In this document: piece after piece, positions 1 through 64,000 of the stretch
Position numbering within the stretch: the first letter of the stretch is position 1
Layout of the letters: each line of letters starts with the position of its first letter
Source: Pedobacter steynii
GTDB taxonomy: Bacteria > Bacteroidota > Bacteroidia > Sphingobacteriales > Sphingobacteriaceae
Assembly: GCF_900103665.1 (NCBI RefSeq)
Contig: NZ_FNGY01000003.1
Location: 372,001-436,000, forward strand
Reading direction: 5' to 3'
DNA length: 64,000 nt
Position numbers and translations under genes: made by a program
Notes under the pieces: generated by a model
Database searches by the model: none
The model's input: only the letters and a program-made list of their open reading frames with translations
What the model was told of the DNA's origin: nothing

Positions 1-285
1 CATGAGCCCAAAGTTGAGGTACAGCTTTATGAAGGGCTAACGGTTGATTTTTGCAGAAAGATCAATGCGCAATATATGGTTCGTGGCATCCGGTCTGTAG
101 GTGATTTTGAGTATGAACGTGCCATTGCACAAATCAACCAGACCATGATGCCTGAAATGGAAACCATTTTTATTCTGAGCAAACCGGAATACTCTGCAAT
201 CAGTTCAACAATTGTCAGAGATATCCTGCGAAACAACGGAGATGTAAGTCCTTTTCTACCCCAGGACGCTATCGCTTTCCTTTAA
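1..285 (+). CDS. coaD: Phosphopantetheine adenylyltransferase, C-terminal part (5' end outside window)
   Basis: Open from the first base of the window with no start, so the gene is cut at its 5' end; 94 residues remain. CoaD transfers AMP from ATP to 4'-phosphopantetheine, the penultimate step of coenzyme A synthesis, in the cytoplasm. The visible part carries the family blocks YMVRGIRS, DFEYE and the C-terminal ISSTIVRDI (SS..R being the nucleotide-binding signature). The usual length is about 155-160 aa, so roughly the last 60 percent is present. Its 3' end overlaps the convergent Nudix gene by 30 bp. Confidence 0.93.
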   Translation, partial: HEPKVEVQLYEGLTVDFCRKINAQYMVRGIRSVGDFEYERAIAQINQTMMPEMETIFILSKPEYSAISSTIVRDILRNNGDVSPFLPQDAIAFL

Positions 286-888
286 TAAAGCGCCAGCTTC
301 CAGCACCTGGATGATGGAGGGATAAGTATTACCGAGGACTGGTGCAAGCTCCGATGTGCTCAACCAGCTGGCTTTGGTAATGCCTTCTTCCTTTTGGGGA
401 ATCAATTTGGGTTCTCCTTTTACCGTCATGCTGTACCAGTTGGTTTTCTTTAAGACCACTTTGCTGCCGATCGTATATACATGATAGGTTTTACACAGCT
501 TTTCATCATTGGTATAAATTTTCACGCCACATTCCTCTTCTACTTCCCTCAGTGCGGCTTCCTTCATCTTTTCGTCTTTCTCGACCTTTCCCTTAGGCAG
601 GTCCCATTTCTTGTTTCTGAAGATAAACAGGTAATTTCCTTTGGCACTCTTCACCAGGCCACCTGCAGCTTTAATGAGGGTCAGGCTATTTTTAATCTTT
701 TTGAACACCGCCTGTGGATCTGCATCTAATAATAAATAGTCTTTCTTACCATCTGCGGGAATGCTTTTATAAAGTTGTTTGAAATCAAAATTCTGAACGT
801 CGATTTGCTGAATTTCTTTCTCCTGTTTAGGTGCGGAATCGGCGATAAACAGGGTGTTGTCGTTGATATAAATTCTATAATTCTTCAT
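256..888 (-). CDS. Nudix hydrolase
   Basis: A 210-aa cytoplasmic protein with an intact Nudix box at residues 100-122: G100, E106, R114, E115, E118, E119 and G121 fit GX5EX7REUXEEXGU, so Mg-dependent hydrolysis of a nucleoside diphosphate-linked substrate is expected. The motif DLPKG directly before the box is typical of diphosphoinositol polyphosphate/Ap4A-like members, but the substrate cannot be told. The first 70 residues precede the Nudix fold and are not recognised. The gene is convergent with coaD and overlaps its 3' end by 30 bp. The ATG at 888 is a good start, with no coding sequence upstream. Confidence 0.9.
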   Translation of the reverse strand: MKNYRIYINDNTLFIADSAPKQEKEIQQIDVQNFDFKQLYKSIPADGKKDYLLLDADPQAVFKKIKNSLTLIKAAGGLVKSAKGNYLFIFRNKKWDLPKGKVEKDEKMKEAALREVEEECGVKIYTNDEKLCKTYHVYTIGSKVVLKKTNWYSMTVKGEPKLIPQKEEGITKASWLSTSELAPVLGNTYPSIIQVLEAGALLKESDSVLG

Positions 889-926
889 GATAAACGCTCA
901 AAATGGTTTTAATAACAGGCCTTTAA

Positions 927-988
927 AATTCCCATAGAAACAACAGACCCCTTTGAATAGTATTCTAAAGGGGTTTTCAATGGGAAAT
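927..988. other. Nested inverted repeat in the 889-1270 gap
   Basis: The 382-bp space between the Nudix gene and pyrE holds a two-level hairpin. The inner stem ACCCCTTTGAAT / ATTC-T-AAAGGGGT (947-976) has a 3-nt loop. The outer arms TTCCCAT and ATGGGAA lie around it. A short T-run follows on the plus strand, but no plus-strand gene ends here, so it is not an obvious terminator. Nothing else in the gap looks coding. A TAATTTTG box at 1259-1266 is only 4 bp from the pyrE ATG and may be a -7 element. Confidence 0.5.
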
Positions 989-1270
989 TCTACAAAATCG
1001 CCTGGATATTTGAGTTTTTAAAACTATAAATATTTATTCAATTTTCCATTAAAGGCAATTACTATTCTATCGGCCTCCCCATAAACCGCTATTTTAGTTC
1101 TTATGGTGCTGATTCTCAAAGGATGGCAAAAAACAGCTTTTGTTCCCAACAATAAATGCCGACATTTGACGCTAAATAAGAAATATTTAAACGAGGATTT
1201 TTAAGCGTTATTTCTCACATTACTGAAAGTAGTGCTAGGACAAACGTATGAAATTCTGTAATTTTGGAGC

Positions 1271-1930
1271 ATGTATAATAAAAGTGATATTGAATTAAAG
1301 GTAGCTGAATTTTTATTACAAATAAAAGCAATAAAGTTACAGCCTAACAATCCATTTACATGGGCTTCGGGTTGGAAATCTCCTATTTATTGCGATAATA
1401 GAGTTACACTTTCCCATCCCTCAGTAAGAACATACATCAGACAGAAGCTGACGCAATTGATCCAGGAAGAATTTGGTTCCGTAGATCTGATTGCTGGTGT
1501 AGCTACTGCAGGTATCCCTCAGGGGGTTCTTGTTGCTCAGGAGCTGGGATTGCCTTTTGCTTATGTAAGAGCTAAAGCAAAAGAACACGGCACCGGAAGT
1601 CTGATTGAAGGAGAAATTGTGGAAGGACAGCGCGTAGTAGTGGTTGAAGATCTGATCTCTACCGGAAAAAGCAGCTTACAAGCTGTAGAAGCATTGAGAA
1701 GTGCGGGACTTTCTGTAGCTGGTTTGGTGTCTATCTTCACCTATGGTCTTGACCAGGCAGAAGAAAACTTTAAAGCTGCCAAATGTCGCTTCGCTACCTT
1801 ATCTAATTACAATACATTGATTGAATATGCTGCTGAACATAGCTTCATTGCTCAAAACGATGTAGATCTATTGGCCAAATGGCGTAGAAACCCTGCAGAT
1901 TGGGGAAAAGAATTAGAACAACTAACCTAA
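1271..1930 (+). CDS. pyrE: Orotate phosphoribosyltransferase
   Basis: A 219-aa enzyme joining orotate and PRPP to give OMP in de novo pyrimidine synthesis, in the cytoplasm. The PRPP-binding signature VVVVEDLISTGKSS is at residues 122-135. The mobile catalytic loop YVRAKAKEHG (98-107) and the N-terminal block FTWASGWKSPIYCDNR are both intact. Length is normal for the family. The next gene (SRPBCC) begins 9 bp after the stop, so the two are probably cotranscribed and end at the hairpin near 2360. Confidence 0.96.
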   Translation: MYNKSDIELKVAEFLLQIKAIKLQPNNPFTWASGWKSPIYCDNRVTLSHPSVRTYIRQKLTQLIQEEFGSVDLIAGVATAGIPQGVLVAQELGLPFAYVRAKAKEHGTGSLIEGEIVEGQRVVVVEDLISTGKSSLQAVEALRSAGLSVAGLVSIFTYGLDQAEENFKAAKCRFATLSNYNTLIEYAAEHSFIAQNDVDLLAKWRRNPADWGKELEQLT

Positions 1931-1939
1931 GATCATATA

Positions 1940-2338
1940 ATGACAGTTATCGAGAGTACTACTGAGATCAACCAGCCTGTAGCCACAGTTTATGCATTTT
2001 TAGCTGATTTAAATAACCATCAGCAATTGATGCCTGAGAATATTTACAACTGGTCATCCACCAATGATGAAGCGAGCTTTACCATTCAGAATATGGCCAA
2101 ATTAGCGATTAAAATTTCTAACCGCGTAGAGAATGAGGAATTAACGGCTATCCCTACGGAGAAAGCCCCCTTTGATCTGGAGTTGAAATGGACGGTTGCA
2201 GACAATGGCAATGGTGGTACTACCGCTAAACATATTATTACTGCAGATCTGAATATGATGATGAAAATGCTGGCGGCAGGTCCATTGCAGAAACTGGCGA
2301 ACCATCAGACAGAAAGACTTGCAGAAGTATTGAAGTAA
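1940..2338 (+). CDS. SRPBCC/START-like domain protein
   Basis: A 132-aa protein with the polyketide-cyclase/START-like helix-grip pattern: an N-terminal strand (VIESTTEINQPVATVYAFLADL), a central beta sheet and a long C-terminal helix (MMMKMLAAGPLQKLANHQTERL). Such proteins bind small hydrophobic ligands in a pocket; neither ligand nor catalytic residues can be assigned. It lies 9 bp behind pyrE and before a strong terminator, so it is probably the last gene of a two-gene transcript. Confidence 0.8.
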   Translation: MTVIESTTEINQPVATVYAFLADLNNHQQLMPENIYNWSSTNDEASFTIQNMAKLAIKISNRVENEELTAIPTEKAPFDLELKWTVADNGNGGTTAKHIITADLNMMMKMLAAGPLQKLANHQTERLAEVLK

Positions 2339-2359
2339 AATCAATTTTTTAACATATAA

Positions 2360-2397
2360 AGAAGCGGCTACTTTTCACAGGTAGCCGCTTCTTTTTT
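2360..2397. terminator. Terminator hairpin between convergent transcripts
   Basis: Arms AGAAGCGGCTAC and GTAGCCGCTTCT form a 12-bp GC-rich stem with an 8-nt loop, followed by six T. It ends the pyrE/SRPBCC unit. The opposite strand also has an A/T-rich flank, so it could also stop the VgrG island transcript that ends at 2401. Confidence 0.9.
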
Positions 2398-2400
2398 ACT

Positions 2401-2763
2401 TTAATTCTTATTCCAATTCGGCGGCAGCCACTTGTTTTCACTAGCAGATTCTACTTTATCATACGAGGCAAGAGGTTTCACAGGGAACTGCGAAATAATA
2501 AAAGATTTACATTTCTCAAAATCTCCTAAATCCACCATCAGATAGTCAGCCGACTCGTCATCAAACTTATAGATGACATAACTGTCATAATCATCTGATT
2601 TGATTTTATATCGCTCTTGTTCGGTGATAAGTCCTATGTATGAGATATTGTCGTCATCGAGTTCATAAACCTCTTCAATGAACTCTTCTAACGGCGCTTC
2701 TTCTGCATCAGCTTCTTCTAAAAGATTTTCTGATTCATAATCATAATAGAATATCTTTACCAT
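2401..2763 (-). CDS. Small acidic protein, probable immunity protein of the VgrG island
   Basis: A 120-aa, strongly acidic protein (runs such as EEADAEEAPLEEFIEE and ELDDD) with no signal peptide or membrane segment. I do not recognise the family. The ATG at 2763 was chosen because it lies 2 bp after the stop of the HEAT gene; the TTG at 2769 in the same frame would overlap that gene. As the last gene of an operon that encodes a PAAR-like/Hint nuclease toxin, it is a good candidate immunity protein. That role is inferred from position, acidity and size. Confidence 0.75.
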   Translation of the reverse strand: MVKIFYYDYESENLLEEADAEEAPLEEFIEEVYELDDDNISYIGLITEQERYKIKSDDYDSYVIYKFDDESADYLMVDLGDFEKCKSFIISQFPVKPLASYDKVESASENKWLPPNWNKN

Positions 2764-2765
2764 TA

Positions 2766-3473
2766 TCAATAAGATTTAAGGGCCTCAATTGTTTTGATCT
2801 TTGCTTCTTCCATATCCCCCGTTACATCTCCATATTTTGATTCTTTCAAACCTAATTTCTTTTTCAAAAGATCCTGAGCAGTGATAATCATTCCTTCAAG
2901 CGCTTCTGGCGCTGTTTCTTTTTCTATCGCTTCCTTAATATACTTGAGGATATCCTCTTTGGTTTTGGGATGGTTAAACCAAATTTGTCGCATAGCTGTC
3001 GCTGCATAACCTCTTAATTGCGGATCGGGATCAGTTAACAGACGTTCGTTTAACACCTTCAAATCAGTTTTACTTCCGACCCAACCCAAAACAATAATAC
3101 TTCTATATCGCAGATCTCCTTTGCGGATGGCAATGTTTTCCAGCGCCACTTCTTTGGCATGCTTTCCACGAAGATGCCCCAGTATTTGAATGACATCCGC
3201 TCTAAGTTCAATGTTATCAATACCCTTTTTATATTTTTCGTATAAAAACTCGTCTACTTTAACCTTATCTTTTCTATCAGAAAAAAAGGCAAATAGATCC
3301 CTCTTAAGATATTCGTCGTTTTTGTCTTCCAAGATCTTAAAATGAAACTCCAGGACATCATCATCATCGGATGACAATAATTCATCTTTAAACTCAAAGA
3401 TTCCATCATCTGAATCTTCCAGAAATATTAATTCTTTATACTGTTTTTGCAGTGATTCTACTTTTGTCATCAT
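2766..3473 (-). CDS. HEAT-repeat protein, possible immunity protein
   Basis: A 235-aa cytoplasmic protein. An acidic N-terminal third (EDSDDG, SSDDDDV) is followed by HEAT-like helical repeats around residues 90-190, for example LRADVIQILGHLRGKHAKEV, LRYRSIIVLGWVG and QLRGYAATAMRQIW. HEAT solenoids are protein-binding scaffolds, and several polymorphic-toxin immunity proteins use them. It starts 2 bp after the toxin gene stop and ends 2 bp before the small acidic gene, so it is tightly operonic. An immunity function against the neighbouring nuclease is likely but inferred from context. Confidence 0.8.
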   Translation of the reverse strand: MMTKVESLQKQYKELIFLEDSDDGIFEFKDELLSSDDDDVLEFHFKILEDKNDEYLKRDLFAFFSDRKDKVKVDEFLYEKYKKGIDNIELRADVIQILGHLRGKHAKEVALENIAIRKGDLRYRSIIVLGWVGSKTDLKVLNERLLTDPDPQLRGYAATAMRQIWFNHPKTKEDILKYIKEAIEKETAPEALEGMIITAQDLLKKKLGLKESKYGDVTGDMEEAKIKTIEALKSY

Positions 3474-3475
3474 AT

Positions 3476-5050
3476 TTAATCTCTTGGGTTTTTAGGTTTA
3501 TTCGCTGGCCCATATTTATGGTATTGGTCTCCACATTCTTTGTGACGTTTTCTATGAACGGCTTTTTGCTGAGTCTTCATATTACTTGCCTTATCCAATT
3601 TTCGTTTACCGGCAGGAGTTGTTCTGGTATACAGCGGTTTTTCATGCGAAACTTCATGACCTTTAGGGACTTTATTACCGTCATTTTTCTTAATAAAATC
3701 TCTTGCCTTATCGCTTAATTCGCTCTTCGGATCTTTCGCATCCCTTAACAAAGTCTTACGCCTTTCAGCCATACTCCTTCTAAACTTATCTACCCCCTCT
3801 TTTAAACAGATTCCTTTTTTAGAAGCATTGTGAACCAGAACTCCCTGGTGCCCTACAAAATAGGTATGACATTCCTCTACTTCAAAGTTATAAACTTTGA
3901 CGGCATCTTCTTCCGGCGGCTCAATTTCTTCGGAAAACTCAGCAGCCAATGATTCTACAGGGGCATGTGCACCTGTATAACGGAATTTTAACACCTTTCG
4001 ACTTACACCATCGATCTGTAAAATCTTGTCTCCCACTTCAATCAGACCAGCTTCTTTCCAGTCTCCATTTACAAAAAAAGGGTGTTCAGGAGTCGTTTGA
4101 ATCACTTCATCCTCAACTGTGATGTCTACCAATAACTGAGCTGATCTTTCGAAAATATTCGATATTGATTTCAGTATCGGTATTCCCGTACTTTCATCAA
4201 ATGACCAGACCTTATCGCCAACTTTCAAAGTTTCAATATGCTTAATTCCTCCTTCTACATGCACAGGAGTGCCGGCAGGAAAACAGGCGAAGACACATAG
4301 TTTACCTTTAGTAAGACTCCGAACAGATAGCTTACTCAGCATTTCAGCGGTTTGTTTTACGCCTGCTTCCAAAGCTTCTTTTGAAACTTTCTTCGCTACC
4401 TGTTTTGCACCAGCCTTAATGGCTTGTTTTATTCCAACCTTAGCTACCGTTGAGGCAGCTAAAGATCCACCACCTGTAAATGGCGCAGCAGCAACTCCCA
4501 CTACATCGAGCGCCAGAAAGCCCACGTCTAATGCTGCCATTGCCCAGTTGCCTTCGGATACATTCTTTACCAGACTAACTATAGGCCCAACAATGGGAAC
4601 ACAATCCACCACAAACTCTCCTGCTTTTTGCCACCAGGGTTTGTTTTTCTCCTTCTGTTCTGCATCGAATGCTTTCTGAGCATCATCCCTCATTCCCTTT
4701 AGCGCTTCTTTCTCTTCTGCACTTAAAGGCACCTGACCGCTTGATAAGAATTCGATCTTTCCACCTATTCCACAATTCATACAGCTTTTCCCGATCAGCG
4801 TTTGCTGTCCCTTTATTTTGACAGGATAAGTATTCTGCCACTCCGTACTAACCGGTATACAAGGTTTTTGGGTCTTTTTACAAATGATAAAAGAGGGGAC
4901 GTTGGCCATAGATATCTTATCCACTTTGGTAGATACCAAACAACTATTGATCTTCGTAGTCTGATTGTAAGTGGGACTAAACAAGCCAGGAGCACTTCCT
5001 TCAGAACACTGAATCATCGCCTCTTTAGTGATATATTCCAATTCTTCCAT
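3476..5050 (-). CDS. PAAR-like/Hint polymorphic toxin with C-terminal HNH-type nuclease domain
   Basis: A 524-aa modular effector. Residues 1-100 look like the DUF4280 PAAR-like tip domain, Cys-rich (CKKTQKPC, GKSCMNCG). Residues 145-215 are hydrophobic/Ala-Gly rich. Residues 256-408 form a Hint (hedgehog/intein) domain: Cys256 in CFPAGTP, the TPEHP block at 320-324, His395, and a final HN at 407-408 for self-cleavage. The last 115 residues are basic, with GHEVSHEKPL (464-473), LDKASN (485-490) and HRKRH (499-503), which fits an HNH/Endonuclease VII-fold toxin, perhaps the GH-E type. It sits 12 bp after vgrG, so it probably rides on the VgrG spike. Putative immunity genes follow at once. Confidence 0.88.
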   Translation of the reverse strand: MEELEYITKEAMIQCSEGSAPGLFSPTYNQTTKINSCLVSTKVDKISMANVPSFIICKKTQKPCIPVSTEWQNTYPVKIKGQQTLIGKSCMNCGIGGKIEFLSSGQVPLSAEEKEALKGMRDDAQKAFDAEQKEKNKPWWQKAGEFVVDCVPIVGPIVSLVKNVSEGNWAMAALDVGFLALDVVGVAAAPFTGGGSLAASTVAKVGIKQAIKAGAKQVAKKVSKEALEAGVKQTAEMLSKLSVRSLTKGKLCVFACFPAGTPVHVEGGIKHIETLKVGDKVWSFDESTGIPILKSISNIFERSAQLLVDITVEDEVIQTTPEHPFFVNGDWKEAGLIEVGDKILQIDGVSRKVLKFRYTGAHAPVESLAAEFSEEIEPPEEDAVKVYNFEVEECHTYFVGHQGVLVHNASKKGICLKEGVDKFRRSMAERRKTLLRDAKDPKSELSDKARDFIKKNDGNKVPKGHEVSHEKPLYTRTTPAGKRKLDKASNMKTQQKAVHRKRHKECGDQYHKYGPANKPKNPRD

Positions 5051-5062
5051 AGCGCTATCTCC

Positions 5063-6901
5063 TTAAGTAATATCAGTATCGCTTGAATTGATCCGAATCG
5101 TTGATCCTGCAGTCATTTTTACATCTGCTCCGTCGATGAATGTTTCCGTAGTTCCAGTCACACTGGCAGACGAACTTGTACTCAACATACTCACTTCAGT
5201 CTTACCGGTTATCGCTACGCCCAAAGTTGTCGCATCCAAAGTAATCCCTTCAGTATCTGCGGTGGCAGCAATTGTTTTCTTCGCACTGATGGCGATTGTA
5301 CCTTCTCCTCCACCTTGCTCTCCTGGCTGTGCGTTGATCGCGATGCTATTACTCGCATTTACCACAAAATCCTTGGTATTGATCGTAAATGAATTGGGCG
5401 CCGTAAGCGTAACCTGTCCATTTCCATGCATGGTAATCACGTTTCCGCTGGGATCTTTTACGTTGATGCTGCCATTGCTGTCGTCCAGAATGATCGTATT
5501 TCCACTTCGTGTACTTAAAGCTTTGGTTTTATTCGTTTGTCCGCCGCCTGCGCCGATCTTGCCATGGTACATACTTCCCATGACGAAAGGGCGGTTGGGG
5601 TCATTGTACCTAAAGCCAACCAGAATCTGATCTCCAACTTCGGGAACAAAGGCAAAGCCACGGTTTTTATTCACCTTGTCGCTACTCCCGGCATCGGGCG
5701 TTAACACCCTGATCCATTCCGTCTTTTGCGCCCCTTTTTGCCAGAGCATCTGAACTTTCACTCTTCCAATACCTTTAGGGTCGTTATTATCGACCACTTT
5801 AGCCACTTGTGTTTCAGCAATAGGGCTTTTGATGTTGTAAACCGGAATCACTTCTGCTCCTGCATCTATCCCATAAAAATGGTTTTGATATTCATGGTTG
5901 TTTTTAATCTCATGGGTTACCGACAGCACCAGGTAACTTCCTTCGTCCTGTTCTTTAAACTCCAGTCCATCACGCTGTGAGTTGATGATTTTGACGATTC
6001 CTCCAAGGTTCACCATTGGATTATCCCCCACTCCGTTAAGTCCGATCAGGTCATTAGACACAGCCGATTTTTTAACCTTCAGGATCTCATCCAATTCCTT
6101 TTGTGAAGTGATCCGGTTGCGGAGCGGCGTATCGTTACTAATGCTAAAGATTTCATCGGATTGTTCTATCGCAAAGCGGCTATGCTCCGAGAGTCCAGCA
6201 GCATCCGATTTAGGCGTTCCGTTATATACCTGATCATCCTCAGAATTATAGGAAAAATTAGAGAAATTTAAATGGGCAACTCGGATAGAGAAATCCATCT
6301 GGTCGAGATCCCTGCCATAGATCAACTGCGTTTCGGTCTGTTTATCGGGCATTCCAAAACATAAAGACTGTCCGTTATAATAAAACCACTCTCCATATAA
6401 GGCAGAGATGCGGTTGATAAAATCGAAACTACTTTCCTTATACTGGGTAAAATAACCCAGCTGTACTTCCCTGCTCACATTAATTTCCATAGGAATTCCC
6501 GCCGGACCAGCCACATCATTGATGATCTCTTTTATTCCCTTTTGATTAAAAGAGCGCATGATGGCTCCTCCATCCAGCTTTATCGTAGGGCTATACCCAC
6601 TGAGCACAAAACCACCGCTTTGACCATGAACTTTAATCATGCTCATTTTAGTGACCAGCCCCTTAAACTTATTGGCCGATTCGCCCAACACGGTAAACAA
6701 TTCTATCGTGATGTCTTTTCCTACCCAGGACCGGGACTGATAAACATCAAAGTTTCCCGCCTGGCCCAAATCGAACAGACTCAGGTGAAGCTCAAATTCA
6801 TGGTGGTTATTAAAAGATTGCACCAATTTCAGATAAGTGAAATGCGAAATCGCTTCACCTTCTATAAACACTTCTGCTTTTACTTTATTTACTGTAGACA
6901 T
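5063..6901 (-). CDS. vgrG: Type VI secretion spike protein VgrG
   Basis: A 612-aa protein with the VgrG layout: gp27/gp44-like base (residues about 1-360), a gp5-like OB fold (about 365-450, with GIGRVKVQMLWQ and the conserved FVPEVGDQILVGF and GSMYHGK), and a beta-helical spike (about 450-600) rich in repeated short strands such as NTIILDDSNGSI and TINTKDFVVNAS. In Bacteroidota type VI systems it forms the needle tip and carries PAAR-linked effectors across the target envelope. No other structural T6SS genes are in the window, so this is a satellite VgrG island. It lies between a lipoprotein gene and the Hint toxin gene, in one minus-strand operon. Confidence 0.93.
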   Translation of the reverse strand: MSTVNKVKAEVFIEGEAISHFTYLKLVQSFNNHHEFELHLSLFDLGQAGNFDVYQSRSWVGKDITIELFTVLGESANKFKGLVTKMSMIKVHGQSGGFVLSGYSPTIKLDGGAIMRSFNQKGIKEIINDVAGPAGIPMEINVSREVQLGYFTQYKESSFDFINRISALYGEWFYYNGQSLCFGMPDKQTETQLIYGRDLDQMDFSIRVAHLNFSNFSYNSEDDQVYNGTPKSDAAGLSEHSRFAIEQSDEIFSISNDTPLRNRITSQKELDEILKVKKSAVSNDLIGLNGVGDNPMVNLGGIVKIINSQRDGLEFKEQDEGSYLVLSVTHEIKNNHEYQNHFYGIDAGAEVIPVYNIKSPIAETQVAKVVDNNDPKGIGRVKVQMLWQKGAQKTEWIRVLTPDAGSSDKVNKNRGFAFVPEVGDQILVGFRYNDPNRPFVMGSMYHGKIGAGGGQTNKTKALSTRSGNTIILDDSNGSINVKDPSGNVITMHGNGQVTLTAPNSFTINTKDFVVNASNSIAINAQPGEQGGGEGTIAISAKKTIAATADTEGITLDATTLGVAITGKTEVSMLSTSSSASVTGTTETFIDGADVKMTAGSTIRINSSDTDIT

Positions 6902-6911
6902 GACGATTCAA

Positions 6912-7421
6912 TTAACATTTAAGTATAAAACCTAAGCTTCCTTTGTAGGTCGTATTATAGAATGAAGCAGGTAAGGTTTGCTTTTTCAGATAGACCAAAA
7001 TTTCTTCTTCCAGCTTCTTTTTATCTGTTTCGCTCATTGCAGTGCAGCTCAGATTTTCTGCTTCTTTGTGGATGGTCTGGATTTTTCCATGTGCATCTAT
7101 CACTAAAGAGAAACTGTACATGATTTTATCACAACCGGTACAGTCCGACTTAATCCGTTTCGAGGCCAGGAAAGGGTTCAGGCATTTGGCCATAAAGTTG
7201 ATATTGATTTCCGTCCAGTCTAATGTTCTTGTTGCTTCGTTTGCGTTCATGGTTGTGCTATCTGGTGTTTGGGCTAGGGTGTCTTTTATTGCTGTGATTG
7301 CCGGTATATTTTCATTTGCGGCGGTAGTTTGATCTGCGGTTGCCTTTGTGGCCGGGGCCGGGCTTTTCGACTGACAAGCGATCAATACGCATAACAGCCA
7401 TAGGGATAGGTATATTTTCAT
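6912..7421 (-). CDS. Lipoprotein of the VgrG island
   Basis: A 169-aa lipoprotein with a signal peptide MKIYLSLWLLCVLIAC; lipobox Cys at residue 16. I took the ATG at 7421 because an upstream in-frame start would place 23 residues before the signal peptide and overlap the preceding gene. After a Thr/Ala-rich linker, the mature part contains a four-Cys set (C in AKCLNPF, SDCTGCD, LSCTAM and the terminal ILKC) and a region resembling TonB-C/energy-transducing periplasmic domains (SLVIDAHGKIQTIHKEAENLSC). It lies 10 bp before vgrG and 4 bp after the upstream gene. Its role is unknown; it may be an envelope-located immunity factor or an effector accessory. Confidence 0.75.
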   Translation of the reverse strand: MKIYLSLWLLCVLIACQSKSPAPATKATADQTTAANENIPAITAIKDTLAQTPDSTTMNANEATRTLDWTEININFMAKCLNPFLASKRIKSDCTGCDKIMYSFSLVIDAHGKIQTIHKEAENLSCTAMSETDKKKLEEEILVYLKKQTLPASFYNTTYKGSLGFILKC

Positions 7422-7425
7422 AGTT

Positions 7426-8286
7426 CTAATCTGAGAAGTAAATACTTTTTCTGTTTTTGTGTTCGGGGGAGAGGGTCTTTTCGTACTCATTCATCGCCTT
7501 AATGATGTCGTCCATGGTCTTCCCTTCCAATAGTTTTGTTAGAATCCTGGAGGCGTCTGCTACGACTGAATATTTAGTTCCAAAAAGCACGAGGTTTTCC
7601 TTGCTTTTCATTTTACCATCAGCAGTCGTTACCAGTCCGTGTTTCCTTGCTTTGTCTTTTACAGACCATTTCCCTCTGATTTCTTCTACGTAATCAATGG
7701 AAGTGCAGGCATTAAAAAACCAGACCTGATAGAGGTCTTCCCGAAAAAGGTTCTTTTTAGAGATGTTCTCCAGGTCATTGTCCTTCCTGTCGGATACTGC
7801 CTTCCGGTATTTCGTCAGGGAGGAAAGGTCGTGGGGCGATTGTTGCGTACTGATCTGACCTTTCAGGTGTGCTGCACTGTTGAGCCCGATGATAAAATTC
7901 TGCGCACTGCTTTTTTCATCATCGAAATCCGGGCCTATTCCAACACGTGCATGACCGCTATAGATCACAATTTCTGAGGTCGCAAGGAAAGAAGCAAAGA
8001 CCTGGGCAGGGGCTTTTTTATGGGAACTGGTCAGATATATATAGATATCAATATCTATAGGTTGCAGGTTTGCACCGGTAAATTTTTTCCGCAGAAAATA
8101 AGTGTCATAGTATGGATCTGCGGCAGCAATCGTCTTTTTAACAAAACGATTGGCTTTCAGGATCGCCACAATCACATTCAGTTCATTGGAAAAACCGGGT
8201 ATCTCGCCTGCAAATTCATAACCAATACCGATAGCAATATCCAGCCGACGGTCCCGCAATAATTTTGCGTAATCGATGTTTGCCAT
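7426..8286 (-). CDS. Unrecognised VgrG-island protein with caspase-like His/Cys pair
   Basis: A 286-aa protein without signal peptide. Two blocks recall clan CD cysteine peptidases (caspase, C80, CHAT): a hydrophobic strand ending in SGHARVG (IVIYSGHARVG, His112) and a second strand ending in Asn-Ala-Cys (VWFFNACTS, Cys194). In that clan these hold the catalytic dyad. I do not recognise the whole protein, and no S1 pocket can be identified. It is the first full-length gene of the VgrG operon, 4 bp before the lipoprotein gene, so it may be an effector or a processing factor. The function is inferred only from the motifs and the position. Confidence 0.72.
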   Translation of the reverse strand: MANIDYAKLLRDRRLDIAIGIGYEFAGEIPGFSNELNVIVAILKANRFVKKTIAAADPYYDTYFLRKKFTGANLQPIDIDIYIYLTSSHKKAPAQVFASFLATSEIVIYSGHARVGIGPDFDDEKSSAQNFIIGLNSAAHLKGQISTQQSPHDLSSLTKYRKAVSDRKDNDLENISKKNLFREDLYQVWFFNACTSIDYVEEIRGKWSVKDKARKHGLVTTADGKMKSKENLVLFGTKYSVVADASRILTKLLEGKTMDDIIKAMNEYEKTLSPEHKNRKSIYFSD

Positions 8287-8307
8287 AAGATTTAATTTTA
8301 GAAAAAA

Positions 8308-8475
8308 CTAAGCTTTAGGGCAATCGTTAAAATTTTGAGCGTTAGGTAACATGGTCTTTCGGGAGTAAAACCGAAGAGAAATGTTAAGGTGCTGGGGTCC
8401 CGAAAAGGGAAAATAGGAATGATAGAGTACCTCGTACTCCTTTCCCGTAAAATTTAATCTCGCTTTGAAAGCCAT
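8308..8475 (-). pseudogene. Truncated tssD (Hcp-like tube protein) 5' remnant
   Basis: This 55-codon frame, below usual ORF cut-offs, begins with MAFKARLNFTGKEYEVL. That closely matches the N-terminus of Bacteroidota type VI tube proteins (TssD/Hcp). Similarity ends after about 20 residues; the rest (Pro, Ser and Arg-rich, ending ...DCPKA) does not resemble TssD, whose normal length is about 130 aa. I read it as the 5' end of a tssD gene joined to unrelated sequence at the head of the VgrG operon. The surrounding 8287-8657 gap has no other coding signal. The match is from memory of the family and was not aligned. Confidence 0.6.
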
Positions 8476-8657
8476 AGGTTTAAAATTTCAAGGTAAATGG
8501 ATAATTACTCTAATATACAAAACTTCTTAATACACTGACAAAAAGCATATTAAGAAATTATTATTTTTCATTGGAACATAATTCTTTTTCAGCGGTCATG
8601 AAGCGGTCATGATCTTGTTGTTCATTTCATTGCGTGATCTGTAAGATCATGATGGTT

Positions 8658-9257
8658 TTATCCATAATGATATTCAAAGTCAATTAAAGGCAATAAGCTG
8701 CGGGTACTGATATCAGATATCCCATCACTCAGCACCGGATTATGCTCATTGCTAAAGAAACCGTTAGAAAAAGTAACCACATCCTGCTTTAAGGGATATA
8801 CCGCAGCCCCTTCTTTATTGCTTAACCAGCCGACGTAATCGGTCATATTATGATAGGGCCCGCCAGCTACATAAGTGCGGCTGATGTAATAGGTTTGCTC
8901 CGGATAAATTTCCACCGGATTTTTGAGCGTAAAGAACTGAATGGAAGAAGTATGTTCCGGCTTTACCAGGCAGGTACTCAATGCTTTCGTCCTGCCTACC
9001 TGCCATAACGAGATGCGGTAAGTAATTCCCGGCTTCCAGGCCTGATATCCCACTTTGGTAATTAAGATGGGTTGTTCTGCATTAAACTGACAGGCATGGG
9101 TCTTCAGGTCCATGGCTACGATACTGCGGTAACCTTTATCCGACAGGAGGACAGAAATCAGCGTTTTGAGCGCATAAAAGCACATTGGCGCTTCAGGAAA
9201 CTGCTGGGCCAGGACGGAAAAAGGAATGCCGGCGAGAGAGGAGATCAACTTCTTCAT
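8658..9257 (-). CDS. DUF4082-like domain protein
   Basis: A 199-aa protein. Residues about 55-165 resemble the DUF4082 beta-sandwich found in exported carbohydrate-related proteins: FNAEQPILITKVGYQAW, YRISLWQVG, an FFTLKNPVEIYPEQTYYIS core and YVAGGPYH. The N-terminus (MKKLISSLAGIPFSVLA) could be a weak signal peptide, but the region after it is not clearly mature. Binding or structural roles are possible; no catalytic residues are visible. It lies downstream of the EEP-family gene on the same strand, with a gap of 62 bp. Confidence 0.65.
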   Translation of the reverse strand: MKKLISSLAGIPFSVLAQQFPEAPMCFYALKTLISVLLSDKGYRSIVAMDLKTHACQFNAEQPILITKVGYQAWKPGITYRISLWQVGRTKALSTCLVKPEHTSSIQFFTLKNPVEIYPEQTYYISRTYVAGGPYHNMTDYVGWLSNKEGAAVYPLKQDVVTFSNGFFSNEHNPVLSDGISDISTRSLLPLIDFEYHYG

Positions 9258-9319
9258 GATTTTGGTTCTTGGTTTGTACTTTCATATCAACCAGGAACAG
9301 AAATTGTTACCCCTACCGG

Positions 9320-10147
9320 CTAATTCAAGGAGAACTCCAGATAAACCGGCACATGGTCAGAGATCTTTCGTGCTTCTTTCAGCTCCGGGAAATCGGTATA
9401 AAAATGGATAATACCGGTATCACTGACCTTCAGTTTATCTTCGGGATAATAGAAGTTATCATATTCAGAAGCCAGGCAGTTGTCGTTGATGCAGCGTTGT
9501 TTCAGAGAAGTTTTCTGTTTGACCAGCGCTGAGGTATAGCCCATCTTTCTCAAAGGATTAAACACCGTATGTGATTGAGGAAGGTTAAAGTCACCACAAA
9601 AGATCAGGACATCATTTGGATACAGGTCGGGAAGGAATTTGAAATATTTGATTTCCATTTCCGGTTGTTTGGATTTTGGGCGTGCGTGGAAGGAGCTTAA
9701 CGTAAAAGTTTTCTTCCCTGCTTTGAACCTTGCAAAATAAGGCTCTCTGTCGATCAGCAGATTATAATCTTTCTCCAGCCAGGCCTCTCCTACCTTTTGT
9801 AATTTACGGCTCTTCCAGATAAAGGCATACCTTTCCTTACTGTAGCGGTCGCTGGAAGTTCCATGGCTAAAAGTATATTCCCATTGGGTTCCGCTGCGGT
9901 TCAGCGCTTCTGTGAGTCTGATCACCGCCTTTGGCCCACCGTAACCTGCCACTACTTCCTGGATGGCCAGCACATCAAAGCTGTTCACTAAATTGGCAAT
10001 AAAACTGATTTCCTCCTCGCTCTTGGACTGACCAAAATCTTTCAGGTTCCAGGAACAGACCCGGATCTTTTGTGCAGGGGCTTGAAAAAAACATAAAACG
10101 AACAGGAAAAGCATAGCATGTTTGACCATGCGGGAAAAAGACTGCAT
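9320..10147 (-). CDS. Exported endonuclease/exonuclease/phosphatase family protein
   Basis: A 275-aa protein of the DNase I-like EEP fold. The N-terminal signal peptide ends near APAQ (residue 25). Family blocks follow in order: CSWNLKDFG, AIQEV, SSFHARP, FCGDFNLP (Asp/Asn metal site) and the C-terminal SDHVPVYLEF with the catalytic Asp-His. It should cleave a phosphodiester or phosphomonoester outside the cytoplasm; whether the substrate is DNA or a lipid/sugar phosphate cannot be told. The ATG at 10147 is 31 bp after the stop of the upstream MFS gene, so cotranscription is likely. Confidence 0.88.
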   Translation of the reverse strand: MQSFSRMVKHAMLFLFVLCFFQAPAQKIRVCSWNLKDFGQSKSEEEISFIANLVNSFDVLAIQEVVAGYGGPKAVIRLTEALNRSGTQWEYTFSHGTSSDRYSKERYAFIWKSRKLQKVGEAWLEKDYNLLIDREPYFARFKAGKKTFTLSSFHARPKSKQPEMEIKYFKFLPDLYPNDVLIFCGDFNLPQSHTVFNPLRKMGYTSALVKQKTSLKQRCINDNCLASEYDNFYYPEDKLKVSDTGIIHFYTDFPELKEARKISDHVPVYLEFSLN

Positions 10148-10178
10148 CAGGAGATTAAAATTTAAGGTTATTGAAGGA

Positions 10179-11399
10179 TTATTTAATGGTATTGAGTTTC
10201 ATTCTCTTCATGACAAAGAAGAATCCGATGGAGGTTAGCAAGAGCACAATTGCTGTTCCCCACCACAATACCGGAAAACCATATACTGCGGCAACACGTG
10301 TTCCTACAAATGGAGAAAACACATGCGCTACGGAAACAGAAAGGGCATTAATGCCCATATAAGCACCTCTGGTTTTTAGGGTAGAGCGCTGCAGGGTGAT
10401 CGTTGCCATAAAAGGCATTGCCAGAATTTCCGCCAGGCAAAGCACAAACATCGCCGTATATAAGACCCACATTCCATGCGCCAGGTTAAGGATCAGGAAA
10501 GAAAAGCCACAAAGTAAGGTTCCCAGCACAATGATGTCTCTTGGCGACAAGCGTTTCTCAGCGATGTGCACCAGCAACATTTCCAGCAGAAAGACCACCA
10601 CTCCGCTAAAGGCAAGGATCACGCCGATATTCGCTTCCGTCATCTGATAGACCGCTCTATAATATAGTGGAAGTGTACTTAAAAGCTGGAAAAAGCAAAC
10701 GGTAAAGATGGAACAGAGGATACTAAAGAGCATAAAAAGCACATCTTTATAAGGAGAACGTTCTTTTACCGCTGTTTCTTCCATAATTACTTCGGATGCC
10801 TTCTTTTCATTTCCTTTTTTGTTTCTAAAATAAATGAAGAACAAAATGGCCGATAAAAATGCAGCAATGGCATTTCCATAAAACAAAAAGGTATAAGAAA
10901 TCGCGGCCAGGAAACCTCCCAATGCAGGTCCGATAGAAAAGCCAAGGTTCATCGCCATCCGGTTCAGAGAGAATGAACGGATGATGTTATCAGGTTTGGA
11001 ATAGTAAGCGATAGAAACAGAATTCGCCGGTCTGAATGTTTCAGAGATCAGACTTAACATAAACACGCCAATAGCCAGTTTCATTACGGTATTGAGCTCC
11101 GGAAGCAGGAAAAACATCGGAACGGTAAGGATCAGGCTAAAAAGCTGAACTTTAAAATGTCCTACTTTATCTGTCAGCCACCCTCCGGCAAAAGAACCTG
11201 CTACGGCACCGATTCCAAAACAGCTCAGGACCGTTCCGGTATCTTCCAGTGAAAAACTCAAATGATTGATCATATATACCCCCAGAAAAGGGATCACCAT
11301 GGCTCCGCTCCTGTTGATCAACATGACCAATGCCAGCATCCATGCAGGTGCTGACAGGCCACGATAAGCATCTAAATATAAACGTAAAAACTCCTTCAT
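10179..11399 (-). CDS. MFS transporter (DHA1-like)
   Basis: A 406-aa inner-membrane protein with the 12-helix pattern of the major facilitator superfamily. Motif A is seen as GGWLTDKVGHFK (about residues 76-87), and a loop rich in Lys/Glu (GNEKKASEVIMEETAVKERS) lies between helices 6 and 7. The family exports drugs or metabolites by proton exchange; the substrate is unknown. It follows the DUF1801 gene by 10 bp, in a minus-strand run 11751 to 8658. Confidence 0.88.
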   Translation of the reverse strand: MKEFLRLYLDAYRGLSAPAWMLALVMLINRSGAMVIPFLGVYMINHLSFSLEDTGTVLSCFGIGAVAGSFAGGWLTDKVGHFKVQLFSLILTVPMFFLLPELNTVMKLAIGVFMLSLISETFRPANSVSIAYYSKPDNIIRSFSLNRMAMNLGFSIGPALGGFLAAISYTFLFYGNAIAAFLSAILFFIYFRNKKGNEKKASEVIMEETAVKERSPYKDVLFMLFSILCSIFTVCFFQLLSTLPLYYRAVYQMTEANIGVILAFSGVVVFLLEMLLVHIAEKRLSPRDIIVLGTLLCGFSFLILNLAHGMWVLYTAMFVLCLAEILAMPFMATITLQRSTLKTRGAYMGINALSVSVAHVFSPFVGTRVAAVYGFPVLWWGTAIVLLLTSIGFFFVMKRMKLNTIK

Positions 11400-11409
11400 C
11401 TCGTCTCGG

Positions 11410-11751
11410 CTATAAATTCAATGCCTGTTGTAAAATGCCTTCAATCATTTCTACTTCCAGGTCTTGGTTTGGGTCTATCAAAAGGATTTTCATTCTTGCC
11501 CTTTTCTCTGTTAACAGTGCAGGGTGATCAAGCTGATTTCCGTTGGCCATTCCGATATAAGGCTGTCCGTATTTCTTATGAATCCAGAGGTAACAGTACA
11601 TTTTACCTTTGAAATAGAAAAAGGGCATTCCATATTTCCATTCGGTGGTCAACCGGGAATCCTGCTTCAAGATCAGGTCTCTTAAAGTCAGTAAACATCC
11701 TCTTACCGGTTCATCTTTATTAAAATAAAAGTTGTCCAGGGGAGTTAGCAT
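11410..11751 (-). CDS. DUF1801-family protein
   Basis: A 113-aa small cytoplasmic protein with the YdhG-like DUF1801 pattern: EWKYGMPFFYFKGKMYCYL, a hydrophobic core and QPYIGMANGNQL. The biochemical role of this family is not established, so no function is claimed. It is the first gene of a minus-strand run. The 325-bp gap to clpB (11752-12076) holds its promoter and that of clpB and no further gene that I can see. Confidence 0.82.
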   Translation of the reverse strand: MLTPLDNFYFNKDEPVRGCLLTLRDLILKQDSRLTTEWKYGMPFFYFKGKMYCYLWIHKKYGQPYIGMANGNQLDHPALLTEKRARMKILLIDPNQDLEVEMIEGILQQALNL

Positions 11752-12076
11752 ATCGATCGATTGAAATATCTTTCTGAAGGCGCAAATTTAAGAAGAAAAT
11801 ATCGCCTTTCGTGCCTGGAATTTAATCACTATTAGAAATACGGATAAAATTAGGAGAATAATCAGGAAAGAAATCAGGTTACTCCTGGCTTCTCTCCAAA
11901 AGTCAATCTGCATTAAAAAACAGATAAGACGCTGATCACAAAGGAATTACCAGACAATATTTCAGCATAAAACGCTATTTATCAGACAATTAGTCATCTC
12001 TTTCTAATTTCGGCAGACATATTTTCCGATATTTCCTCAAAGAACAATATGGCATTTGCTTTGTTAATCTGCTGAT

Positions 12077-14671
12077 ATGAACTTCAACAACTTTACTATA
12101 AAAGCACAGGAGGCGATTCAACAGGCTTCTGAAATAGCTCAGGGCAATCAGCAACAGGCTATTGAAACAGCACACATCCTAAAAGGGTTGCTTACTGTTG
12201 ATGAAAATGTAGTTTCTTATGTTTTAAAGAAACTAAATGTAAACCTAAATGTCCTAAGTCAGCATTTAGACAGTCAGATTGCCAAGTTTCCAAAAGTGAC
12301 CGGCAGTAGTCCGTATTTAACTTCGGGAAGTAACTCTGCTTTACAAAAGGCACAATCTTACCTTAAAGAGTTTAAGGATGAGTTTGTTTCCGTAGAGCAT
12401 TTATTACTGGGTTTACTCTCGGTGAATGACCAGACTTCAAAATTATTAAAAGATCAGGGCGTCACAGAGAAAGACCTGAAAAAGGCAATTGTTTCTTTAA
12501 GAGGCTCCAGTCATGTGACAGACCAAAATGCAGAAGCGACTTATAACGCTTTGAACAAATATGCCAGAAACCTGAATGAATATGCAGAATCAGGTAAGCT
12601 GGATCCGGTAATCGGCCGTGATGAGGAGATCCGCAGGGTGATCCAGATCCTTTCGAGGCGGACCAAGAACAACCCCATTCTGATTGGTGAACCCGGAGTA
12701 GGTAAAACAGCCATCGCTGAGGGGATTGCTTTCCGGATCATCAAAGGAGATGTTCCTTCGAACCTGAAAACGAAAACGGTTTTCTCATTAGATATGGGCG
12801 CCTTAATTGCAGGGGCCAAATACAAAGGAGAATTTGAAGAACGTCTGAAAGCCGTGGTAAAAGAGGTGACGCAAAGCGATGGGGACATCATCCTTTTTAT
12901 CGATGAGATCCATACCCTTGTAGGTGCCGGCGGTGGCGAAGGTGCCATGGATGCCGCGAATATCTTAAAACCTGCTTTGGCACGTGGGGAATTGCGCGCA
13001 ATCGGGGCAACTACCTTAGATGAGTATCAAAAATATCTGGAAAAAGATAAGGCCTTAGAGCGTCGTTTCCAGAAGGTAATGGTAAATGAACCGGATACTC
13101 AGGATGCAATTTCCATTCTCCGCGGACTGAAAGAACGTTATGAGACCCACCATAAAGTGCGGATTAAAGATGAGGCGATCATTGCTGCGGTAGAATTGTC
13201 GCAACGCTATATTGCAGATCGTTTTTTACCGGATAAAGCCATCGATTTGATGGATGAGGCCGCTTCTAAATTACGACTGGAAATGGACAGTGTCCCTGAG
13301 AACGTGGATGAACTGGACCGCAAGATTATGCAGCTGGAGATTGAACGTGAAGCGATCAAGAGAGAAAATGATGATAAAAAAGTAAAATCCCTTGGGGAGG
13401 AAATTGCAAACCTCTCTGCCGAACGTGATGAACTGAAAGCCAAATGGCAAAGTGAGAAAGACCTGGTAGATGGGATAAATGCAGAAATTGAGCAGATAGA
13501 AAACTATAAGCTGGAAGCCGAACAAGCGGAACGTGCGGGTGATTATGGAAAGGTGGCAGAGCTCCGTTATGGAAAAGTAAAGGAAGCGCAGGATAAAGTA
13601 GAAAAGCTGAAAGCAGAGCTGGAAGGTCATCAGACAGAAAGCAGGATGTTGAAGGAAGAGGTGACAGCAGATGATATTGCTGGTGTAGTAGCCCGCTGGA
13701 CGGGTATTCCGGTAACGAAACTGGTTTCCAGTGAAAGGGAAAAGCTGTTACACCTGGAAGACGAGCTTCACAAACGTGTGGCAGGTCAGGATGAAGCCAT
13801 CGAAGCCATCTCGGATGCCATCCGCAGGTCCAGGGCTGGATTACAGGATAAGCGTAAGCCTATCGGATCTTTCATCTTCCTGGGAACAACCGGAGTCGGT
13901 AAGACAGAGCTGGCAAAAGCACTGGCAGAATTCTTGTTTAATGATGAGAATGCCATGACGCGGATAGACATGAGTGAATACCAGGAACGTCATGCGGTGT
14001 CCAGATTGATCGGAGCGCCTCCGGGATATGTAGGTTATGATGAAGGTGGACAATTAACGGAAGCGGTTCGCAGAAAGCCTTATTCAGTGGTATTGCTGGA
14101 TGAGATTGAAAAAGCCCATCCGGATGTGTTCAACATTCTCTTACAGGTATTGGATGACGGACGTTTAACAGACAATAAAGGTCGTGTGGTGAACTTTAAA
14201 AACACGATCATCATCATGACTTCCAATATAGGTTCTCATTTGATCCAGGATAACTTTAAAAACCTGAGCGATGAAAACCGTGATGAAGTGATTGCAAAGA
14301 CAAAAAATGAACTGTTTGAAGTGTTGAAACAAACGATCAGACCAGAGTTTTTAAACCGGATTGACGAGCTGATCATGTTTACGCCATTGAACCGCAGCGA
14401 AATCAGAAACATTGTTGACTTACAGTTTAAACATGTGCAGGAAACATTGGCAGAGATGGGTGTCGAGATCGAAGCTTCTGTAGAAGCGCTGGATTGGCTG
14501 GCAGAATTGGGTTATGACCCTCAGTTTGGTGCAAGGCCGCTAAAACGTGTGATTCAGAAAAGAATTCTAAACGAATTATCTAAGGAAATATTGTCCGGAA
14601 AGATAGATAAAGACAGTAAAATCAAACTCGATACATTTGATCACAAATTTGTCTTTTTAAACAACAAATAA
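12077..14671 (+). CDS. clpB: Protein disaggregase ClpB
   Basis: An 864-aa Hsp100 chaperone that, with DnaK, pulls polypeptides out of aggregates. Domains in order: N-terminal Clp repeats (1-145), NBD1 with Walker A GEPGVGKTA near residue 204 and IDEIHTLVGAGG, the long coiled-coil M domain (about 400-540, Lys/Glu-rich), and NBD2 with Walker A GTTGVGKTE near 603 and the sensor-2 GARPLKR. The M domain separates ClpB from ClpA/ClpC. Length matches the family. It is transcribed alone and is followed by a strong terminator. No clear heat-shock promoter was identified by eye. Confidence 0.97.
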   Translation: MNFNNFTIKAQEAIQQASEIAQGNQQQAIETAHILKGLLTVDENVVSYVLKKLNVNLNVLSQHLDSQIAKFPKVTGSSPYLTSGSNSALQKAQSYLKEFKDEFVSVEHLLLGLLSVNDQTSKLLKDQGVTEKDLKKAIVSLRGSSHVTDQNAEATYNALNKYARNLNEYAESGKLDPVIGRDEEIRRVIQILSRRTKNNPILIGEPGVGKTAIAEGIAFRIIKGDVPSNLKTKTVFSLDMGALIAGAKYKGEFEERLKAVVKEVTQSDGDIILFIDEIHTLVGAGGGEGAMDAANILKPALARGELRAIGATTLDEYQKYLEKDKALERRFQKVMVNEPDTQDAISILRGLKERYETHHKVRIKDEAIIAAVELSQRYIADRFLPDKAIDLMDEAASKLRLEMDSVPENVDELDRKIMQLEIEREAIKRENDDKKVKSLGEEIANLSAERDELKAKWQSEKDLVDGINAEIEQIENYKLEAEQAERAGDYGKVAELRYGKVKEAQDKVEKLKAELEGHQTESRMLKEEVTADDIAGVVARWTGIPVTKLVSSEREKLLHLEDELHKRVAGQDEAIEAISDAIRRSRAGLQDKRKPIGSFIFLGTTGVGKTELAKALAEFLFNDENAMTRIDMSEYQERHAVSRLIGAPPGYVGYDEGGQLTEAVRRKPYSVVLLDEIEKAHPDVFNILLQVLDDGRLTDNKGRVVNFKNTIIIMTSNIGSHLIQDNFKNLSDENRDEVIAKTKNELFEVLKQTIRPEFLNRIDELIMFTPLNRSEIRNIVDLQFKHVQETLAEMGVEIEASVEALDWLAELGYDPQFGARPLKRVIQKRILNELSKEILSGKIDKDSKIKLDTFDHKFVFLNNK

Positions 14672-14691
14672 GGTTAAAAAACATAATTTTT

Positions 14692-14743
14692 AGTCAAGAT
14701 AGTTAAGATTACTACAAAAGCTTAACTATCCTGACTTTTTTTA
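14692..14743 (+). terminator. Terminator after clpB
   Basis: Arms AGTCAaGATAGTTAAG and CTTAACTATCcTGACT pair over 15 of 16 positions across a 13-nt loop and are followed by a run of seven T, 20 bp after the clpB stop. Confidence 0.9.
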
Positions 14744-14828
14744 TGATTTGTTTATATATTTTTCATTATAGCATATTTAATTCAATGGATTTTAATTAAT
14801 ATTGCTATACACAAATGAAATCAACAGT

Positions 14829-15500
14829 ATGAACAAAAAATTAATCATCGCGGCCGCGCTATGCGGTCTCGCGCTCGGTTCCCACGCGCAAACAGAAAAG
14901 GGGAACTTCCTGTTAGGAGGAAGTTTCAGCTTTACAAGTCAAAAGAAAAACGAAGGCCAGCCCAGAACCAATTCCTTTGGAGCAGGACCACAATTTGGCT
15001 ATTTCATCGGCAACAATTTTGCCATAGGCCTTGGACTGGGGTACTTTTATGCCAAACGAAAGCCTTTTGTCGAATACACTCAATATGAAGGACAGTCTAT
15101 TCGAAACGCTGTCGACGGATATCAAAGCCACGGTATTACCATTAGTCCCTTTATCCGCTACTATGTACCCCTAGGCACTAAGTTTAAATTTTTCGGCGCG
15201 TTTTCCGCGAATGTAAGAGACCAAAGGGACAAATATATACGAGAAAACAAAAATAGCAACCCCAACGGAGCTACAATGAAATCTTACGGGCTAGCTTTGG
15301 CACCTGGTTTTGCTTTCTTTCCAACAAAAAAGCTGGCCATTGAATTTTCCACGAACCTGTTCAGCTACAATCGACTCAAATGGTCCAATTATTCGAGATC
15401 TGCTTCAGGACAGATGGTTACAAATGAATTCAGCAACGACCAGGTATACTTTGGCTTAACCACAATCCAGCCAGCAATTGGTTTAAACTATCATTTTTAA
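14829..15500 (+). CDS. Outer-membrane beta-barrel protein
   Basis: A 223-aa protein. The start is MNKKLIIAAALCGLALGSHAQ at 14829 (signal peptide, cleavage after HAQ); the TTG frame 27 bp upstream is not needed. The mature part begins with TEKGNFLLGG and has alternating amphipathic strands, the aromatic FFPTKKLAIEFS stretch and the terminal aromatic YHF expected for insertion by the BAM complex. It is a paralogue of the genes at 15593 and 22928 (shared TEKG...GG start and GYFIGNNFAIG). Function is unknown; small OmpA-like or porin-like barrels fit. Confidence 0.85.
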   Translation: MNKKLIIAAALCGLALGSHAQTEKGNFLLGGSFSFTSQKKNEGQPRTNSFGAGPQFGYFIGNNFAIGLGLGYFYAKRKPFVEYTQYEGQSIRNAVDGYQSHGITISPFIRYYVPLGTKFKFFGAFSANVRDQRDKYIRENKNSNPNGATMKSYGLALAPGFAFFPTKKLAIEFSTNLFSYNRLKWSNYSRSASGQMVTNEFSNDQVYFGLTTIQPAIGLNYHF

Positions 15501-15592
15501 CAGCTAACTCATAAATTCATTGGCTTGATCTAACGTTGCCCGCAACGTACGAAAAGGCACTTACTCTTATTACACAACAATAAAACCATTAT

Positions 15593-16249
15593 ATGAAAAT
15601 CAAATCAATTATCACCATAGCCATTAGTGCATTTACCCTTACTACAACTGCACAAACAGAAAAAGGAACATTTTTATTGGGAGGCAGCGTCGGCTACTCA
15701 TCCAACAAACACAAAAGCTCATCCCAATCAACAAGTACAAAGTCAGATTTTATTACAATATCTCCTAAAATAGGTTATTTCGTCGGCAATAATTTTGCAA
15801 TAGGAACAAAATTAGATTACACAACATCCAAAAATATGTACCGTAGTAGTGATTACGCGAACGGTTCAGATGTCTTTAGTTCCTCTGAAAAAACCCATCG
15901 CTATGGGATTAGCCCCTTTGCCCGTTATTATATCAGTCTAACGGAAGCACTAAAATTTTATGGGGAGCTGGAAATGTTATTTGAAAAAGGAAAATCGAAA
16001 CGGATCTACGACAATGGGAGCCCTTCGAGCTCCCCCTACAAATTCAATGCTTATCGTCCTGCACTCAGTCCTGGCCTGGTATTTTTCCCTTCGAAAAAAT
16101 GGGCAATTGAATTTTCTTTCCCACTGATAAGTTTCGAAAGAAGAACTTATTCGGAGCTGCCGGAAGCAAATTTCAAAAGCAATACGAATTCGTTTGACTT
16201 CGGATTGAATACATTTAATCCAAAACTTGGCTTTAATTACCATTTTTAG
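15593..16249 (+). CDS. Outer-membrane beta-barrel protein, paralogue of the preceding gene
   Basis: A 218-aa protein with signal peptide MKIKSIITIAISAFTLTTTAQ and mature start TEKGTFLLGG. The strands YFVGNNFAIGTKLDY, FARYYISL and FFPSKKWAIEF and the terminal FNYHF match the barrel at 14829. It lies 92 bp behind that gene, so a local tandem duplication is likely. No ligand-specific residues are apparent. Confidence 0.85.
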   Translation: MKIKSIITIAISAFTLTTTAQTEKGTFLLGGSVGYSSNKHKSSSQSTSTKSDFITISPKIGYFVGNNFAIGTKLDYTTSKNMYRSSDYANGSDVFSSSEKTHRYGISPFARYYISLTEALKFYGELEMLFEKGKSKRIYDNGSPSSSPYKFNAYRPALSPGLVFFPSKKWAIEFSFPLISFERRTYSELPEANFKSNTNSFDFGLNTFNPKLGFNYHF

Positions 16250-16267
16250 TAATTGCATTAAAAAAAG

Positions 16268-16303
16268 AGCCGATCAGAGATTTCGTTTCTGACCGGCTTT
16301 TTT
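16268..16303. terminator. Terminator hairpin after the barrel pair
   Basis: AGCCGaTCAGA and TCTGAcCGGCT form a stem with one mismatch, then six T on the plus strand; an A-run lies on the other side. It separates the barrel genes from the convergent MFS gene. Confidence 0.85.
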
Positions 16304-16368
16304 GTGGTATTTTTTTTCCGGATTATATTGTTTAAATCGAGCATACAATCAACAAATCCGTTCTTGAT

Positions 16369-17571
16369 TTATTTTTTTGCTTCAATATTAGGAAGGAAAC
16401 CTGTCAGCAATCCGATTAGCGGAAGGAAAGAACAAACATGGAATACATATTCAATACTGGTGCTATCTGCCAGTTTTCCCAATAACGCAGAACCTATCCC
16501 TCCCATTCCAAAGGCAAAGCCAAAGAACAGACCGGCTACCAGGCCAACCTTCCCTGGTATCAACTCCTGCGCATATACGAGAATTGCCGAGAAGGCCGAG
16601 GCCAAAATCATTCCTATCGGAACAATCAGTACGCCTGTCCAGAATAAATTTGCATAGGGAAGCATTAACGCAAAAGGAGCTGTCCCCAGGATGGAAAACC
16701 AGATTACATATTTACGGCCGAAACGGTCGCCAACCGGGCCGCCAACCAAGGTTCCTGCCGCTACGGAGAACAGGAATACAAAAAGATAAACCTGTGAGCT
16801 CTGAACCGATACCTGAAACTTATCGATCACATAAAAGGTGAAATAACTTGTCAGACTGGCCATATAAAAATACTTCGAGAAGATCAGCACCAATAAGATC
16901 GCTACCGCAAAAATCACTTTCTTTCTTGAGAAAGTATTCACTACTGTTTCAACTTTAGCCCCTTGTTTGGCTTTTTTCAGCATATAACCTTTGTACCAGT
17001 TCCCTACCCTGCTTAAAATCAGAATGGCCAGTAAGGCGATCAATGAAAACCAGATCACGCTAAATTGTCCATAGGGAACAATGATCCAGGCCGCCAGCAA
17101 GGGTCCAAGGGAACTTCCGGCATTTCCGCCCAACTGAAAGATGGATTGCGCCAATCCACGTCGTCCGCCTGAAGCAGCATGTGCCATTCTGGAGGCTTCA
17201 GGATGAAAAATCGAGGAGCCAGTTCCGATTAAAGCAACGGAAGCCAGCATCATATAAAATCCGGTGGAAAGCGATAGAATTACCAGACCAAGCAAGGTAA
17301 AACCCATGCCTATAGCCAGGGAATAAGGTTGTGGTTTTTTATCAGTATACATCCCCACAAAAGGCTGGAACAGGGAAGCCGCCATCTGGAAGGTTAGTGT
17401 AATCAGTCCGATTTGAGAGAAACTAAGGTGATAACTTTCTTTAATCACCGGATAAATGGCAGGAATCAAAGATTGAATGGTATCGTTTAATAAGTGCGAA
17501 AAACTAATGGCAAAGAGGATCGGGAAGACAGTATTTTCAACCATTTTCCCTGTGGAAGGGGCAGTATTCAT
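16369..17571 (-). CDS. MFS transporter, fosmidomycin-resistance (Fsr) type
   Basis: A 400-aa inner-membrane protein with 12 predicted helices. The N-terminal block FSHLLNDTIQSLIPAIYPVIK, the FHPEASRMAHAASGGRRGLAQS segment and FQLGGNAGSSLGPL are hallmarks of the Fsr-type MFS exporters. Family members confer fosmidomycin resistance in E. coli, but Bacteroidota homologues have unknown natural substrates. It is transcribed divergently from the glycosyltransferase at 17711. Confidence 0.9.
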   Translation of the reverse strand: MNTAPSTGKMVENTVFPILFAISFSHLLNDTIQSLIPAIYPVIKESYHLSFSQIGLITLTFQMAASLFQPFVGMYTDKKPQPYSLAIGMGFTLLGLVILSLSTGFYMMLASVALIGTGSSIFHPEASRMAHAASGGRRGLAQSIFQLGGNAGSSLGPLLAAWIIVPYGQFSVIWFSLIALLAILILSRVGNWYKGYMLKKAKQGAKVETVVNTFSRKKVIFAVAILLVLIFSKYFYMASLTSYFTFYVIDKFQVSVQSSQVYLFVFLFSVAAGTLVGGPVGDRFGRKYVIWFSILGTAPFALMLPYANLFWTGVLIVPIGMILASAFSAILVYAQELIPGKVGLVAGLFFGFAFGMGGIGSALLGKLADSTSIEYVFHVCSFLPLIGLLTGFLPNIEAKK

Positions 17572-17710
17572 GTCAAAATTAGTGTTAATTACAAAGATAT
17601 AAAATGTTTTGTTTAAGTTTTACCTTGTTTTATTAGATAAAACCTCAAGAACAACAAACATTCTCTATTTGGAATTGTTATTAAGGATAGTTCATCAAAT
17701 CATTAAATAC

Positions 17711-20005
17711 ATGAAAATTGCTTATATTTCTTCTTATCCACCACGCGAATGTGGGATTGCTACGTTTAATCATAACCTCCTTCGGGCAATAGGCCATGAT
17801 AAAGTTGCTGTATCTGACGATAGCTTTGTAGTGGCGATGAATGATGCTGAGGGTTTAGATGAATACGAATACCCCAAAGAAGTAAAATACATCATCCGTC
17901 AGGAAAACCAAAAAGACTATATCCGTGCAGCCGACTATATCAATACCAGTCTTGCAGATGCCTGTATTCTGGAACATGAGTTCGGAATTTACGGCGGCGA
18001 AAGTGGCGTTTATATCCTTCCACTGATTGCACGGTTGAAAAAACCGCTGATCACCATTTTCCATACGATTTTAAAAGATCCCAACTACATGCAGCTGACC
18101 ATCATCAGGGAAATTGCAAAACATTCCTCCAGAATTGTAGTGATGAGCCATCGGGCGGTAGGATTTCTAACCAGTATTTACGGAATTCCTTTTTCAAAAA
18201 TACAGCTGATAGAACATGGCGTTCCGGACCTGGAAGCCAAAATTGAAAATCCGGTGAAACAATCGCTGGCCTTCAAGAATAAAAAAGTGCTGTTTACCTT
18301 TGGCCTGATCAGCAGGAATAAAGGTCTGGAAACGGTTATCCAAGCTTTACCTGCCATAGTCGCGCAACATCCGGATGTCATGTATGTGATTCTGGGGACC
18401 ACCCATCCAGGAGTAGTCAAAAACTCCGGTGAAGAATATCGGGACAGCTTAAAACGGCTGGCAAAAAAGCTCAACGTAGAAGCCAACCTTACTTTTATCA
18501 ATAAATTTGTTTCTGAGGAAGAATTGTTCGACTACCTTACCGCGGCAGATATATACATCACACCTTACCTCAATGAGGCGCAGATCACAAGTGGAACCTT
18601 GTCTTATGCCGTAGGTTCAGGTGCAGCAGTAGTTTCCACTCCTTATTGGCATGCACAGGAATTACTTGCGGACGACAGAGGAAGGTTATTTGACTTCAGA
18701 GATTCCGCAGGCCTTAGCCTTATCGTTAATGACTTGCTTGCTGATAAAGCAAAGCTGAGTTTGTTAAAATCCAATGCCTACGAATACGGTTTACATTTAC
18801 GCTGGCCAAGCACCGGACAAGTCTTTATCGATGTGCTGGAAGAAGCCGTGTCCAAGTACCTGTCGGAAATGGAGAAAGCTGGAAAACAAATCATAGAGCC
18901 GGATATGATGCCTGCATTTAGCCTGGCTCATGTACAACGTTTGACGGACGATACAGGAATTGTTCAGCATGCTAAATATGGCATTCCGAACCTGAAAGAA
19001 GGTTATTGTGTGGACGACAATTCCCGTGCATTGATCCTTGCCATCCTCGCTTATCAGCAAAACAAAAGTAAGGGAGCATTGGAGCTTCTTCCCATTTACC
19101 TCAGTTTCATTCAATACATGCAATGTGAAGATGGCAACTTCAGGAACTTCCTGAGCTTCAAAAGAGAATACCTGGATGAGGTTGGCTCTGAAGACTCTTT
19201 TGGACGAACCGTCTGGGCATTGGGCTACCTCATCAGCAATCCACCTAACAATTCTTACCGGGAATTTGCCAAAGATCTTTTCTTAAAATCTGCAGGTCAT
19301 TTTAAGAACTTAACGCACCTGAGGGGAATTGCCAATACCATTATCGGATTGGCAAAATATATGGAGGCACACCCTTACGACGAGTACATCCGGGAACAAA
19401 TGGACTTTTTGGTGGCTCCGTTAAAGGCTTCCTATAAGGTCCATAAAACCAGTGAATGGCATTGGTTTGAGGAAAAAATGACTTACGACAATGGCATTCT
19501 TCCACTTGCGTTGTTCTCCTATTATGAGGTCAGTAAAGATCAGGAATCTCTGGATATCGGCTTGGAAAGCATGGAATTTCTGTCTCAAAAAACACTTGCC
19601 GATGGCTATTTAAATCCGGTAGGCAATGACGGCTGGCTCTTTAAAGAAGGCCCGGAAATGGCCTTATATGACCAACAGGCAATAGAAACTATGGCGATGG
19701 TATTGATGTACTTCAAGGCTTATGAGATTACCCAGAACCTCCTTTACATCAAAGAAATGTATTTATGCTACCAATGGTTTCTGGGAGAAAACAGCTTACA
19801 CCTTCCGCTATATGATCACGAAACAAAAGGTTGTGGTGATGGTTTACAACCACATGGTGTAAACCGCAACCAGGGTGCAGAAAGCACCCTTGCTTATTGG
19901 ATTTCACATCTGATGGTGCTTCAGGCTTTAGAATCTGAGTACGAATATATTCAAAGCGGAGATTTACTTTCCCTTCAAAAGGAAATCAATAATCCATCGA
20001 TATAA
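17711..20005 (+). CDS. GT4 glycosyltransferase fused to a C-terminal helical (toroid-like) domain
   Basis: A 764-aa protein. The ATG at 17711 gives the GT-B start MKIAYISSYPPRECGIATF; an upstream in-frame codon would add 34 residues with no similarity. Residues 1-385 form a GT4 transferase, with GLISRNKGLETVIQAL and the LNEAQITSGTLSYAVGSGAAVVS donor-site region. Residues from about 397 on form a helical domain of alpha/alpha-toroid type (LAHVQRLTDDTGIVQHA, EGYCVDDNSRALILA, EWHWFEEKMTYDNG), as in glycoside-processing enzymes. It is followed 2 bp later by a second GT4 gene. A bifunctional role in building or trimming a cytoplasmic oligosaccharide is plausible but inferred. Confidence 0.88.
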   Translation: MKIAYISSYPPRECGIATFNHNLLRAIGHDKVAVSDDSFVVAMNDAEGLDEYEYPKEVKYIIRQENQKDYIRAADYINTSLADACILEHEFGIYGGESGVYILPLIARLKKPLITIFHTILKDPNYMQLTIIREIAKHSSRIVVMSHRAVGFLTSIYGIPFSKIQLIEHGVPDLEAKIENPVKQSLAFKNKKVLFTFGLISRNKGLETVIQALPAIVAQHPDVMYVILGTTHPGVVKNSGEEYRDSLKRLAKKLNVEANLTFINKFVSEEELFDYLTAADIYITPYLNEAQITSGTLSYAVGSGAAVVSTPYWHAQELLADDRGRLFDFRDSAGLSLIVNDLLADKAKLSLLKSNAYEYGLHLRWPSTGQVFIDVLEEAVSKYLSEMEKAGKQIIEPDMMPAFSLAHVQRLTDDTGIVQHAKYGIPNLKEGYCVDDNSRALILAILAYQQNKSKGALELLPIYLSFIQYMQCEDGNFRNFLSFKREYLDEVGSEDSFGRTVWALGYLISNPPNNSYREFAKDLFLKSAGHFKNLTHLRGIANTIIGLAKYMEAHPYDEYIREQMDFLVAPLKASYKVHKTSEWHWFEEKMTYDNGILPLALFSYYEVSKDQESLDIGLESMEFLSQKTLADGYLNPVGNDGWLFKEGPEMALYDQQAIETMAMVLMYFKAYEITQNLLYIKEMYLCYQWFLGENSLHLPLYDHETKGCGDGLQPHGVNRNQGAESTLAYWISHLMVLQALESEYEYIQSGDLLSLQKEINNPSI

Positions 20006-20007
20006 GC

Positions 20008-21021
20008 ATGAAGATCGCTGTATTGGCGCCCGTTGCCTGGAGAACTCCTCCGAGGCATTACGGGCCATGGGAACAAATGGCTTCCAACTTAACGGAAGGA
20101 TTATCAAAAGCAGGAATTGAAGTCACACTTTTTGCCACAGGCGATTCTATGACCTCGGGAAAGTTGGATGCGGTAATCGACGAGGGTTATGAGGAAAACC
20201 GGGATCAGGACGCGAAAGTGGTAGAATGTTTACACATCAGCAACCTGATGGATCAGGCCGGCGATTTCGACCTGATCCATAACCATTATGATTTTCTTCC
20301 CCTGACTTACGCTGGCTTAATCAAAACGCCGATGATCACGACTATTCATGGATTTTCTTCGGAAAAGATCATCCCTGTTTATCAAAAATACAATGATCGG
20401 AGTTATTATGTTTCGATCAGTGATTCGGACCGGCATCCTTCACTTAAATATCTGAAAACAGTCTACAACGGAATTGACACTTCTGCCTTTGTCTTTAATG
20501 AGCATCCTGACGACTATCTTTTGTTCTTTGGACGGATACATCCTGATAAAGGGACTGCTGAAGCGATTCAAATTGCCATTCAAAGCGGGCGCAAACTGCT
20601 CATCGCAGGGATCATCCAGGACCAGGACTATTTCAATACGCGTATAGCGCCATTTTTAAGCGCCGACATTGAATTTATGGGCGCAGCCGGCCCGGAACAA
20701 CGGAACGATCTGTTAAGGGGTGCCAGCGCTTTATTACACCCCATCAGCTTTGAAGAACCTTTCGGATTGAGTGTTGCCGAGGCCATGCTTTGCGGAACGC
20801 CTGTCATCGCTTACCGCAGGGGCTCCATGCCGGAGTTGATCAAACATGGGAAAACAGGATTTCTGGTAAAAGAGGTGGAAGAGGCTGCAGCTGCGGTTGC
20901 GCAACTGGATAGTATTGAGAGAGCAGGGTGCCGGGAATGGGCAATGAGCCGTTTTTCTCAGGAAAGGATGGTAAAGGACTATATTAGCCTCTACCATCAA
21001 ATCTTATCTGTTACTTCTTAG
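20008..21021 (+). CDS. GT4-family glycosyltransferase
   Basis: A 337-aa GT-B enzyme beginning MKIAVLAPVAWRTPPRHYGPWE. The acceptor half has the DLIHNHYDFLPLTY block; the donor half has FFGRIHPDKGTAEAIQIA and the E-x7-E region SFEEPFGLSVAEAMLCGTPV. It uses a nucleotide sugar, probably retaining the anomeric configuration; donor and acceptor are unknown. It starts 2 bp after the larger GT4 gene and overlaps the convergent GH130 gene by 11 bp at the 3' ends. Confidence 0.92.
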   Translation: MKIAVLAPVAWRTPPRHYGPWEQMASNLTEGLSKAGIEVTLFATGDSMTSGKLDAVIDEGYEENRDQDAKVVECLHISNLMDQAGDFDLIHNHYDFLPLTYAGLIKTPMITTIHGFSSEKIIPVYQKYNDRSYYVSISDSDRHPSLKYLKTVYNGIDTSAFVFNEHPDDYLLFFGRIHPDKGTAEAIQIAIQSGRKLLIAGIIQDQDYFNTRIAPFLSADIEFMGAAGPEQRNDLLRGASALLHPISFEEPFGLSVAEAMLCGTPVIAYRRGSMPELIKHGKTGFLVKEVEEAAAAVAQLDSIERAGCREWAMSRFSQERMVKDYISLYHQILSVTS

Positions 21022-22525
21022 TTTCTTCTTTTAGCGCTGCTTTTTCTCTGGCTGCAAGGGCACAGGCAGAACTTTTCAATTTGTCGAGCACCAGTTCAAT
21101 CTTTACCGAAGCAAAAGAGGAACAATAATCCGACAAGCCATAAGGAATGATCAGCTCATCGTTATGAATGATAGAACCACAGGAATACAACACATTGGGC
21201 ACGTAACCTTCCCTTTCATCGTTGTTAGGAACAACCAACGGCTCATCGAGCCTGCCAATCTCAATTGAGGGATCATCCAGATTAAACAAGCTGGCACCTA
21301 AACAATAGCGGCGCATCGGGCCTACCCCATGGGTAATCACCAGCCATCCATCTTTTGTTTCAATCGGGGAACCACAATTCCCAATCTGGATAAATTCCCA
21401 GGGGAACATTGGCGCCTGCAGCTTTACAGGATTGTCCCAGACGGTTAATTTATCTGAATACATGAGGTAATTGTTCCAGCCATCAATTCTGGACATCATC
21501 GCGTACTTTCCGTTTATTTTGCGCGGGAAAAGGGCAAGGTTTTTATTTTGAGCACCAATCCCATGCAAGGGACTGATTTTAAAATCATAGAAATCTGTGG
21601 TCTGAAGAAGTTTAGGCATGATCATCGCCCCGTCAAAAGCAGTATAGGTGGCGTAATAAATCACGGAACCATCGCTTTTCACAAAACGAACAAAGCGTGC
21701 GTCTTCAATTCCCTTACGTTCAAATTCTGAGATCGGAAAGATGACGCGATCGGAAATATCGGTATCTCTGGAGAAACTGATCTCATGATAGGTATCAGAC
21801 AGCCATAGAATTTTATCATATTCCAATTTCCTGAGGTCTTCTTCCTGAAGACTTTTGGTATCCAGAATGATCCTTCTTAAAGTCGCATAATCAAACTTTT
21901 CTTCCAATTTTTTGCCAAGCTCATCAAGGATCTCAATATCAATCTTGGAATCTGCAGCCTTTTTCAGGAACAACTTCTTATTATAGACTGCATTTTTAAT
22001 CACCTCCGCTTCGTCAATATAGTTTCCGGCAGGAATTACCGTAATGTTATTATCTCTGTCTATAAGGGCCCTGCGGAAGACTACAGAGGAAATATGTCCC
22101 TCACCTACCGCCCTAAAGCTGATGATGACTCTTTTCTCTCCTTCTACCAGTTCAGACTGGTCAGGATCTTCTATAATAGATGGATTAAAGAAAGCAGCCG
22201 ATTCTATGGAATATTCATGTGTAAAATACGAACCAATGAGTAAACGCTGGTATTTGTCCAGAGATTCGGGATCAAAACCGGCATCATTAATGGCATTGAC
22301 AACCTTCTTACAATGTCTTGTTAAGATTTTGGTAATGTTTCTATGTCGTTTGGAATATTCCTGCAATAAAGGGGAAATGATTCCAAAGACCTCCTGGTCG
22401 GAAAGTGCCATCACATGTTTAACAACTTCTATTGCTCTTTCGTCTCCATTAAAAAAGAAACGTGCGATCACTCGTTTTGGATCAGGATATACTTTAACCG
22501 GTTTTCGTTCTACTAATAATCTCAT
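21011..22525 (-). CDS. GH130-family glycosidase/phosphorylase
   Basis: A 504-aa protein with a five-bladed beta-propeller pattern of GH130, a family of inverting beta-mannoside phosphorylases and mannosidases. Visible family blocks include GAQNKNLALFPRKINGKYAMMSRIDG and GNCGSPIETKDGWLVITHGVGPMRRY. The first 120 residues are a helical extension common in Bacteroidota members. No signal peptide is present, so it acts in the cytoplasm. With the two convergent GT4 genes it probably handles a mannose-containing glycan or reserve oligosaccharide. Phosphorylase or hydrolase activity cannot be decided by eye. Confidence 0.88.
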   Translation of the reverse strand: MRLLVERKPVKVYPDPKRVIARFFFNGDERAIEVVKHVMALSDQEVFGIISPLLQEYSKRHRNITKILTRHCKKVVNAINDAGFDPESLDKYQRLLIGSYFTHEYSIESAAFFNPSIIEDPDQSELVEGEKRVIISFRAVGEGHISSVVFRRALIDRDNNITVIPAGNYIDEAEVIKNAVYNKKLFLKKAADSKIDIEILDELGKKLEEKFDYATLRRIILDTKSLQEEDLRKLEYDKILWLSDTYHEISFSRDTDISDRVIFPISEFERKGIEDARFVRFVKSDGSVIYYATYTAFDGAMIMPKLLQTTDFYDFKISPLHGIGAQNKNLALFPRKINGKYAMMSRIDGWNNYLMYSDKLTVWDNPVKLQAPMFPWEFIQIGNCGSPIETKDGWLVITHGVGPMRRYCLGASLFNLDDPSIEIGRLDEPLVVPNNDEREGYVPNVLYSCGSIIHNDELIIPYGLSDYCSSFASVKIELVLDKLKSSACALAAREKAALKEETKK

Positions 22526-22927
22526 GTGTTATTAACGTTTCAGAAGGGTAAAAAGGTTTTATGAATTTAGAATTATTTTCAAATAACAACAACCCTGAAT
22601 TCTAATGTTTGCTTTTTAGCACATCCTTTTTGTCAGAATCTGTGTCAAAAAGCGTACAAAACAAGCTGACAATATTACAAAATAAGTCAGACTGACGGTG
22701 TGATCTCAAGACGATAAAATGACAAATATCAAGTGATTGTCATTGCAAAATAATAAAGATATTTCATTAGTAATCTTATTCACTTATCAATTAACGAGTT
22801 ACACAAAACGTTCATTTTTAAGTCATGAGCTGATATTTCGTTTGGCATAGCAGTTGACTATATAACATCAATGGTCAGAATATATAAAACAATAAATGAC
22901 CTGATTAATCAATTAAAAAATAAGAAG
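22526..22927. other. 402-bp gap, no gene seen
   Basis: A/T-rich space between the divergent GH130 and barrel genes. It should hold both promoters. I saw no convincing open frame, structured RNA or repeat in it; no clear -33/-7 pair could be fixed. Confidence 0.4.
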
Positions 22928-23563
22928 ATGAAAAAATTATTATTATCATTAGTTGCAGTTTCTGCATTCGCATTTAGTACTCAGGCACAAACTGAAAAAG
23001 GAAAGATTATGGTTGGTGGTAATGTTGCATTCGATACGCAGAAAAGCGATGCTTCAGGCGCTAAATCAAATACAAACTTCCAGATCGTTCCAAGTGTTGG
23101 TTATTTTGTAGCAGATAATTTCGCAGTAGGTACAGGTATTGGTTATGGTTACAGCAAAACCAGCGGTACCGTTTCAGGAGCTGTAACTAACATGGGTAAC
23201 CAAAACACAGCATTCGTAGTAAGTCCTTTTGGTCGTTATTATGCTAACCTTTCTGAATCTTTCAAATTCTTCGGACAATTATCAGTTCCAATGGCATTCG
23301 GTAAAGACAAAGAAGTAAACGCAGATGGTAAAGTTGGTGCTAAAACAGCTTCTACAACAGAAATAGGTGTTGCTTTATCTCCAGGTTTCGCATTCTACCC
23401 TACTAAGAAAATCGGTATCGAGTTTGCATTAAACGGATTGAACTATAACAACCTTCGTAAAGAAGATGGAAATGGCAACAAATTAAAAGGTGCTGGTTAT
23501 GATGAGTTCAGCTTTGGCGCGAATTTCTTCTCTCCAAAAATCGGTATACAGTTACATTTTTAA
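22928..23563 (+). CDS. Outer-membrane beta-barrel protein, third paralogue
   Basis: A 211-aa protein starting at ATG 22928 with signal peptide MKKLLLSLVAVSAFAFSTQAQ; the upstream in-frame codon at 22871 would put 19 non-signal residues in front. Mature start TEKGKIMVGG, strands GYFVADNFAVGTGIGYGY, FGRYYANLSESFKFFG and FYPTKKIGIEF, and terminal IQLHF resemble the pair at 14829 and 15593. Codon use (many GGT, GCT, AAC and frequent-family codons) suggests high expression. Confidence 0.87.
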   Translation: MKKLLLSLVAVSAFAFSTQAQTEKGKIMVGGNVAFDTQKSDASGAKSNTNFQIVPSVGYFVADNFAVGTGIGYGYSKTSGTVSGAVTNMGNQNTAFVVSPFGRYYANLSESFKFFGQLSVPMAFGKDKEVNADGKVGAKTASTTEIGVALSPGFAFYPTKKIGIEFALNGLNYNNLRKEDGNGNKLKGAGYDEFSFGANFFSPKIGIQLHF

Positions 23564-23594
23564 GCATTTCTACTTAAATAGATTTGGTTAGATC

Positions 23595-23630
23595 AACAGG
23601 CCGGGGCAATTTGTCCGGGCCTGTTATTTT
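23595..23630 (+). terminator. Terminator after the third barrel gene
   Basis: AACAGGCC pairs with GGCCTGTT around a G/C-rich 13-nt centre, followed by ATTTTT. It lies 31 bp after the barrel stop. Confidence 0.75.
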
Positions 23631-23695
23631 TAGGGATTTTTTTCTAATTTTAGCAATGAAAGCAGTTTACCGCTGCGGCTAACTTATATATTCTT

Positions 23696-24799
23696 ATGAA
23701 ACAAATACTTTTAATTGCCTGTGGTATTGGGCTTGCACTTTCTGTAAATGCTCAGGAAAGCCCTTTAAAAACCATTAAGGACAACGCTGCAACTGCAGTT
23801 AAGAACCAGGGACAGTCAGGAACCTGCTGGAACTACTCCACTACTTCATTAATAGAATCGGAAGAACTGCGTAAAGGATTGGGAGAATTCAACCTTTCTG
23901 AGATGTATACCGCACGTAACATTTATCTTGAAAAAGCTAAAAACTATATTCTTCGTCAGGGGAAAGCTCAATTTGGCGAAGGCGGACTGGGACATGACCT
24001 GATCCGCGCAATCTCTTTATATGGCGCCATGCCTCAGGAAGCTTTCCAAGGAGTAAGCGGAGAAATCCCCAACCATAGCGGATTAGAAGAAGCCTTAAAA
24101 ACCTACCTTGACCAGGTACTGAAAAAACGCCCGCTTGATGCCAACTGGCTGAAAGGTTATGAAGAAATCCTGAATCAGAAAATCGGAACTCCGCCCGCAA
24201 CATTCGACTACAAAGGAAAAAATTATACGGCAAAAACTTTTGCTAAAGAGGTGTTAAAGTTTGATGCAAACGACTATGTAAACATCTCTTCTTTTACTCA
24301 CCATCCTTATTATTCTTCATTCATCCTTGAAGCACCTGATAATTTTGCGAACGGATCGTTTTACAATCTTCCATTGAACGAAATGGTGAGTCTGACAAAA
24401 ACAGCGCTTAAAGATGGGTATACCATTATGTGGGATGCCGATGTGAGCAGCAAAAACTTCCAGCAAAAGAAAGGATATGCGATGATGTTTGCAGATGATG
24501 CAGATGTAAAAGCAGCTACTTTAAATCCGAATGCAAAAGAAACTGCCTATACTGCAGAATTACGTCAGCAATTGTATGAAGATCTAACCACTCAGGATGA
24601 TCATTTAATGCACCTTACCGGCCTGGATCAAAGCAGTGATGGTAAGTACTTCTTTAAAGTGAAGAATTCATGGGGTGATGTAGGTCCGTTCAAAGGATAT
24701 ATCGAAGTTTCAGAACCTTACTTTGCCATCAATACGGTTAGTTTAGTGGTACCTAAGGCAGCTTTGTCTAAGGAATTGAAAAAGAAATTAGGGTTGTAA
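23696..24799 (+). CDS. C1-family (papain-like, bleomycin hydrolase type) cysteine peptidase
   Basis: A 367-aa exported peptidase. Signal peptide MKQILLIACGIGLALSVNAQ; then NQGQSGTCWNYSTTS with the oxyanion Gln and catalytic Cys44, His306 in HLTGLDQ and Asn324 in KNSWGDVG. This is the full papain-like triad in the C1B/bleomycin-hydrolase arrangement, with the large insertion between Cys and His. It probably acts in the periplasm as an aminopeptidase or dipeptidyl peptidase. It is monocistronic and ends before the hairpin element at 24824. Confidence 0.9.
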   Translation: MKQILLIACGIGLALSVNAQESPLKTIKDNAATAVKNQGQSGTCWNYSTTSLIESEELRKGLGEFNLSEMYTARNIYLEKAKNYILRQGKAQFGEGGLGHDLIRAISLYGAMPQEAFQGVSGEIPNHSGLEEALKTYLDQVLKKRPLDANWLKGYEEILNQKIGTPPATFDYKGKNYTAKTFAKEVLKFDANDYVNISSFTHHPYYSSFILEAPDNFANGSFYNLPLNEMVSLTKTALKDGYTIMWDADVSSKNFQQKKGYAMMFADDADVKAATLNPNAKETAYTAELRQQLYEDLTTQDDHLMHLTGLDQSSDGKYFFKVKNSWGDVGPFKGYIEVSEPYFAINTVSLVVPKAALSKELKKKLGL

Positions 24800-24813
24800 G
24801 TTTGCGCTTATTT

Positions 24814-24891
24814 TAAAAAAACGATGTGCTTTGCGTCCTCAAATCTTTTGAAGGAAAGATTTGTATGTCCTTAAAGCACATTGTTTTTTTT
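24814..24891. repeat. 58-bp hairpin element, copy 1 (bidirectional terminator)
   Basis: Core 24824-24881 begins ATGTGCTTT, ends AAAGCACAT and has inner arms CAAATCTTT/AAAGATTTG, so it folds into a two-storey hairpin. Outside the core, a 7-A run with C and a G with 8 T extend the pairing, which gives terminator signals on both strands between convergent genes. An inverted copy with 56 of 58 identical bases lies at 28158-28215. Confidence 0.85.
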
Positions 24892-24908
24892 ATGATCAAG
24901 CACGGATT

Positions 24909-25688
24909 TTAAGGATCTGTCACCACCTTGATCTCATAGACGGAATGCGCTCCGGATACAGCGATGTAAAAAGGATCAAAACGTCCTAATCTTGCAGCCC
25001 ACAATGGAAAAGAGTGCCCATCTCTGATAAGATCTTTAAAATGGGTCTCATCAGAAAGAATATCAGCTCCATAAGTTTTAAGGATTATACTCCATATGCT
25101 TTGGTCATGCCTGTGATTTATAAAGCCAGGATCCTGAAGCTCCTGATTTAGCTCATCAGTAAATAGTTTAGGATTGTCTTGTAAAACATGATACCATCTA
25201 TTTACTAAGCTGACAGAATGCGTACATTTTCTTACTAAAAAAATGGTTCCAATGACCTGTTTAGAATGAGTAACCACTTCCGTTGAGTTAAAATATTCAA
25301 ATACTTCTTTTTTAGTGTACTCATACTCTTTATGATTTATTTCAAAAGCAAGAATTCCGGTTTCGGAGGCAATTAGTTTCTCTATATACTGGTTGAAGCG
25401 CTCTTTCCCCCAACTATTAATCATACATCCTGCATCGCAATAAACCAGGATATCATTCTCTTCGATTTCGTCAAGCGTTCTTTTCACGAAATAAGGTTTC
25501 CAGGCAAAGCTTCCTCTATCCGTATGATTGAGTATATCATAAAATTCTGTGAGAAACTCAGACGTCATGTCTTCGTTGGAAAAAATAGTCACGTCGTCAA
25601 AGAAAGAAGATGAAACCGCTGTTTCTCTAAAAAACTCCCGCTGTGTTTCATAGCGGAAATCACCATAACTAATTAGTTTTATTTGCAT
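24909..25688 (-). CDS. Probable GT-A type glycosyltransferase (family unassigned)
   Basis: A 259-aa cytoplasmic protein, paralogous to the gene at 26588. A GT-A nucleotide-sugar transferase is suggested by the N-terminal ISYGDFRYE strand, a DxG-like YCDAGCMIN block (about residues 82-90) where the metal-binding DXD usually lies, and the C-terminal HRHDQSIWSIILKTYG segment. The sugar is unknown. It is divergent from the GT2 gene at 25844 and shares the palindrome at 25751 with it. The last 20 residues (FYIAVSGAHSVYEIKVV) are absent in the paralogue. Confidence 0.75.
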   Translation of the reverse strand: MQIKLISYGDFRYETQREFFRETAVSSSFFDDVTIFSNEDMTSEFLTEFYDILNHTDRGSFAWKPYFVKRTLDEIEENDILVYCDAGCMINSWGKERFNQYIEKLIASETGILAFEINHKEYEYTKKEVFEYFNSTEVVTHSKQVIGTIFLVRKCTHSVSLVNRWYHVLQDNPKLFTDELNQELQDPGFINHRHDQSIWSIILKTYGADILSDETHFKDLIRDGHSFPLWAARLGRFDPFYIAVSGAHSVYEIKVVTDP

Positions 25689-25750
25689 AAAAATCTATTT
25701 TTAATGAAAATAGGAACAAGTTTTCCAAAAATACTGTGAGCAATAATTAT

Positions 25751-25795
25751 GAGACATTTGACCCTATTTCAATTTAATAATCCTAATTAAATTGC
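25751..25795 (+). promoter_or_regulatory. Palindromic operator A with -7 box
   Basis: GAGACATTTGACCC at 25751-25764, then 27 nt, then TAAATTGC at 25788. It lies between the divergent genes at 24909 and 25844. It is a member of the eight-copy motif family described in the findings. Confidence 0.75.
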
Positions 25796-25843
25796 TATTC
25801 CATCAGGGTGCAGACAAAGCTTTCTGACAAATAGAAATCAGTC

Positions 25844-26578
25844 ATGAAAAATGAAACTCAAAATAATCGCCACCAACCTTTAATTTCTTGTATATGTATC
25901 ACGTATAAACGGCCACAGCAGCTTCTACAAGCAATCGCTAATTTTAGGGATCAGACTTATATCAATAGAGAATTAATTATTTCGCACACAGACGACGACA
26001 TATCCACTAAAGATCTTATTGAAAAAGTATCAAAACATGATTTACTAAAAATAACAGCAGTTGAGCGTAGTGTAAAAGATCCACTGGGAACAGCAAGGAA
26101 TATTGCGATTAGCACCGCAAAAGGTGAATATGTTTGCATTTGGGATGATGATGATTATCATGCACCAGACAGACTGAAATACCAGGTAAATACTTTAGAA
26201 ACAGCTGGAACAAATTACCAGGCTTGTATATTATCAAGAATCACATTGTATGATAACCTAATGAAAAGGGCCTACTTAACGCGGTTATACAATTGGGGGG
26301 GGACACTTTTATGTCGCAGATCTATTCTCTTACAAAATCCGTATCCGTCTGTTCATCTCTTGGAAGATATCGACCTGATCAGGTTTTTGGAATCTAAAAA
26401 ATTACTAAAGCGCATTGATGATACGTTTCTGTTATACATTTACGTTTATCATGGAACAAATACAATTGATCACCAACACTTTAGATACTTTACAAGAAAA
26501 AGTTTCAGATTCAATAACAGTTTTAATGAGATTATTCAAAAAATGCTTAATGAGGGTACTGAATTTTTAATATATTAA
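25844..26578 (+). CDS. GT2-family glycosyltransferase (type A)
   Basis: A 244-aa GT-A transferase. The nucleotide-binding start PLISCICITYKRP, the GTARNIAI motif and the metal-binding DDDD at residues 101-104 (IWDDDDYHAPDR) are intact. Type A members share this start, the ELxISxxxxD block, and a C-terminal YxYxYHGxN motif (YIYVYHGTN here). Being only about 240 aa, it lacks the extra domains of longer GT2 proteins and has no membrane helix. Donor and acceptor are unknown. It probably forms a module with the divergent GT-A gene at 24909. Confidence 0.88.
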   Translation: MKNETQNNRHQPLISCICITYKRPQQLLQAIANFRDQTYINRELIISHTDDDISTKDLIEKVSKHDLLKITAVERSVKDPLGTARNIAISTAKGEYVCIWDDDDYHAPDRLKYQVNTLETAGTNYQACILSRITLYDNLMKRAYLTRLYNWGGTLLCRRSILLQNPYPSVHLLEDIDLIRFLESKKLLKRIDDTFLLYIYVYHGTNTIDHQHFRYFTRKSFRFNNSFNEIIQKMLNEGTEFLIY

Positions 26579-26587
26579 AAGTATAGG

Positions 26588-27304
26588 TTAAAAATATCCC
26601 ATCCGGGTAGCCCAAAACGGAAAGAACTGTCCTTCTCTCATAAAATCGTCAAAGTAAGTTTCATCTGGCAACACTTCTGCACCATACATTTTCAGTATTA
26701 CACTAAAGATGCTTTGATCATGACGATGAGCAATAAAATCAGGATGTTGGGATTCGGGATCTAATTTATCGGTAAAAAGCCAAGGATTATCATATAAAGT
26801 TTGATTCCATTTGTCTATCATCATGCAAGTATGTGTACACTTTCTAATCAGGATAATTCCGGAAATGATTTGTTTCGAATTGATGATCTCTTTAGAAACA
26901 TTAAAATATTCGAATACCTCTCTTTTAGTATACTGGTATTCTTTGAGTTCCATCTCAAATGTGATGATCCCGGTTTCTGATGAAATTAACTTTTCAATAT
27001 ATTCTTTGAATCTTTCCTTACCCCAGTCATTAATCATACAGCCCGCATCGCAATAGATCAGAATATCTCCTTCTTCAAGAAGATCAAGTACTCTTTTTAT
27101 AAAGTAAGGTTTCCAAATCATGTATCCCCCACCTTTGGAAAATTGCAAAATTTCATAAAATCTCTCTGTAAATGTTACCTCAAGATCTTCATTGGTAAAC
27201 ATCGTTACTTCATCAAAGAAGGAAGAGAATAATGCAGACTCCTTAAAGAATTCCCGTTGCACTTCATATCTCATGTCTCCATAGCTGATCAAATGTATCT
27301 TCAT
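26588..27304 (-). CDS. Probable GT-A type glycosyltransferase, paralogue of 24909
   Basis: A 238-aa protein sharing with the gene at 24909 the start HLISYGDMRYEVQREFF, the YCDAGCMINDWGKERF block, the KEVFEYFN region and HRHDQSIFSVILKMYG. The same unassigned GT-A role is inferred. It ends 9 bp after the stop of the preceding GT2 gene, on the opposite strand, and is divergent from the GT2 gene at 27438 with a shared palindrome. The two divergent pairs are therefore repeats of one layout. Confidence 0.75.
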   Translation of the reverse strand: MKIHLISYGDMRYEVQREFFKESALFSSFFDEVTMFTNEDLEVTFTERFYEILQFSKGGGYMIWKPYFIKRVLDLLEEGDILIYCDAGCMINDWGKERFKEYIEKLISSETGIITFEMELKEYQYTKREVFEYFNVSKEIINSKQIISGIILIRKCTHTCMMIDKWNQTLYDNPWLFTDKLDPESQHPDFIAHRHDQSIFSVILKMYGAEVLPDETYFDDFMREGQFFPFWATRMGYF

Positions 27305-27375
27305 AACTAGCGTTAATAAGTGAATTTACTCAAGTTACAAAGAATTTGAATCTATGGTTTTACTCTGTTGCTTTT

Positions 27376-27420
27376 GGGACAAATGTCCCTATCAGAGGTC
27401 TAAAATCTTCATTAAATTAC
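27376..27420 (+). promoter_or_regulatory. Palindromic operator B with -7 box
   Basis: GGGACAAATGTCCC at 27376-27389 is a perfect palindrome; TAAATTAC begins exactly 27 nt after its tenth base (27413). It sits between divergent genes 26588 and 27438. Confidence 0.8.
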
Positions 27421-27437
27421 ATTATTAAACTTCTTCC

Positions 27438-28154
27438 ATGAACGCAAAACCTCAGCATCCTTTAATTTCCTGTATCTGTATTACACATAACCGACCACAA
27501 CAGCTACTCAATGCCATCATCAATTTTGAACATCAGGATTATCCTCATAAAGAATTGGTAATTTCTTATCCCAAGACAGATCACCTCACCAAAAATTTGG
27601 TAGAAAAAGTCATCAAGCTTTCTCAATTGAATATTATACAGGTAGAACGTAAGGAAGAGATGAGCTTAGGAGCGGCAAGAAATCTGGCCATCATAGAAGC
27701 AAAAGGAGACTATATCTGTACCTGGGACGATGACGACTGGCATCATCGGGAGCGGCTTACTTACCAGATGGCAGCAATTCAACACCACAATATACCATAC
27801 AAGGCCAGCATGATCAGGAGAGTTGTATTGTACAATAAAACTGCAAATATCGCTTACCTATCTGCCTCTTACAATTGGAGCGGGACCCTTTTATGCGACA
27901 AAATGCTCATAAAAGAACATCCGTACTTAGCCACGAACCGGCTAGAGGATATCCTCCTTATTAAATTTCTGGAGTCAAAAAATTACCTTCATCATATTGA
28001 AGACATTTATGACCTCTATATTTACGTAAATCATGGAAGAAATTCTTTAGACGCCATTCATTTCAGATATTTCACCAGAAATGGCCCAAAGTTAAATCCA
28101 GAATTCACGCAGCGTATTGCCGACAATATAAATGCATCATTTGAAATAAAATAG
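27438..28154 (+). CDS. GT2-family glycosyltransferase (type A)
   Basis: A 238-aa protein with HPLISCICITHNRP, GAARNLAI and the metal-binding DDDD at residues 97-100 (TWDDDDWHHRERL), all intact, and a C-terminal LYIYVNHGRNS. It is closest in layout to the gene at 25844 and forms the second divergent module. It ends 4 bp before the flanking hairpin element at 28158, so its transcript should stop there. Confidence 0.88.
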   Translation: MNAKPQHPLISCICITHNRPQQLLNAIINFEHQDYPHKELVISYPKTDHLTKNLVEKVIKLSQLNIIQVERKEEMSLGAARNLAIIEAKGDYICTWDDDDWHHRERLTYQMAAIQHHNIPYKASMIRRVVLYNKTANIAYLSASYNWSGTLLCDKMLIKEHPYLATNRLEDILLIKFLESKNYLHHIEDIYDLYIYVNHGRNSLDAIHFRYFTRNGPKLNPEFTQRIADNINASFEIK

Positions 28155-28225
28155 CCTATGTGCTTTAAGGACATGCAAATCTTTCTTTCAAAAGATTTGA
28201 GGACGCAAAGCACATAGGCTATTTT
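28148..28225. repeat. 58-bp hairpin element, copy 2 (inverted)
   Basis: Core 28158-28215 is the reverse complement of copy 1 with two differences in 58 bases (one in the loop, one in the inner arm flank). The flanks AAAATAGCCT and AGGCTATTTT add a further 10 perfect pairs, different from the flanks of copy 1. It separates convergent genes at 27438 and 28235 and should act as a terminator on both strands. Confidence 0.85.
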
Positions 28226-28234
28226 AAAGTAAAA

Positions 28235-30739
28235 TTATTTTTTCTGTTCTATTTCTCTTTCCATCTCCACTACATCTATCTGATCTGTTTGCGAGAAATC
28301 TCCAATCAGGTATTTATTGAAATGGTCTGCCAATTTCCAGAACGTATATTCGGTTAAATCGCCGAAACCATGACGTTGACCAGGAACGATTACAAATTCA
28401 AATCTTTTTCCTGCTTTCATCAGGGCATTTGCCACTCTGATGGTATTAGCAGGGTGTACGTTATTGTCGATATCACCTGTCATTAGCATCAAGTGTCCTT
28501 TCAGGTTTTTAGCCAGGTCAGGATTTTTGTCAATGCTATATTTAAAGGTCGTATCGCCCTTTGCGGAAATGATTTCTTTCACCCCGTGGTGTTTCTCACT
28601 CCACCAACGGTTATAAATGCTATTGTCATGGTTGCCTGCATTGGATACTGCTGCTTTAAAGAAATCAGGATAAACCAGCATCGCGGCAGTCGACATAAAG
28701 CCACCACCAGAATGTCCTGTAATCCCTACCCTGCTTGCATCGATAAAAGAATTTCTATCGGCCAATTGCTCAACCGCAGCTTTTTTATCTGCCAATCCAT
28801 AATCACGCAGGTTTCCATAACCAAAGGTATGGTACCATTTGGACCTGGCAGGATTACCACCACGGTTACCTACTGTGATCACAATGTAACCAAACTGCGC
28901 CAGACGTTCTGTTCTGTCCATGCTTTTGCTGAAAGCTTTATTTACCGCTTCCGTTTGAGGACCTGGATAAACGTACTCGATGATCGGGTATTTCTTTTTG
29001 GGATCAAAATCAAATGGTTTGTACATTACGCCATAAATATCCGTGATGCCATCATCAGCTTTCACCTTAAACGGTTCAGGGAATTTATAACCTGTCGCCA
29101 TTAACAGGGAAAGATCTGTCGTTTCCAGGTTCATTACCACTCTTCCATTGTTGTCCATCACCACTGCTTTAGGTGTTGTATTTACTCTGGAGAAGTTGTC
29201 TACAAAGAATTTCGCTTCGTCATTCATGCTAATTGCATGGTCAAAGTCGCCGGCGTTTAGCAATTTGATTCCGGAACCATCAAAGTTGATGCGGTATAAA
29301 TGCACATAGTAAGGGTCTTCTTTACTTTCTCTGCCATTGGCAGTAAAATAAAGCACCCTGTTTTTCTCATCTACATTGACGATATCTTCACAATGGAAAG
29401 CACCTTTGGTAATTTGATTTTTCAGTTTTCCCGCAGCATCGAACAGGTAAAAATGTCCCCATCCGTCGCGTTCCGACCAGTGGATAATTTCTTTGCCATC
29501 ATTTACCAATCCCGGCCGGTTCACTTCCACATAAGTGTTAAAGCGTTCATCAATTAGCGGAGTCACTGTTCCGGTATGGATATCTACCGTACAAACGTCT
29601 ACTCTTTTCAAATCTCTGCTCGTTCTTGAGAAATAGATCTTGCTATTATTTCCCAGCCAGATGGAAGGTCTGAATTCGTTATCTCTGTCTTTATTTAGTG
29701 ATGGAGCTCCCCATGCAGAAACACTCTGGTCTTTAAAAGCCGCGGTGTTTAGCTTTTTGTACGTTTTAGCGCTGAAGTCGAACAGCAACATTTCATCGAT
29801 TGGTGCTTCCGGCTCACCAGGCATCTGGTATTTATAAGTTTCCAGTGTTGGTCTTCCAGCGCTGATGTTATTGATTACCCAAAGGTCTTTCACCTTTCGG
29901 CTATCCGATCTGTTTAATACAAAATACTTAGAATTCGGCGACCATAATACATAGGCCCGTCTTCTCTTTTTATTGTTCTTTTCGTTCTCTTCGTTGTTTT
30001 CGCCATCGCCATTGCTTCCATAAGAATAGAATTTCAATCCGTCTTTAGTCAATTGATTTTCTACAATTGTACTGTCTTCTTCGTTCTTAACGGCTTTTTT
30101 ATAATTTGCCTTATCCATCCAATACAGGTTATAGTTCCTGGTAAAGATGATGGCTGAAGAATCTGGTGCTACGGAACCCCAGCTAGGTTTTGCTTTAGGC
30201 TTTTCGTAGTTAGACACTTCAGTTAGCTTGGCACTAGCCAATACATAATTGAAGAAATAGACCTTTTTCTGCATAGAATCAGCAGCTTTTTTATCTTTTC
30301 TATCTTTTTTAAGCTCATCAATGGAGCTTTTTACTTCGAAGGTTACCGCTTTTTCATCAGCGGAGAATTTCAGGTTTTCTAAAGGCAGGTGTTGCGCATC
30401 AAAAGGATCGCGAATAATCGTGGTGATTTCTGCTGCAAGTTTTGCATTATCAAAAATTTTCTTTTTGGTTTTCGCAGATGGATCTACAAGATACCATTCT
30501 TTTCCTGATGGCGTTTCATATTCATACCAAAAACGATTGCTCAGTTTCAGCCAGTGTGGATCTACTGCGGTGGAGTAAACCATTTTCTTAAGCTTTGCTG
30601 GTGAAAATCTCGATGCCAACTGGTAATTGGCTTTCGGTGCAGCTACTGTTGACTCTGTAATGGTGAAGGTTTTAGTTTGTGCCATCGCACTATACCCCAT
30701 ACAAAGCGACAATAATAGTGGTGTGTAAAGTTTCTTCAT
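28235..30739 (-). CDS. S9-family peptidase, dipeptidyl peptidase IV type
   Basis: An 834-aa exported serine peptidase. Signal peptide MKKLYTPLLLSLCMGYSAMAQ; an N-terminal eight-bladed propeller (about 50-580) with repeated WxxxxxxFxxxR-like strands; then an alpha/beta-hydrolase domain with GHSGGGF (nucleophile Ser near residue 675), GDIDNNVH (Asp near 754) and GQRHGFGD (His near 789). DPP-IV enzymes release N-terminal dipeptides, often X-Pro, from peptides in the periplasm. It is monocistronic, with the hairpin element just downstream. Confidence 0.92.
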   Translation of the reverse strand: MKKLYTPLLLSLCMGYSAMAQTKTFTITESTVAAPKANYQLASRFSPAKLKKMVYSTAVDPHWLKLSNRFWYEYETPSGKEWYLVDPSAKTKKKIFDNAKLAAEITTIIRDPFDAQHLPLENLKFSADEKAVTFEVKSSIDELKKDRKDKKAADSMQKKVYFFNYVLASAKLTEVSNYEKPKAKPSWGSVAPDSSAIIFTRNYNLYWMDKANYKKAVKNEEDSTIVENQLTKDGLKFYSYGSNGDGENNEENEKNNKKRRRAYVLWSPNSKYFVLNRSDSRKVKDLWVINNISAGRPTLETYKYQMPGEPEAPIDEMLLFDFSAKTYKKLNTAAFKDQSVSAWGAPSLNKDRDNEFRPSIWLGNNSKIYFSRTSRDLKRVDVCTVDIHTGTVTPLIDERFNTYVEVNRPGLVNDGKEIIHWSERDGWGHFYLFDAAGKLKNQITKGAFHCEDIVNVDEKNRVLYFTANGRESKEDPYYVHLYRINFDGSGIKLLNAGDFDHAISMNDEAKFFVDNFSRVNTTPKAVVMDNNGRVVMNLETTDLSLLMATGYKFPEPFKVKADDGITDIYGVMYKPFDFDPKKKYPIIEYVYPGPQTEAVNKAFSKSMDRTERLAQFGYIVITVGNRGGNPARSKWYHTFGYGNLRDYGLADKKAAVEQLADRNSFIDASRVGITGHSGGGFMSTAAMLVYPDFFKAAVSNAGNHDNSIYNRWWSEKHHGVKEIISAKGDTTFKYSIDKNPDLAKNLKGHLMLMTGDIDNNVHPANTIRVANALMKAGKRFEFVIVPGQRHGFGDLTEYTFWKLADHFNKYLIGDFSQTDQIDVVEMEREIEQKK

Positions 30740-31091
30740 TTGTGCCTTTTAATAAACCGTCTAAATTATCGATTAACGACGGAATAGTAAATCCTTCTTT
30801 GTAATAAATGCGATAGTTTCCGCTGTTATGTTGTTCAGGCCCTCTTCAAATGTGCTAAAGATGCGTTATCGTATAATTGACCTTCCTTTGATCTTCGATA
30901 GGAGGTTGATAGGTTCATGATTGGTCTGACGGTCCTTTCAAAGGCCTTTCTTAAGTCAACAGAACGTCAGGTGAAGGTTATAGGAATACGCAAACATCCA
31001 AAACACATTGGAAAGACAAGGCAGATTATCCTTTACAAATTTAATGAGTAAATCAGGATTGATTTTTTAGTTTTGTATCAAATACTTATTT
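30740..31091. other. Divergent intergenic region of 352 bp
   Basis: Holds the promoters of the DPP-IV gene (minus) and the first deacetylase (plus). TAGTTTTG at 31068-31075 fits the Bacteroidota -7 consensus TAnnTTTG and is 16 bp before the ATG at 31092; no clear -33 element was found. No tRNA-like or coding signal seen. Confidence 0.45.
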
Positions 31092-31982
31092 ATGAAATAC
31101 TCCTTCTTACCACTTTTCGCTGCGGCGGTAATTTTTACTGCAGGATGCCAGTCAAAATCACAAAGCAATGGCACCGACAAAAATACGAAAGATACGCTGA
31201 CTACAACGACAGATGGCACAAATACTTCTGCTGCTGAGGAAGGTCAGGCATCTACCGGCGACATCTCGAAAATGAAAGTTGCTGATGCGAAAACCATACT
31301 TGCCCGCAAGCAGGTCCCTATATTATGTTATCATCAGGTACGCGACTGGAGGGCTAAAGACTCCAAAGGAGCCAAAGATTATATCATTCCTATTGCGACA
31401 TTCAAAGATCACATGAAAATGCTGGCCGATAGTGGTTACCATACGATTCTTCCTGATCAGCTATATGATTATTTGAACAATGGTGCAAAATTGCCGAGCA
31501 AGCCGATCATGCTGACTTTTGACGACACCGACCTGGATCAGTTTACCATTGCCGCTCCGGAAATGAAAAAATATGGATTCAAAGGAGTATTCTTTGTGAT
31601 GACCGTTTCTCTGGGCAGGCCAAACTACATGAGCAGAGATCAGGTAAAAGCGCTTTCTGATATGGGCCATGTAATCGGTTCTCATACCTGGGATCACCAT
31701 AATGTTAAAAAATACCAGGGACAGGATTGGGTAACACAAATTGAAAAACCAACAAAGACTTTAGAAGAGATCACCGGAAAGAATATCCACCATTTCGCCT
31801 ACCCTTTTGGATTGTGGAATCCGGAAGCCATTCCTGAGCTTAAAAAAAGAGGGATGAAATCGGCCTTTATCCTGGCGACCAAGCGTGATGAAAATAATCC
31901 TTTATTTACCATCAGAAGAATCATTGCCAGCGGTTACTGGAGTTCAAAAACATTAAGCAACAGCATTAAAAACAGCTTCTAA
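31092..31982 (+). CDS. Polysaccharide deacetylase lipoprotein (NodB domain)
   Basis: A 296-aa lipoprotein: signal peptide with lipobox Cys at residue 19 (FTAGC), then a Thr/Ser/Asn-rich linker to about residue 65, then a NodB homology domain. Metal-binding motifs are TFDDTD (142-147; the usual TFDDG has Gly replaced by Thr) and His198-x3-His202 (SHTWDHH). Zn-dependent removal of N- or O-acetyl groups from a surface polysaccharide is expected, in the periplasm. The neighbour at 32013 is a tandem paralogue. Confidence 0.88.
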   Translation: MKYSFLPLFAAAVIFTAGCQSKSQSNGTDKNTKDTLTTTTDGTNTSAAEEGQASTGDISKMKVADAKTILARKQVPILCYHQVRDWRAKDSKGAKDYIIPIATFKDHMKMLADSGYHTILPDQLYDYLNNGAKLPSKPIMLTFDDTDLDQFTIAAPEMKKYGFKGVFFVMTVSLGRPNYMSRDQVKALSDMGHVIGSHTWDHHNVKKYQGQDWVTQIEKPTKTLEEITGKNIHHFAYPFGLWNPEAIPELKKRGMKSAFILATKRDENNPLFTIRRIIASGYWSSKTLSNSIKNSF

Positions 31983-32012
31983 GTTGAGCATCTATCTACA
32001 GAAGATATTCCT

Positions 32013-32873
32013 ATGAAAAGTACCTTATTAAAAGTGGCCGCTTTCTCGGCATTGAGCCTTTCCGCTTGTATTGGCAGTAGCCAGGCAGGTAAAGAAAATA
32101 CTATCGCCACCGATGTTTCTGCATCAGCCAGTACAAATGTTGTTAAAGATAGTTTAAGTAGCAAGGCTGCTACCGCAGCAGAGGTAATCGCAAAAAAGGA
32201 AGTTCCTGTGCTTTGCTACCACCAGATCAGGGATTGGAAAGCCAGCGATTCCAAACGTGCCCATGATGACATCATTCCACCGGCAAATTTCAGTCAGCAT
32301 ATAAAAATGCTGGCGGATAGCGGTTACCATACCATTTTGCCGGATGAGTTGTATGATTACCTGAATTATGGAAAGAAACTTCCTGAAAAACCAATTATGA
32401 TCACCTTTGATGATACGGACCTGGATCAGTATACTGTAGGTGCCAAAGAGTTAAAGAAACATGGTTTTAAAGGCGTTTTTTTCATCATGACCGTTTCTAT
32501 CGGCAGGCCACGTTACATGAACAAGGCTCAGATTAAAGAGCTTTCTGATGAGGGACATGTGATCGCCAGTCATACCTGGAATCATAAGAATTTTGCTCAG
32601 TTTACAGATGAAGACTGGGAAATTCAGATTGATAAACCGACGAAAACTCTGGAAACCATTACCGGTAAAAAAGTGGAATATTTCGCTTATCCTTATGGAG
32701 TTTCAAAAGCGGAGAACCTTCACAAGCTTAAAGAACATGGCTTTAAGGCTGCTTTTATCTTGTCTACAAAACGGGATCCGAACTATCCTTTGTTTACGAT
32801 CCGCCGTATTATAGATCCCGGAACCTATACAGCCCGAAATCTATATAACAGCATCAACAAAAGTTTTAAATAA
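32013..32873 (+). CDS. Polysaccharide deacetylase lipoprotein, tandem paralogue
   Basis: A 286-aa lipoprotein (lipobox Cys at residue 19, SLSAC) with the same NodB motifs as the gene 30 bp upstream: TFDDTD and SHTWNHK, in which the Asp of DHH is replaced by Asn. The shared MLADSGYHTILPD and MTVSIGRP segments point to a recent duplication, but the linkers differ. Twin deacetylases may act on different acetyl positions; that is inference. It overlaps the convergent GreA/B-like gene by 8 bp at the 3' ends. Confidence 0.88.
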   Translation: MKSTLLKVAAFSALSLSACIGSSQAGKENTIATDVSASASTNVVKDSLSSKAATAAEVIAKKEVPVLCYHQIRDWKASDSKRAHDDIIPPANFSQHIKMLADSGYHTILPDELYDYLNYGKKLPEKPIMITFDDTDLDQYTVGAKELKKHGFKGVFFIMTVSIGRPRYMNKAQIKELSDEGHVIASHTWNHKNFAQFTDEDWEIQIDKPTKTLETITGKKVEYFAYPYGVSKAENLHKLKEHGFKAAFILSTKRDPNYPLFTIRRIIDPGTYTARNLYNSINKSFK

Positions 32874-33318
32874 TATTATTGAGGAGATAATCTTTGCCAT
32901 TGAAAGCAAAGGTATCTCCTTTTTGCTTTCCTATAAGTAGCTTACCAATCGGCGAGGCCGCAGAAATGGCGAAAATACTTTCTCCATCCAGATGTAGTTG
33001 TCCGGCGCTAATGCTGATGTAAAAAGCGCCCTGCGAAGTATAAGCCAGGTTTCCGTTCCTTACCCTGTCATTTTCCGGTGTGTCTTTAATCGCGTTTAAA
33101 AGCTGCAGGTTTTGCTGTGCATCCATCAACAGACTTTTGCTCCTGGAAATGTCCTGCGCCATCATCTCACGTGTGGTTTCAAACTTATCTCCGGCACTGC
33201 TCTTTGTATCGTCATTACTTGCTTCCCGCGACTGCTCCAAGGCCGTTTCGGCCGTCTGGATTCTTTGTTCGACAAAGCTCAAACAAAGGAGGTATAGTTT
33301 TTCTTTAATGTCCTGCAT
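32866..33318 (-). CDS. GreA/GreB-like protein
   Basis: A 150-aa cytoplasmic protein. The N-terminal half is a helical region (LYLLCLSFVEQRIQTAETALEQ, SRSKSLLMDAQQNLQLLNAI) and the C-terminal half has ISAASPIGKLLIGKQKGDTFAF, the signature of the GreA/GreB FKBP-like C-terminal domain. Canonical Gre factors are about 158 aa and carry acidic residues at the coiled-coil tip; here the tip is DDTKSSAGDKF, so transcript-cleavage activity is not certain. It is the last gene of a minus-strand pair with the nitroreductase, 3 bp downstream of it. Confidence 0.72.
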   Translation of the reverse strand: MQDIKEKLYLLCLSFVEQRIQTAETALEQSREASNDDTKSSAGDKFETTREMMAQDISRSKSLLMDAQQNLQLLNAIKDTPENDRVRNGNLAYTSQGAFYISISAGQLHLDGESIFAISAASPIGKLLIGKQKGDTFAFNGKDYLLNNII

Positions 33319-33321
33319 AAA

Positions 33322-33900
33322 TTATGATTCTACCCATTTAACTTTATCTTCAATGGGTGTTCTTTTCGCTTCTCTTGGTGCCTCATTGTGGTATCCCATG
33401 TAGAAAAGTCCGAAACATTTCTCCTGATCACTAAGGTTTAAGAAACCCTTCAAATCTTCGATCATTCCCGGGGAACTCCAGTAAGCACCAATGTTTAAAG
33501 CTTCAGTAGTAAGCGCCATGTTCTGTACTGCACAGGCTAATGCAGCCAATTCTTCCCATTCAGGAACTTTATCCGTGTGTAATGCGGCGTTTAAGGTAAT
33601 GATACAATTGGCCTGCGCTGCTTTCTCCAAAATGCTGTCGTATTTCTTTTGCAGGAACTGGTGCTCCGGCATCGTTGCCTTATACAATCTGGCCAGCTCT
33701 GCTCCCAGTTTCATTTTACCTTCATTTCTGAAGACCGTGAAACGCCAGGGCTCAGTTAATTTATGTGTAGGCGCATAATTGGCACTTTCCAGGATCTGCC
33801 TGATCAGTTCCACAGGAATCTCCTGTTTGGTATAGCTGACAGGGAAAATGCTGCGGCGACGTTTAATAATGCGACTTAATATATCTATTTCTTTTTCCAT
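33322..33900 (-). CDS. Nitroreductase-family protein
   Basis: A 192-aa FMN-dependent oxidoreductase. RRRSIFPVSY near the start supplies the conserved Arg-Arg-Ser FMN-phosphate site, YAPTHKLTEPWRFTVF is the usual active-site segment, and the GMIEDLKGFLNLSDQEKC region matches the family C-terminal half. It reduces nitro or quinone compounds with NAD(P)H, or acts on a related small molecule. The substrate is unknown. It begins 70 bp after the upstream HEAT-like gene. Confidence 0.9.
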   Translation of the reverse strand: MEKEIDILSRIIKRRRSIFPVSYTKQEIPVELIRQILESANYAPTHKLTEPWRFTVFRNEGKMKLGAELARLYKATMPEHQFLQKKYDSILEKAAQANCIITLNAALHTDKVPEWEELAALACAVQNMALTTEALNIGAYWSSPGMIEDLKGFLNLSDQEKCFGLFYMGYHNEAPREAKRTPIEDKVKWVES

Positions 33901-33970
33901 GGATCTTTCTTACGCTTGATGTAATTATTGTCATTGGCAAAATTAGCATTATCGCCTGCTCTTTTGTTTG

Positions 33971-34564
33971 CTAAAGGTCATTGTTTTCGACCTTTATTTT
34001 TTTGAGGGCCTTTCTGATCTGTTTTGCCCTTCCGAAAAAGGCAATACTTTCCAGATCTTCCAAATGAGTTATGGTTTGCAGCAATTCATCTTTGATCCAG
34101 GTATAACGCGGAGTCAGATTAGCCAAAGTCTGCATGGCATGAACTTTTGTCGCCACAAGTACTTTTTCATCAATCAACCAGCCGAAGAGCACATCAATAA
34201 TTGGATCAAAATCAATTTTCTCCAGCTGTCCGGGGTGTAATCCTGTTGACTTCTTGCCCGTTAGGTAGGCAAGGATTTTACCGTAGTGGCGCATACAGCT
34301 CTGATTTTTCTGTTCCGGAAAACGGCTGAGCAGGTCGTCGAGGTGATCTCCGGCGCAATGGTGGTTCATAAAGATATATTCGAGCGTCCATGCTGCCCTG
34401 AATCCCACTTCTTTCTTTGGATGAAAAGTGAGGTCGATCAGGTCTTTTATCTGATCATACTGTTCCGGGCTTTCTAATTTACGATCGGCAATTCCGGTCA
34501 GGATTTGCACCATTCTCGCTTCCATAGAAGCATTCAATCTTGCTGTTAATTCGTCGCGTGTCAA
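33971..34564 (-). CDS. Small helical-repeat protein of unknown function
   Basis: A 197-aa protein if the TTG at 34564 is used; an alternative ATG at 34525 would give 184 aa (MEARMVQILTGIADRK). No ATG precedes in the same frame, as the ATG at 34569 reads into a stop. The sequence resembles HEAT/armadillo-like alpha-helical repeats (LIDLTFHPKKEVGFRAAWTLEYIF, THVHAMQTLANL-type segments). I do not recognise a precise family. It is convergent with nothing and lies in front of the nitroreductase on the same strand. Confidence 0.7.
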   Translation of the reverse strand: MTRDELTARLNASMEARMVQILTGIADRKLESPEQYDQIKDLIDLTFHPKKEVGFRAAWTLEYIFMNHHCAGDHLDDLLSRFPEQKNQSCMRHYGKILAYLTGKKSTGLHPGQLEKIDFDPIIDVLFGWLIDEKVLVATKVHAMQTLANLTPRYTWIKDELLQTITHLEDLESIAFFGRAKQIRKALKKIKVENNDL

Positions 34565-34627
34565 GTCATTGAAATTTAAAGATCAAAACTAATAAATCCC
34601 GAGTCAAATCATTTTATAAATTATAAC

Positions 34628-34635
34628 TACCTTTG
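34628..34635 (+). promoter_or_regulatory. Candidate -7 box of the ABC-F gene
   Basis: TACCTTTG matches the Bacteroidota TAnnTTTG -7 consensus and is 20 bp before the ATG at 34655. No -33 TTG is visible at the usual 19-20 nt distance. Confidence 0.5.
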
Positions 34636-34654
34636 CGGCTTATTTTTCAGCAAT

Positions 34655-36277
34655 ATGATTTCAGTTTCAAACTTATCCCTCCGTTACGGAAAACGTACTT
34701 TATTTGAAGATGTGAACCTAAAATTCACTCATGGCAACTGCTATGGGGTAATTGGGGCTAACGGCGCAGGTAAATCAACGTTCCTTAAAATTCTTTCAGG
34801 TGAAGTAAACCAGACTTCTGGTAGTGTGGCTTTTACTCCCGGCGAACGTATGGCGGTTTTAAAACAAAACCACTATGAGTTTGATGAATTTACGGTGATT
34901 GAAACAGTAATGATGGGTCACAAGGAATTGTACGACATCATGAAGGAGAAAGATGCCATTTATTTGAAAGAAGATTTCACAGATAAAGATGGTGAACGTG
35001 CGGGTGAGCTGGAAAACAGGTTTGCAGAAATGGACGGTTGGAACATGGAAAGCAATGCAGCAACCATGTTGAGCAACTTAGGTATCAAAGAAGAACACCA
35101 CTATAAACAACTGAAAGAGTTAGACGGTAACCAGAAAGTACGTGTGTTATTGGCACAGGCTTTATTTGGTAACCCGGATATCCTTTTACTGGATGAGCCT
35201 ACCAACGATTTGGACATTGATACCATTGCCTGGTTAGAAAACTTCCTTGCAGACTATCAAAGCATCGTATTGGTGGTATCTCACGATAGGCACTTTTTAG
35301 ATGCAGTATGTACGCATATCGTTGATATTGACTTTAGCAAAATGAGCACTTACTCTGGTAACTATACCTTCTGGTATGAGTCAAGTCAGCTTGCTTTGAA
35401 ACAACGCAGTGATCAGAATAAAAAACTGGAAGAGAAAGTTAAAGAGCTTCAGGAATTTATTCAGCGCTTTAGTGCGAATGCATCGAAATCTAAACAGGCA
35501 ACTTCACGTAAGAAAGCTTTAGATAAAATCGATATTTCTGAGATTAAAGCTTCCAGCAGAAAATACCCTGCGATCTTGTTCAACAATCTGGGCAGAGAAG
35601 CGGGAGATCAGATCTTACAGATCGAGAATTTATCGAATAGTTTAAATGGAGAAGTGATGTTTAAGAACGTCAGCTTCATGGTAAATAAAGGTGATAAGAT
35701 TGCTGTTCTTTCTCAGAATAGCCTTGCCACTACCGCATTCTATAATGTATTAACCGGTCGTGAGAAGAATTATACAGGAGAGTTTAAATTTGGGGTAACG
35801 ATTAATGTGGCCGATATCCCGAATGACAACACGCCTTATTTTGAAGGAAAAGATGAGAATCTGGTAGATTGGTTGCGTGAATATTCAGGTACGGATCAGG
35901 ATGAACAGTTTGTAAGAAGTTTCTTAGGAAGAATGTTGTTCTCTGGTGAAGAAGTATTGAAAAATGTGAAGGTTTTATCAGGTGGTGAGAAAATGCGTTG
36001 TATGTTCTCTCAGATGATGTTGAGACATGCGAACTTGTTGTTATTTGACGAGCCAACGAATCACCTGGATTTAGAGTCCATCACGGCGTTAAATAATGGA
36101 TTGAAGGATTTCAAAGGGACAGCATTGTTTACTTCACGAGATCATGCGTTAACGGAGTCTGTGGCAACGAGAGTGATTGAGTTGACTCCTAAAGGAGTAA
36201 TTGATAAGATGATGAGCTATGATGAGTACATTACAAGTGATGATGTTGCTCAATTAAGAGCAGAAATGTATAAATAA
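34655..36277 (+). CDS. ABC-F family ATPase (YbiT/EttA-like) with degenerate second P-loop
   Basis: A 540-aa soluble protein with two ABC domains and no membrane helices, typical of ABC-F factors that act on ribosomes. NBD1 has Walker A GANGAGKST and DEPTNDLD; its signature reads LDGNQKVRV rather than LSGGQ. NBD2 has the signature LSGGEKMR and DEPTNHLD, but its Walker A position reads AVLSQNSLATTAFY, lacking the Gly and Lys-Ser/Thr. The linker (PtIM) is Lys/Glu-rich around residues 245-285. It should gate ribosome exit or protect the ribosome; the exact role is unknown. The degenerate NBD2 may be general in this subfamily. Confidence 0.9.
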   Translation: MISVSNLSLRYGKRTLFEDVNLKFTHGNCYGVIGANGAGKSTFLKILSGEVNQTSGSVAFTPGERMAVLKQNHYEFDEFTVIETVMMGHKELYDIMKEKDAIYLKEDFTDKDGERAGELENRFAEMDGWNMESNAATMLSNLGIKEEHHYKQLKELDGNQKVRVLLAQALFGNPDILLLDEPTNDLDIDTIAWLENFLADYQSIVLVVSHDRHFLDAVCTHIVDIDFSKMSTYSGNYTFWYESSQLALKQRSDQNKKLEEKVKELQEFIQRFSANASKSKQATSRKKALDKIDISEIKASSRKYPAILFNNLGREAGDQILQIENLSNSLNGEVMFKNVSFMVNKGDKIAVLSQNSLATTAFYNVLTGREKNYTGEFKFGVTINVADIPNDNTPYFEGKDENLVDWLREYSGTDQDEQFVRSFLGRMLFSGEEVLKNVKVLSGGEKMRCMFSQMMLRHANLLLFDEPTNHLDLESITALNNGLKDFKGTALFTSRDHALTESVATRVIELTPKGVIDKMMSYDEYITSDDVAQLRAEMYK

Positions 36278-36295
36278 AATTAAGTTTTATTGAGT

Positions 36296-36376
36296 AAAAA
36301 AAGCGGCTATATTAGTACTAAAAACCCATTTTGGTTCAAATGAGTTTTTAGTACTTCGCTAATTCTAGCCTTTTTT
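36296..36376. terminator. Terminator hairpin between convergent genes
   Basis: A long hairpin with arms 36314-36331 (AGTACTAAAAACcCATTT) and 36338-36355 (AAATGaGTTTTTAGTACT), enclosed by AAAAAAGcGGCTA and TAGCCTTTTTT. A-run on one side and T-run on the other make it a terminator for both strands. Confidence 0.85.
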
Positions 36377-36413
36377 ACTGGTGCTAAAATCTCTTTTCTG
36401 AACATCTACAACA

Positions 36414-37664
36414 TTAAATTGTAAAATAGAGCTCTTCCTTAATTATACGAGCTGCATGAGAAAAGCACATCTGCTTCCTTCTTTCATCTCCCAACTGACT
36501 GACTAACAAATACTCGTCGGGCGTAAACAACATATTCTCGGCTAGAACCTTAACACGGTCATTACCTATAAAAAATCTTTCTATTCCAGGATATTTTTTT
36601 TCGCTTACAACCAAATAGTATCTTTTAACAAAATTAGCTATTTGCATATAGCTCACTAACTTTACTAAAAGCGGCGCAATACTGTCTGCTAAATATAAGA
36701 TAGCTGAGAGCTGAGTATCTTTTGTTTTATTTTTAAGAATTTCAAAGTGTTCACTCTTTAATATTGATGAGTAAAACATAAATTCTTTGTAAAATGGATC
36801 ACTTGAGAACAAATCGTCTTCTATTGAACCTATTGAAATATGATGCTTACTTCTAAAATAGTTATTAAGCCAGGCACACATTATTGAGCTATAGTCAGGT
36901 TCCCCAAAATACCCGCTTGTTTGAAATCCACGATTAAATTCTGGATGGAATCCGGTAATATTTGCCTCAATCACATAATATTCACAAGTATTCGTTATTC
37001 CAATGTCCCATCCAACCAAAGTACCCTGCAAAATTGTATCAGGCATTTTTTCTAATACACCTTTAACAAACATCTCAGCGGAAATACTGTTCGAAAAACT
37101 CGAACCTTCTATTATAAAGGTCAGACCATGTATGATATCTCTGTTAAAGGTATGTATCCTAAATTCTTCGATAAGATTCAATCTCTTTTGCAAGATCCAT
37201 TTTTCCTGAGGATCATATTCTTTTTGACAGAGATCGATAATATCATTCAATTCTGCTGTCCTATCAAAATTATTTGCTCTGCCTGATCCATCCCCTAAAG
37301 TTGATTTAATAAAAAAACCATTTTCGCATAATTCTCTAATCTTTTTAACTCCGTTATTTTCGGATAGAACTTGAGAAACGCTAAAAGTTTTAGCCATGCA
37401 ATTAGGAGCATAGTGGTTTAAAATCTGATATTGCCAGTATTTATGTTCCAGCCTCCATCTGAACACATGATGCTCATTAACCTTTAGTTTGTTCAGAATA
37501 GCCCTAACCAGGAATGCTCCAATATTTCCAGATATCTCTGATAATAAAATTGGATCAGGCCATAGTTTGAATGTTTCATTTTCTAATTTCCGATCTATAG
37601 CCTGAGGGCTACAAGTATCAATTTCAAATATTATTTTTTTAAAAAAACGGTCGTTTATTTTCAT
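36414..37664 (-). CDS. ATP-grasp-like protein in the glycosyltransferase cluster
   Basis: A 416-aa cytoplasmic protein. Three blocks recall the ATP-grasp fold: FFIKSTLGDGSGR (117-129, with the ATP-binding Lys), KRLNLIEEFRIHTF (160-173), and GWDIGI...YYVIEANITG (218-238, with Asp220, Glu233 and Asn235 at the usual Mg sites). ATP-grasp enzymes make amide or other acyl bonds through an acyl phosphate. The substrate is unknown, and the N- and C-terminal parts (about 1-110 and 280-416) are not recognised. It lies 67 bp behind the GT10-like gene, so the two probably share a transcript. Confidence 0.72.
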   Translation of the reverse strand: MKINDRFFKKIIFEIDTCSPQAIDRKLENETFKLWPDPILLSEISGNIGAFLVRAILNKLKVNEHHVFRWRLEHKYWQYQILNHYAPNCMAKTFSVSQVLSENNGVKKIRELCENGFFIKSTLGDGSGRANNFDRTAELNDIIDLCQKEYDPQEKWILQKRLNLIEEFRIHTFNRDIIHGLTFIIEGSSFSNSISAEMFVKGVLEKMPDTILQGTLVGWDIGITNTCEYYVIEANITGFHPEFNRGFQTSGYFGEPDYSSIMCAWLNNYFRSKHHISIGSIEDDLFSSDPFYKEFMFYSSILKSEHFEILKNKTKDTQLSAILYLADSIAPLLVKLVSYMQIANFVKRYYLVVSEKKYPGIERFFIGNDRVKVLAENMLFTPDEYLLVSQLGDERRKQMCFSHAARIIKEELYFTI

Positions 37665-37731
37665 AGGATTTATAAAATAACAGGCAATAAGTTAAAACCA
37701 AATGGATCGAAAATAACATCAGGATCGTGAT

Positions 37732-38604
37732 CTAACTACGGATAGTCTTCACAATCTCTTTGATTAAACTATACAGGTTTCTTTGTTGAAAGTAACGGTT
37801 TTTATTACTATCCAAATCTTGTTTTGGAGCAGGAACCTTAATAATTTCTTTGATGTCATCAACAATTGTAGGGCTATCGAGATTGATAATCCGAAAATAA
37901 TTTTTATTATAAACCTCGGCGACATTAGGAGCGCCACTGTAAATAGGAATGGTATTACACAGTGCACAATCGACAAATTTTTCAGTGATATAATTCTTCT
38001 CGTTAGAATTTTCTATGGCAATGGAATATTCGTAGGGCAATAGTGCCGTATGTTTAAATTCCACCATCCCCTTATACCTCTCATCAGAAATATTAAAGCC
38101 CTTTCCGTAAATATCAATATCCAGATCAGAGGCTAGTATTCTACGGACCAGGCGTAACCGTTTTGCATAATTGCCGACGTCCATTGCCAGAGAAGACACA
38201 ATCATCGACAACTTTTTCGTTTTTTCAACCTCTTCATTCGCAAAAAAGAAAGACCGGTCAACGTGATCATGGTAGAACATATAAGAAGGAGCTTCAAAAA
38301 TTTTTCTCCCCAGTTCCATCTCGTATAAATTCTCAAACAACTCATGATCATGAACAATCAGATAATCACTGTTTGTTAAAAACTGATTATTACGATGGAT
38401 AGGACTCCAAGATGGTTCCTGAATAACAGCAATTACTTTTGCCGTATTGTTTATTTCCTGATTGGTTCTATTAAAAACCACGGCGATATCATAATCCTCC
38501 CCAATGGTAAATTGCAAGACCTGATCGTACACATCATAATTTGCCATAAACCTTTTTAAAAGATTCTCTGATCTGTCATAATTTGCAAAGAATTTAATTT
38601 TCAT
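37732..38604 (-). CDS. GT10-family (fucosyltransferase-like) glycosyltransferase
   Basis: A 290-aa protein with the GT10 signatures: SIAIENS (194-200), the NYITEKFVDC motif with its conserved Glu-Lys (204-213), and PIYSGAPNV (220-228). Family members transfer fucose from GDP-fucose to GlcNAc by an alpha-1,3 or alpha-1,4 bond, as in LPS or glycan decoration. Whether GDP-fucose is the donor here cannot be decided by eye. It is divergent from the GT2 gene at 38751; the palindrome at 38675 lies between them. Confidence 0.88.
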   Translation of the reverse strand: MKIKFFANYDRSENLLKRFMANYDVYDQVLQFTIGEDYDIAVVFNRTNQEINNTAKVIAVIQEPSWSPIHRNNQFLTNSDYLIVHDHELFENLYEMELGRKIFEAPSYMFYHDHVDRSFFFANEEVEKTKKLSMIVSSLAMDVGNYAKRLRLVRRILASDLDIDIYGKGFNISDERYKGMVEFKHTALLPYEYSIAIENSNEKNYITEKFVDCALCNTIPIYSGAPNVAEVYNKNYFRIINLDSPTIVDDIKEIIKVPAPKQDLDSNKNRYFQQRNLYSLIKEIVKTIRS

Positions 38605-38674
38605 ACCTAATACTTTTAAGTGATGACCTAAGATAAAGAGGAGTTCTCAACAGTATGAAATCCTACTCTATTTT

Positions 38675-38719
38675 GGGACATTTGACCCTGTCAAAGAGGG
38701 AGATTTACAAGTAATTTAG
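38675..38719 (+). promoter_or_regulatory. Palindromic operator C with -7 box
   Basis: GGGACATTTGACCC at 38675-38688; TAATTTAG begins 27 nt after the tenth base (38712-38719). It lies between the GT10 gene (minus) and the GT2 gene (plus), with the GT2 gene starting 31 bp after the box. Confidence 0.85.
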
Positions 38720-38750
38720 ACCGTACAATCACCTGAAAAATCACAATATT

Positions 38751-39467
38751 ATGAAAAGAGAAAATCCCCTGATCTCCTGCATTTGTATCACAAGCAACAG
38801 ACCCCTCCTCATGCAAAGAGCTATTGCCTGTTTTGACAGCCAAGATTATCCAATGAAAGAGCTTGTGATCTCTTACCCGGAAAATGACTTACTTACCAAA
38901 GGCGTTCTTGATCAGATACAAGATCTTTCAAATATAAAAATGGTTAGAATTGAACGGTCTGAGAACGAAAAATTAGGAGTAGCAAGGAATTATGCCATTT
39001 CAGCTGCAAACGGGGAATTTGTCTGTGTATGGGACGATGACGATTGGCATCATCCTAATAGATTGTCACAACAGTATTCGGTAATTGAAAATGGCCCTTT
39101 CAAAGCCAGCATTCTAATGAATATACTGATGTATGATTCCGTTGATAAAGAAACTTACTATTCCGGTTACCGGGATTGGGAAGGAACCCTATTATGTGAG
39201 AAGGAAACAATGCTCAAGACCCGTTATCTGGAGCTGGAAAGAGGAGAAGACACTTCGGTTGTTTATTTCCTCTCGTCCAGAAATGTACTATTTCGAATTA
39301 TAGAAATGGCCCATCTTTATGTCTATATCTACCACGGCAGTAATACATGGGGAGAAGGCCATTTTAACTCTTACTTTCTCCAAAGCAAGCTGCTGGAAGA
39401 AGACATTAACCAGCAGATTCAGGAAATGACTAATCTAAATTATTATACCATAAGACCTACGTTATAG
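38751..39467 (+). CDS. GT2-family glycosyltransferase (type A)
   Basis: A 238-aa protein with NPLISCICITSNRP, GVARNYAI and DDDD at residues 95-98 (VWDDDDWHHPNRLS), all intact. The central segment (NGPFKASILMN and GYRDWEGTLLC) is nearly identical to the next gene. The C-terminal YVYIYHGSNTWG carries the type A motif. First gene of a likely operon with 39525, as the gap is 57 bp and contains no second palindrome. Confidence 0.9.
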   Translation: MKRENPLISCICITSNRPLLMQRAIACFDSQDYPMKELVISYPENDLLTKGVLDQIQDLSNIKMVRIERSENEKLGVARNYAISAANGEFVCVWDDDDWHHPNRLSQQYSVIENGPFKASILMNILMYDSVDKETYYSGYRDWEGTLLCEKETMLKTRYLELERGEDTSVVYFLSSRNVLFRIIEMAHLYVYIYHGSNTWGEGHFNSYFLQSKLLEEDINQQIQEMTNLNYYTIRPTL

Positions 39468-39524
39468 TCATATCATTTTTAATAACGTAAAATTCGGCAG
39501 AAATTTCCATAAATGTTTTTTATC

Positions 39525-40244
39525 ATGAGCAACAACGACCTCCCCCTAATATCATGTATCTGCATCACCAACAACAGACCTCAACTGCTTCAAAGAGCAC
39601 TTTCCTGTTTTGGAACACAGGATTATCCAAGAAAAGAACTTGTCATTTCCTATCCTGAAGGTGATTTTCTAACAGAGAATCTGATTGATCAAATAAGCTT
39701 ACTTTCCGCAATACAAATTGTTAAAATAGAACGCAAAAGAGAAGAAACATTAGGTTTGGCCAGGAATAGTGCAATACTTGCTGCAAACGGTAGATATATC
39801 TGCATATGGGATGATGACGATTGGCACCATCCCAATAGACTATCACAGCAGTTTTCGGTAATTGAAAATGGCCCTTTCAAAGCAAGTATACTCATGAATG
39901 TCCTCATGCATGATGTTAAAAACAAAGAAACTTATTATTCTGGTTACCGGGATTGGGAAGGAACATTACTATGTAAAAAACAAACGATTCTTAAAACTGG
40001 CTACCTTGATCTCGAAAAAGGAGAAGATACTTTTGTTCTTCATTATTTATTGTTTACAAATGTCTTATTCCGGATTATTGAAAAGCCAAACCTCTATGTC
40101 TATATCTACCACGGAAATAATACCTGGGGAGAAAACCATTTCAGATCTTATTTTTCCGAAGGAAAACGCATGAATGAAGCCGTAAATTCAGAGGTACTAA
40201 AAGCCATTGACCTAAGTGCACATACTTCTTTTTTTGGCGGTTAA
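39525..40244 (+). CDS. GT2-family glycosyltransferase (type A)
   Basis: A 239-aa protein. The ATG at 39525 gives MSNNDLPLISCICIT, in line with the other copies; the ATG at 39513 would add four residues. GLARNSAI and DDDD at 96-99 are intact. Sections of 23-30 identical bases shared with 38751 (39854-39883 versus 39077-39106, for example) suggest recent duplication or gene conversion. Donor and acceptor are unknown. Confidence 0.9.
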   Translation: MSNNDLPLISCICITNNRPQLLQRALSCFGTQDYPRKELVISYPEGDFLTENLIDQISLLSAIQIVKIERKREETLGLARNSAILAANGRYICIWDDDDWHHPNRLSQQFSVIENGPFKASILMNVLMHDVKNKETYYSGYRDWEGTLLCKKQTILKTGYLDLEKGEDTFVLHYLLFTNVLFRIIEKPNLYVYIYHGNNTWGENHFRSYFSEGKRMNEAVNSEVLKAIDLSAHTSFFGG

Positions 40245-40302
40245 AATCCATTTCATCAGACTGGGTTTACTATCTTCTTCTGCGACCGTAAAAATTCATT
40301 TT

Positions 40303-40347
40303 GAGTCATTTGGCCCTATTAGAAAGTTGAATTTACAGTTAGCTTAG
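40303..40347 (+). promoter_or_regulatory. Palindromic operator E with -7 box
   Basis: GAGTCATTTGGCCC at 40303-40316 and TAGCTTAG at 40340-40347 at the 27-nt spacing. The right half-site differs from the consensus by one base. It precedes the GT2 gene at 40385. Confidence 0.75.
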
Positions 40348-40384
40348 AAACATAGAGTTAAGACAATACCTAACATTAAATTAA

Positions 40385-41098
40385 ATGAACAAGCAGAACC
40401 CGTTAATTTCGTGCATTTGTATTACCAGAGAACGACCACTTTTTTTACAGCGGACTATTGCCTGCTTCATGCGACAAGAGTACCAGAACAGAGAACTGGT
40501 CATTTCTTACCCCGACAATGATTTGCCTACAAAAAATCTGCTAGATCATATGGAAAAAATATTCGCAAACAAATTCCTTAGAATAGAGCGCCCGGTCTTC
40601 GAGACCCTAGGAATGGCAAGAAATAAGGCCATTGAGCTGGCCAAAGGAGAATTTATCTGCATTTGGGATGACGATGATTTTCATAATTCACACCGGTTAT
40701 CTCACCAATACAATGTCATCAAGGACGGGCCGTTTAAAGCCAGTATTTTGGCAAATGTATTAATTTATGATGCGGAAGGTAAAGAAACTTATTACTCTTG
40801 TCAACGGGGCTGGGAGGGTTCCTTACTCTGTGAGAAAGAAATTCTATTGAAAAAAAAATACCTCGATTCCAACAAGAATGAATGGAATGCACTTCTTTTC
40901 TTCCTATCGTCAGGAAATGTGCTATACTACATTACTGAAATGCCACATCTTTATGTATATGTATATCATAGCGATAATACAATGGCAAGCAGTTTATTTG
41001 AACATTTTTTATTGCAAAGTATACCGATTGAAGAAAACGATAACAAGAGCATTCAAAAGTCGATCAGTCTCGATCAATATCTAAAAACAGATCTTTAA
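40385..41098 (+). CDS. GT2-family glycosyltransferase (type A)
   Basis: A 237-aa protein with NPLISCICITRERP, GMARNKAI and DDDD at residues 95-98 (IWDDDDFHNSHRLS). It deviates from its neighbours at FHNSH instead of WHHPN, and at YVYHSDN in the C-terminal motif. It starts a two-gene unit with 41147 (48-bp gap, no palindrome). Sugar specificity is unknown. Confidence 0.88.
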   Translation: MNKQNPLISCICITRERPLFLQRTIACFMRQEYQNRELVISYPDNDLPTKNLLDHMEKIFANKFLRIERPVFETLGMARNKAIELAKGEFICIWDDDDFHNSHRLSHQYNVIKDGPFKASILANVLIYDAEGKETYYSCQRGWEGSLLCEKEILLKKKYLDSNKNEWNALLFFLSSGNVLYYITEMPHLYVYVYHSDNTMASSLFEHFLLQSIPIEENDNKSIQKSISLDQYLKTDL

Positions 41099-41146
41099 AA
41101 CTAAAAGAATAAAAGTTTATTGCCCTCATCAGTTTGCTATTTTGTT

Positions 41147-41851
41147 ATGAACAAACAACTCCCACTGGTTTCCTGCATTTGTATTACGAACAACCGCCCC
41201 TTATTGCTCCAAAGAGCTCTTGCTTGCTTTGAAACCCAAGAGTATCCAAATAAAGAATTGGTCATTTCATACCCGGAAAATGATTCAGTTTCCAGAATTC
41301 TCATTAACCAGATCAGTACCATTTCAGATATAAATATTGTTCGGTTAGAACGTGCGGCGACTGAAAAACTGGGTACTGCCAGAAATAAAGCTGTTGTGGC
41401 CGCCAACGGTGATTTTATCTGCGTCTGGGATGATGATGATTGGTATAGTAACAACAGAATTAGTCATCAATACCAAGTAATTAAAAACAGTCCTTTTAAA
41501 GCAAGTGTTTGCACAAATATTATCATTCTACACTTCAAAGATAAAAAAATCTGTTATTCAGGCTCAAAACTTTGGGAAGGGACTTTGTTCTGTGACAGAG
41601 CAGTTTTAATCAGATATCCTTATCTGGATAAAGAAAAAGGAGAAGCTGAGACCCTTATTTATCAGTTAGCAGCTAACAATAATCTTTTTCCGATCATCAA
41701 TGACCCCTATCTCTACGTACATATTTTTCATGGAGAAAACTGTTTAGAAGAAAATTATTTCAACATCCATCTCTACAATAGTCTTGCCCTTGAAGAAAGT
41801 ACTCAAAAAGATATAGAGGAATTGACAAGCCTCGATAACTATGTTCTTTAG
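41147..41851 (+). CDS. GT2-family glycosyltransferase (type A)
   Basis: A 234-aa protein starting at ATG 41147 (MNKQLPLVSCICIT); a TTG 27 bp upstream gives a longer frame, but the nine extra residues have no counterpart in the other copies. GTARNKAV and DDDD at 95-98 (VWDDDDWYSNNRIS) are intact. The C-terminal motif reads YVHIFHGEN. No operator precedes it, so it depends on the promoter of 40385. Confidence 0.88.
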   Translation: MNKQLPLVSCICITNNRPLLLQRALACFETQEYPNKELVISYPENDSVSRILINQISTISDINIVRLERAATEKLGTARNKAVVAANGDFICVWDDDDWYSNNRISHQYQVIKNSPFKASVCTNIIILHFKDKKICYSGSKLWEGTLFCDRAVLIRYPYLDKEKGEAETLIYQLAANNNLFPIINDPYLYVHIFHGENCLEENYFNIHLYNSLALEESTQKDIEELTSLDNYVL

Positions 41852-41891
41852 CCTCTTTATTAATCAGGTCAATTTAAAAAACAAAAAACCA

Positions 41892-42512
41892 TCACACAAT
41901 TCCAAATTCAGATAATCCAATCAATACTTCGATCTCTCCATTATCACTGATCTTCAGTTTTTCAATGAATTCCAGATGGTATAGACTAATCAGTCGCCCA
42001 TTTCCTTCTAAAATGGTATAAGGACCATCTATTCCTTTCGCTAGCAAAGTAATTCCTGAAAACTGTACCTCCTGCCTCCTCTTCTTCATTGCATTGATAA
42101 TCCCATTAATTCTGGGATTCAAATCTGGTCTTTTTACTACAATAGTTGCAGCATAAGCCAAACGAAAAGTATTATTGGTAATTCTGGCCAGATCTGCCAC
42201 CGGTAAAGTATTCAGCTTATTAAATTCAAATTTATTTACCTCCAGAACCGCTCTATACCATACCGTATCTTTAGGAATAAAATCAATCAAAGACCAATGA
42301 TGGCTTTTCAAAACCTGCTCGATCCCTTCCTTTTCTAAAAGAGGAGCCTTAGAGTTAAGTAAATCCAAGGCCTTGTTTGCAGTCGCTTTATTTTCAGGAT
42401 TCAACAATTCCACATAAACCTCCCCTATAGCCCATAACCGAAGCATCTCATGTCTACTAACCATTTCTATCAATCTCATTATTAATAATTTAAATCTAAA
42501 CACAAAAAACAT
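41892..42512 (-). CDS. Unrecognised protein with ParB-like/sulfiredoxin-like segment
   Basis: A 206-aa cytoplasmic protein, convergent with the GT2 gene at 41147 and divergent from 42657. ATG 42512 is the longest start; 42479 (MRLIEMVSRHEML) is as good. The C-terminal TILEGNGRLISLYHLEF segment resembles the ParB/Srx-type loop (GNxR, substrate- or nucleotide-binding), but the rest is not clearly ParB. I do not assign a function. Its promoter region carries palindrome G, so it belongs to the glycosyltransferase regulon by position. Confidence 0.6.
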   Translation of the reverse strand: MFFVFRFKLLIMRLIEMVSRHEMLRLWAIGEVYVELLNPENKATANKALDLLNSKAPLLEKEGIEQVLKSHHWSLIDFIPKDTVWYRAVLEVNKFEFNKLNTLPVADLARITNNTFRLAYAATIVVKRPDLNPRINGIINAMKKRRQEVQFSGITLLAKGIDGPYTILEGNGRLISLYHLEFIEKLKISDNGEIEVLIGLSEFGIV

Positions 42513-42578
42513 TTGGAATCAACGTCATATAACCAAATTAACAAAACGATTATCCAATTAAAATCTTCAGACAATTAT

Positions 42579-42623
42579 GGGTCATTTGACCCTATAATGA
42601 ATATGGGTTTAGCGGTAAATTAG
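42579..42623 (+). promoter_or_regulatory. Palindromic operator G with -7 box
   Basis: GGGTCATTTGACCC at 42579-42592 is a perfect palindrome (GGGTCA-TT-TGACCC). TAAATTAG follows at 42616-42623 with 27-nt spacing. It lies between the divergent genes 41892 and 42657. On the minus side TAATTTGG lies about 42 nt from the palindrome. Confidence 0.85.
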
Positions 42624-42656
42624 GTAGTAAATCCCCTATTGACAAAAAGCCCAGCT

Positions 42657-43358
42657 ATGAATTATAAGCATCCATTAATCTCTTGTATCTGCATTACCGA
42701 CAATCGGCCCTTAGTATTACAGCGTTCGATCATCTGTTTCGCCAGACAGGATTACCCCAATACAGAATTGATTATTTCTTATCCGGAAGGAGATCTACTT
42801 AGCAAAACCATCATAGAACAAATGATTTCTGTTTCTACGATAAAAATCATCAGTATCGTCAGGCCACGATACGAAAGCTTATGCCTGACAAAAAATAGCG
42901 TCATTGAACATTGTAGCGGTGATTATATCTGTTTTTGGAATGAGGAGCACTGGCATCATATCAACAGGCTGTCTGATCAATACATCGTTATTAAAGACGG
43001 TCCTTTCAAAGCCAGTATACTTATGCATATTTTATTATATGATTTCAACAGTCAGAAAACATATTATTCGGCCTATTGGAACTGGCAGGAAACACTCTTC
43101 TGCGAAAAAAAAATATTACTGGAAGCTACTTACATGGATATAGAAAGAGATGATGATGGTCCCATCATTCATTTTCTTTCTTCTAAGAATGTTTTATATC
43201 ATATTACAGAAACCCCACATCTTTACATCTATATAGGTTATGCAGCCAATGGCCTGGAGCAGAAACGCTTTCATTCCTACTGTCAGGAGGCTGATATGAT
43301 AGACGATATCAATCAAACCGTACAGGAAGTAATTCATCTTGAAAACTATTTAAATTAG
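42657..43358 (+). CDS. GT2-like protein with altered active site (possible pseudo-enzyme)
   Basis: A 233-aa type A protein starting at ATG 42657. The fold is complete (HPLISCICITDNRP, NGPFKASI-like and YIYIGYAAN segments), but two sites normally conserved are changed: the metal-binding DDDD reads NEEH at residues 95-98 (FWNEEHWHHINRLS), and the ARN motif reads TKN (CLTKNSVI). Metal-dependent transfer is therefore doubtful, although the frame is intact. A regulatory or acceptor-binding role is possible. Confidence 0.82.
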   Translation: MNYKHPLISCICITDNRPLVLQRSIICFARQDYPNTELIISYPEGDLLSKTIIEQMISVSTIKIISIVRPRYESLCLTKNSVIEHCSGDYICFWNEEHWHHINRLSDQYIVIKDGPFKASILMHILLYDFNSQKTYYSAYWNWQETLFCEKKILLEATYMDIERDDDGPIIHFLSSKNVLYHITETPHLYIYIGYAANGLEQKRFHSYCQEADMIDDINQTVQEVIHLENYLN

Positions 43359-43366
43359 ATAATTAT

Positions 43367-43411
43367 GGGACATTTGACCCTATTGTCAAGGATATATTTT
43401 GTATAATTTTA
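43367..43411 (+). promoter_or_regulatory. Palindromic operator H with -7 box
   Basis: GGGACATTTGACCC at 43367-43380 and TAATTTTA at 43404-43411, again with 27 nt between. It lies 8 bp after the stop of the preceding gene and drives the type B GT2 pair. Confidence 0.85.
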
Positions 43412-43464
43412 TCGTTGATCGTAAGGTCATAACTAAAGGTAAAAACACATTAAATTATCCCCAG

Positions 43465-44130
43465 ATGATGGAACAACCTCTTGTATCTTGTATTATGCCC
43501 ACAGCAAACCGGCAAAAATATGTCCCGCTTGCTATCCAGTATTTCCTTGGGCAGGATTACTCAAATGCGGAATTGATTATTATCGATGACGGCCTAAGAT
43601 CTGTTGCAGATCTCATCCCTGATGATTCTAAAATCCGCTATTTTTATTCAGAACCTCTGGGAAGCGTTGGTGTAAAACGCAACAATGCCTGTGAAAAAGC
43701 AAAAGGAGAAATCATAATGCACTGGGACGACGACGACTGGTATGCACCAGACTGGATCAGTAGACAAGTGAATGCTTTATTAACTTCCGGAGCAGATATC
43801 ACCGGTCTAAACAAAGTTCTGTTCTACTCTCCTTCGGTTGAAAAGCGTTGGCTTTATGAAGATACTGATAACGAGCAACCCTGGATATGTGGGGCGACAA
43901 TGGCCTTCAGGAAGTCATTCTGGGAACAACATCCGTTTATTGATATTCAGGTTGGCGAAGATTATGACTTTGTCTGGAATACAGGTGCAAAAACATTTGC
44001 TTTAGATTACACCGAAGGTTTTGTAGCCATTCTTCATGCCCATAATACGAGTATTAAACCCGTTGAAGAAATCCGGCATAAAAAAACCGGAACCACCTGG
44101 AAAACACCTTCCCAAAATCCAGCACCATGA
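43465..44130 (+). CDS. GT2-family glycosyltransferase (type B)
   Basis: A 221-aa protein starting at one of two adjacent ATGs (43465 or 43468); a TTG frame upstream lacks family similarity. The type B start is PLVSCIMPTANR, followed by IIIDDG, VKRNNACEKAKGEI, the metal-binding DDDD at 88-91 (HWDDDDWYAPDW), and an ED motif GEDYDFVW. These features are all intact. Type B differs from type A by IMPTANR instead of ICITNNR and by the ED motif near the end. Its stop overlaps the next gene by 4 bp (ATGA), so the two are translationally coupled. Confidence 0.9.
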   Translation: MMEQPLVSCIMPTANRQKYVPLAIQYFLGQDYSNAELIIIDDGLRSVADLIPDDSKIRYFYSEPLGSVGVKRNNACEKAKGEIIMHWDDDDWYAPDWISRQVNALLTSGADITGLNKVLFYSPSVEKRWLYEDTDNEQPWICGATMAFRKSFWEQHPFIDIQVGEDYDFVWNTGAKTFALDYTEGFVAILHAHNTSIKPVEEIRHKKTGTTWKTPSQNPAP

Positions 44131-44819
44131 GTAATCCCTATGTATCCTGCATTATGCCAACAGCGAACAGATCAAAGTTCATCCCCATTGCTATTGAATG
44201 CTTTCTAAGTCAGAGTTACAAGGATGCTGAACTGGTAATAGTAGACGACGGAAGACAATCTGTAAAAAATCTCATACCTGATCATCACCGCATCCGCTAC
44301 TTCTACAGCGAGCCCATCGGAAGTATTGGTGTCAAGAGAAATTATGCTTGTGAACTTGCAAAAGGCGAAATTATTATGCACTGGGATGATGATGACTGGT
44401 ATGCACCAGATTGGATAGTACATCAACTCAAAGCTATTGAAGAATCAAAAGCAGACATATGCGGGTTAAACTCCATTGTTTTCTTTTCCCCACTTGTTGG
44501 AAAATTCTGGAAGTATACAGACACTGAAGGAGAACATCCCTGGCTGTCCGGAGCAACGATGGTATATCGTAAAAATTTCTGGCAGGAACATCCATTTAAA
44601 GATCTTCAAATTGGAGAAGATTATGATTATATCTGGAATACCGGAGCCACTATTTTTGCTCATGATTATACAGATGGTTTTATTGCCACGCTGCATGCAA
44701 CGAATACCACACTCAAGCCTTTTGAAGATCCTAGACATAAGAAACACGCCATACAATGGATGAATGTACGCTATGAGGGGAAAGCCGAAAACCCAAAACA
44801 GAGTAGGCCTGAAAACTAA
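44127..44819 (+). CDS. GT2-family glycosyltransferase (type B)
   Basis: A 230-aa protein with YVSCIMPTANRSKF, VIVDDGRQS, GVKRNYACELAKGEI and DDDD at 87-90; the ED motif GEDYDYIW is also intact. The last 14 residues, GKAENPKQSRPEN, are the part whose DNA is echoed as a relic before each WYxY gene further on. It begins in the ATGA overlap of the preceding gene and ends 10 bp before the first WYxY-type gene, which suggests a common transcript. Confidence 0.9.
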   Translation: MSNPYVSCIMPTANRSKFIPIAIECFLSQSYKDAELVIVDDGRQSVKNLIPDHHRIRYFYSEPIGSIGVKRNYACELAKGEIIMHWDDDDWYAPDWIVHQLKAIEESKADICGLNSIVFFSPLVGKFWKYTDTEGEHPWLSGATMVYRKNFWQEHPFKDLQIGEDYDYIWNTGATIFAHDYTDGFIATLHATNTTLKPFEDPRHKKHAIQWMNVRYEGKAENPKQSRPEN

Positions 44820-44829
44820 TACTTATTAT

Positions 44830-45144
44830 ATGCCATGGTATCAATTTATTAATAACGAACTAGACATCTGCAACCCTAACAGTTACAGAATATTGGAACA
44901 AGCACCTGCTTCCGTGGACGGTCCTTACTTATGTGCAATCTTTGCAGATGAAATTCCCAATGATCCGGAACGAAAACCAGATCTGGAAGGTACCCCCGGG
45001 TTGCTTTTTTATATTATCCGTTCTCTCGCAAAGGGCAAAGGACAACCTGTTTCAATTTTCCCCCCTGTCCCCCTGGAGGTAAGGATGTCTACATCCCCCG
45101 CATCAGGAAGCATAGAAGATTATTCGGCTAACCAGTCGGTTTAG
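44830..45144 (+). CDS. WYxY-family small protein, divergent member
   Basis: A 104-aa soluble protein. I chose ATG 44830 (MPWYQFINN) because it lies 10 bp behind the GT2 stop and aligns with the MANWYVY starts of the family; an upstream in-frame ATG at 44764 lies inside the GT2 gene. Family features: WY near the start, NPNSYR, the G..LCAIF strand and an IIRSLAKGKGQP helix end. It has a longer, Ser/Pro-rich C-terminus than the others. No signal peptide, no transmembrane helix. Function unknown. Confidence 0.75.
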   Translation: MPWYQFINNELDICNPNSYRILEQAPASVDGPYLCAIFADEIPNDPERKPDLEGTPGLLFYIIRSLAKGKGQPVSIFPPVPLEVRMSTSPASGSIEDYSANQSV

Positions 45145-45196
45145 CTACAGAATAAAATCAGAGGATTTGTTTCTTAAATTTTAAAATAAAAACATT

Positions 45197-45448
45197 ATGA
45201 GTAGATCATGGTATGCATATATGGGGTTAGGAGACCCTCTATTATGCTCAGGTTATGTAAAAGTTACCGTTAAACACAATTGCATCTGTGGTGAAAAAAT
45301 ATGCGCTATATATGCCGCAGGAGAAGGTTTCAGACCAACAGAACCATTCTCAGAAAATATGCAGCAGTACATTAAAAAAGCTTTAGCTACTGGTAGGATT
45401 CAACCTGAAAGACCCTTTGGCTCAAAGAAATATGTATACCTCAGATAA
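45197..45448 (+). CDS. WYxY-family small protein
   Basis: An 83-aa soluble protein, MSRSWYAYMGLGDPLL, sharing with the tandem copies the SWYAY start, GDP turn, NCICGEKICAIY strand with two Cys five residues apart, a helix with QYIKKALATG, and the final KYVYLR. There is no GT2-tail relic in front. It follows the gene at 44830 by 52 bp and precedes a type A GT2 gene. Family function unknown. Confidence 0.82.
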   Translation: MSRSWYAYMGLGDPLLCSGYVKVTVKHNCICGEKICAIYAAGEGFRPTEPFSENMQQYIKKALATGRIQPERPFGSKKYVYLR

Positions 45449-45520
45449 TAAATCAACTGGATGAATTTATAAAGCAGGTATTCCAGACAGCTGAAGAATT
45501 ACACTTTTAAAATCGTAATT

Positions 45521-46219
45521 ATGACAATTAATTATCCTTTGATCTCTTGTATTTGTGTAACTAACAATAGGCCTCAGCTATTGCAAAATGCGATAGATTG
45601 TTTTGAATCTCAAAATTACCCGAATAAAGAACTGGTGATTTCTTATCCGAAAAAAGACACTTTAACAAAAAAAGTAATCGAAAGTCATCAAAATTCTAAT
45701 TTGAGAATTTTACCGATAGAAAGAGAAGATACAGAATCTCTTGGAAACGCCAGAAATCAAGCTATTGTAAAATGCAAAGGCGAATACGTATGTACTTGGG
45801 ATGACGATGACTGGTACCACTCAAGCCGACTATCTTTTCAATTTAACAGTACGCAAGAAAAAGGTCAGGGCTACCAGGCAAGTATATTAACCCGTATCTT
45901 ACTCTATGATACCACGACAAAACAAGTATACCTCTCCTTCCCATATCCATGGGAAGGAACCATCCTTTGCAGAAAGGTGATTTTATTGCAGAACCAATAT
46001 AAAAACAGCAACATTGCCGAAGATTCGCACGTGGTTCGTTTTCTTTCCTCCAGAAACCTATTATTTAAAATTGAGCATGTTCCTTTCCTTTATGTATACA
46101 TCTACCATGGGAATAACACCTGGAACTATAAACATTTCGAAGCCTTTCTCTCAAAGAGCGAATTGATTACAGGAGCAGACAGTGAACATATCCTTGGGCT
46201 ACTGGAGTATTTAAATTAG
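45521..46219 (+). CDS. GT2-family glycosyltransferase (type A)
   Basis: A 232-aa protein with YPLISCICVTNNRP, GNARNQAI and DDDD at 94-97 (TWDDDDWYHSSRLS), and YVYIYHGNNTW near the end, all intact. The 72-bp gap before it has no palindrome, so it appears to be read through from the WYxY gene at 45197. Donor and acceptor unknown. Confidence 0.9.
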   Translation: MTINYPLISCICVTNNRPQLLQNAIDCFESQNYPNKELVISYPKKDTLTKKVIESHQNSNLRILPIEREDTESLGNARNQAIVKCKGEYVCTWDDDDWYHSSRLSFQFNSTQEKGQGYQASILTRILLYDTTTKQVYLSFPYPWEGTILCRKVILLQNQYKNSNIAEDSHVVRFLSSRNLLFKIEHVPFLYVYIYHGNNTWNYKHFEAFLSKSELITGADSEHILGLLEYLN

Positions 46220-46271
46220 TTTTTTTCGGTTTTCATTTTCATTCGCCCACAAGATATATAAATCTCAATAT

Positions 46272-46316
46272 GAGACATTTGACCCTCAAAAACATAAAGA
46301 CTTATCCGTAATTTAG
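46272..46316 (+). promoter_or_regulatory. Palindromic operator J with -7 box
   Basis: GAGACATTTGACCC at 46272-46285 and TAATTTAG at 46309-46316, 27-nt spacing. It precedes the small gene at 46427, with a GT2-tail relic at 46347-46385 between them. Confidence 0.8.
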
Positions 46317-46426
46317 GAATATAGATTATTGGAAACAATTCTTCCGGGGAGTGCTGAAAACCCTAAAAAGAGTAAGCATAAATAAAAGTTTTTATTGCTT
46401 TTTGATTTATAAAAGCATGAGATATT

Positions 46427-46681
46427 ATGGCAAATTGGTATACATATGTTTATGGCGATCCACAAAAAGCAGGTAGTTATTTTTACTCAGTAGCAAAGCC
46501 TGTTTGTACAACAGGTGTAAAAGTATGTGCAGTTCTTTTAGATGACACCAGTACGACTGTTCCAGCTCAAGTCAATCTTGATCCACTACTTCCTCATATT
46601 TCCAACGGACTAATGACCCTAATACCACAGCCTACGGGACTAGGTGTACAGCGCCTGGTCTATCTAAAATGCAATTGTTGA
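46427..46681 (+). CDS. WYxY-family small protein, Cys-rich C-terminus
   Basis: An 84-aa protein: MANWYTYVYGDP start, PVCTTGVKVCAVLL with the two conserved Cys, and an IPQPTGLGVQRLVYLK end. Two additional Cys occur at the very end (KCNC), absent from the other copies. It has the 13-codon GT2-tail relic in its leader and the conserved AAAGTTTTTATTGCTTTTTGATTTATAAAAGC element directly before the ATG. Function unknown. Confidence 0.85.
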   Translation: MANWYTYVYGDPQKAGSYFYSVAKPVCTTGVKVCAVLLDDTSTTVPAQVNLDPLLPHISNGLMTLIPQPTGLGVQRLVYLKCNC

Positions 46682-46725
46682 AATTAGGAAATCTTAATTC
46701 ACCATTCATATAATCAATTGAAATT

Positions 46726-46774
46726 GAGCCATATGACCCTATAAAAAAAAAAAAGAAATTCATTAGTAATTTAG
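46726..46774 (+). promoter_or_regulatory. Palindromic operator K with -7 box (wider spacing)
   Basis: GAGCCATATGACCC at 46726-46739, with TAATTTAG at 46767-46774. The spacer is 31 nt here, four more than elsewhere; a run of 12 A in it suggests slippage. It lies upstream of the tandem WYxY units. Confidence 0.7.
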
Positions 46775-46950
46775 TACTAGTAATTATAAACGTAATAGAT
46801 AAAATAAAAACCTGAATAAAGCAAATTAAGGTTGAGTTTATAGTACAACCTGCTCAATACAGGTACCAAGGGGCAAGCTGAAAACCCTGAACAGAGTAAG
46901 CATAAATGAAAGTTTTTGTTGTTTTTTGATTCATAAAAGCATCTTATATT

Positions 46951-47202
46951 ATGGCTAAATGGTATGCCTATTCAGGCAACGGAGATCCATTTCTCTCACC
47001 GAACTACAGAGCGACCACAGTAAAACCTATTTGTACTACAGGTGAGGAAATCTGTGCAATCTATCTTTCTGACAATGATGAAATCCCAGCTCAGTTTGAT
47101 GGAATGACCACCTACATTGCGAATGCACTTGTAACACTAGTCCCTCAACCAACAGGCGTGGGTGTGAGACGCTTTGTTTATTTAAGAGCTCCTATTTCTT
47201 AA
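46951..47202 (+). CDS. WYxY-family small protein, tandem unit 1
   Basis: An 83-aa protein: WY at residues 4-5, GDP at 11-13, PICTTGEEICAIYL with Cys28 and Cys35, the helix TYIANALVTL, PQPTGVGV and the end RFVYLRAPIS. No signal peptide or membrane segment; slightly acidic central loop (DNDEIP). Function is unknown. Repeated presence beside GT2 genes suggests a link to glycan transfer, which is inference. The next units code for almost the same protein. Confidence 0.88.
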   Translation: MAKWYAYSGNGDPFLSPNYRATTVKPICTTGEEICAIYLSDNDEIPAQFDGMTTYIANALVTLVPQPTGVGVRRFVYLRAPIS

Positions 47203-47221
47203 ATAAGTTCAATATAAAATT

Positions 47222-47246
47222 CCGGGGCAATTCATATCGCCCTGGC
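47222..47246 (+). terminator. Degenerate hairpin after unit 1
   Basis: CCGGGGC and GCCCTGG around AATTCATATC. It corresponds to the perfect hairpins in units 2 and 3 but carries substitutions, and the T-run is weak. Confidence 0.55.
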
Positions 47247-47392
47247 GTTCTATAAAAATCACACTGACTGTCTCAGCATTTAAAGTTGGTAGCTTTTGAA
47301 ACAGAAATTGAGGGGCAAGCTGAAAACCCTGAACAGAGTAAGCACAAATGAAAGTTTTTGTTGTTTTTTGATTCATAAAAGCATCCTATATT

Positions 47393-47644
47393 ATGGCTAA
47401 ATGGTATGCCTATTCAGGCAACGGAGATCCATTTCTCTCACCAAACTACAGAGCGACTACAGTAAAGCCTGTTTGTACTACCGGTGAGGAAATCTGTGCG
47501 ATCTATCTTTCTGACAATGATGAAATCCCAGCTCAGTTTGATGGGATGACTACCTACATTGCGAATGCACTTGTAACACTAGTCCCTCAACCAACAGGCG
47601 TGGGTGTGAGACGCTTTGTTTATTTAAGAGCTCCTATTTCTTAA
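47393..47644 (+). CDS. WYxY-family small protein, tandem unit 2
   Basis: An 83-aa protein differing from unit 1 by one residue (Ile27 to Val, PVCTTG). DNA changes against unit 1 are mostly silent (for example CACCAAACTAC for CACCGAACTAC), which points to a preserved protein. Leader relic, T-rich element and 3' hairpin are all present. Confidence 0.88.
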   Translation: MAKWYAYSGNGDPFLSPNYRATTVKPVCTTGEEICAIYLSDNDEIPAQFDGMTTYIANALVTLVPQPTGVGVRRFVYLRAPIS

Positions 47645-47658
47645 ATAAGTTCAATATG

Positions 47659-47694
47659 AAACTCCAGGGCAATTCATATCGCCCTGGAGTTTTA
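47659..47694 (+). terminator. Terminator after unit 2
   Basis: AAACTCCAGGGC and GCCCTGGAGTTT form a 12-bp perfect stem around AATTCATATC, followed by T and A/T. Each of units 2 and 3 thus ends its own transcript. Confidence 0.82.
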
Positions 47695-47836
47695 TAAAAA
47701 ATCACATTGACTGTCTCAGCATTTAAAGTTGATGATTCTTAAAAAAAGAGATTGAGGGGAAAGCTGAAAACCCTGAACAGAGTAAGCATAAATGAAAGTT
47801 TTTGTTGTTTTTTGATTCATAAAAGCATCCTATATT

Positions 47837-48088
47837 ATGGCTAAATGGTATGCCTATTCAGGCAACGGAGATCCATTTCTCTCCCCGAACTACAGAGCGA
47901 CTACAGTAAAACCTGTTTGTACTACAGGTGAAGAAATCTGTGCAATCTATCTTGCAGACAATGATGAAATCCCATCTCAGTTTGATGGAATGACCACCTA
48001 CATTGCGAATGCACTTGTAACACTAGTCCCTCAACCAACAGGCGTGGGTGTGAGACGCTTTGTTTATTTAAGAGCTCCTATTTCTTAA
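47837..48088 (+). CDS. WYxY-family small protein, tandem unit 3
   Basis: An 83-aa protein like units 1 and 2, with changes LADNDEIPSQ for LSDNDEIPAQ. The whole unit (relic, leader, gene, hairpin) repeats with very few base changes, so unequal recombination is the likely cause. Confidence 0.88.
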   Translation: MAKWYAYSGNGDPFLSPNYRATTVKPVCTTGEEICAIYLADNDEIPSQFDGMTTYIANALVTLVPQPTGVGVRRFVYLRAPIS

Positions 48089-48102
48089 ATAAGTTCAATA
48101 TG

Positions 48103-48138
48103 AAACTCCAGGGCAATTCATATCGCCCTGGAGTTTTA
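48103..48138 (+). terminator. Terminator after unit 3
   Basis: Same perfect 12-bp hairpin with arms AAACTCCAGGGC / GCCCTGGAGTTT as after unit 2, then TATAAAAA. Confidence 0.82.
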
Positions 48139-48279
48139 TAAAAATAACATTGACTGTCTCAGCATTTAAAGTTGATGATTCTTAAAAAAAGAGATTGAGG
48201 GGATAGCTGAAAACCTTAAACAGAGTAAGCATAAATGAAAGTTTTTGTTGTTTTTTGATTTATAAAAACACCCTGCACT

Positions 48280-48540
48280 ATGGCCAATTGGTACGTATAT
48301 TCGGGTTGGGGAGATCCATTTCTCTCACCGAATTACAGATTAGTTACGACAAAACCTGCTTGTACTGTAGGTTCACAAATTTGCTGTATCTATCTTAATT
48401 CAAATGATGTCATTCCACCCCAATTTAATGGAACTGATAATATGGTTACTTATATTGCCAATGCACTTTTAACACAGGTACCTCAACCAACTGGTGTTGG
48501 TGTGAAACGATTTGTTTATTTGAGAGGTCCTGTTTCCTAA
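48280..48540 (+). CDS. WYxY-family small protein, tandem unit 4 (subtype 2)
   Basis: An 86-aa protein with the second subtype sequence: MANWYVYSGWGDPFLS, PACTVGSQICCIYLNSND with an additional Cys after the second, NGTDNMVTYIANALLTQ, and RFVYLRGPVS. Three residues longer than subtype 1 in the loop before the helix. The 3' region has no hairpin like those of units 2-3. Leader relic reads with ATA for AAA and CTT for CCT. Confidence 0.88.
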   Translation: MANWYVYSGWGDPFLSPNYRLVTTKPACTVGSQICCIYLNSNDVIPPQFNGTDNMVTYIANALLTQVPQPTGVGVKRFVYLRGPVS

Positions 48541-48721
48541 ACAGATTTATTGTGCGTTCTGATCGACGAATTCTACTGGGAAATTGCATAAAAAAATTGT
48601 ATCTGCGCTTAAAGTTGGTGCTTTTAAAAACCGAGATTGAGGGGAAAGCTGAAAACCCTGAACAGAGTAAGCATAAATGAAAGTTTTTGTTGTTTTTTGA
48701 TTCATAAAAGCACCTTACCTT

Positions 48722-48982
48722 ATGGCAAATTGGTACGTATACTCGGGTTGGGGAGATCCGTTTCTCTCGCCGAATTACAGATTGATTCTGATAAAGCCTA
48801 CTTGTACTTCAGGTTCAGAAATTTGTTGTATCTATCTTAATTCAAATGATGTCATTCCACCCCAATTTAATGGAACAGATAATATGGTTACTTATATTGC
48901 CCATGCTCTTGCAACACAAATACCTCAACCAACTGGTGTTGGTGTGAAACGTTTTGTTTACTTAAGAGATCCTGTTTCCTAA
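48722..48982 (+). CDS. WYxY-family small protein, tandem unit 5 (subtype 2)
   Basis: An 86-aa protein close to unit 4: same start, PTCTSGSEICCIYLN, NGTDNMVTYIAHALATQ, RFVYLRDPVS. Changes are mainly in the Cys-flanking loop. Preceded by relic and leader, as the others. It is the last intact copy; a decayed one follows. Confidence 0.88.
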   Translation: MANWYVYSGWGDPFLSPNYRLILIKPTCTSGSEICCIYLNSNDVIPPQFNGTDNMVTYIAHALATQIPQPTGVGVKRFVYLRDPVS

Positions 48983-49125
48983 ACAGATTTAATTTGAAGT
49001 TTCCGATCGACAAACTTTACAGGGAAATAGCAAAAAAAATTACGCTCACTCTATCGACATTTAAACCTGGCAGATTTTGAACAAAAAAAAGTAACAAAAT
49101 TTTAAATAAACAACAGTACAAATAA

Positions 49126-49307
49126 GGAGTAAAGGAAACATCGAAAATCATGAATAAAGTAAGTGTAAATGAAAGTTTTCGCAGTTGTTCCCCCCTTCCC
49201 AGTTTGATGGGATAACAATCTTACATGGTGAATACACTTGTTCCCCAAACACCCCAACCTTCCAGGGGAGGGTGATACGCTTTGTTTATTTAAAGGGACT
49301 TATTTAG
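49126..49307 (+). pseudogene. Decayed WYxY unit
   Basis: The leader relic is still visible with in-frame changes (about 49126-49170, including a TAA), followed by GAAAGTTTTCGCAGTTGTTCC. The sequence then jumps into the second half of the gene (CAGTTTGATGGGAT...), including the C-terminal CGCTTTGTTTATTTAAAGGGACTTATTTAG with frame breaks. The first half of the gene is missing. No protein is expected. Confidence 0.75.
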
Positions 49308-49343
49308 TAGAACACAACAAGTGTTTAACATTCACAGTAAAGC

Positions 49344-49389
49344 AACCCAACTCATCATAACCACAATAACAAAGGAGTTGGGTTTCTTT
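49344..49389 (+). terminator. Terminator closing the WYxY region
   Basis: AACCCAACTC and GAGTTGGGTT pair perfectly over 10 bp across a 21-nt loop and are followed by TCTTT. The rest of the gap to 49534 is A/T-rich and shows no gene. Confidence 0.8.
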
Positions 49390-49533
49390 ATTCAATTATT
49401 ATAGCGCTAATTTCAATTCATTCCCAAAATATAATCCTTTAGTAATATGTTTTGGCATACCATCTTTTGAAAAAACAACCACAATAATGATGATAATACG
49501 TAACTTCATCAAACATATAAATATAATACTACC

Positions 49534-50124
49534 ATGTATTCAGACAGGTTTGCTTATCATTCATTGACTGATTTTGAATTGACTAAATTGCTAATCTCAG
49601 GAGACAGTGATGCATTCATCGAAATCTATAATCGTTTTCAAGCGCTAATGTATGTATATGCATGTAAAATAACGATGGATAAAGAAGAAGCGGAGGATAT
49701 TGTCCAGGAAGTTTTTATTTACTTATGGGACAAAAGAACAACCGTAATTTTAAGATCAAGCCTATCTTCTTACTTATACAGTGCAGTTAGATATAAGTTC
49801 TTTAACCTGCTTGATCACCAAAAAGTAAGAAAAGATTACAGGCTGTCTTTTCAAAACTTTCTTGATCAGGGAGAATACATCACGGACAATTACATCAGAG
49901 AAAAAGAGTTTAGCCAGCTCATAGAAAAAGAAATCGCAGCATTGCCGGATAAAATGCGAGAGATATTTGAATTGAGCAGGAAACAAAATTTGTCTCGAAA
50001 AGAGATCTCTGAAAAGTTAAACGTTTCTGAAAAGACCGTTAAAAACCAAATCAACAATGCTTTAAAGATACTTAGGGGAAAGCTGGGCTTCTTTCCTTTC
50101 CTGTTGCTACTAATTAATAAATAA
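49534..50124 (+). CDS. ECF sigma factor
   Basis: A 196-aa RNA-polymerase sigma factor of the extracytoplasmic-function type. The region 2 helix (YNRFQALMYVYACKITMDKEEAEDIVQEVF) and region 4 (LPDKMREIFELSRKQNLSRKEISEKLNVSEKTVKNQINNAL) are both present; no extra domains. It should be held by the FecR-type protein encoded 73 bp downstream and released on a signal through the SusC plug at 51502. Whether it reads the promoters with the palindromic operator is not known. Confidence 0.93.
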   Translation: MYSDRFAYHSLTDFELTKLLISGDSDAFIEIYNRFQALMYVYACKITMDKEEAEDIVQEVFIYLWDKRTTVILRSSLSSYLYSAVRYKFFNLLDHQKVRKDYRLSFQNFLDQGEYITDNYIREKEFSQLIEKEIAALPDKMREIFELSRKQNLSRKEISEKLNVSEKTVKNQINNALKILRGKLGFFPFLLLLINK

Positions 50125-50197
50125 TTTTTTCATTTTCATCTGGGCCTAAAACACTTTACAACTTACATGTATTTGTATTGAAGTTTTAAACTAAAAG

Positions 50198-51340
50198 ATG
50201 ACCAAGAAAGACCTTCCTGAAGAGCTCATTCATAAATATCTACAAGAATCCTGTTCCGAGGAGGAGCTTGCTATAGTAGAGAGCTGGCATATCCATGACC
50301 TATCGAAAAGCACTTATCTTCCCTCAAAAGAAAACATAGCTATTGTAAGTACCAGAATGGCACATAAACTTACCACTTATGTGCAAGCTGGGAATAAAAC
50401 GCAACAGACAATCAGACTATGGCAACGTGTTGCACTTACAGCTTCTATCCTTTTGATTGTTTCCTCCGTTGCTTTCTTATATACAGGGAACCCGGAATCC
50501 ACTTCGGTAAGTGTCCAAAGAAAATCAACACTTCATGACATTCTACCGGGTGGTTATAAAGCTATTCTAACACTTTATAATGGAAATAAAGTCAGACTCA
50601 ACAGCAAGATCAACGAAGGAATCATCCGGGAAAAAAATGTGAATATCCGCATAGAATCAGGGCAGAAAATTGTCTACCAAAGCGAAGAATCTAAAGGAAC
50701 TCAACTTCTAAACAGCCTGGAAACTCCACGTGGCGGCCAATATCAACTAATCTTACCAGATGGGACTAAAGTATGGCTGAACGCTTCCAGTACATTGACT
50801 TACCCTACTGCTTTTACAAGTAAAGAGCGACTAGTTAAATTAATTGGTGAAGCGTTTTTTGAGGTATCGAAGGATTCTAACAGGCCTTTTAAAGTGCAGA
50901 GTAAAGATCAGGTGGTGGAAGTATTGGGAACTCATTTTAACATATCAGCGTATCCGGAAGAACGTCAAACACTAACAACATTATTAGAGGGGAAAATTAA
51001 AATCCGTAAACATAATATCAACAAAACCCTAAATCCCGGACAAGGGGCTCTCATCACAGAAGGTGACAACGATATTTTAATTACCCAGGCTGACATAGAA
51101 AAAAACATGGCCTGGAAAAACAATGAGTTCATATTTAACGGTGAAAACCTGAGAAGCATTATGCGATCGATAGCAAGATGGTACGACGTTGATATTATTT
51201 ATAAGAATTACTCAGATGACACCAAATACTGGGGAACAGTTTCCCGTTCGAAAAATATCTCGGCCGTATTAAGGATGTTGGAATCTACAGGGAAAATTAA
51301 ATTTCACATAGAAGGAAGGAGGATTATAGCTATGAATTAA
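50198..51340 (+). CDS. FecR-type anti-sigma factor
   Basis: A 380-aa inner-membrane protein with a cytoplasmic N-terminal anti-sigma part (residues 1-70), one transmembrane helix near 77-95 (VALTASILLIVSSVAFLYTG), a periplasmic FecR domain (about 180-275: GGQYQLILPDGTKVWLNASSTLTYP, GEAFFEVSKDSNRPFKV, LGTHFNISAY), and a DUF4974-like C-terminal part (about 310-380: LRSIMRSIARWYDVDIIY). It receives the signal from the SusC-type transducer. It follows the sigma gene at 73 bp and is followed by a hairpin in the 161-bp gap. Confidence 0.92.
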   Translation: MTKKDLPEELIHKYLQESCSEEELAIVESWHIHDLSKSTYLPSKENIAIVSTRMAHKLTTYVQAGNKTQQTIRLWQRVALTASILLIVSSVAFLYTGNPESTSVSVQRKSTLHDILPGGYKAILTLYNGNKVRLNSKINEGIIREKNVNIRIESGQKIVYQSEESKGTQLLNSLETPRGGQYQLILPDGTKVWLNASSTLTYPTAFTSKERLVKLIGEAFFEVSKDSNRPFKVQSKDQVVEVLGTHFNISAYPEERQTLTTLLEGKIKIRKHNINKTLNPGQGALITEGDNDILITQADIEKNMAWKNNEFIFNGENLRSIMRSIARWYDVDIIYKNYSDDTKYWGTVSRSKNISAVLRMLESTGKIKFHIEGRRIIAMN

Positions 51341-51368
51341 CTTATACATCATACAATGTCCAAAAAAA

Positions 51369-51394
51369 GCCGAAAGTGCAGGAACACCTTCGGC
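51369..51394. terminator. Hairpin between FecR and SusC genes
   Basis: GCCGAAaGTG and CACcTTCGGC pair with one mismatch. An A-run precedes it, so the rho-independent terminator form faces the minus strand; on the plus strand it may attenuate or only reduce read-through into susC. Confidence 0.45.
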
Positions 51395-51501
51395 AAAAAT
51401 AAGGATCGAATTATCAAGTAAAAAACTTAACAACCATTGCAGGGTACGAAAAGCTCATAGACAAAGATGGACCCTGCTAAAAATCCAAACTAAACAAATG
51501 T

Positions 51502-54500
51502 ATGAAATTTTTCACTGAATCTTCATACAGGCCAAATGCCTGTATGGTTAAATTTCTGTGCGTTATGAAACTGATTATTGTTTTAATGACAACAGCGTTC
51601 CTCCAGATCGGTTTTGCTGCTGAGGCACAAAAAATTACTCTATCAGAAAAAAATGCCTCTTTGGTCAAGATATTTAAAGATATCAAGATACAAAGCAGTT
51701 ATGATTTTTTTGGAGATCTGGAACTGCTCCAAAAAGCCAAAACCGTAACCATAAATATCAGAGACGCAAGAATAGAGGATGTTTTAGCCATTTGCTTCGC
51801 TGATCAGAACTTAACCTATACCATTAATGATAAAATAGTCGTCTTCAAAGAAAAAAAAGCCGTTTCAAAAGACACCCGCTTTTTACCTCAGGACTCTCTG
51901 GTTTTCAAAGGGAAGGTAATAGATGAAAATGGCGTTCCAATGCTTGGTGCGACTGTGAGGGTAAAAGGCAGCAAAAAGGTTACAAAAACAGGAAACGATG
52001 GTAATTTTTCTATCATGGCTTACAAAAAAGGAGCCATTGAGATTTCATTTATTGGTTATGTTACAAAAGAAATCAGCCTTATTGGCTTGAATGCTGGAAA
52101 CAGTATTTCAGTCGCATTACAACCAGGTCAGAACCAGCTTGGGGAAGTAAACGTAGTGAGTACAGGCTACCAGGATATTCCTAAGGAAAGAGCTACAGGC
52201 TCCTTTGAAATCATAAGCAAAGAACAACTGCAACATAGTAATAGTCCAAACCTGGTTAAACGACTGGAAGGTATTACTGCAAGTATGGATTTTGGCAATC
52301 CACTAAGTGGCAATGCCAATCTTTCCAGTAATAACGTTAAGAGATCACCACTTATCACTTTAACCATCAGGGGTAAAAATACGCTCGTAGCACCAGGTGT
52401 TGGAGTTGACAGAAGCTCAAACAGTGGGCAGATTCTCGTTGTTGTTGATGGAATACCCTCGCCCTACACAATCGATGAAATCAATCCCGATGACGTAGAA
52501 AGCATCAATATTTTAAAGGATGCCGCTGCCGCTTCTATTTGGGGCTCAAGAGCATCAAACGGAGTAATTGTGATCAAAACAAAAAAGGGTAGCTATAACA
52601 AACCAGCTAATATTTCCTTCAACACCAATATAAACCTGACGGATAAAATCGACTTATTCTATAAAAAGTTTATGACTACTTCTGATTTTGTAGACGCACA
52701 AATCCAAAAGTACAATAATAAATATAGTAGACCTGTAGATGATCCTACAGATCTTTTTCAACCACAACCCTTTCTTTCTCCGGTGGAAGAGATTATCAAT
52801 GATCAACGCCTAGGCAAGCTAACAGATGACCAAGCAAAAGCAAAGTTGGACTATTTACGTGATAAAGATGTTCGAAACGATCTTGATAAATATTTCCTTC
52901 GCAAAACCGTTGTTCAAAACTATTCTCTGTCAATTGATGGCGGATCAGAAAAATATGCTTATCGTTTGTCCGGCGGATTTACCAACACCAGAAACAATAC
53001 TGTTCCCAGCAGTGGTGAAAGATATAATTTGAATTACAGTACATCTGTTAAACCCCTTAAAAAATTGTCAATTGAGGCAATTTTAGCCTATAATGATTCT
53101 AAAACCATGGATCAGGCCGGAGGAAACAGACTGGTTGGCAGTAGCCTTAATACAGGATTTAACCCCTATGCAGAGCTGGCAGATGCTCAGGGAAATCCTC
53201 TGGTGGTTCCACGTACCTACAGACCGAAATATCTTCAACTTTTGGCGAATCGTTATGGCGATAAAATCCTTGATATGAGTTTTAAACCTTTGGAAGATAT
53301 GAATTATGGCTATTCCAAAAACACAAGTAAGAACATTAACATTAATCTAAACGCGAATTACAATATAAATTCAATTTTTACGGCAAGACTCACTTATGGA
53401 TATAGTTACGGACAAAATGAACAAATAGAGTTAAGGGGTGTCAATTCTTATTATACACGTGAAATAATCAACATTTTCACGACTAGAGAAGACTATAGAG
53501 ACCCCTTTACAACTGCCGTGACTCCCTTGAAAAAATTAATTCCATTAGGTGGTATTTATACTCCTGCAAGAACGAGATATAACATTCAAAGTTTGAGAGG
53601 GCAACTGGATGCAAATAAAACATGGAATGAGAAACATCAGTTAAATGCCTTCGCAGCTATAGATATCAATCAATATTATGAAAACAGCTACTTACAACAA
53701 TTCTATGGATATGATGAAAAAACACTAAAGGTCAATAACAGTTTACCATTTGGCATAGAGTTTAGACGCTTAATCAACGATCAGATCACTGGACTTTCCA
53801 GCGGATTTCTCCCTTTTACACCAGCGGGTATTAGTGACTTTAAAACCCGTGCACTGAGTTTTTCTTCAAATGCAGCTTATACCTACGACCGACGATATAC
53901 CATTTCAGCGAGTATTCGAAAAGACTTAAATAGTACCTCAGGACCATCAACGAATAAGGGGGCTAAACCGTATACCTCATATGGGGTACTCTGGAGTATT
54001 AATAATGAAAAATTTTATGGATTAACATGGTTACCATTATTACAATTCCGGGCCACCTTTGGCTCTAACGGTAACATCAACGCTCTAAATACCTACAGAC
54101 CGATCATCACGAGAATAGCAGCTCCTACTTTTGGTGGTAACCTATTGCCTTATGCAACAACATCTTTTGTATCCAATTCAGAATTACGTCCGGAAAAATC
54201 AAGGATGTTCAATACAGGATTGAACTTTGGATTAAAAAACAACAGGCTTTCCGGAAGTGTGGAGTATTTTGTTAGAAATACTAAAGATTTAATTAAGGAA
54301 GGTGTACTCGATCCAACTACAGGCTTCAGCTCAGCCAATTACAATTCGGCTAATTTACGTTCCTGGGGAACTGATGTCATCTTAAATTCAATCAATCTCC
54401 AAAGAGGAAAATTTAGCTGGACCAGTCATCTGAATTTCAGCTACAACCGTGTTAAAATATTAAAACTACTTTCTGGAAATGTGAAAGGAACAGTTCTCCA

Positions 54501-55203
54501 ACTTCTAGGTTTTGATAACGTTGAAGGTTATGAACTTAATCGGATAGCAGCCTATCGCTGGGCAGGACTGGACCCTCAAACAGGGGATCCAAGAGGTTAT
54601 GATGCTGACGGAAATATATTAAGAGTTACCGAAACTGAAGCACCGAGCTCTCCTAATTACTTTAATATAGCAAAAATACAGTCGGCCCCTATAAGCACAC
54701 TCCGCTATTTTGGTTCTGGAGTTCCAGTATATTACGGAGCTTTTCGTAATACCTTTAGTTACGGAAACTTCTCGCTGACTGCTGCATTCCAATATAAACT
54801 GGGTTATTATTTTAGAAAGACTACTTCTGATGCGATACGTTATAGTACACTATTCTCGGACAATACTCTAGGAGCTGCAGAATATGCCGACAGGTGGAAA
54901 AATCCAGGAGATGAAACCAGAACAAACGTGCCTTCTTTAACTTTCCCCGCAAGTCTTGAAAGAGATGAATTCTACCGCCTTTCTGAAATCAATGTATTAA
55001 AAGGAGATCATATTCGCTTTCAGGAAATCAACTTGTCCTATGCTTTCAGAAAAACTAATTTTTTCATCAAGAATCCCAGGATTTATGCCAATGTCAACAA
55101 TCTTGGAATTGTATGGAGAGCGAACAAAGCAGGAATTGATCCGGATATAAATGACTATCCAATGCCCCGTACTTATGGCCTTGGTTTAAGCGCTAATTTC
55201 TAA
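51502..55203 (+). CDS. SusC-type TonB-dependent outer-membrane transporter with STN signalling domain
   Basis: A 1233-aa outer-membrane protein. After the signal peptide (about 1-42, ending AEAQ) comes a secretin/TonB N-terminal (STN) domain (about 43-118), typical of transducers that act through FecR. A CarboxypepD_reg-like domain follows (132-205: FKGKVIDENGVPMLGATVRVKGS). Next are the plug (about 230-350, VVVDGIPSPY and the SIWGSRASNGVIVIKTKKG motif) and the barrel, ending in YGLGLSANF. It imports a substrate, probably an oligosaccharide or peptide, captured by the SusD partner. It has an alternative ATG within the first 22 residues, but the longest start is kept. Confidence 0.94.
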   Translation: MKFFTESSYRPNACMVKFLCVMKLIIVLMTTAFLQIGFAAEAQKITLSEKNASLVKIFKDIKIQSSYDFFGDLELLQKAKTVTINIRDARIEDVLAICFADQNLTYTINDKIVVFKEKKAVSKDTRFLPQDSLVFKGKVIDENGVPMLGATVRVKGSKKVTKTGNDGNFSIMAYKKGAIEISFIGYVTKEISLIGLNAGNSISVALQPGQNQLGEVNVVSTGYQDIPKERATGSFEIISKEQLQHSNSPNLVKRLEGITASMDFGNPLSGNANLSSNNVKRSPLITLTIRGKNTLVAPGVGVDRSSNSGQILVVVDGIPSPYTIDEINPDDVESINILKDAAAASIWGSRASNGVIVIKTKKGSYNKPANISFNTNINLTDKIDLFYKKFMTTSDFVDAQIQKYNNKYSRPVDDPTDLFQPQPFLSPVEEIINDQRLGKLTDDQAKAKLDYLRDKDVRNDLDKYFLRKTVVQNYSLSIDGGSEKYAYRLSGGFTNTRNNTVPSSGERYNLNYSTSVKPLKKLSIEAILAYNDSKTMDQAGGNRLVGSSLNTGFNPYAELADAQGNPLVVPRTYRPKYLQLLANRYGDKILDMSFKPLEDMNYGYSKNTSKNININLNANYNINSIFTARLTYGYSYGQNEQIELRGVNSYYTREIINIFTTREDYRDPFTTAVTPLKKLIPLGGIYTPARTRYNIQSLRGQLDANKTWNEKHQLNAFAAIDINQYYENSYLQQFYGYDEKTLKVNNSLPFGIEFRRLINDQITGLSSGFLPFTPAGISDFKTRALSFSSNAAYTYDRRYTISASIRKDLNSTSGPSTNKGAKPYTSYGVLWSINNEKFYGLTWLPLLQFRATFGSNGNINALNTYRPIITRIAAPTFGGNLLPYATTSFVSNSELRPEKSRMFNTGLNFGLKNNRLSGSVEYFVRNTKDLIKEGVLDPTTGFSSANYNSANLRSWGTDVILNSINLQRGKFSWTSHLNFSYNRVKILKLLSGNVKGTVLQLLGFDNVEGYELNRIAAYRWAGLDPQTGDPRGYDADGNILRVTETEAPSSPNYFNIAKIQSAPISTLRYFGSGVPVYYGAFRNTFSYGNFSLTAAFQYKLGYYFRKTTSDAIRYSTLFSDNTLGAAEYADRWKNPGDETRTNVPSLTFPASLERDEFYRLSEINVLKGDHIRFQEINLSYAFRKTNFFIKNPRIYANVNNLGIVWRANKAGIDPDINDYPMPRTYGLGLSANF

Positions 55204-55213
55204 TCGAAAGAAA

Positions 55214-56635
55214 ATGAGAATTATTAAAATATTAATACTGGTATTCATGCTTAGCATGTTACTCACATCCTGTCAAAAGTTTGTCGATATCAAAAAATCA
55301 AGTGATCAAGCTTTTATGACTACTGCTGAAGATTGCCAATTGTTATTGGACAATTATTCTGTGATGAATACAGGTTACCCTGTTGATGCAGAAATATCAT
55401 CAGATAATTACTATACCATTGGTGAAAGCTATAAACAAGATGTCCTACCGGTAATTACTTCTGAAGAATTGGCCCTTCATACCTGGCAATCAAATGCCAT
55501 CCGTGCTAAAGCAGATGCAAACTGGCAAGGTCCTTATTCTATAGTCTACAATGCGAACCTTGTATTAGAAACTGTTGAAAAGATCAAATCAGGGACAGAG
55601 GATCCTGTAAAAATCAATACAGTTAAAGGGGCAGCTTTATTTTACCGTGCTTACGCCTTATGGTCCGTAGCACAAATGTATGCCAAGCCCTATACTGCCG
55701 CTACTGCTGCTCAAGATGCAGGTATTCCGATACGCTTAACGTCGGATATAAATGAAAAATCATCACGCGGCACAGTTCAGGATACCTATAACAGGATTGT
55801 CTCTGATTTATCAGAAGCGGCAAATCTGTTACCGGCGACTTCAAGTATTGCTACAAGGCCGAATAAAGCGGCAGCCTATGCCATGCTGGCCAGGACATAT
55901 CTTTCGATGGAAGATTATCCAAACGCATTAGTTAATTCCAATGCAGCTATACAAATTAAAGGCGAACTCCTGGATTACAATAGCAGTGTAGTAAATAAAA
56001 TCACAAATACGCCATTTGTACGTTACAATAAAGAGGTCATATTTCACTGTGTCACTTTCAGAGCATCAATCTTAAACCCAGGAGTTGCTTCTACAAATAC
56101 GGCTAAAATAGATCCGGCACTTGTTGCATCGTATGCTCCAAATGACATCAGAAGTAAAATTTTTGTAAAAGCCAATTCAGATGCACATGCGGGATCATAT
56201 CGTTTCACCGGGAACTATGAGCAGGCAGCAACTGCTGTTCTGTTTACCGGACTTGCAGTTGATGAAATGTACCTCACCCGTGCAGAGTGTTACGCAAGAA
56301 CAGGTGACAAAGACAAAGCGATGTTGGATCTGAATAAGCTACTGGAAAATCGGTGGACAACCGGAACCTATACTTACCAAAGTGCAACAACATCAGATGA
56401 AGCACTCACGAAAATATTGGAAGAGAGAAGGAAGGAATTGCTCATGCGTGGTTTACGCTGGTCAGATCTGAGAAGACTAAATAAAGACAATTCCCGTAAA
56501 AAAGACCTCAGCAGAACTCTTACTATAAACGGTGTAACATCTACTTATTCATTACCGGCCAATGATCTAAGATATGTACTTCTTATACCACAAAATGTAA
56601 TCGACAACAGTAACATCGTACAAAATCCAAGATAA
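55214..56635 (+). CDS. SusD/RagB-type substrate-binding lipoprotein
   Basis: A 473-aa surface lipoprotein. Lipobox Cys20 (MLLTSC). The tetratricopeptide-type helical scaffold is visible (RGTVQDTYNRIVSDLSEAANLLP, NKAAAYAMLARTYLSMEDYPNAL) and the C-terminal family block FTGLAVDEMYLTRAECYAR followed by ILEERRKELLMRGLRWSDLRRLN is intact. It starts 10 bp after susC, so both make one complex on the outer membrane. The substrate is unknown. Confidence 0.94.
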   Translation: MRIIKILILVFMLSMLLTSCQKFVDIKKSSDQAFMTTAEDCQLLLDNYSVMNTGYPVDAEISSDNYYTIGESYKQDVLPVITSEELALHTWQSNAIRAKADANWQGPYSIVYNANLVLETVEKIKSGTEDPVKINTVKGAALFYRAYALWSVAQMYAKPYTAATAAQDAGIPIRLTSDINEKSSRGTVQDTYNRIVSDLSEAANLLPATSSIATRPNKAAAYAMLARTYLSMEDYPNALVNSNAAIQIKGELLDYNSSVVNKITNTPFVRYNKEVIFHCVTFRASILNPGVASTNTAKIDPALVASYAPNDIRSKIFVKANSDAHAGSYRFTGNYEQAATAVLFTGLAVDEMYLTRAECYARTGDKDKAMLDLNKLLENRWTTGTYTYQSATTSDEALTKILEERRKELLMRGLRWSDLRRLNKDNSRKKDLSRTLTINGVTSTYSLPANDLRYVLLIPQNVIDNSNIVQNPR

Positions 56636-56658
56636 AAACTCAAAATCAAGATACGACT

Positions 56659-56695
56659 TACCTCTCCTGATCTCTGACAGGATACAGGAGAGGTA
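56659..56695 (+). terminator. Hairpin after susD
   Basis: TACCTCTCCTG and CAGGAGAGGTA pair perfectly over 11 bp across a 15-nt loop, with TTTAG following. The T-run is short, so it may reduce rather than stop read-through to the next gene. Confidence 0.6.
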
Positions 56696-56719
56696 TTTAG
56701 AACTTTTTGTATAAAACTC

Positions 56720-57532
56720 ATGAAAATACTTTTTTTCTCCACCATCCTGTTACTCATTCTAATAACGAACGGTATTCAGGCACAAGATAGTGTCACATTC
56801 GATGATGAAAAACCGCTATTCAAATTTCAGGATGAGCAACTGGCAAATCCAAACAAACTATTACGATATGCAGCACTCACCGGATACCGTGAAGGCGTAG
56901 CTCCGGTTAGAGGACAATTCAATGTGAATTTCAAAGGATATAATGATGAAAAGACAGAAACTCGCAGAATTTACATGTATAATCTATCTATTCAAGACAT
57001 GCTTACTCATGGATTAGTCAAACCCAATCAGGTATTTCTCGAGGTAAAGGATCCTTCGAAGTACAGATATGACCCCAAACAGGGAACAGAGACGGAATGG
57101 CTACGCAAAAATGGCTATTGCTACGAACTGCTTTTACCTCTCGGTGTATTAAAAGGCATGCACACGCTCGATAATGAAATTCGAAAAATTTTTAATGTTA
57201 CTTCCGGCTGGGAAAAACGTAAGGTTAAAACCTGGATTTTGGTGCGGACTTCTTCGACTGAAAAATTCAAATCTTCGGGGGGAGATCCTTTTATAGATCA
57301 AGTAAAAGGTACCTATCGCAATGTAAATATAGGCATAATTGGAGTTAATAGCCCTGTTCCATTTTTGGATGAAACAGGCTACAAAAAGGCGGCAAATATC
57401 GATCTGGGTATTGATATCAGTACAGTAACGGATGTTACAATACTGCGTAAGGCATTGCAAAAATATGATCTGGATGTAAAAGAAGAAATCCGAGAAAAAT
57501 CAATGTTCGTCATCACTGAAAACAAGAAATAA
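56720..57532 (+). CDS. DUF3738-like exported protein (no thioredoxin domain)
   Basis: A 270-aa protein with signal peptide MKILFFSTILLLILITNGIQAQ. It parallels the C-terminal part of the next gene: PLFKFQDEQLANPNKLLRYAALTGY, VKDPSKYRYDPKQG, GWEKRKVKTWILVRTSS and PFLDETGYKKAANIDLGIDIS. This C-terminal part looks like DUF3738, in which a TGL/TGY motif is typical. The function of that domain is unknown. Its TAA overlaps the ATG of the next gene (TAATG), so the two are coupled. Confidence 0.78.
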   Translation: MKILFFSTILLLILITNGIQAQDSVTFDDEKPLFKFQDEQLANPNKLLRYAALTGYREGVAPVRGQFNVNFKGYNDEKTETRRIYMYNLSIQDMLTHGLVKPNQVFLEVKDPSKYRYDPKQGTETEWLRKNGYCYELLLPLGVLKGMHTLDNEIRKIFNVTSGWEKRKVKTWILVRTSSTEKFKSSGGDPFIDQVKGTYRNVNIGIIGVNSPVPFLDETGYKKAANIDLGIDISTVTDVTILRKALQKYDLDVKEEIREKSMFVITENKK

Positions 57533-58965
57533 TGAGAAAAATTCACATCATATACCTAATTATCTTTTTTTTAACCGGCCATTTGTGTGCACAGGAAAAT
57601 AAGACCCTAAATGTATCAGGAAAAGCGAAATTGATTCCAAATCTTCCTGCTTTAACGATTGGAAATCAATTGCCTGATTTTGAAATTCCAATAATTATTC
57701 ATGGAACTAAACGTAGCACCAAAAGCTCAGAATTCAAGAATCAGCTTTTAATCATAGACTTCTGGTCTATCTACTGTAGTGGTTGTGTGGCTGGTTTACC
57801 AAAAATGGATTTACTCCAAAAAGAATTTGGCAATAAAATTAAAATTCTACCGGTAACGTATGAGTCAGAAACTCTCGTTTCCAATTTTTGGAAAAAAAAT
57901 AGAAACACGAAAAATTTAAGCTTGCCTACTGTTGTAGAGGATAAAATCTTTGTTTCCTATTTCAGACATCTCACTATTCCACACGAAGTTTGGGTGTATA
58001 AAGGAAAGGTAATTGCGGTTACTACAGATCAATATGTCAATCAGACAAATATTCAAAAAGTATTAAATGGGGAATCTATAAACTGGCCGGAAAAAAATGA
58101 TTTTTATTCCTTTGACGGAAGTAAAGAACCACTTTTCAAATTGGATCAAGCTCAGGCATCTCCTTCTTCAGTTATCCGGTATACCGCGATAAGTGGCTAT
58201 AAAGAGCATGTCAATTCAGAAGGCTTAACCGGAGGCTCTGGAACTGTGCGAGATAAAACAGGAAATACGATCCGAACATTCTTTCTAAACCAATCTATTT
58301 TTAGTTCCTATGATATAAACTGGAGGAATCTGATCGATCCTTCCACGTTAATCAGGCCGAGCAAATCCATAACCCCCAATCAGATCTTATGGGAAGTGAA
58401 GGATCCTTCCAGATATAAATATGATTCCAAGATGAGTTATCAGGCAGAATGGGTCCGAGCGAATGGAATTTGTTTTGAATCTCTCAGTCCGGATACTGGA
58501 CAAACCATTTCAGACATTTCAAAATCTATCATAGATGGACTGAACTCACTTTTAGGACTGAATGTACGCTGGGAGAAAAGAAAAGAAAAAGTATTTATTC
58601 TGATACGTACTAGCAACAAGGACAAATTAGAAAGCAAAACTACATTAACCGACAACAAGGATCAGCTGACGATAAAAGGCACTATCAGGCATTTTCGCGC
58701 TGTTCCGCTATCAACCTTGATATATCAACTTAATCAACAAACACAAAATCCATACATTTTCGATGAAAGCGCTTACACCGGAAAAGTTGATATGGACCTT
58801 GATATTGACTCCTGGACTAACATTAGCTCTATAAAAAAAGCGCTACAAGCCTATGACCTTGACTTAAAAGAAGAACAACGCCTTGTTGACAAATTTGTAT
58901 TTACAGAAATAGATGGAGGCTTGTTAAAAGAAGAAAAACAAACTATAAAACAAACCATAAATTAA
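57532..58965 (+). CDS. TlpA-like redoxin fused to a DUF3738-like domain
   Basis: A 477-aa exported protein: signal peptide to about residue 20 (HLCAQ), a thioredoxin-fold domain (about 40-185) with the CxxC motif C82-S-G-C85 in DFWSIYCSGC, and a C-terminal DUF3738-like part (from about 200, SVIRYTAISGY to the end). It probably reduces or exchanges disulfides in the periplasm, coupled to the TonB uptake system. It has a paralogue lacking the redoxin directly upstream. The last 20 residues are Lys/Glu-rich. Confidence 0.85.
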   Translation: MRKIHIIYLIIFFLTGHLCAQENKTLNVSGKAKLIPNLPALTIGNQLPDFEIPIIIHGTKRSTKSSEFKNQLLIIDFWSIYCSGCVAGLPKMDLLQKEFGNKIKILPVTYESETLVSNFWKKNRNTKNLSLPTVVEDKIFVSYFRHLTIPHEVWVYKGKVIAVTTDQYVNQTNIQKVLNGESINWPEKNDFYSFDGSKEPLFKLDQAQASPSSVIRYTAISGYKEHVNSEGLTGGSGTVRDKTGNTIRTFFLNQSIFSSYDINWRNLIDPSTLIRPSKSITPNQILWEVKDPSRYKYDSKMSYQAEWVRANGICFESLSPDTGQTISDISKSIIDGLNSLLGLNVRWEKRKEKVFILIRTSNKDKLESKTTLTDNKDQLTIKGTIRHFRAVPLSTLIYQLNQQTQNPYIFDESAYTGKVDMDLDIDSWTNISSIKKALQAYDLDLKEEQRLVDKFVFTEIDGGLLKEEKQTIKQTIN

Positions 58966-58973
58966 AACAAATT

Positions 58974-60140
58974 ATGAAAAAAGTACAAATAGCCCTACTG
59001 GGATTACTATTCGTAACCGCAACCAGCTGTAAAAAAACGGAAAAAGTTGAAGTGGAACAACCCAAAGAAATCATAGTAACAACTATTGCCGGAGCTGGTA
59101 ATCCAGGCTTTAAGGATGGAACGTCCAGAAACACGTCGTTTAATTACCCCCAAAAAGTAGTCACCGATGCTGCTGGGAATATCTATGTCGCTGATCAAAA
59201 GAACAATCGGATCAGAAAAATCACTCCTGAAGGTGTCGTGACAACTATTGCCGGAGATGGTAATCAGGGAAATACAAATGGTCAGGGAACTGCAGCACAA
59301 TTTAAGCAACCCATTGGAATAACTATAGATGGAAGTGGTAATTTATATGTCGCGGATGCAGGTAACAATAGCATTAGAAAAATCACAGCTTCCGGAATGG
59401 TTAGCACACTAGCCGGCGGGGCTGGTGGAGGTTTTGCTGATGGTACTGGAAGTGCAGCGAAATTTAACTATCCGTTTGATATTACATTAGATGCATCCAA
59501 TAATCTATTGGTTTCAGATTTAGCAAACAATAGGCTCAGGAAAGTTACTCCAGAAGGAGTAGTGACCACCTTTGCAGGAACCGGTGGGAGCAATATTGTC
59601 AATGGACCAATTGCAACAGCGACAATGTACAATGCAGCTTCGACAGTCATTGATCCGACATCAGGAAATATTTATGTTGCACAGGACTGTTTTATAAGAA
59701 AAATCACCCCAGATGGAATTGTTAGTGTATTAGCTGGAAATACCAGTCCGCAACTTGGTTTTGGATATATTGATGGCCCCGGTCTTATAGCCAAGTTTTT
59801 TTACATCTATTCACTTACTATTGACAAGAAAGGAAACATCTACGCCGCAGATACAGATAACCATCTAATTCGCAAGATCACTCCCGATGGATTTGTAAGT
59901 ACCTATGCGGGAAAACAATATCCTAATGTTGGAACGCCATTTCCTGCACCACACCTGGATGGTCCGGCCAAGACTGCACTATTTGCAAGACCAACAGGCG
60001 TCACATTTGATAAAGATGGAAACCTTATTGTTTCAGAACAAGATGGCAATTGCATCAGAAAAATCATTGAAGTACCAATCCCGGATTCTCCGGAAGAATT
60101 TGCCCGCAAGAACTGGAACAAGCCACAAGGTTGGAAATAA
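58974..60140 (+). CDS. NHL-repeat lipoprotein
   Basis: A 388-aa lipoprotein (lipobox Cys19, TATSC). From about residue 35 it holds NHL beta-propeller repeats, each with a GNIYVADxxNNRIRKITPEGxVTTIAG-like pattern (DAAGNIYVADQKNNRI, GSGNLYVADAGNNSI, DASNNLLVSDLANNRL, KKGNIYAADTDNHLI and so on). NHL propellers bind peptides, sugars or nucleic acids; here an extracellular binding or hydrolytic role is likely. It is 8 bp after the redoxin gene, in the SusC/D operon. C-terminal tail is Lys/Trp-rich (NWNKPQGWK). Confidence 0.9.
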   Translation: MKKVQIALLGLLFVTATSCKKTEKVEVEQPKEIIVTTIAGAGNPGFKDGTSRNTSFNYPQKVVTDAAGNIYVADQKNNRIRKITPEGVVTTIAGDGNQGNTNGQGTAAQFKQPIGITIDGSGNLYVADAGNNSIRKITASGMVSTLAGGAGGGFADGTGSAAKFNYPFDITLDASNNLLVSDLANNRLRKVTPEGVVTTFAGTGGSNIVNGPIATATMYNAASTVIDPTSGNIYVAQDCFIRKITPDGIVSVLAGNTSPQLGFGYIDGPGLIAKFFYIYSLTIDKKGNIYAADTDNHLIRKITPDGFVSTYAGKQYPNVGTPFPAPHLDGPAKTALFARPTGVTFDKDGNLIVSEQDGNCIRKIIEVPIPDSPEEFARKNWNKPQGWK

Positions 60141-60181
60141 GGCACTACAAAACTATTTTAAATCCTATACCAAATAAAAAA

Positions 60182-60724
60182 ATGAAAAAAATATTACTAG
60201 CAATAGCCTTGTTTACAGCCGCCTCCATGACTGTAATGGCACAGAATAAGAATAACAAGTCATTCTCTGATTCCACTTCAAATAAAATGATAAGCAAATT
60301 CAAAATCTCAATTGGTCTTGATGAAGGTATTCCGGTTGGACATATCTCAAAATATTCCTCTTTTGTTATGGGAGCGTCAGTTCAGGGAGAATATCTCCCA
60401 TTAAAGGAGCTTGGCATTACTTTAAGTGCTAACTATGTCTATTACCTTGGTAAAGACGGTGAAGATGGCTTATCCATGCTTCCTGTTATGGGAGGAGTTA
60501 ATTTTTACATTACACCCAAGGTCTTTCTTTCCGGACAAGTAGGAGCAGCATGGTATATCAATAAGGGCAGTGAAAAGGATACTTACTTCACCTATGCACA
60601 AGGCATTGGTTTTATGGCTTCGAAACGCATCAGTCTTTTGGCTAAATACGAAGGAATAAATGTTGGCACCTCCAGGACCTACTCTTTTGCCGGTCTTCGG
60701 GTAGCCTATAATTTTTATAAATAG
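60182..60724 (+). CDS. Outer-membrane beta-barrel protein (small)
   Basis: A 180-aa protein starting at ATG 60182 (MKKILLAIALFTAASMTVMAQ signal peptide); a longer frame from 60131 lacks a signal start. The mature part has amphipathic strands (GITLSANYVYYLG, GGVNFYITPKVFLSGQVGAAWYI) and ends in RVAYNFYK, as expected of an 8-stranded barrel. It lies 41 bp behind the NHL gene. Function unknown. Confidence 0.8.
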   Translation: MKKILLAIALFTAASMTVMAQNKNNKSFSDSTSNKMISKFKISIGLDEGIPVGHISKYSSFVMGASVQGEYLPLKELGITLSANYVYYLGKDGEDGLSMLPVMGGVNFYITPKVFLSGQVGAAWYINKGSEKDTYFTYAQGIGFMASKRISLLAKYEGINVGTSRTYSFAGLRVAYNFYK

Positions 60725-60783
60725 AAAATAACACTTAAATACGCTCTCAACAACCATGGGGTTTGCAGATGCCAACTGCCCCC

Positions 60784-62439
60784 ATGGTTTTAATCATCTG
60801 ATTATGAAAAATACCATCATTAAACATATATACAGGTATAAGTATGGGCGTATACAAGTCATTGGTCCAGCATGCGGTGGACTATTTAATCGGCATGTCG
60901 AAATTCCCCCTACTTCTACCTATGCATGGTTCGGCAATCAGGCATTTCTCGCCATAAGCAGAACCAATCTGGATCCAATGAATCAATATATTGTCTATGA
61001 GTTTTCGGATTCATGTGCAAGCCCGCTTGGGTCTGCAGGTCCAGTGTATAGAAGTCAATTTCTTCATTCAATTAAAGTTCACCGCAGCATGGGCCTTATA
61101 TAACGTAACCGGCAAAAATGAACCTTTAATTCTGAAACATATGAATGGAATGACAATAGGTTATCCCCTAAAAATATCGGCAACATTTAAGTGTAATGAC
61201 CAGGCCTTAAAAAGAATGTGGACTCTGGGATGTCGGCGGATACAGTATGCAGCAGCACAAATCTGCCACAACACACCATATCAGGACCAATTACATTATA
61301 CCGGTGACACCCGTATTCAGGCCATTACAGCGGTATATCTATCGGGAGAAGACCGACTGATGAAAAAAGCGATTCTGGATTTCTATAACTCCAGATCTGC
61401 CCGGCAAGTCACAAATGGCTACAATCTGGGTAGTCCGTTAAAAGTCATCCCTACCTTTTCCCTTTTTTGGATCTCATTGGTTTACGACTATTGGATGCAT
61501 AGAAAAGATGATGATTTCATCATTCAGTTCCTTCCGTCTATACAGGGAATCCTGGATTGGTATGAGCGGCAAATGAAGGGCGATCAGGACATGATCGGCG
61601 CCATAAAATGGTGGAACATAATCGATTTTTACAGGTTCAATAGCTGGGGAGTAACTCCTGCCCCTGAAAGTGCAAGCTCTGCGATTGTCTCACTTCAATT
61701 TGCCTATACACTTAAACAGGCAGCAAAACTATTCAGCGCCTTTGGAAATCCGGATCGGGCCAAAAGATACACTAATCTGGCAGAAAAAATCAATGATGAT
61801 GCTATGAGATTCTGCTTTAATGAGGAAAAGGCACTGATGGCAGATACGCCGGAAAAAATATCTTATAGCCAGCATGCAAACATCTGGGCCATTCTGAGTG
61901 GTGCTGTTGAAGACAAAAAAGCGAAAAAGGTGATGATCCATACCTTATATGATAAGTCGCTCGCACAGGCAACCTTCTTTTATAAATCCTATTTAACTCA
62001 GGCATTAAAGAAAACCGGACTTCAGGATCAGTATTATTCCCAGCTCAAACCATGGGAACGGACATTAGACCCGGAACTTAAAACCGTTACTGAACGTATC
62101 GAACCCGAATACTCCGAACGTAATGAATGGAGTGCTCAACCTTGCCATGACTTTCTGACTACCATTTGTGGCATCACCTCCGTTGCACCTGCTTTTGAAC
62201 GTGTTCAAATCCAGCCTGCATTAGGTCCTTTACTGGATATAGAAGGAATGATGTCTCACCCTGAAGGACCAATCATTGTAAAATACCGAAGGATCGGAAA
62301 AACAGGCATCCACGCTGAAATAGACATTCCGGAAACCATTCAGGGAGATTTTATATGGGACGGCAGAATGTTTTTATTACGTGGAGGAAAACAAACTATA
62401 GAATGTTCGGCAGTTAGGGAACTGATGCATGAATACTAA
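60784..62439 (+). pseudogene. Remnant of a GH78 alpha-L-rhamnosidase-like gene
   Basis: Two frames cover the region. In the first (60784-61103) a stretch like YRYKYGRIQVIGPACGGLFNRHVEI recalls the N-terminal carbohydrate-binding domain, then it runs out of frame. The second (about 61000-62439) encodes most of the (alpha/alpha)6-barrel: CNDQALKRMWTLGCRRIQ, TPYQDQLHYTGDTRIQAITAVYLSGEDRLM, and a C-terminal beta-sandwich. The family motif CPYYEQLQYxGDTR is altered to TPYQDQLHYTGDTR (Cys to Thr, Glu to Asp). Full-length homologues are about 770 aa, so about 200 residues are missing. The frame ends by overlapping the next gene by 11 bp. Confidence 0.72.
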
Positions 62440-63640
62440 AGCTAAACCTCTTGTTTCCTGCGTCATGATTACTGGTGGCAAATTTGAACTCCTTGTCGCT
62501 GGAATTACTCATTTTCTGAACCAGGATTATTCAAATTTGGAATTGATTGTGATACAATCTGGAGGAGAGTCCGTAGAATTACTAATTCCGTATTGTCCGA
62601 CGATCCGTTTTATCTATCAATCCGATCCAACAACTTCAGGCGAATCACGAAATAGAGCTTGTGAAAAAGCAACCGGAGAGATTATTATTCATTGGAACGA
62701 AGCGAGCTATTACGCTGAAGACTGGATACGTTGCCAGGTCAATGCCCTTAACACTTCCGGAGCAGACATCTGCGGACTAAATAAAACAACAGAGCTGGAT
62801 TCATGGTCTGAATTACTGGAAAGACAAGTAGAAAACCCAGATGAAACGATTAGCTGGATAGCTGGTTCGACCTTATGTTACCGGAAAAAACTATGGGTAG
62901 CTTATCCATTCAACACCTCTCAAAACGATGAAAACAAAGACTTCGTCTTCAATTCAGGAGGAAAAGTATATGCTCATCACTATTCAAAAGGATATCGTGG
63001 TAAGGCGGATCTCATTCCAATTCCAGGCAAACACGTTTTATTGCCTTTAGTATCTTGTATTATGACCACCAGAAATTCGACAATGCTGGTTCCATTTATG
63101 CTACATTGTTTCCTTTGCCAGGATTATCCAAATGTAGAGCTCATCATTATGGACGACAGCATTCTGGCTGCCCCGGAGTTAATTTTGCACTGTCCCAATA
63201 CCAGGTATTTTTTCATTGAGGGCAGGGAAACTGAAGGAGCGAAGAAAAATATGGCTTGTAGTCTGGCCAATGGAAGCATCATTCTACATTGGGATGATCA
63301 GGACTGGTATGCCCATGATTGGATTAAACACCAGGTGACGGCGCTGGCAACCTCTGGTGCAGACATGTCCGGATTGAACTTCGTTCAAACCTATTCCATG
63401 CCTCATCAAAAATCCGTGACGACAGAAAAAAGCTCATGGTTATACGGCGGAACGATGGTCTATTGGAAATCCATTTGGGAAAACAATCCGTTTAAAGCGC
63501 TTAAAACAGGAGAAAATGAGGATTTCCAACAACAACCAGGGCTAAAAATTATTGCCCATGATTATATAGAAGGCTTTAATACAAACACTTATGTAAGAAA
63601 CCAGGACCGTCTATTACCTGACGATCCACTAGTGAATTAA
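62429..63640 (+). CDS. Two-domain GT2-family glycosyltransferase (type B)
   Basis: A 403-aa protein made of two type B GT2 domains. The first (about 1-195) has CVMITGGKFELL and a changed metal site, NEAS at residues 90-93 (IHWNEASYYAEDW). The second (about 207-390) has PLVSCIMTTRNSTMLV, VELIIMDDS and DDQD at 289-292 (HWDDQDWYAHDW), with an ED motif GENEDF. The first domain probably binds an acceptor or lacks activity, and the second is likely active. Its ATG lies in the last codons of the GH78 remnant, so the two are translated in a coupled way. Confidence 0.85.
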   Translation: MNTKAKPLVSCVMITGGKFELLVAGITHFLNQDYSNLELIVIQSGGESVELLIPYCPTIRFIYQSDPTTSGESRNRACEKATGEIIIHWNEASYYAEDWIRCQVNALNTSGADICGLNKTTELDSWSELLERQVENPDETISWIAGSTLCYRKKLWVAYPFNTSQNDENKDFVFNSGGKVYAHHYSKGYRGKADLIPIPGKHVLLPLVSCIMTTRNSTMLVPFMLHCFLCQDYPNVELIIMDDSILAAPELILHCPNTRYFFIEGRETEGAKKNMACSLANGSIILHWDDQDWYAHDWIKHQVTALATSGADMSGLNFVQTYSMPHQKSVTTEKSSWLYGGTMVYWKSIWENNPFKALKTGENEDFQQQPGLKIIAHDYIEGFNTNTYVRNQDRLLPDDPLVN

Positions 63641-64000
63641 TGCATCCCTTTTTACTAAAGCTGCATTTATTGCAGCTTTTTTATTGCGGGCAAACAGATA
63701 AACGGAAATGGTCCCCTCTTCTTTTTTCACCACCTCCTCAAAAGCAAGCTCCGTATCCTCAATGCTGGATAAGCTGATCACCTCTACAGGCTTTCTACTC
63801 TCCTCATCAAAGTTTACCAAATAAGGAACCCGCTCCTTATCACAAATAAAGTCCGGATTAAACGCAACTTCCATCACCTTTAATTTTTCATTTCTTGAAA
63901 ACCTTTTCCTAAAAGCTTCTACTTTTTCCTTTGAGTCAAACACAGCCTCTATGTCATGAACATGCTCATAATCTCCATAGAAGACGATGTAAACCTTATG
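63629..64000 (-). CDS. Small protein of DUF7336-like type, 5' end outside window
   Basis: Frame open through the window edge: reading 5' to 3' from 64000 it gives HKVYIVFYGDYEHVHDIEAVF and continues to ...VKRDALIH. The GTG at 63943 is internal. The KVYIVFYG start and the DSKEKVEAFRKRF segment resemble DUF7336, a small domain of unknown function. At least 123 residues are visible. It overlaps the convergent GT2 gene by 12 bp at the 3' end. Confidence 0.65.
   Translation of the reverse strand, partial: HKVYIVFYGDYEHVHDIEAVFDSKEKVEAFRKRFSRNEKLKVMEVAFNPDFICDKERVPYLVNFDEESRKPVEVISLSSIEDTELAFEEVVKKEEGTISVYLFARNKKAAINAALVKRDALIH

Follow-up and report, generated by a model that had tools for sequence, protein, structure and literature searches.

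Structured RNA leaders and small DUF6520-related proteins in a tandem cassette array of Pedobacter steynii

Glycocins of the sublancin and pallidocin type are small, cysteine-bearing ribosomal products encoded with glycosyltransferase and thioredoxin-like genes, and SunS is a GT2 enzyme. A glycocin cluster containing both kinds of accessory gene has been described (PMC6405829). For the Bacteroidetocins, which are grouped here with the GG-leader peptides of Bacteroidota, a thiol redox gene adjoins the small product (PMC6671954). Two further reference points are DUF805b (Rfam RF02914), an orphan cis-regulatory RNA motif with a model of 35 nt, and the Pfam family DUF6520 (PF20130), for which an N-terminal signal peptide is a trait of the members examined here and is not taken from the Pfam entry. 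An array of small genes, named WYxY, in a 64,000-nt stretch of Pedobacter steynii (the window) shares features with each of these (Table 1). The preferred reading, to which we give a probability of roughly 40%, is that WYxY proteins are exported, probably glycosylated small proteins that face other cells or the environment, are led by DUF805b and are recognised by SusC/SusD.

The resemblance to glycocins lies in a small Cys-bearing product encoded with glycosyltransferase and thioredoxin-like genes. However, WYxY has no leader peptide, and it is a folded domain with two Cys, whereas a glycocin is a core peptide with five. Moreover, the GT2 proteins of the window, of about 230–240 aa, are nearest to polysaccharide- and Pgl-type enzymes, which were the best matches of the two that were compared; these two gave 3 and 12 matches among PDB sequences at E 0.01, none of them named a peptide S-glycosyltransferase. 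With the Bacteroidetocins the locus shares a small product beside a thiol redox gene, and GG-leader-like genes in this bacterial family share the DUF805b leader with WYxY, but inspection of the window proteins by eye revealed no GG leader, nor was a peptidase-transporter recognised alongside. Among the open reading frames between 24000 and 64000, no exporter, including a C39 ABC exporter of the glycocin kind, was recognised by eye; the single ABC gene scanned (34655) has ABC domains without a transmembrane or C39 domain.

Table 1. Positions of the array, its RNA elements and neighbouring genes within the window.
Feature	Position	Strand	Details
GT10 (fucosyltransferase-type) gene	37732..38604	-	Pfam PF00852, E 2.7e-13
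Seven short GT2 genes (38751, 39513, 40385, 41120, 42639, 43399, 44127)	38751..44819	+	Pfam PF00535 in six; 39513 by similarity
DUF805b RNA (RF02914), heads 44830 gene	44775..44809	+	cmscan 39.6 bits; within 3′ end of GT2 ORF 44127-44819
WYxY gene, long conserved type (MPWYQFINNELDIC)	44830..45144	+	104 aa; ORF
WYxY gene, core type (KHNCICGEKICAIYA)	45197..45448	+	83 aa; ORF
GT2 gene behind core WYxY copy	45521..46219	+	Pfam PF00535, E 1.1e-13
DUF805b RNA	46344..46378	+	cmscan 32.7 bits, below gathering 35.6
Second leader hairpin	46394..46419	+	covariation over 41 leaders
WYxY array gene	46427..46681	+	84 aa, KCNC end; ORF
DUF805b RNA	46868..46902	+	cmscan 41.4 bits
Second leader hairpin	46918..46943	+	covariation over 41 leaders
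WYxY array gene	46951..47202	+	83 aa; ORF
Hairpin after unit, no clear T-run	47210..47260	+	-15.2 kcal/mol, z -3.8
DUF805b RNA	47310..47344	+	cmscan 37.8 bits
Second leader hairpin	47360..47385	+	covariation over 41 leaders
WYxY array gene	47393..47644	+	83 aa; ORF
Terminator-like hairpin (CTCCAGGGC..GCCCTGGAG then TTTTAT)	47650..47700	+	-26.2 kcal/mol, z -8.6
DUF805b RNA	47754..47788	+	cmscan 40.4 bits
Second leader hairpin	47804..47829	+	covariation over 41 leaders
WYxY array gene	47837..48088	+	83 aa; ORF
Terminator-like hairpin	48095..48142	+	-26.2 kcal/mol, z -8.4
DUF805b RNA	48197..48231	+	cmscan 32.7 bits, below gathering
Second leader hairpin	48247..48272	+	covariation over 41 leaders
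WYxY array gene	48280..48540	+	86 aa, ICCIYL; ORF
DUF805b RNA	48639..48673	+	cmscan 40.4 bits
Second leader hairpin	48689..48714	+	covariation over 41 leaders
WYxY array gene	48722..48982	+	86 aa, ICCIYL; ORF
Decayed cassette	49126..49307	+	degraded leader and coding remnants; repeat families D4, D5, D10
ECF-type sigma factor	49534..50124	+	Pfam Sigma70_r4_2 E 3e-13, r2 5e-8
FecR anti-sigma factor	50198..51340	+	Pfam FecR E 9e-19, FecR_C 2e-21
SusC-type TonB-dependent receptor with STN domain	51502..55203	+	Pfam Plug 5e-10, STN 9e-8, CarbopepD_reg_2 4e-12
SusD-type lipoprotein	55214..56635	+	Pfam SusD-like_3, E 9e-35
Secreted protein	56720..57532	+	similar to smaller TlpA-cluster gene of sister loci; no Pfam family
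TlpA-like (redoxin) secreted protein	57532..58965	+	Pfam Redoxin E 1e-5, 25.8 bits, just below cut-off 26.6; similar to TlpA-like genes of sister loci

Eight small intact genes plus one decayed copy make up the array, as the first-pass annotation had it: all the reading frames are present and the decayed copy is real. Searching with the protein from 46951 as lone query, whose open frame has 90 codons for 83 aa, recovers seven of the eight array proteins, counting the query, with E-values of at most 3.7e-13. The 44830 protein is recovered only by profiles that already contain it. Its listed frame begins at 44764, but the start was reassigned to 44830 because of the position of the DUF805b RNA and because nine orthologues have this RNA 18–23 nt before the same ATG. 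The same type occurs at other loci as well (L056, L057, L058, L060, L061, L063, L134–L136, L138, L140). The motifs that had been proposed as common to all copies describe the five genes from 46951 to 48722. They fit 46427 loosely (KVCAVLL, PQPTGLGV, RLVYLK) and do not hold for 45197, which is a separate type, or for 44830, yet another type with WYQF, no GDP and a Cys pair reduced to the second Cys. Among 12 copies of this MPWYQF type, both Cys are found in one (L061), the second only in two (the window and L140) and neither in nine. The Cys pair is not universal in the family.

The repeated unit has a period of 442–444 nt across five copies of a 300-nt repeat, three of which are at least 97% identical over that length. 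This regularity, together with the decayed copy, would suit a selfish or merely amplified cassette whose protein has no role. However, Nei–Gojobori dN/dS is 0.042, 0.064 and 0.229 among 46951, 47393 and 47837, 0.269 between 48280 and 48722, and 0.22–0.27 between these two groups; pairs with 44830, 45197 or 46427 have saturated silent sites and are little informative (ratio up to 0.97, or none). The five close copies are under purifying selection (dN/dS 0.04–0.27), with no value near 1 among comparable copies, which agrees with the earlier observation that silent changes dominate and the protein is kept by selection. Moreover, the core and long types keep the same order at nine Pedobacter-group loci (L056, L057, L058, L060, L134, L135, L136, L138, L140). 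A protein without a role is thus highly improbable.

Searches of Pfam, NCBIfam, PHROGs and PADLOC assigned no family to the window copies examined, in separate scans of five copies at E 1, then two, then four; among the five, a single chance Pfam match at 0.14 appeared and DUF6520 gave none. In the PDB there was no sequence match, and none for the predicted WYxY fold. The family had been reported as unrecognised, which still applies to these copies, and no profile match to a well-known family with an unrelated role turned up. It is not an isolated family, however: it forms a branch, lacking signal peptides, of a group in which some of the members with signal peptides match DUF6520. The WYxY profile aligns to the mature part of 12 such relatives, hand-picked for likeness to WYxY, with an hhalign probability of 98.8% (E 1.2e-16). 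All 12 outscore the best of 600 shuffles and eight match PF20130 at E 0.01. Two secreted-type genes were also found by a profile containing no such member (L065, E 3.3e-9; L066, E 1.3e-6). For a second set of 15 presumed DUF6520-like proteins (A9), no alignment to the WYxY profile was obtained (E 0.11), although two of them nevertheless score above shuffles. As judged from these profile comparisons, the WYxY domain and the mature portion of DUF6520-type proteins with a signal peptide are homologous. The W-x-Y ... Y ... C ... C-A-I core is common to WYxY and these relatives; many of the latter have a DUF805b leader, some the second hairpin described below, and their neighbours include MauE, TlpA-like and SusCD genes. 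In contrast, the window proteins lack a signal peptide and, by eye, any hydrophobic N-terminus, they do not match DUF6520, and their genes form tandem cassettes adjoining GT2/GT10 genes. Over the whole genome, PF20130 gives four weak matches, none above the curated cut-off of 25.4 bits and none in the window.

A feature that the first-pass annotation had missed is the DUF805b RNA, which precedes seven of the eight array genes at a distance of 21 or 49 nt from the ATG; none was found upstream of the core gene 45197. In the cmscan search of 36000–56000, five of the seven copies exceed the gathering score of 35.6 bits and two reach 32.7. A 33-base pattern of the motif (up to three mismatches) matches seven times in the whole window and never in 100 shuffles. 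The helix is that of Rfam, and a pseudoknot was read here from the sequences: over 37 leaders, 92.5% of its cells are paired and 29 are changed on both sides, compared to 9.2 ± 2.4 in shuffles (reached in 0 of 500). One of five covariation measures fails to beat shuffles; the pseudoknot is supported by covariation, pairing being kept through compensatory change. The array leaders differ from RF02914 by a second covarying hairpin missing from the Rfam model. This A/U-type element just before the ATG has 31 cells changed on both sides over 41 leaders versus 16.8 ± 2.8 in shuffles (0 of 500), although two of five measures fail to beat shuffles. RNAalifold recovers its inner six pairs unaided, and a stem of at least 6 is present in seven of eight long leaders of secreted-type genes versus 17 of 97 other linkers. 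With their own RNA leaders and a hairpin after three units, the copies look like separate cassettes; the hairpin at 47650 is absent from the consensus scan, which permits loops up to 8. The array is thus made of gene cassettes, each combining a structured 5′ leader with a selected reading frame for a small Cys-containing domain.

The motif thereby leads genes of a family that would not be expected from its name. Across 27 loci, 66 of 103 WYxY genes have a DUF805b match no more than 160 nt before them, and of the 70 matches in these loci, 66 precede a WYxY gene. The other 37 genes, for which none was detected, include all 12 core copies, so there is no fixed link between the RNA and the core copy; at L148, in another genus, a pattern match to the motif does precede a copy in core position. 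DUF805b was present in 89 of 151 genomes searched in the bacterial family. According to a crude rule, the 105 genes behind other DUF805b sites comprise 50 signal-peptide-like, 5 lipoprotein-like, 21 GG-leader-like and 29 other products, and a baseline gene set has 94 of 311 signal-peptide-like. By this classification, these sites mostly precede exported-looking products. At L149, two GG-leader genes are followed by HlyD and an ABC exporter with a C39 peptidase, and family names among the headed genes include two methyltransferases, a DUF1761 and a TM2 protein.

WYxY relatives are found in Pedobacter and further genera of the same family as well as in Chitinophaga, adjoining either GT2/GT10 glycosyltransferases or SusC/SusD, TlpA-like and MauE genes. 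The family had been expected mostly next to GT2 genes, which is the case at 15 of 37 mapped WYxY/DUF6520 loci but not at the rest; SusC lies near 17, SusD and TlpA-like genes near 18 each and MauE near 10, these counts using reference genes drawn from some of the counted loci. Ten control DUF805b loci have no TlpA-like, MauE or GT2 genes, SusC at two and SusD at one. In Pedobacter loci, GT10 genes and SusC/SusD/TlpA-like genes are accompanied either by ECF sigma plus FecR or by an S8 peptidase. The domain may be used differently at GT-linked and SusCD/MauE-linked loci.

The glycosyltransferase linkage suggests that WYxY proteins could instead remain in the cytosol as small subunits partnering the short GT2/GT10 enzymes, docking acceptor or enzyme, with different copies giving different pairings and the DUF6520 likeness reflecting ancestry only. 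Ten of 12 loci have the core copy 9–32 nt ahead of a GT2 gene, with a distance of 73 nt in the window, and the missing signal peptides agree with this. Since DUF805b was found at no core copy, the core copies would go with the GT genes and not with the exported set. However, at L139 no GT2 gene follows the core copy despite 1,078 nt of further sequence, signal-less copies exist beside MauE without GT genes (L064, L072, L073) and in a GT-free Chitinophaga array (L142), and the signal-peptide relatives should leave the cytosol. Partner subunits are therefore an unlikely explanation.

A sigma/FecR/SusC/SusD/redoxin operon, likewise missed in the first-pass annotation, lies directly downstream of the window array, and the same order is found in P. 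sp. PLR and, as far as the examined stretch reaches, in P. caeni. This order and the SusC and SusD counts would also suit ligands rather than weapons, i.e., released peptide carriers or pheromones that bind something, are recaptured by SusC/SusD and signal through STN, FecR and sigma. We consider this improbable as well, as some of the control loci also have SusC and SusD and as DUF805b-led copies exist with neither found nearby (L059, L067, L068, L069, L071).

According to the preferred reading, WYxY proteins would be exported paralogous exo-proteins, made in the cytosol, where soluble GT2/GT10 enzymes would add sugars. They would leave the cell via a route not recognised in the window, and TlpA/MauE-type redox proteins would set the Cys pair. 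The matching SusC/SusD receptor would recognise the product or take it back and pass the signal on via FecR and the sigma factor. Synthesis would be coupled by the DUF805b leader to a cellular state common to other exported products, such as bacteriocin-like peptides, secreted peptides, pore-forming proteins and lectins. Export route, glycosylation and target are what we infer here, glycosylation from gene order alone. Export in particular is an indirect prediction, since the window proteins have neither a signal peptide nor a GG leader, no exporter was recognised and the frame is open for only some seven codons above the ATG of 46951.

Copy number and divergence fit a product that faces competitors or kin. 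Tandem, diverging, small, soluble copies under purifying selection would also fit immunity proteins collected against kin toxins, cytosolic or periplasmic according to the toxin's site, and DUF805b heads bacteriocin-like genes too. At those loci, however, the RNA precedes the peptide gene itself, no WYxY copy paired with a toxin gene was noticed in passing, and PADLOC yields no anti-phage family for eight proteins of the window, which makes immunity a very doubtful role. More ambitious than exported exo-proteins as such, and on balance unlikely, is that WYxY would form a distinct class: ribosomal glycosylated exo-proteins with a small new fold, amplified in RNA-headed cassettes, with dedicated short GT2/GT10 enzymes acting in the cytosol, signal-peptide-free export and SusC/SusD–FecR–sigma read-back, DUF805b being the common leader of an exported arsenal of the Sphingobacteriaceae.

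Three Pedobacter cryoconitis strains carry the locus, among them DSM 14825, for which genetic tools are described (PMC12181424), so that it can be tested directly. An orphan RNA is now tied to an orphan protein family, which makes both testable, and the two gain a common set of mostly exported-looking products, as DUF805b gains a second structured element. DUF805b could then mark uncharacterised exported peptides and proteins.

Between 44.8 and 49.3 kb of the window, eight intact genes of the WYxY small-protein family, encoding products of 83–104 aa, are followed by one decayed copy. The locus has a cassette structure, with a repeat period of 442–444 nt for five successive copies (46951–48722), three of which share at least 97% identity over 300 nt. 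The encoded protein is under selection: dN/dS is 0.04–0.27 within these five copies, while pairs involving the other three genes are saturated. According to a profile search, the genome of P. steynii (8.06 Mb, 41 contigs) contains 15 members: the eight of the window, one on its own (L007), a pair close to a MauE gene (L009) and a tandem of four that follows a MauE gene (L011). Protein profile A1 matched 10 of 59 genomes, P. steynii included, all within the genus. Profile A5 matched 67 of 400 genomes from the order, in 8 of 22 genera and all in the window's family, which will include some signal-peptide-bearing relatives. Additionally, a scan of named genomes gave ten Pedobacter loci and one in Chitinophaga, a genus of a different family and order; ten ORFs of the latter locus reach E 0.01 or better.

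No known family or solved structure matched the WYxY proteins, and neither defence nor phage families were found for the window proteins tested. Two AlphaFold models made from family alignments (pLDDT 81, pTM 0.65; pLDDT 87, pTM 0.76) predict three strands, a helix and a final strand. A fold search of both against the PDB (Foldseek, VIA-align) had no match at E 0.001 or Z 2, and a search of viral models with the second had none at E 0.001. In an alignment without the long MPWYQF type (44830 in the window), the conserved positions are W4, Y5, Y19, the Cys pair 28/35, A36-I37, P46 and Y55-I56, with Cys 28 in 36 and Cys 35 in all of the 39 rows. Both cysteines are absent in 9 of 12 MPWYQF-type copies.

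The WYxY domain is homologous to the mature part of proteins with signal peptides (hhalign 98.8%, E 1.2e-16, 71 columns). All 12 such relatives, a set chosen for likeness to WYxY, score 11.9–45.7 bits, compared to 9.3 for the best of 600 shuffles, and eight of them match DUF6520 (Pfam PF20130) at E 0.01 or better, L066 passing the cut-off in a scan of its own. L065 (E 3.3e-9) and L066 (E 1.3e-6) were retrieved by A1, a profile containing no signal-peptide-bearing sequence. A second set, of 15 presumed DUF6520-like proteins, fails to align with the WYxY profile (E 0.11); two of them, L214 and L180, nonetheless outscore the shuffles.

Seven of the eight genes are preceded by a conserved leader, the DUF805b RNA (Rfam RF02914). 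Five of its seven matches in the window reach the gathering score. The distance from the end of the RNA to the gene is 21 nt for 44830 and 49 nt for all six array genes. In 27 mapped loci, DUF805b is present at most 160 nt upstream of 66 of 103 WYxY genes, an undercount because the gathering score was used for part of the loci and an E-value for the rest; L075 and L148 had no Rfam scan, and the duplicate loci L132, L133, L139 and L141 were excluded. Distances in this tally run to the first residue of the profile, so that the window copies show 52 instead of the true 49. Of the 70 matches in these loci, 66 lie before a WYxY gene; a further one, in L066, is located upstream of a DUF6520 gene whose product bears a signal peptide. 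The spacing is mostly 48–54 nt in array copies and 18–23 nt in the MPWYQF type. At core copies (the 45197 type) DUF805b was found in none of 12 loci (window, L056, L057, L058, L060, L062, L134–L138, L140), five of which were scanned only at the gathering score. The copy in core position in L148, from another genus, carries the motif by pattern. In the Chitinophaga locus, several genes have two DUF805b motifs approximately 35 nt apart (by pattern), resembling tandem riboswitches.

In 37 copies, the 4-bp helix and 3-bp pseudoknot of DUF805b are 92.5% paired, and 29 cells changed on both sides compared to 9.2 ± 2.4 after shuffling (slid controls at most 6); the number of pair types was no better than in shuffles. 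One pseudoknot pair occurs in the window as both C-G and U-A. A second leader hairpin, GCTTTT-TGATTTAT-AAAAGC, is located 3′ of DUF805b and ends about ten bases before the ATG. Here, 31 cells changed on both sides in 41 leaders versus 16.8 ± 2.8 after shuffling (slid controls at most 8), with counts of double-change pairs and of pair types no better than in shuffles. Unaided, RNAalifold predicts the inner six pairs of this hairpin and the pseudoknot stem, omitting helix 1 since it would cross the latter. Signal-peptide-like genes with long leaders have a stem of six or more in 7 of 8 cases, versus 17 of 97 other, mostly shorter linkers, chance stems being likelier in long linkers; by eye, an element akin to the second hairpin is seen in six of eight long leaders (L112, L119, L180, L203, L209, L214). 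An in-frame MKVFVVF-stop, seen by eye in window copies, raised the possibility that the stretch linking the RNA to the ATG is a coding leader or holds a recoded stop; this was rejected. The linkers of relatives differ in length by single bases and in frame, so conservation there is that of RNA.

Hairpins behind three units have folding z values of −3.8, −8.6 and −8.4, with a TTTTAT tail on the last two of them; the folding went no further than unit 47837. Scanning 44700–49600 gave 12 promoter-like sites (17.1 expected) and 5 terminator-like sites (3.3 ± 1.9 expected), the latter with loops up to 8 only, which is why the three hairpins were shown by folding instead. Judged from the leader structures and these hairpins, the array copies look like separate transcription units.

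Elsewhere, a search of 151 genomes of the family found RF02914 in 89 at E 1e-4, and above the cut-off in 71. Of the 20 matches of 25 bits or more in P. steynii, 13 are ahead of WYxY genes. The remaining seven head genes for two GG-leader-like peptides, one short secreted peptide with Cys, one longer protein of signal-peptide-like type and three other products. From 116 further sites, best-scoring and not random, two had lost the motif and nine lacked an ORF of 30 aa. Of the remaining 105 genes, those seven counted in, 76 are signal-peptide, lipoprotein or GG-leader-like by our own hydropathy and pattern rule, whose signal-peptide class takes in some GG-leader and small membrane proteins; the baseline consisted of 311 genes from WYxY loci, each of at least 110 aa. 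With seven doubtful ORFs set aside, a family scan of the other 98 genes gave, among the best 25 of 29 and best 25 of 26 families, DUF6520 (10), class IIb bacteriocin (4), Bacteriocin_IIc (2), the peptidases S8 (2), C1 and M57, the lectin-type domains MVL and Tectonin, the pore formers MACPF and BSAP5a, two methyltransferases, DUF1761 and TM2. It is chiefly because this mostly exported-looking collection also includes genes lacking a signal peptide that export of the WYxY proteins is suspected.

Several individual genes behind DUF805b can be mentioned. GG-leader bacteriocin-like peptide genes adjoin transport-type genes in L149, L150, L151 and L079/L085 of P. steynii; in L149 these are HlyD and an ABC gene with a C39 peptidase (Pfam), those of the other loci being judged by size or eye. 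L191 and L217 each encode a short protein (72 and 70 aa) that has no signal peptide and a single Cys-x-x-Cys; the two may represent another small product family.

WYxY genes also have recurring neighbours. The P. cryoconitis-type loci (L056–L058, L060, L132–L135) run from GT2s and GT10 through further GT-like genes to core WYxY, more GT2s, the MPWYQF type and the array; past the array, the opposite strand carries an S8 peptidase and two TlpA-cluster genes, followed by SusD and SusC where the stretch extends far enough. The distance from the end of the core copy to a following GT2 gene is 9–32 nt in 10 of 12 loci; in the window it is 73 nt, and in L139 (P. westerhofensis) no GT2 follows the core copy within the available 1,078 nt. 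It is unlikely that WYxY proteins are cytosolic subunits of GT2/GT10, a reading that such proximity would fit and to which a second kind of locus is less suited, with MauE and/or TlpA-like genes and SusCD without GTs, both with signal peptides (L143–L146, L155, L156) and without (L064, L072). Across 37 loci the neighbours are GT2 (15), GT10 (12), TlpA-like (18), SusC (17), SusD (18), MauE (10) and S8 (7), versus two SusC, one SusD and none of the others in ten control DUF805b loci; part of these matches are self-matches, because reference genes were drawn from some of the counted loci.

Sigma, FecR, SusC, SusD and a TlpA-like gene follow the array on the same strand in the window and in P. sp. 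PLR; in P. caeni the examined stretch ends within SusC. This order would suit released ligands retaken by SusC/SusD with STN-FecR-sigma signalling, an explanation we also hold to be improbable.

Features of the window and of related loci (window positions unless a locus is named)
Feature	Location	Strand	DUF805b match	Remarks
WYxY, MPWYQF type	44830		44775–44809	RNA within 3′ end of upstream GT2 coding sequence 44127–44819
WYxY, core copy	45197
WYxY, array	46427		46344
WYxY, array	46951		46868
WYxY, array	47393		47310
WYxY, array	47837		47754
WYxY, array	48280		48197
WYxY, array	48722		48639
WYxY, decayed	49126–49307
206-aa protein	41892–42512	−		No Pfam family; relatives in 9/37 WYxY/DUF6520 loci (GT2 genes in every one) and 0/10 controls
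416-aa ORF	36414–37664	−		Adjoins GT10 gene; weak ATP-grasp match R2K_2, E 0.001, below cut-off
Second, smaller GT2 and c7-type group	24909–28154			Upstream of main array, no WYxY genes; GT2 25844 (Pfam), GT2 27438 (similarity), c7-type 24909 and 26588
VgrG-type baseplate protein (Phage_base_V, GPD)	3476–6901	−		Beside ORF with DUF4280 and pretoxin HINT domain; likely contractile-injection cargo locus
RNA-in-GT2 overlap	L057: 9653–10345		10301–10335	Same overlap as at 44775
Ten WYxY relatives, Chitinophaga sp. CF118	L142: 1200–9906		4541 and 4576	Pair also found by Rfam
Thiol-activated cytolysin family gene	L153: 6423–7817			Signal-less, behind DUF805b; window's genus; Pfam E 1e-97

The anatomy of the WYxY locus can be described with high confidence. 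For its function, the reading that we prefer, at a probability of roughly 0.4, is that the leader would control expression after transcription start, that the WYxY proteins would be exported, that GT2/GT10 enzymes may glycosylate them, that the redox proteins may set the Cys pair and that SusCD may recognise the products, with support falling in this order. The DUF805b motif reportedly originates in a 2017 paper. A literature search covering few subscription papers found none on DUF805b or DUF6520, and for DUF805 in Bacteroidetes only other matters, judged by titles. Both DUF805b and DUF6520 are already database names, without function; what we therefore regard as new here is a signal-less, arrayed and GT-coupled form of a known but unexplained kind.
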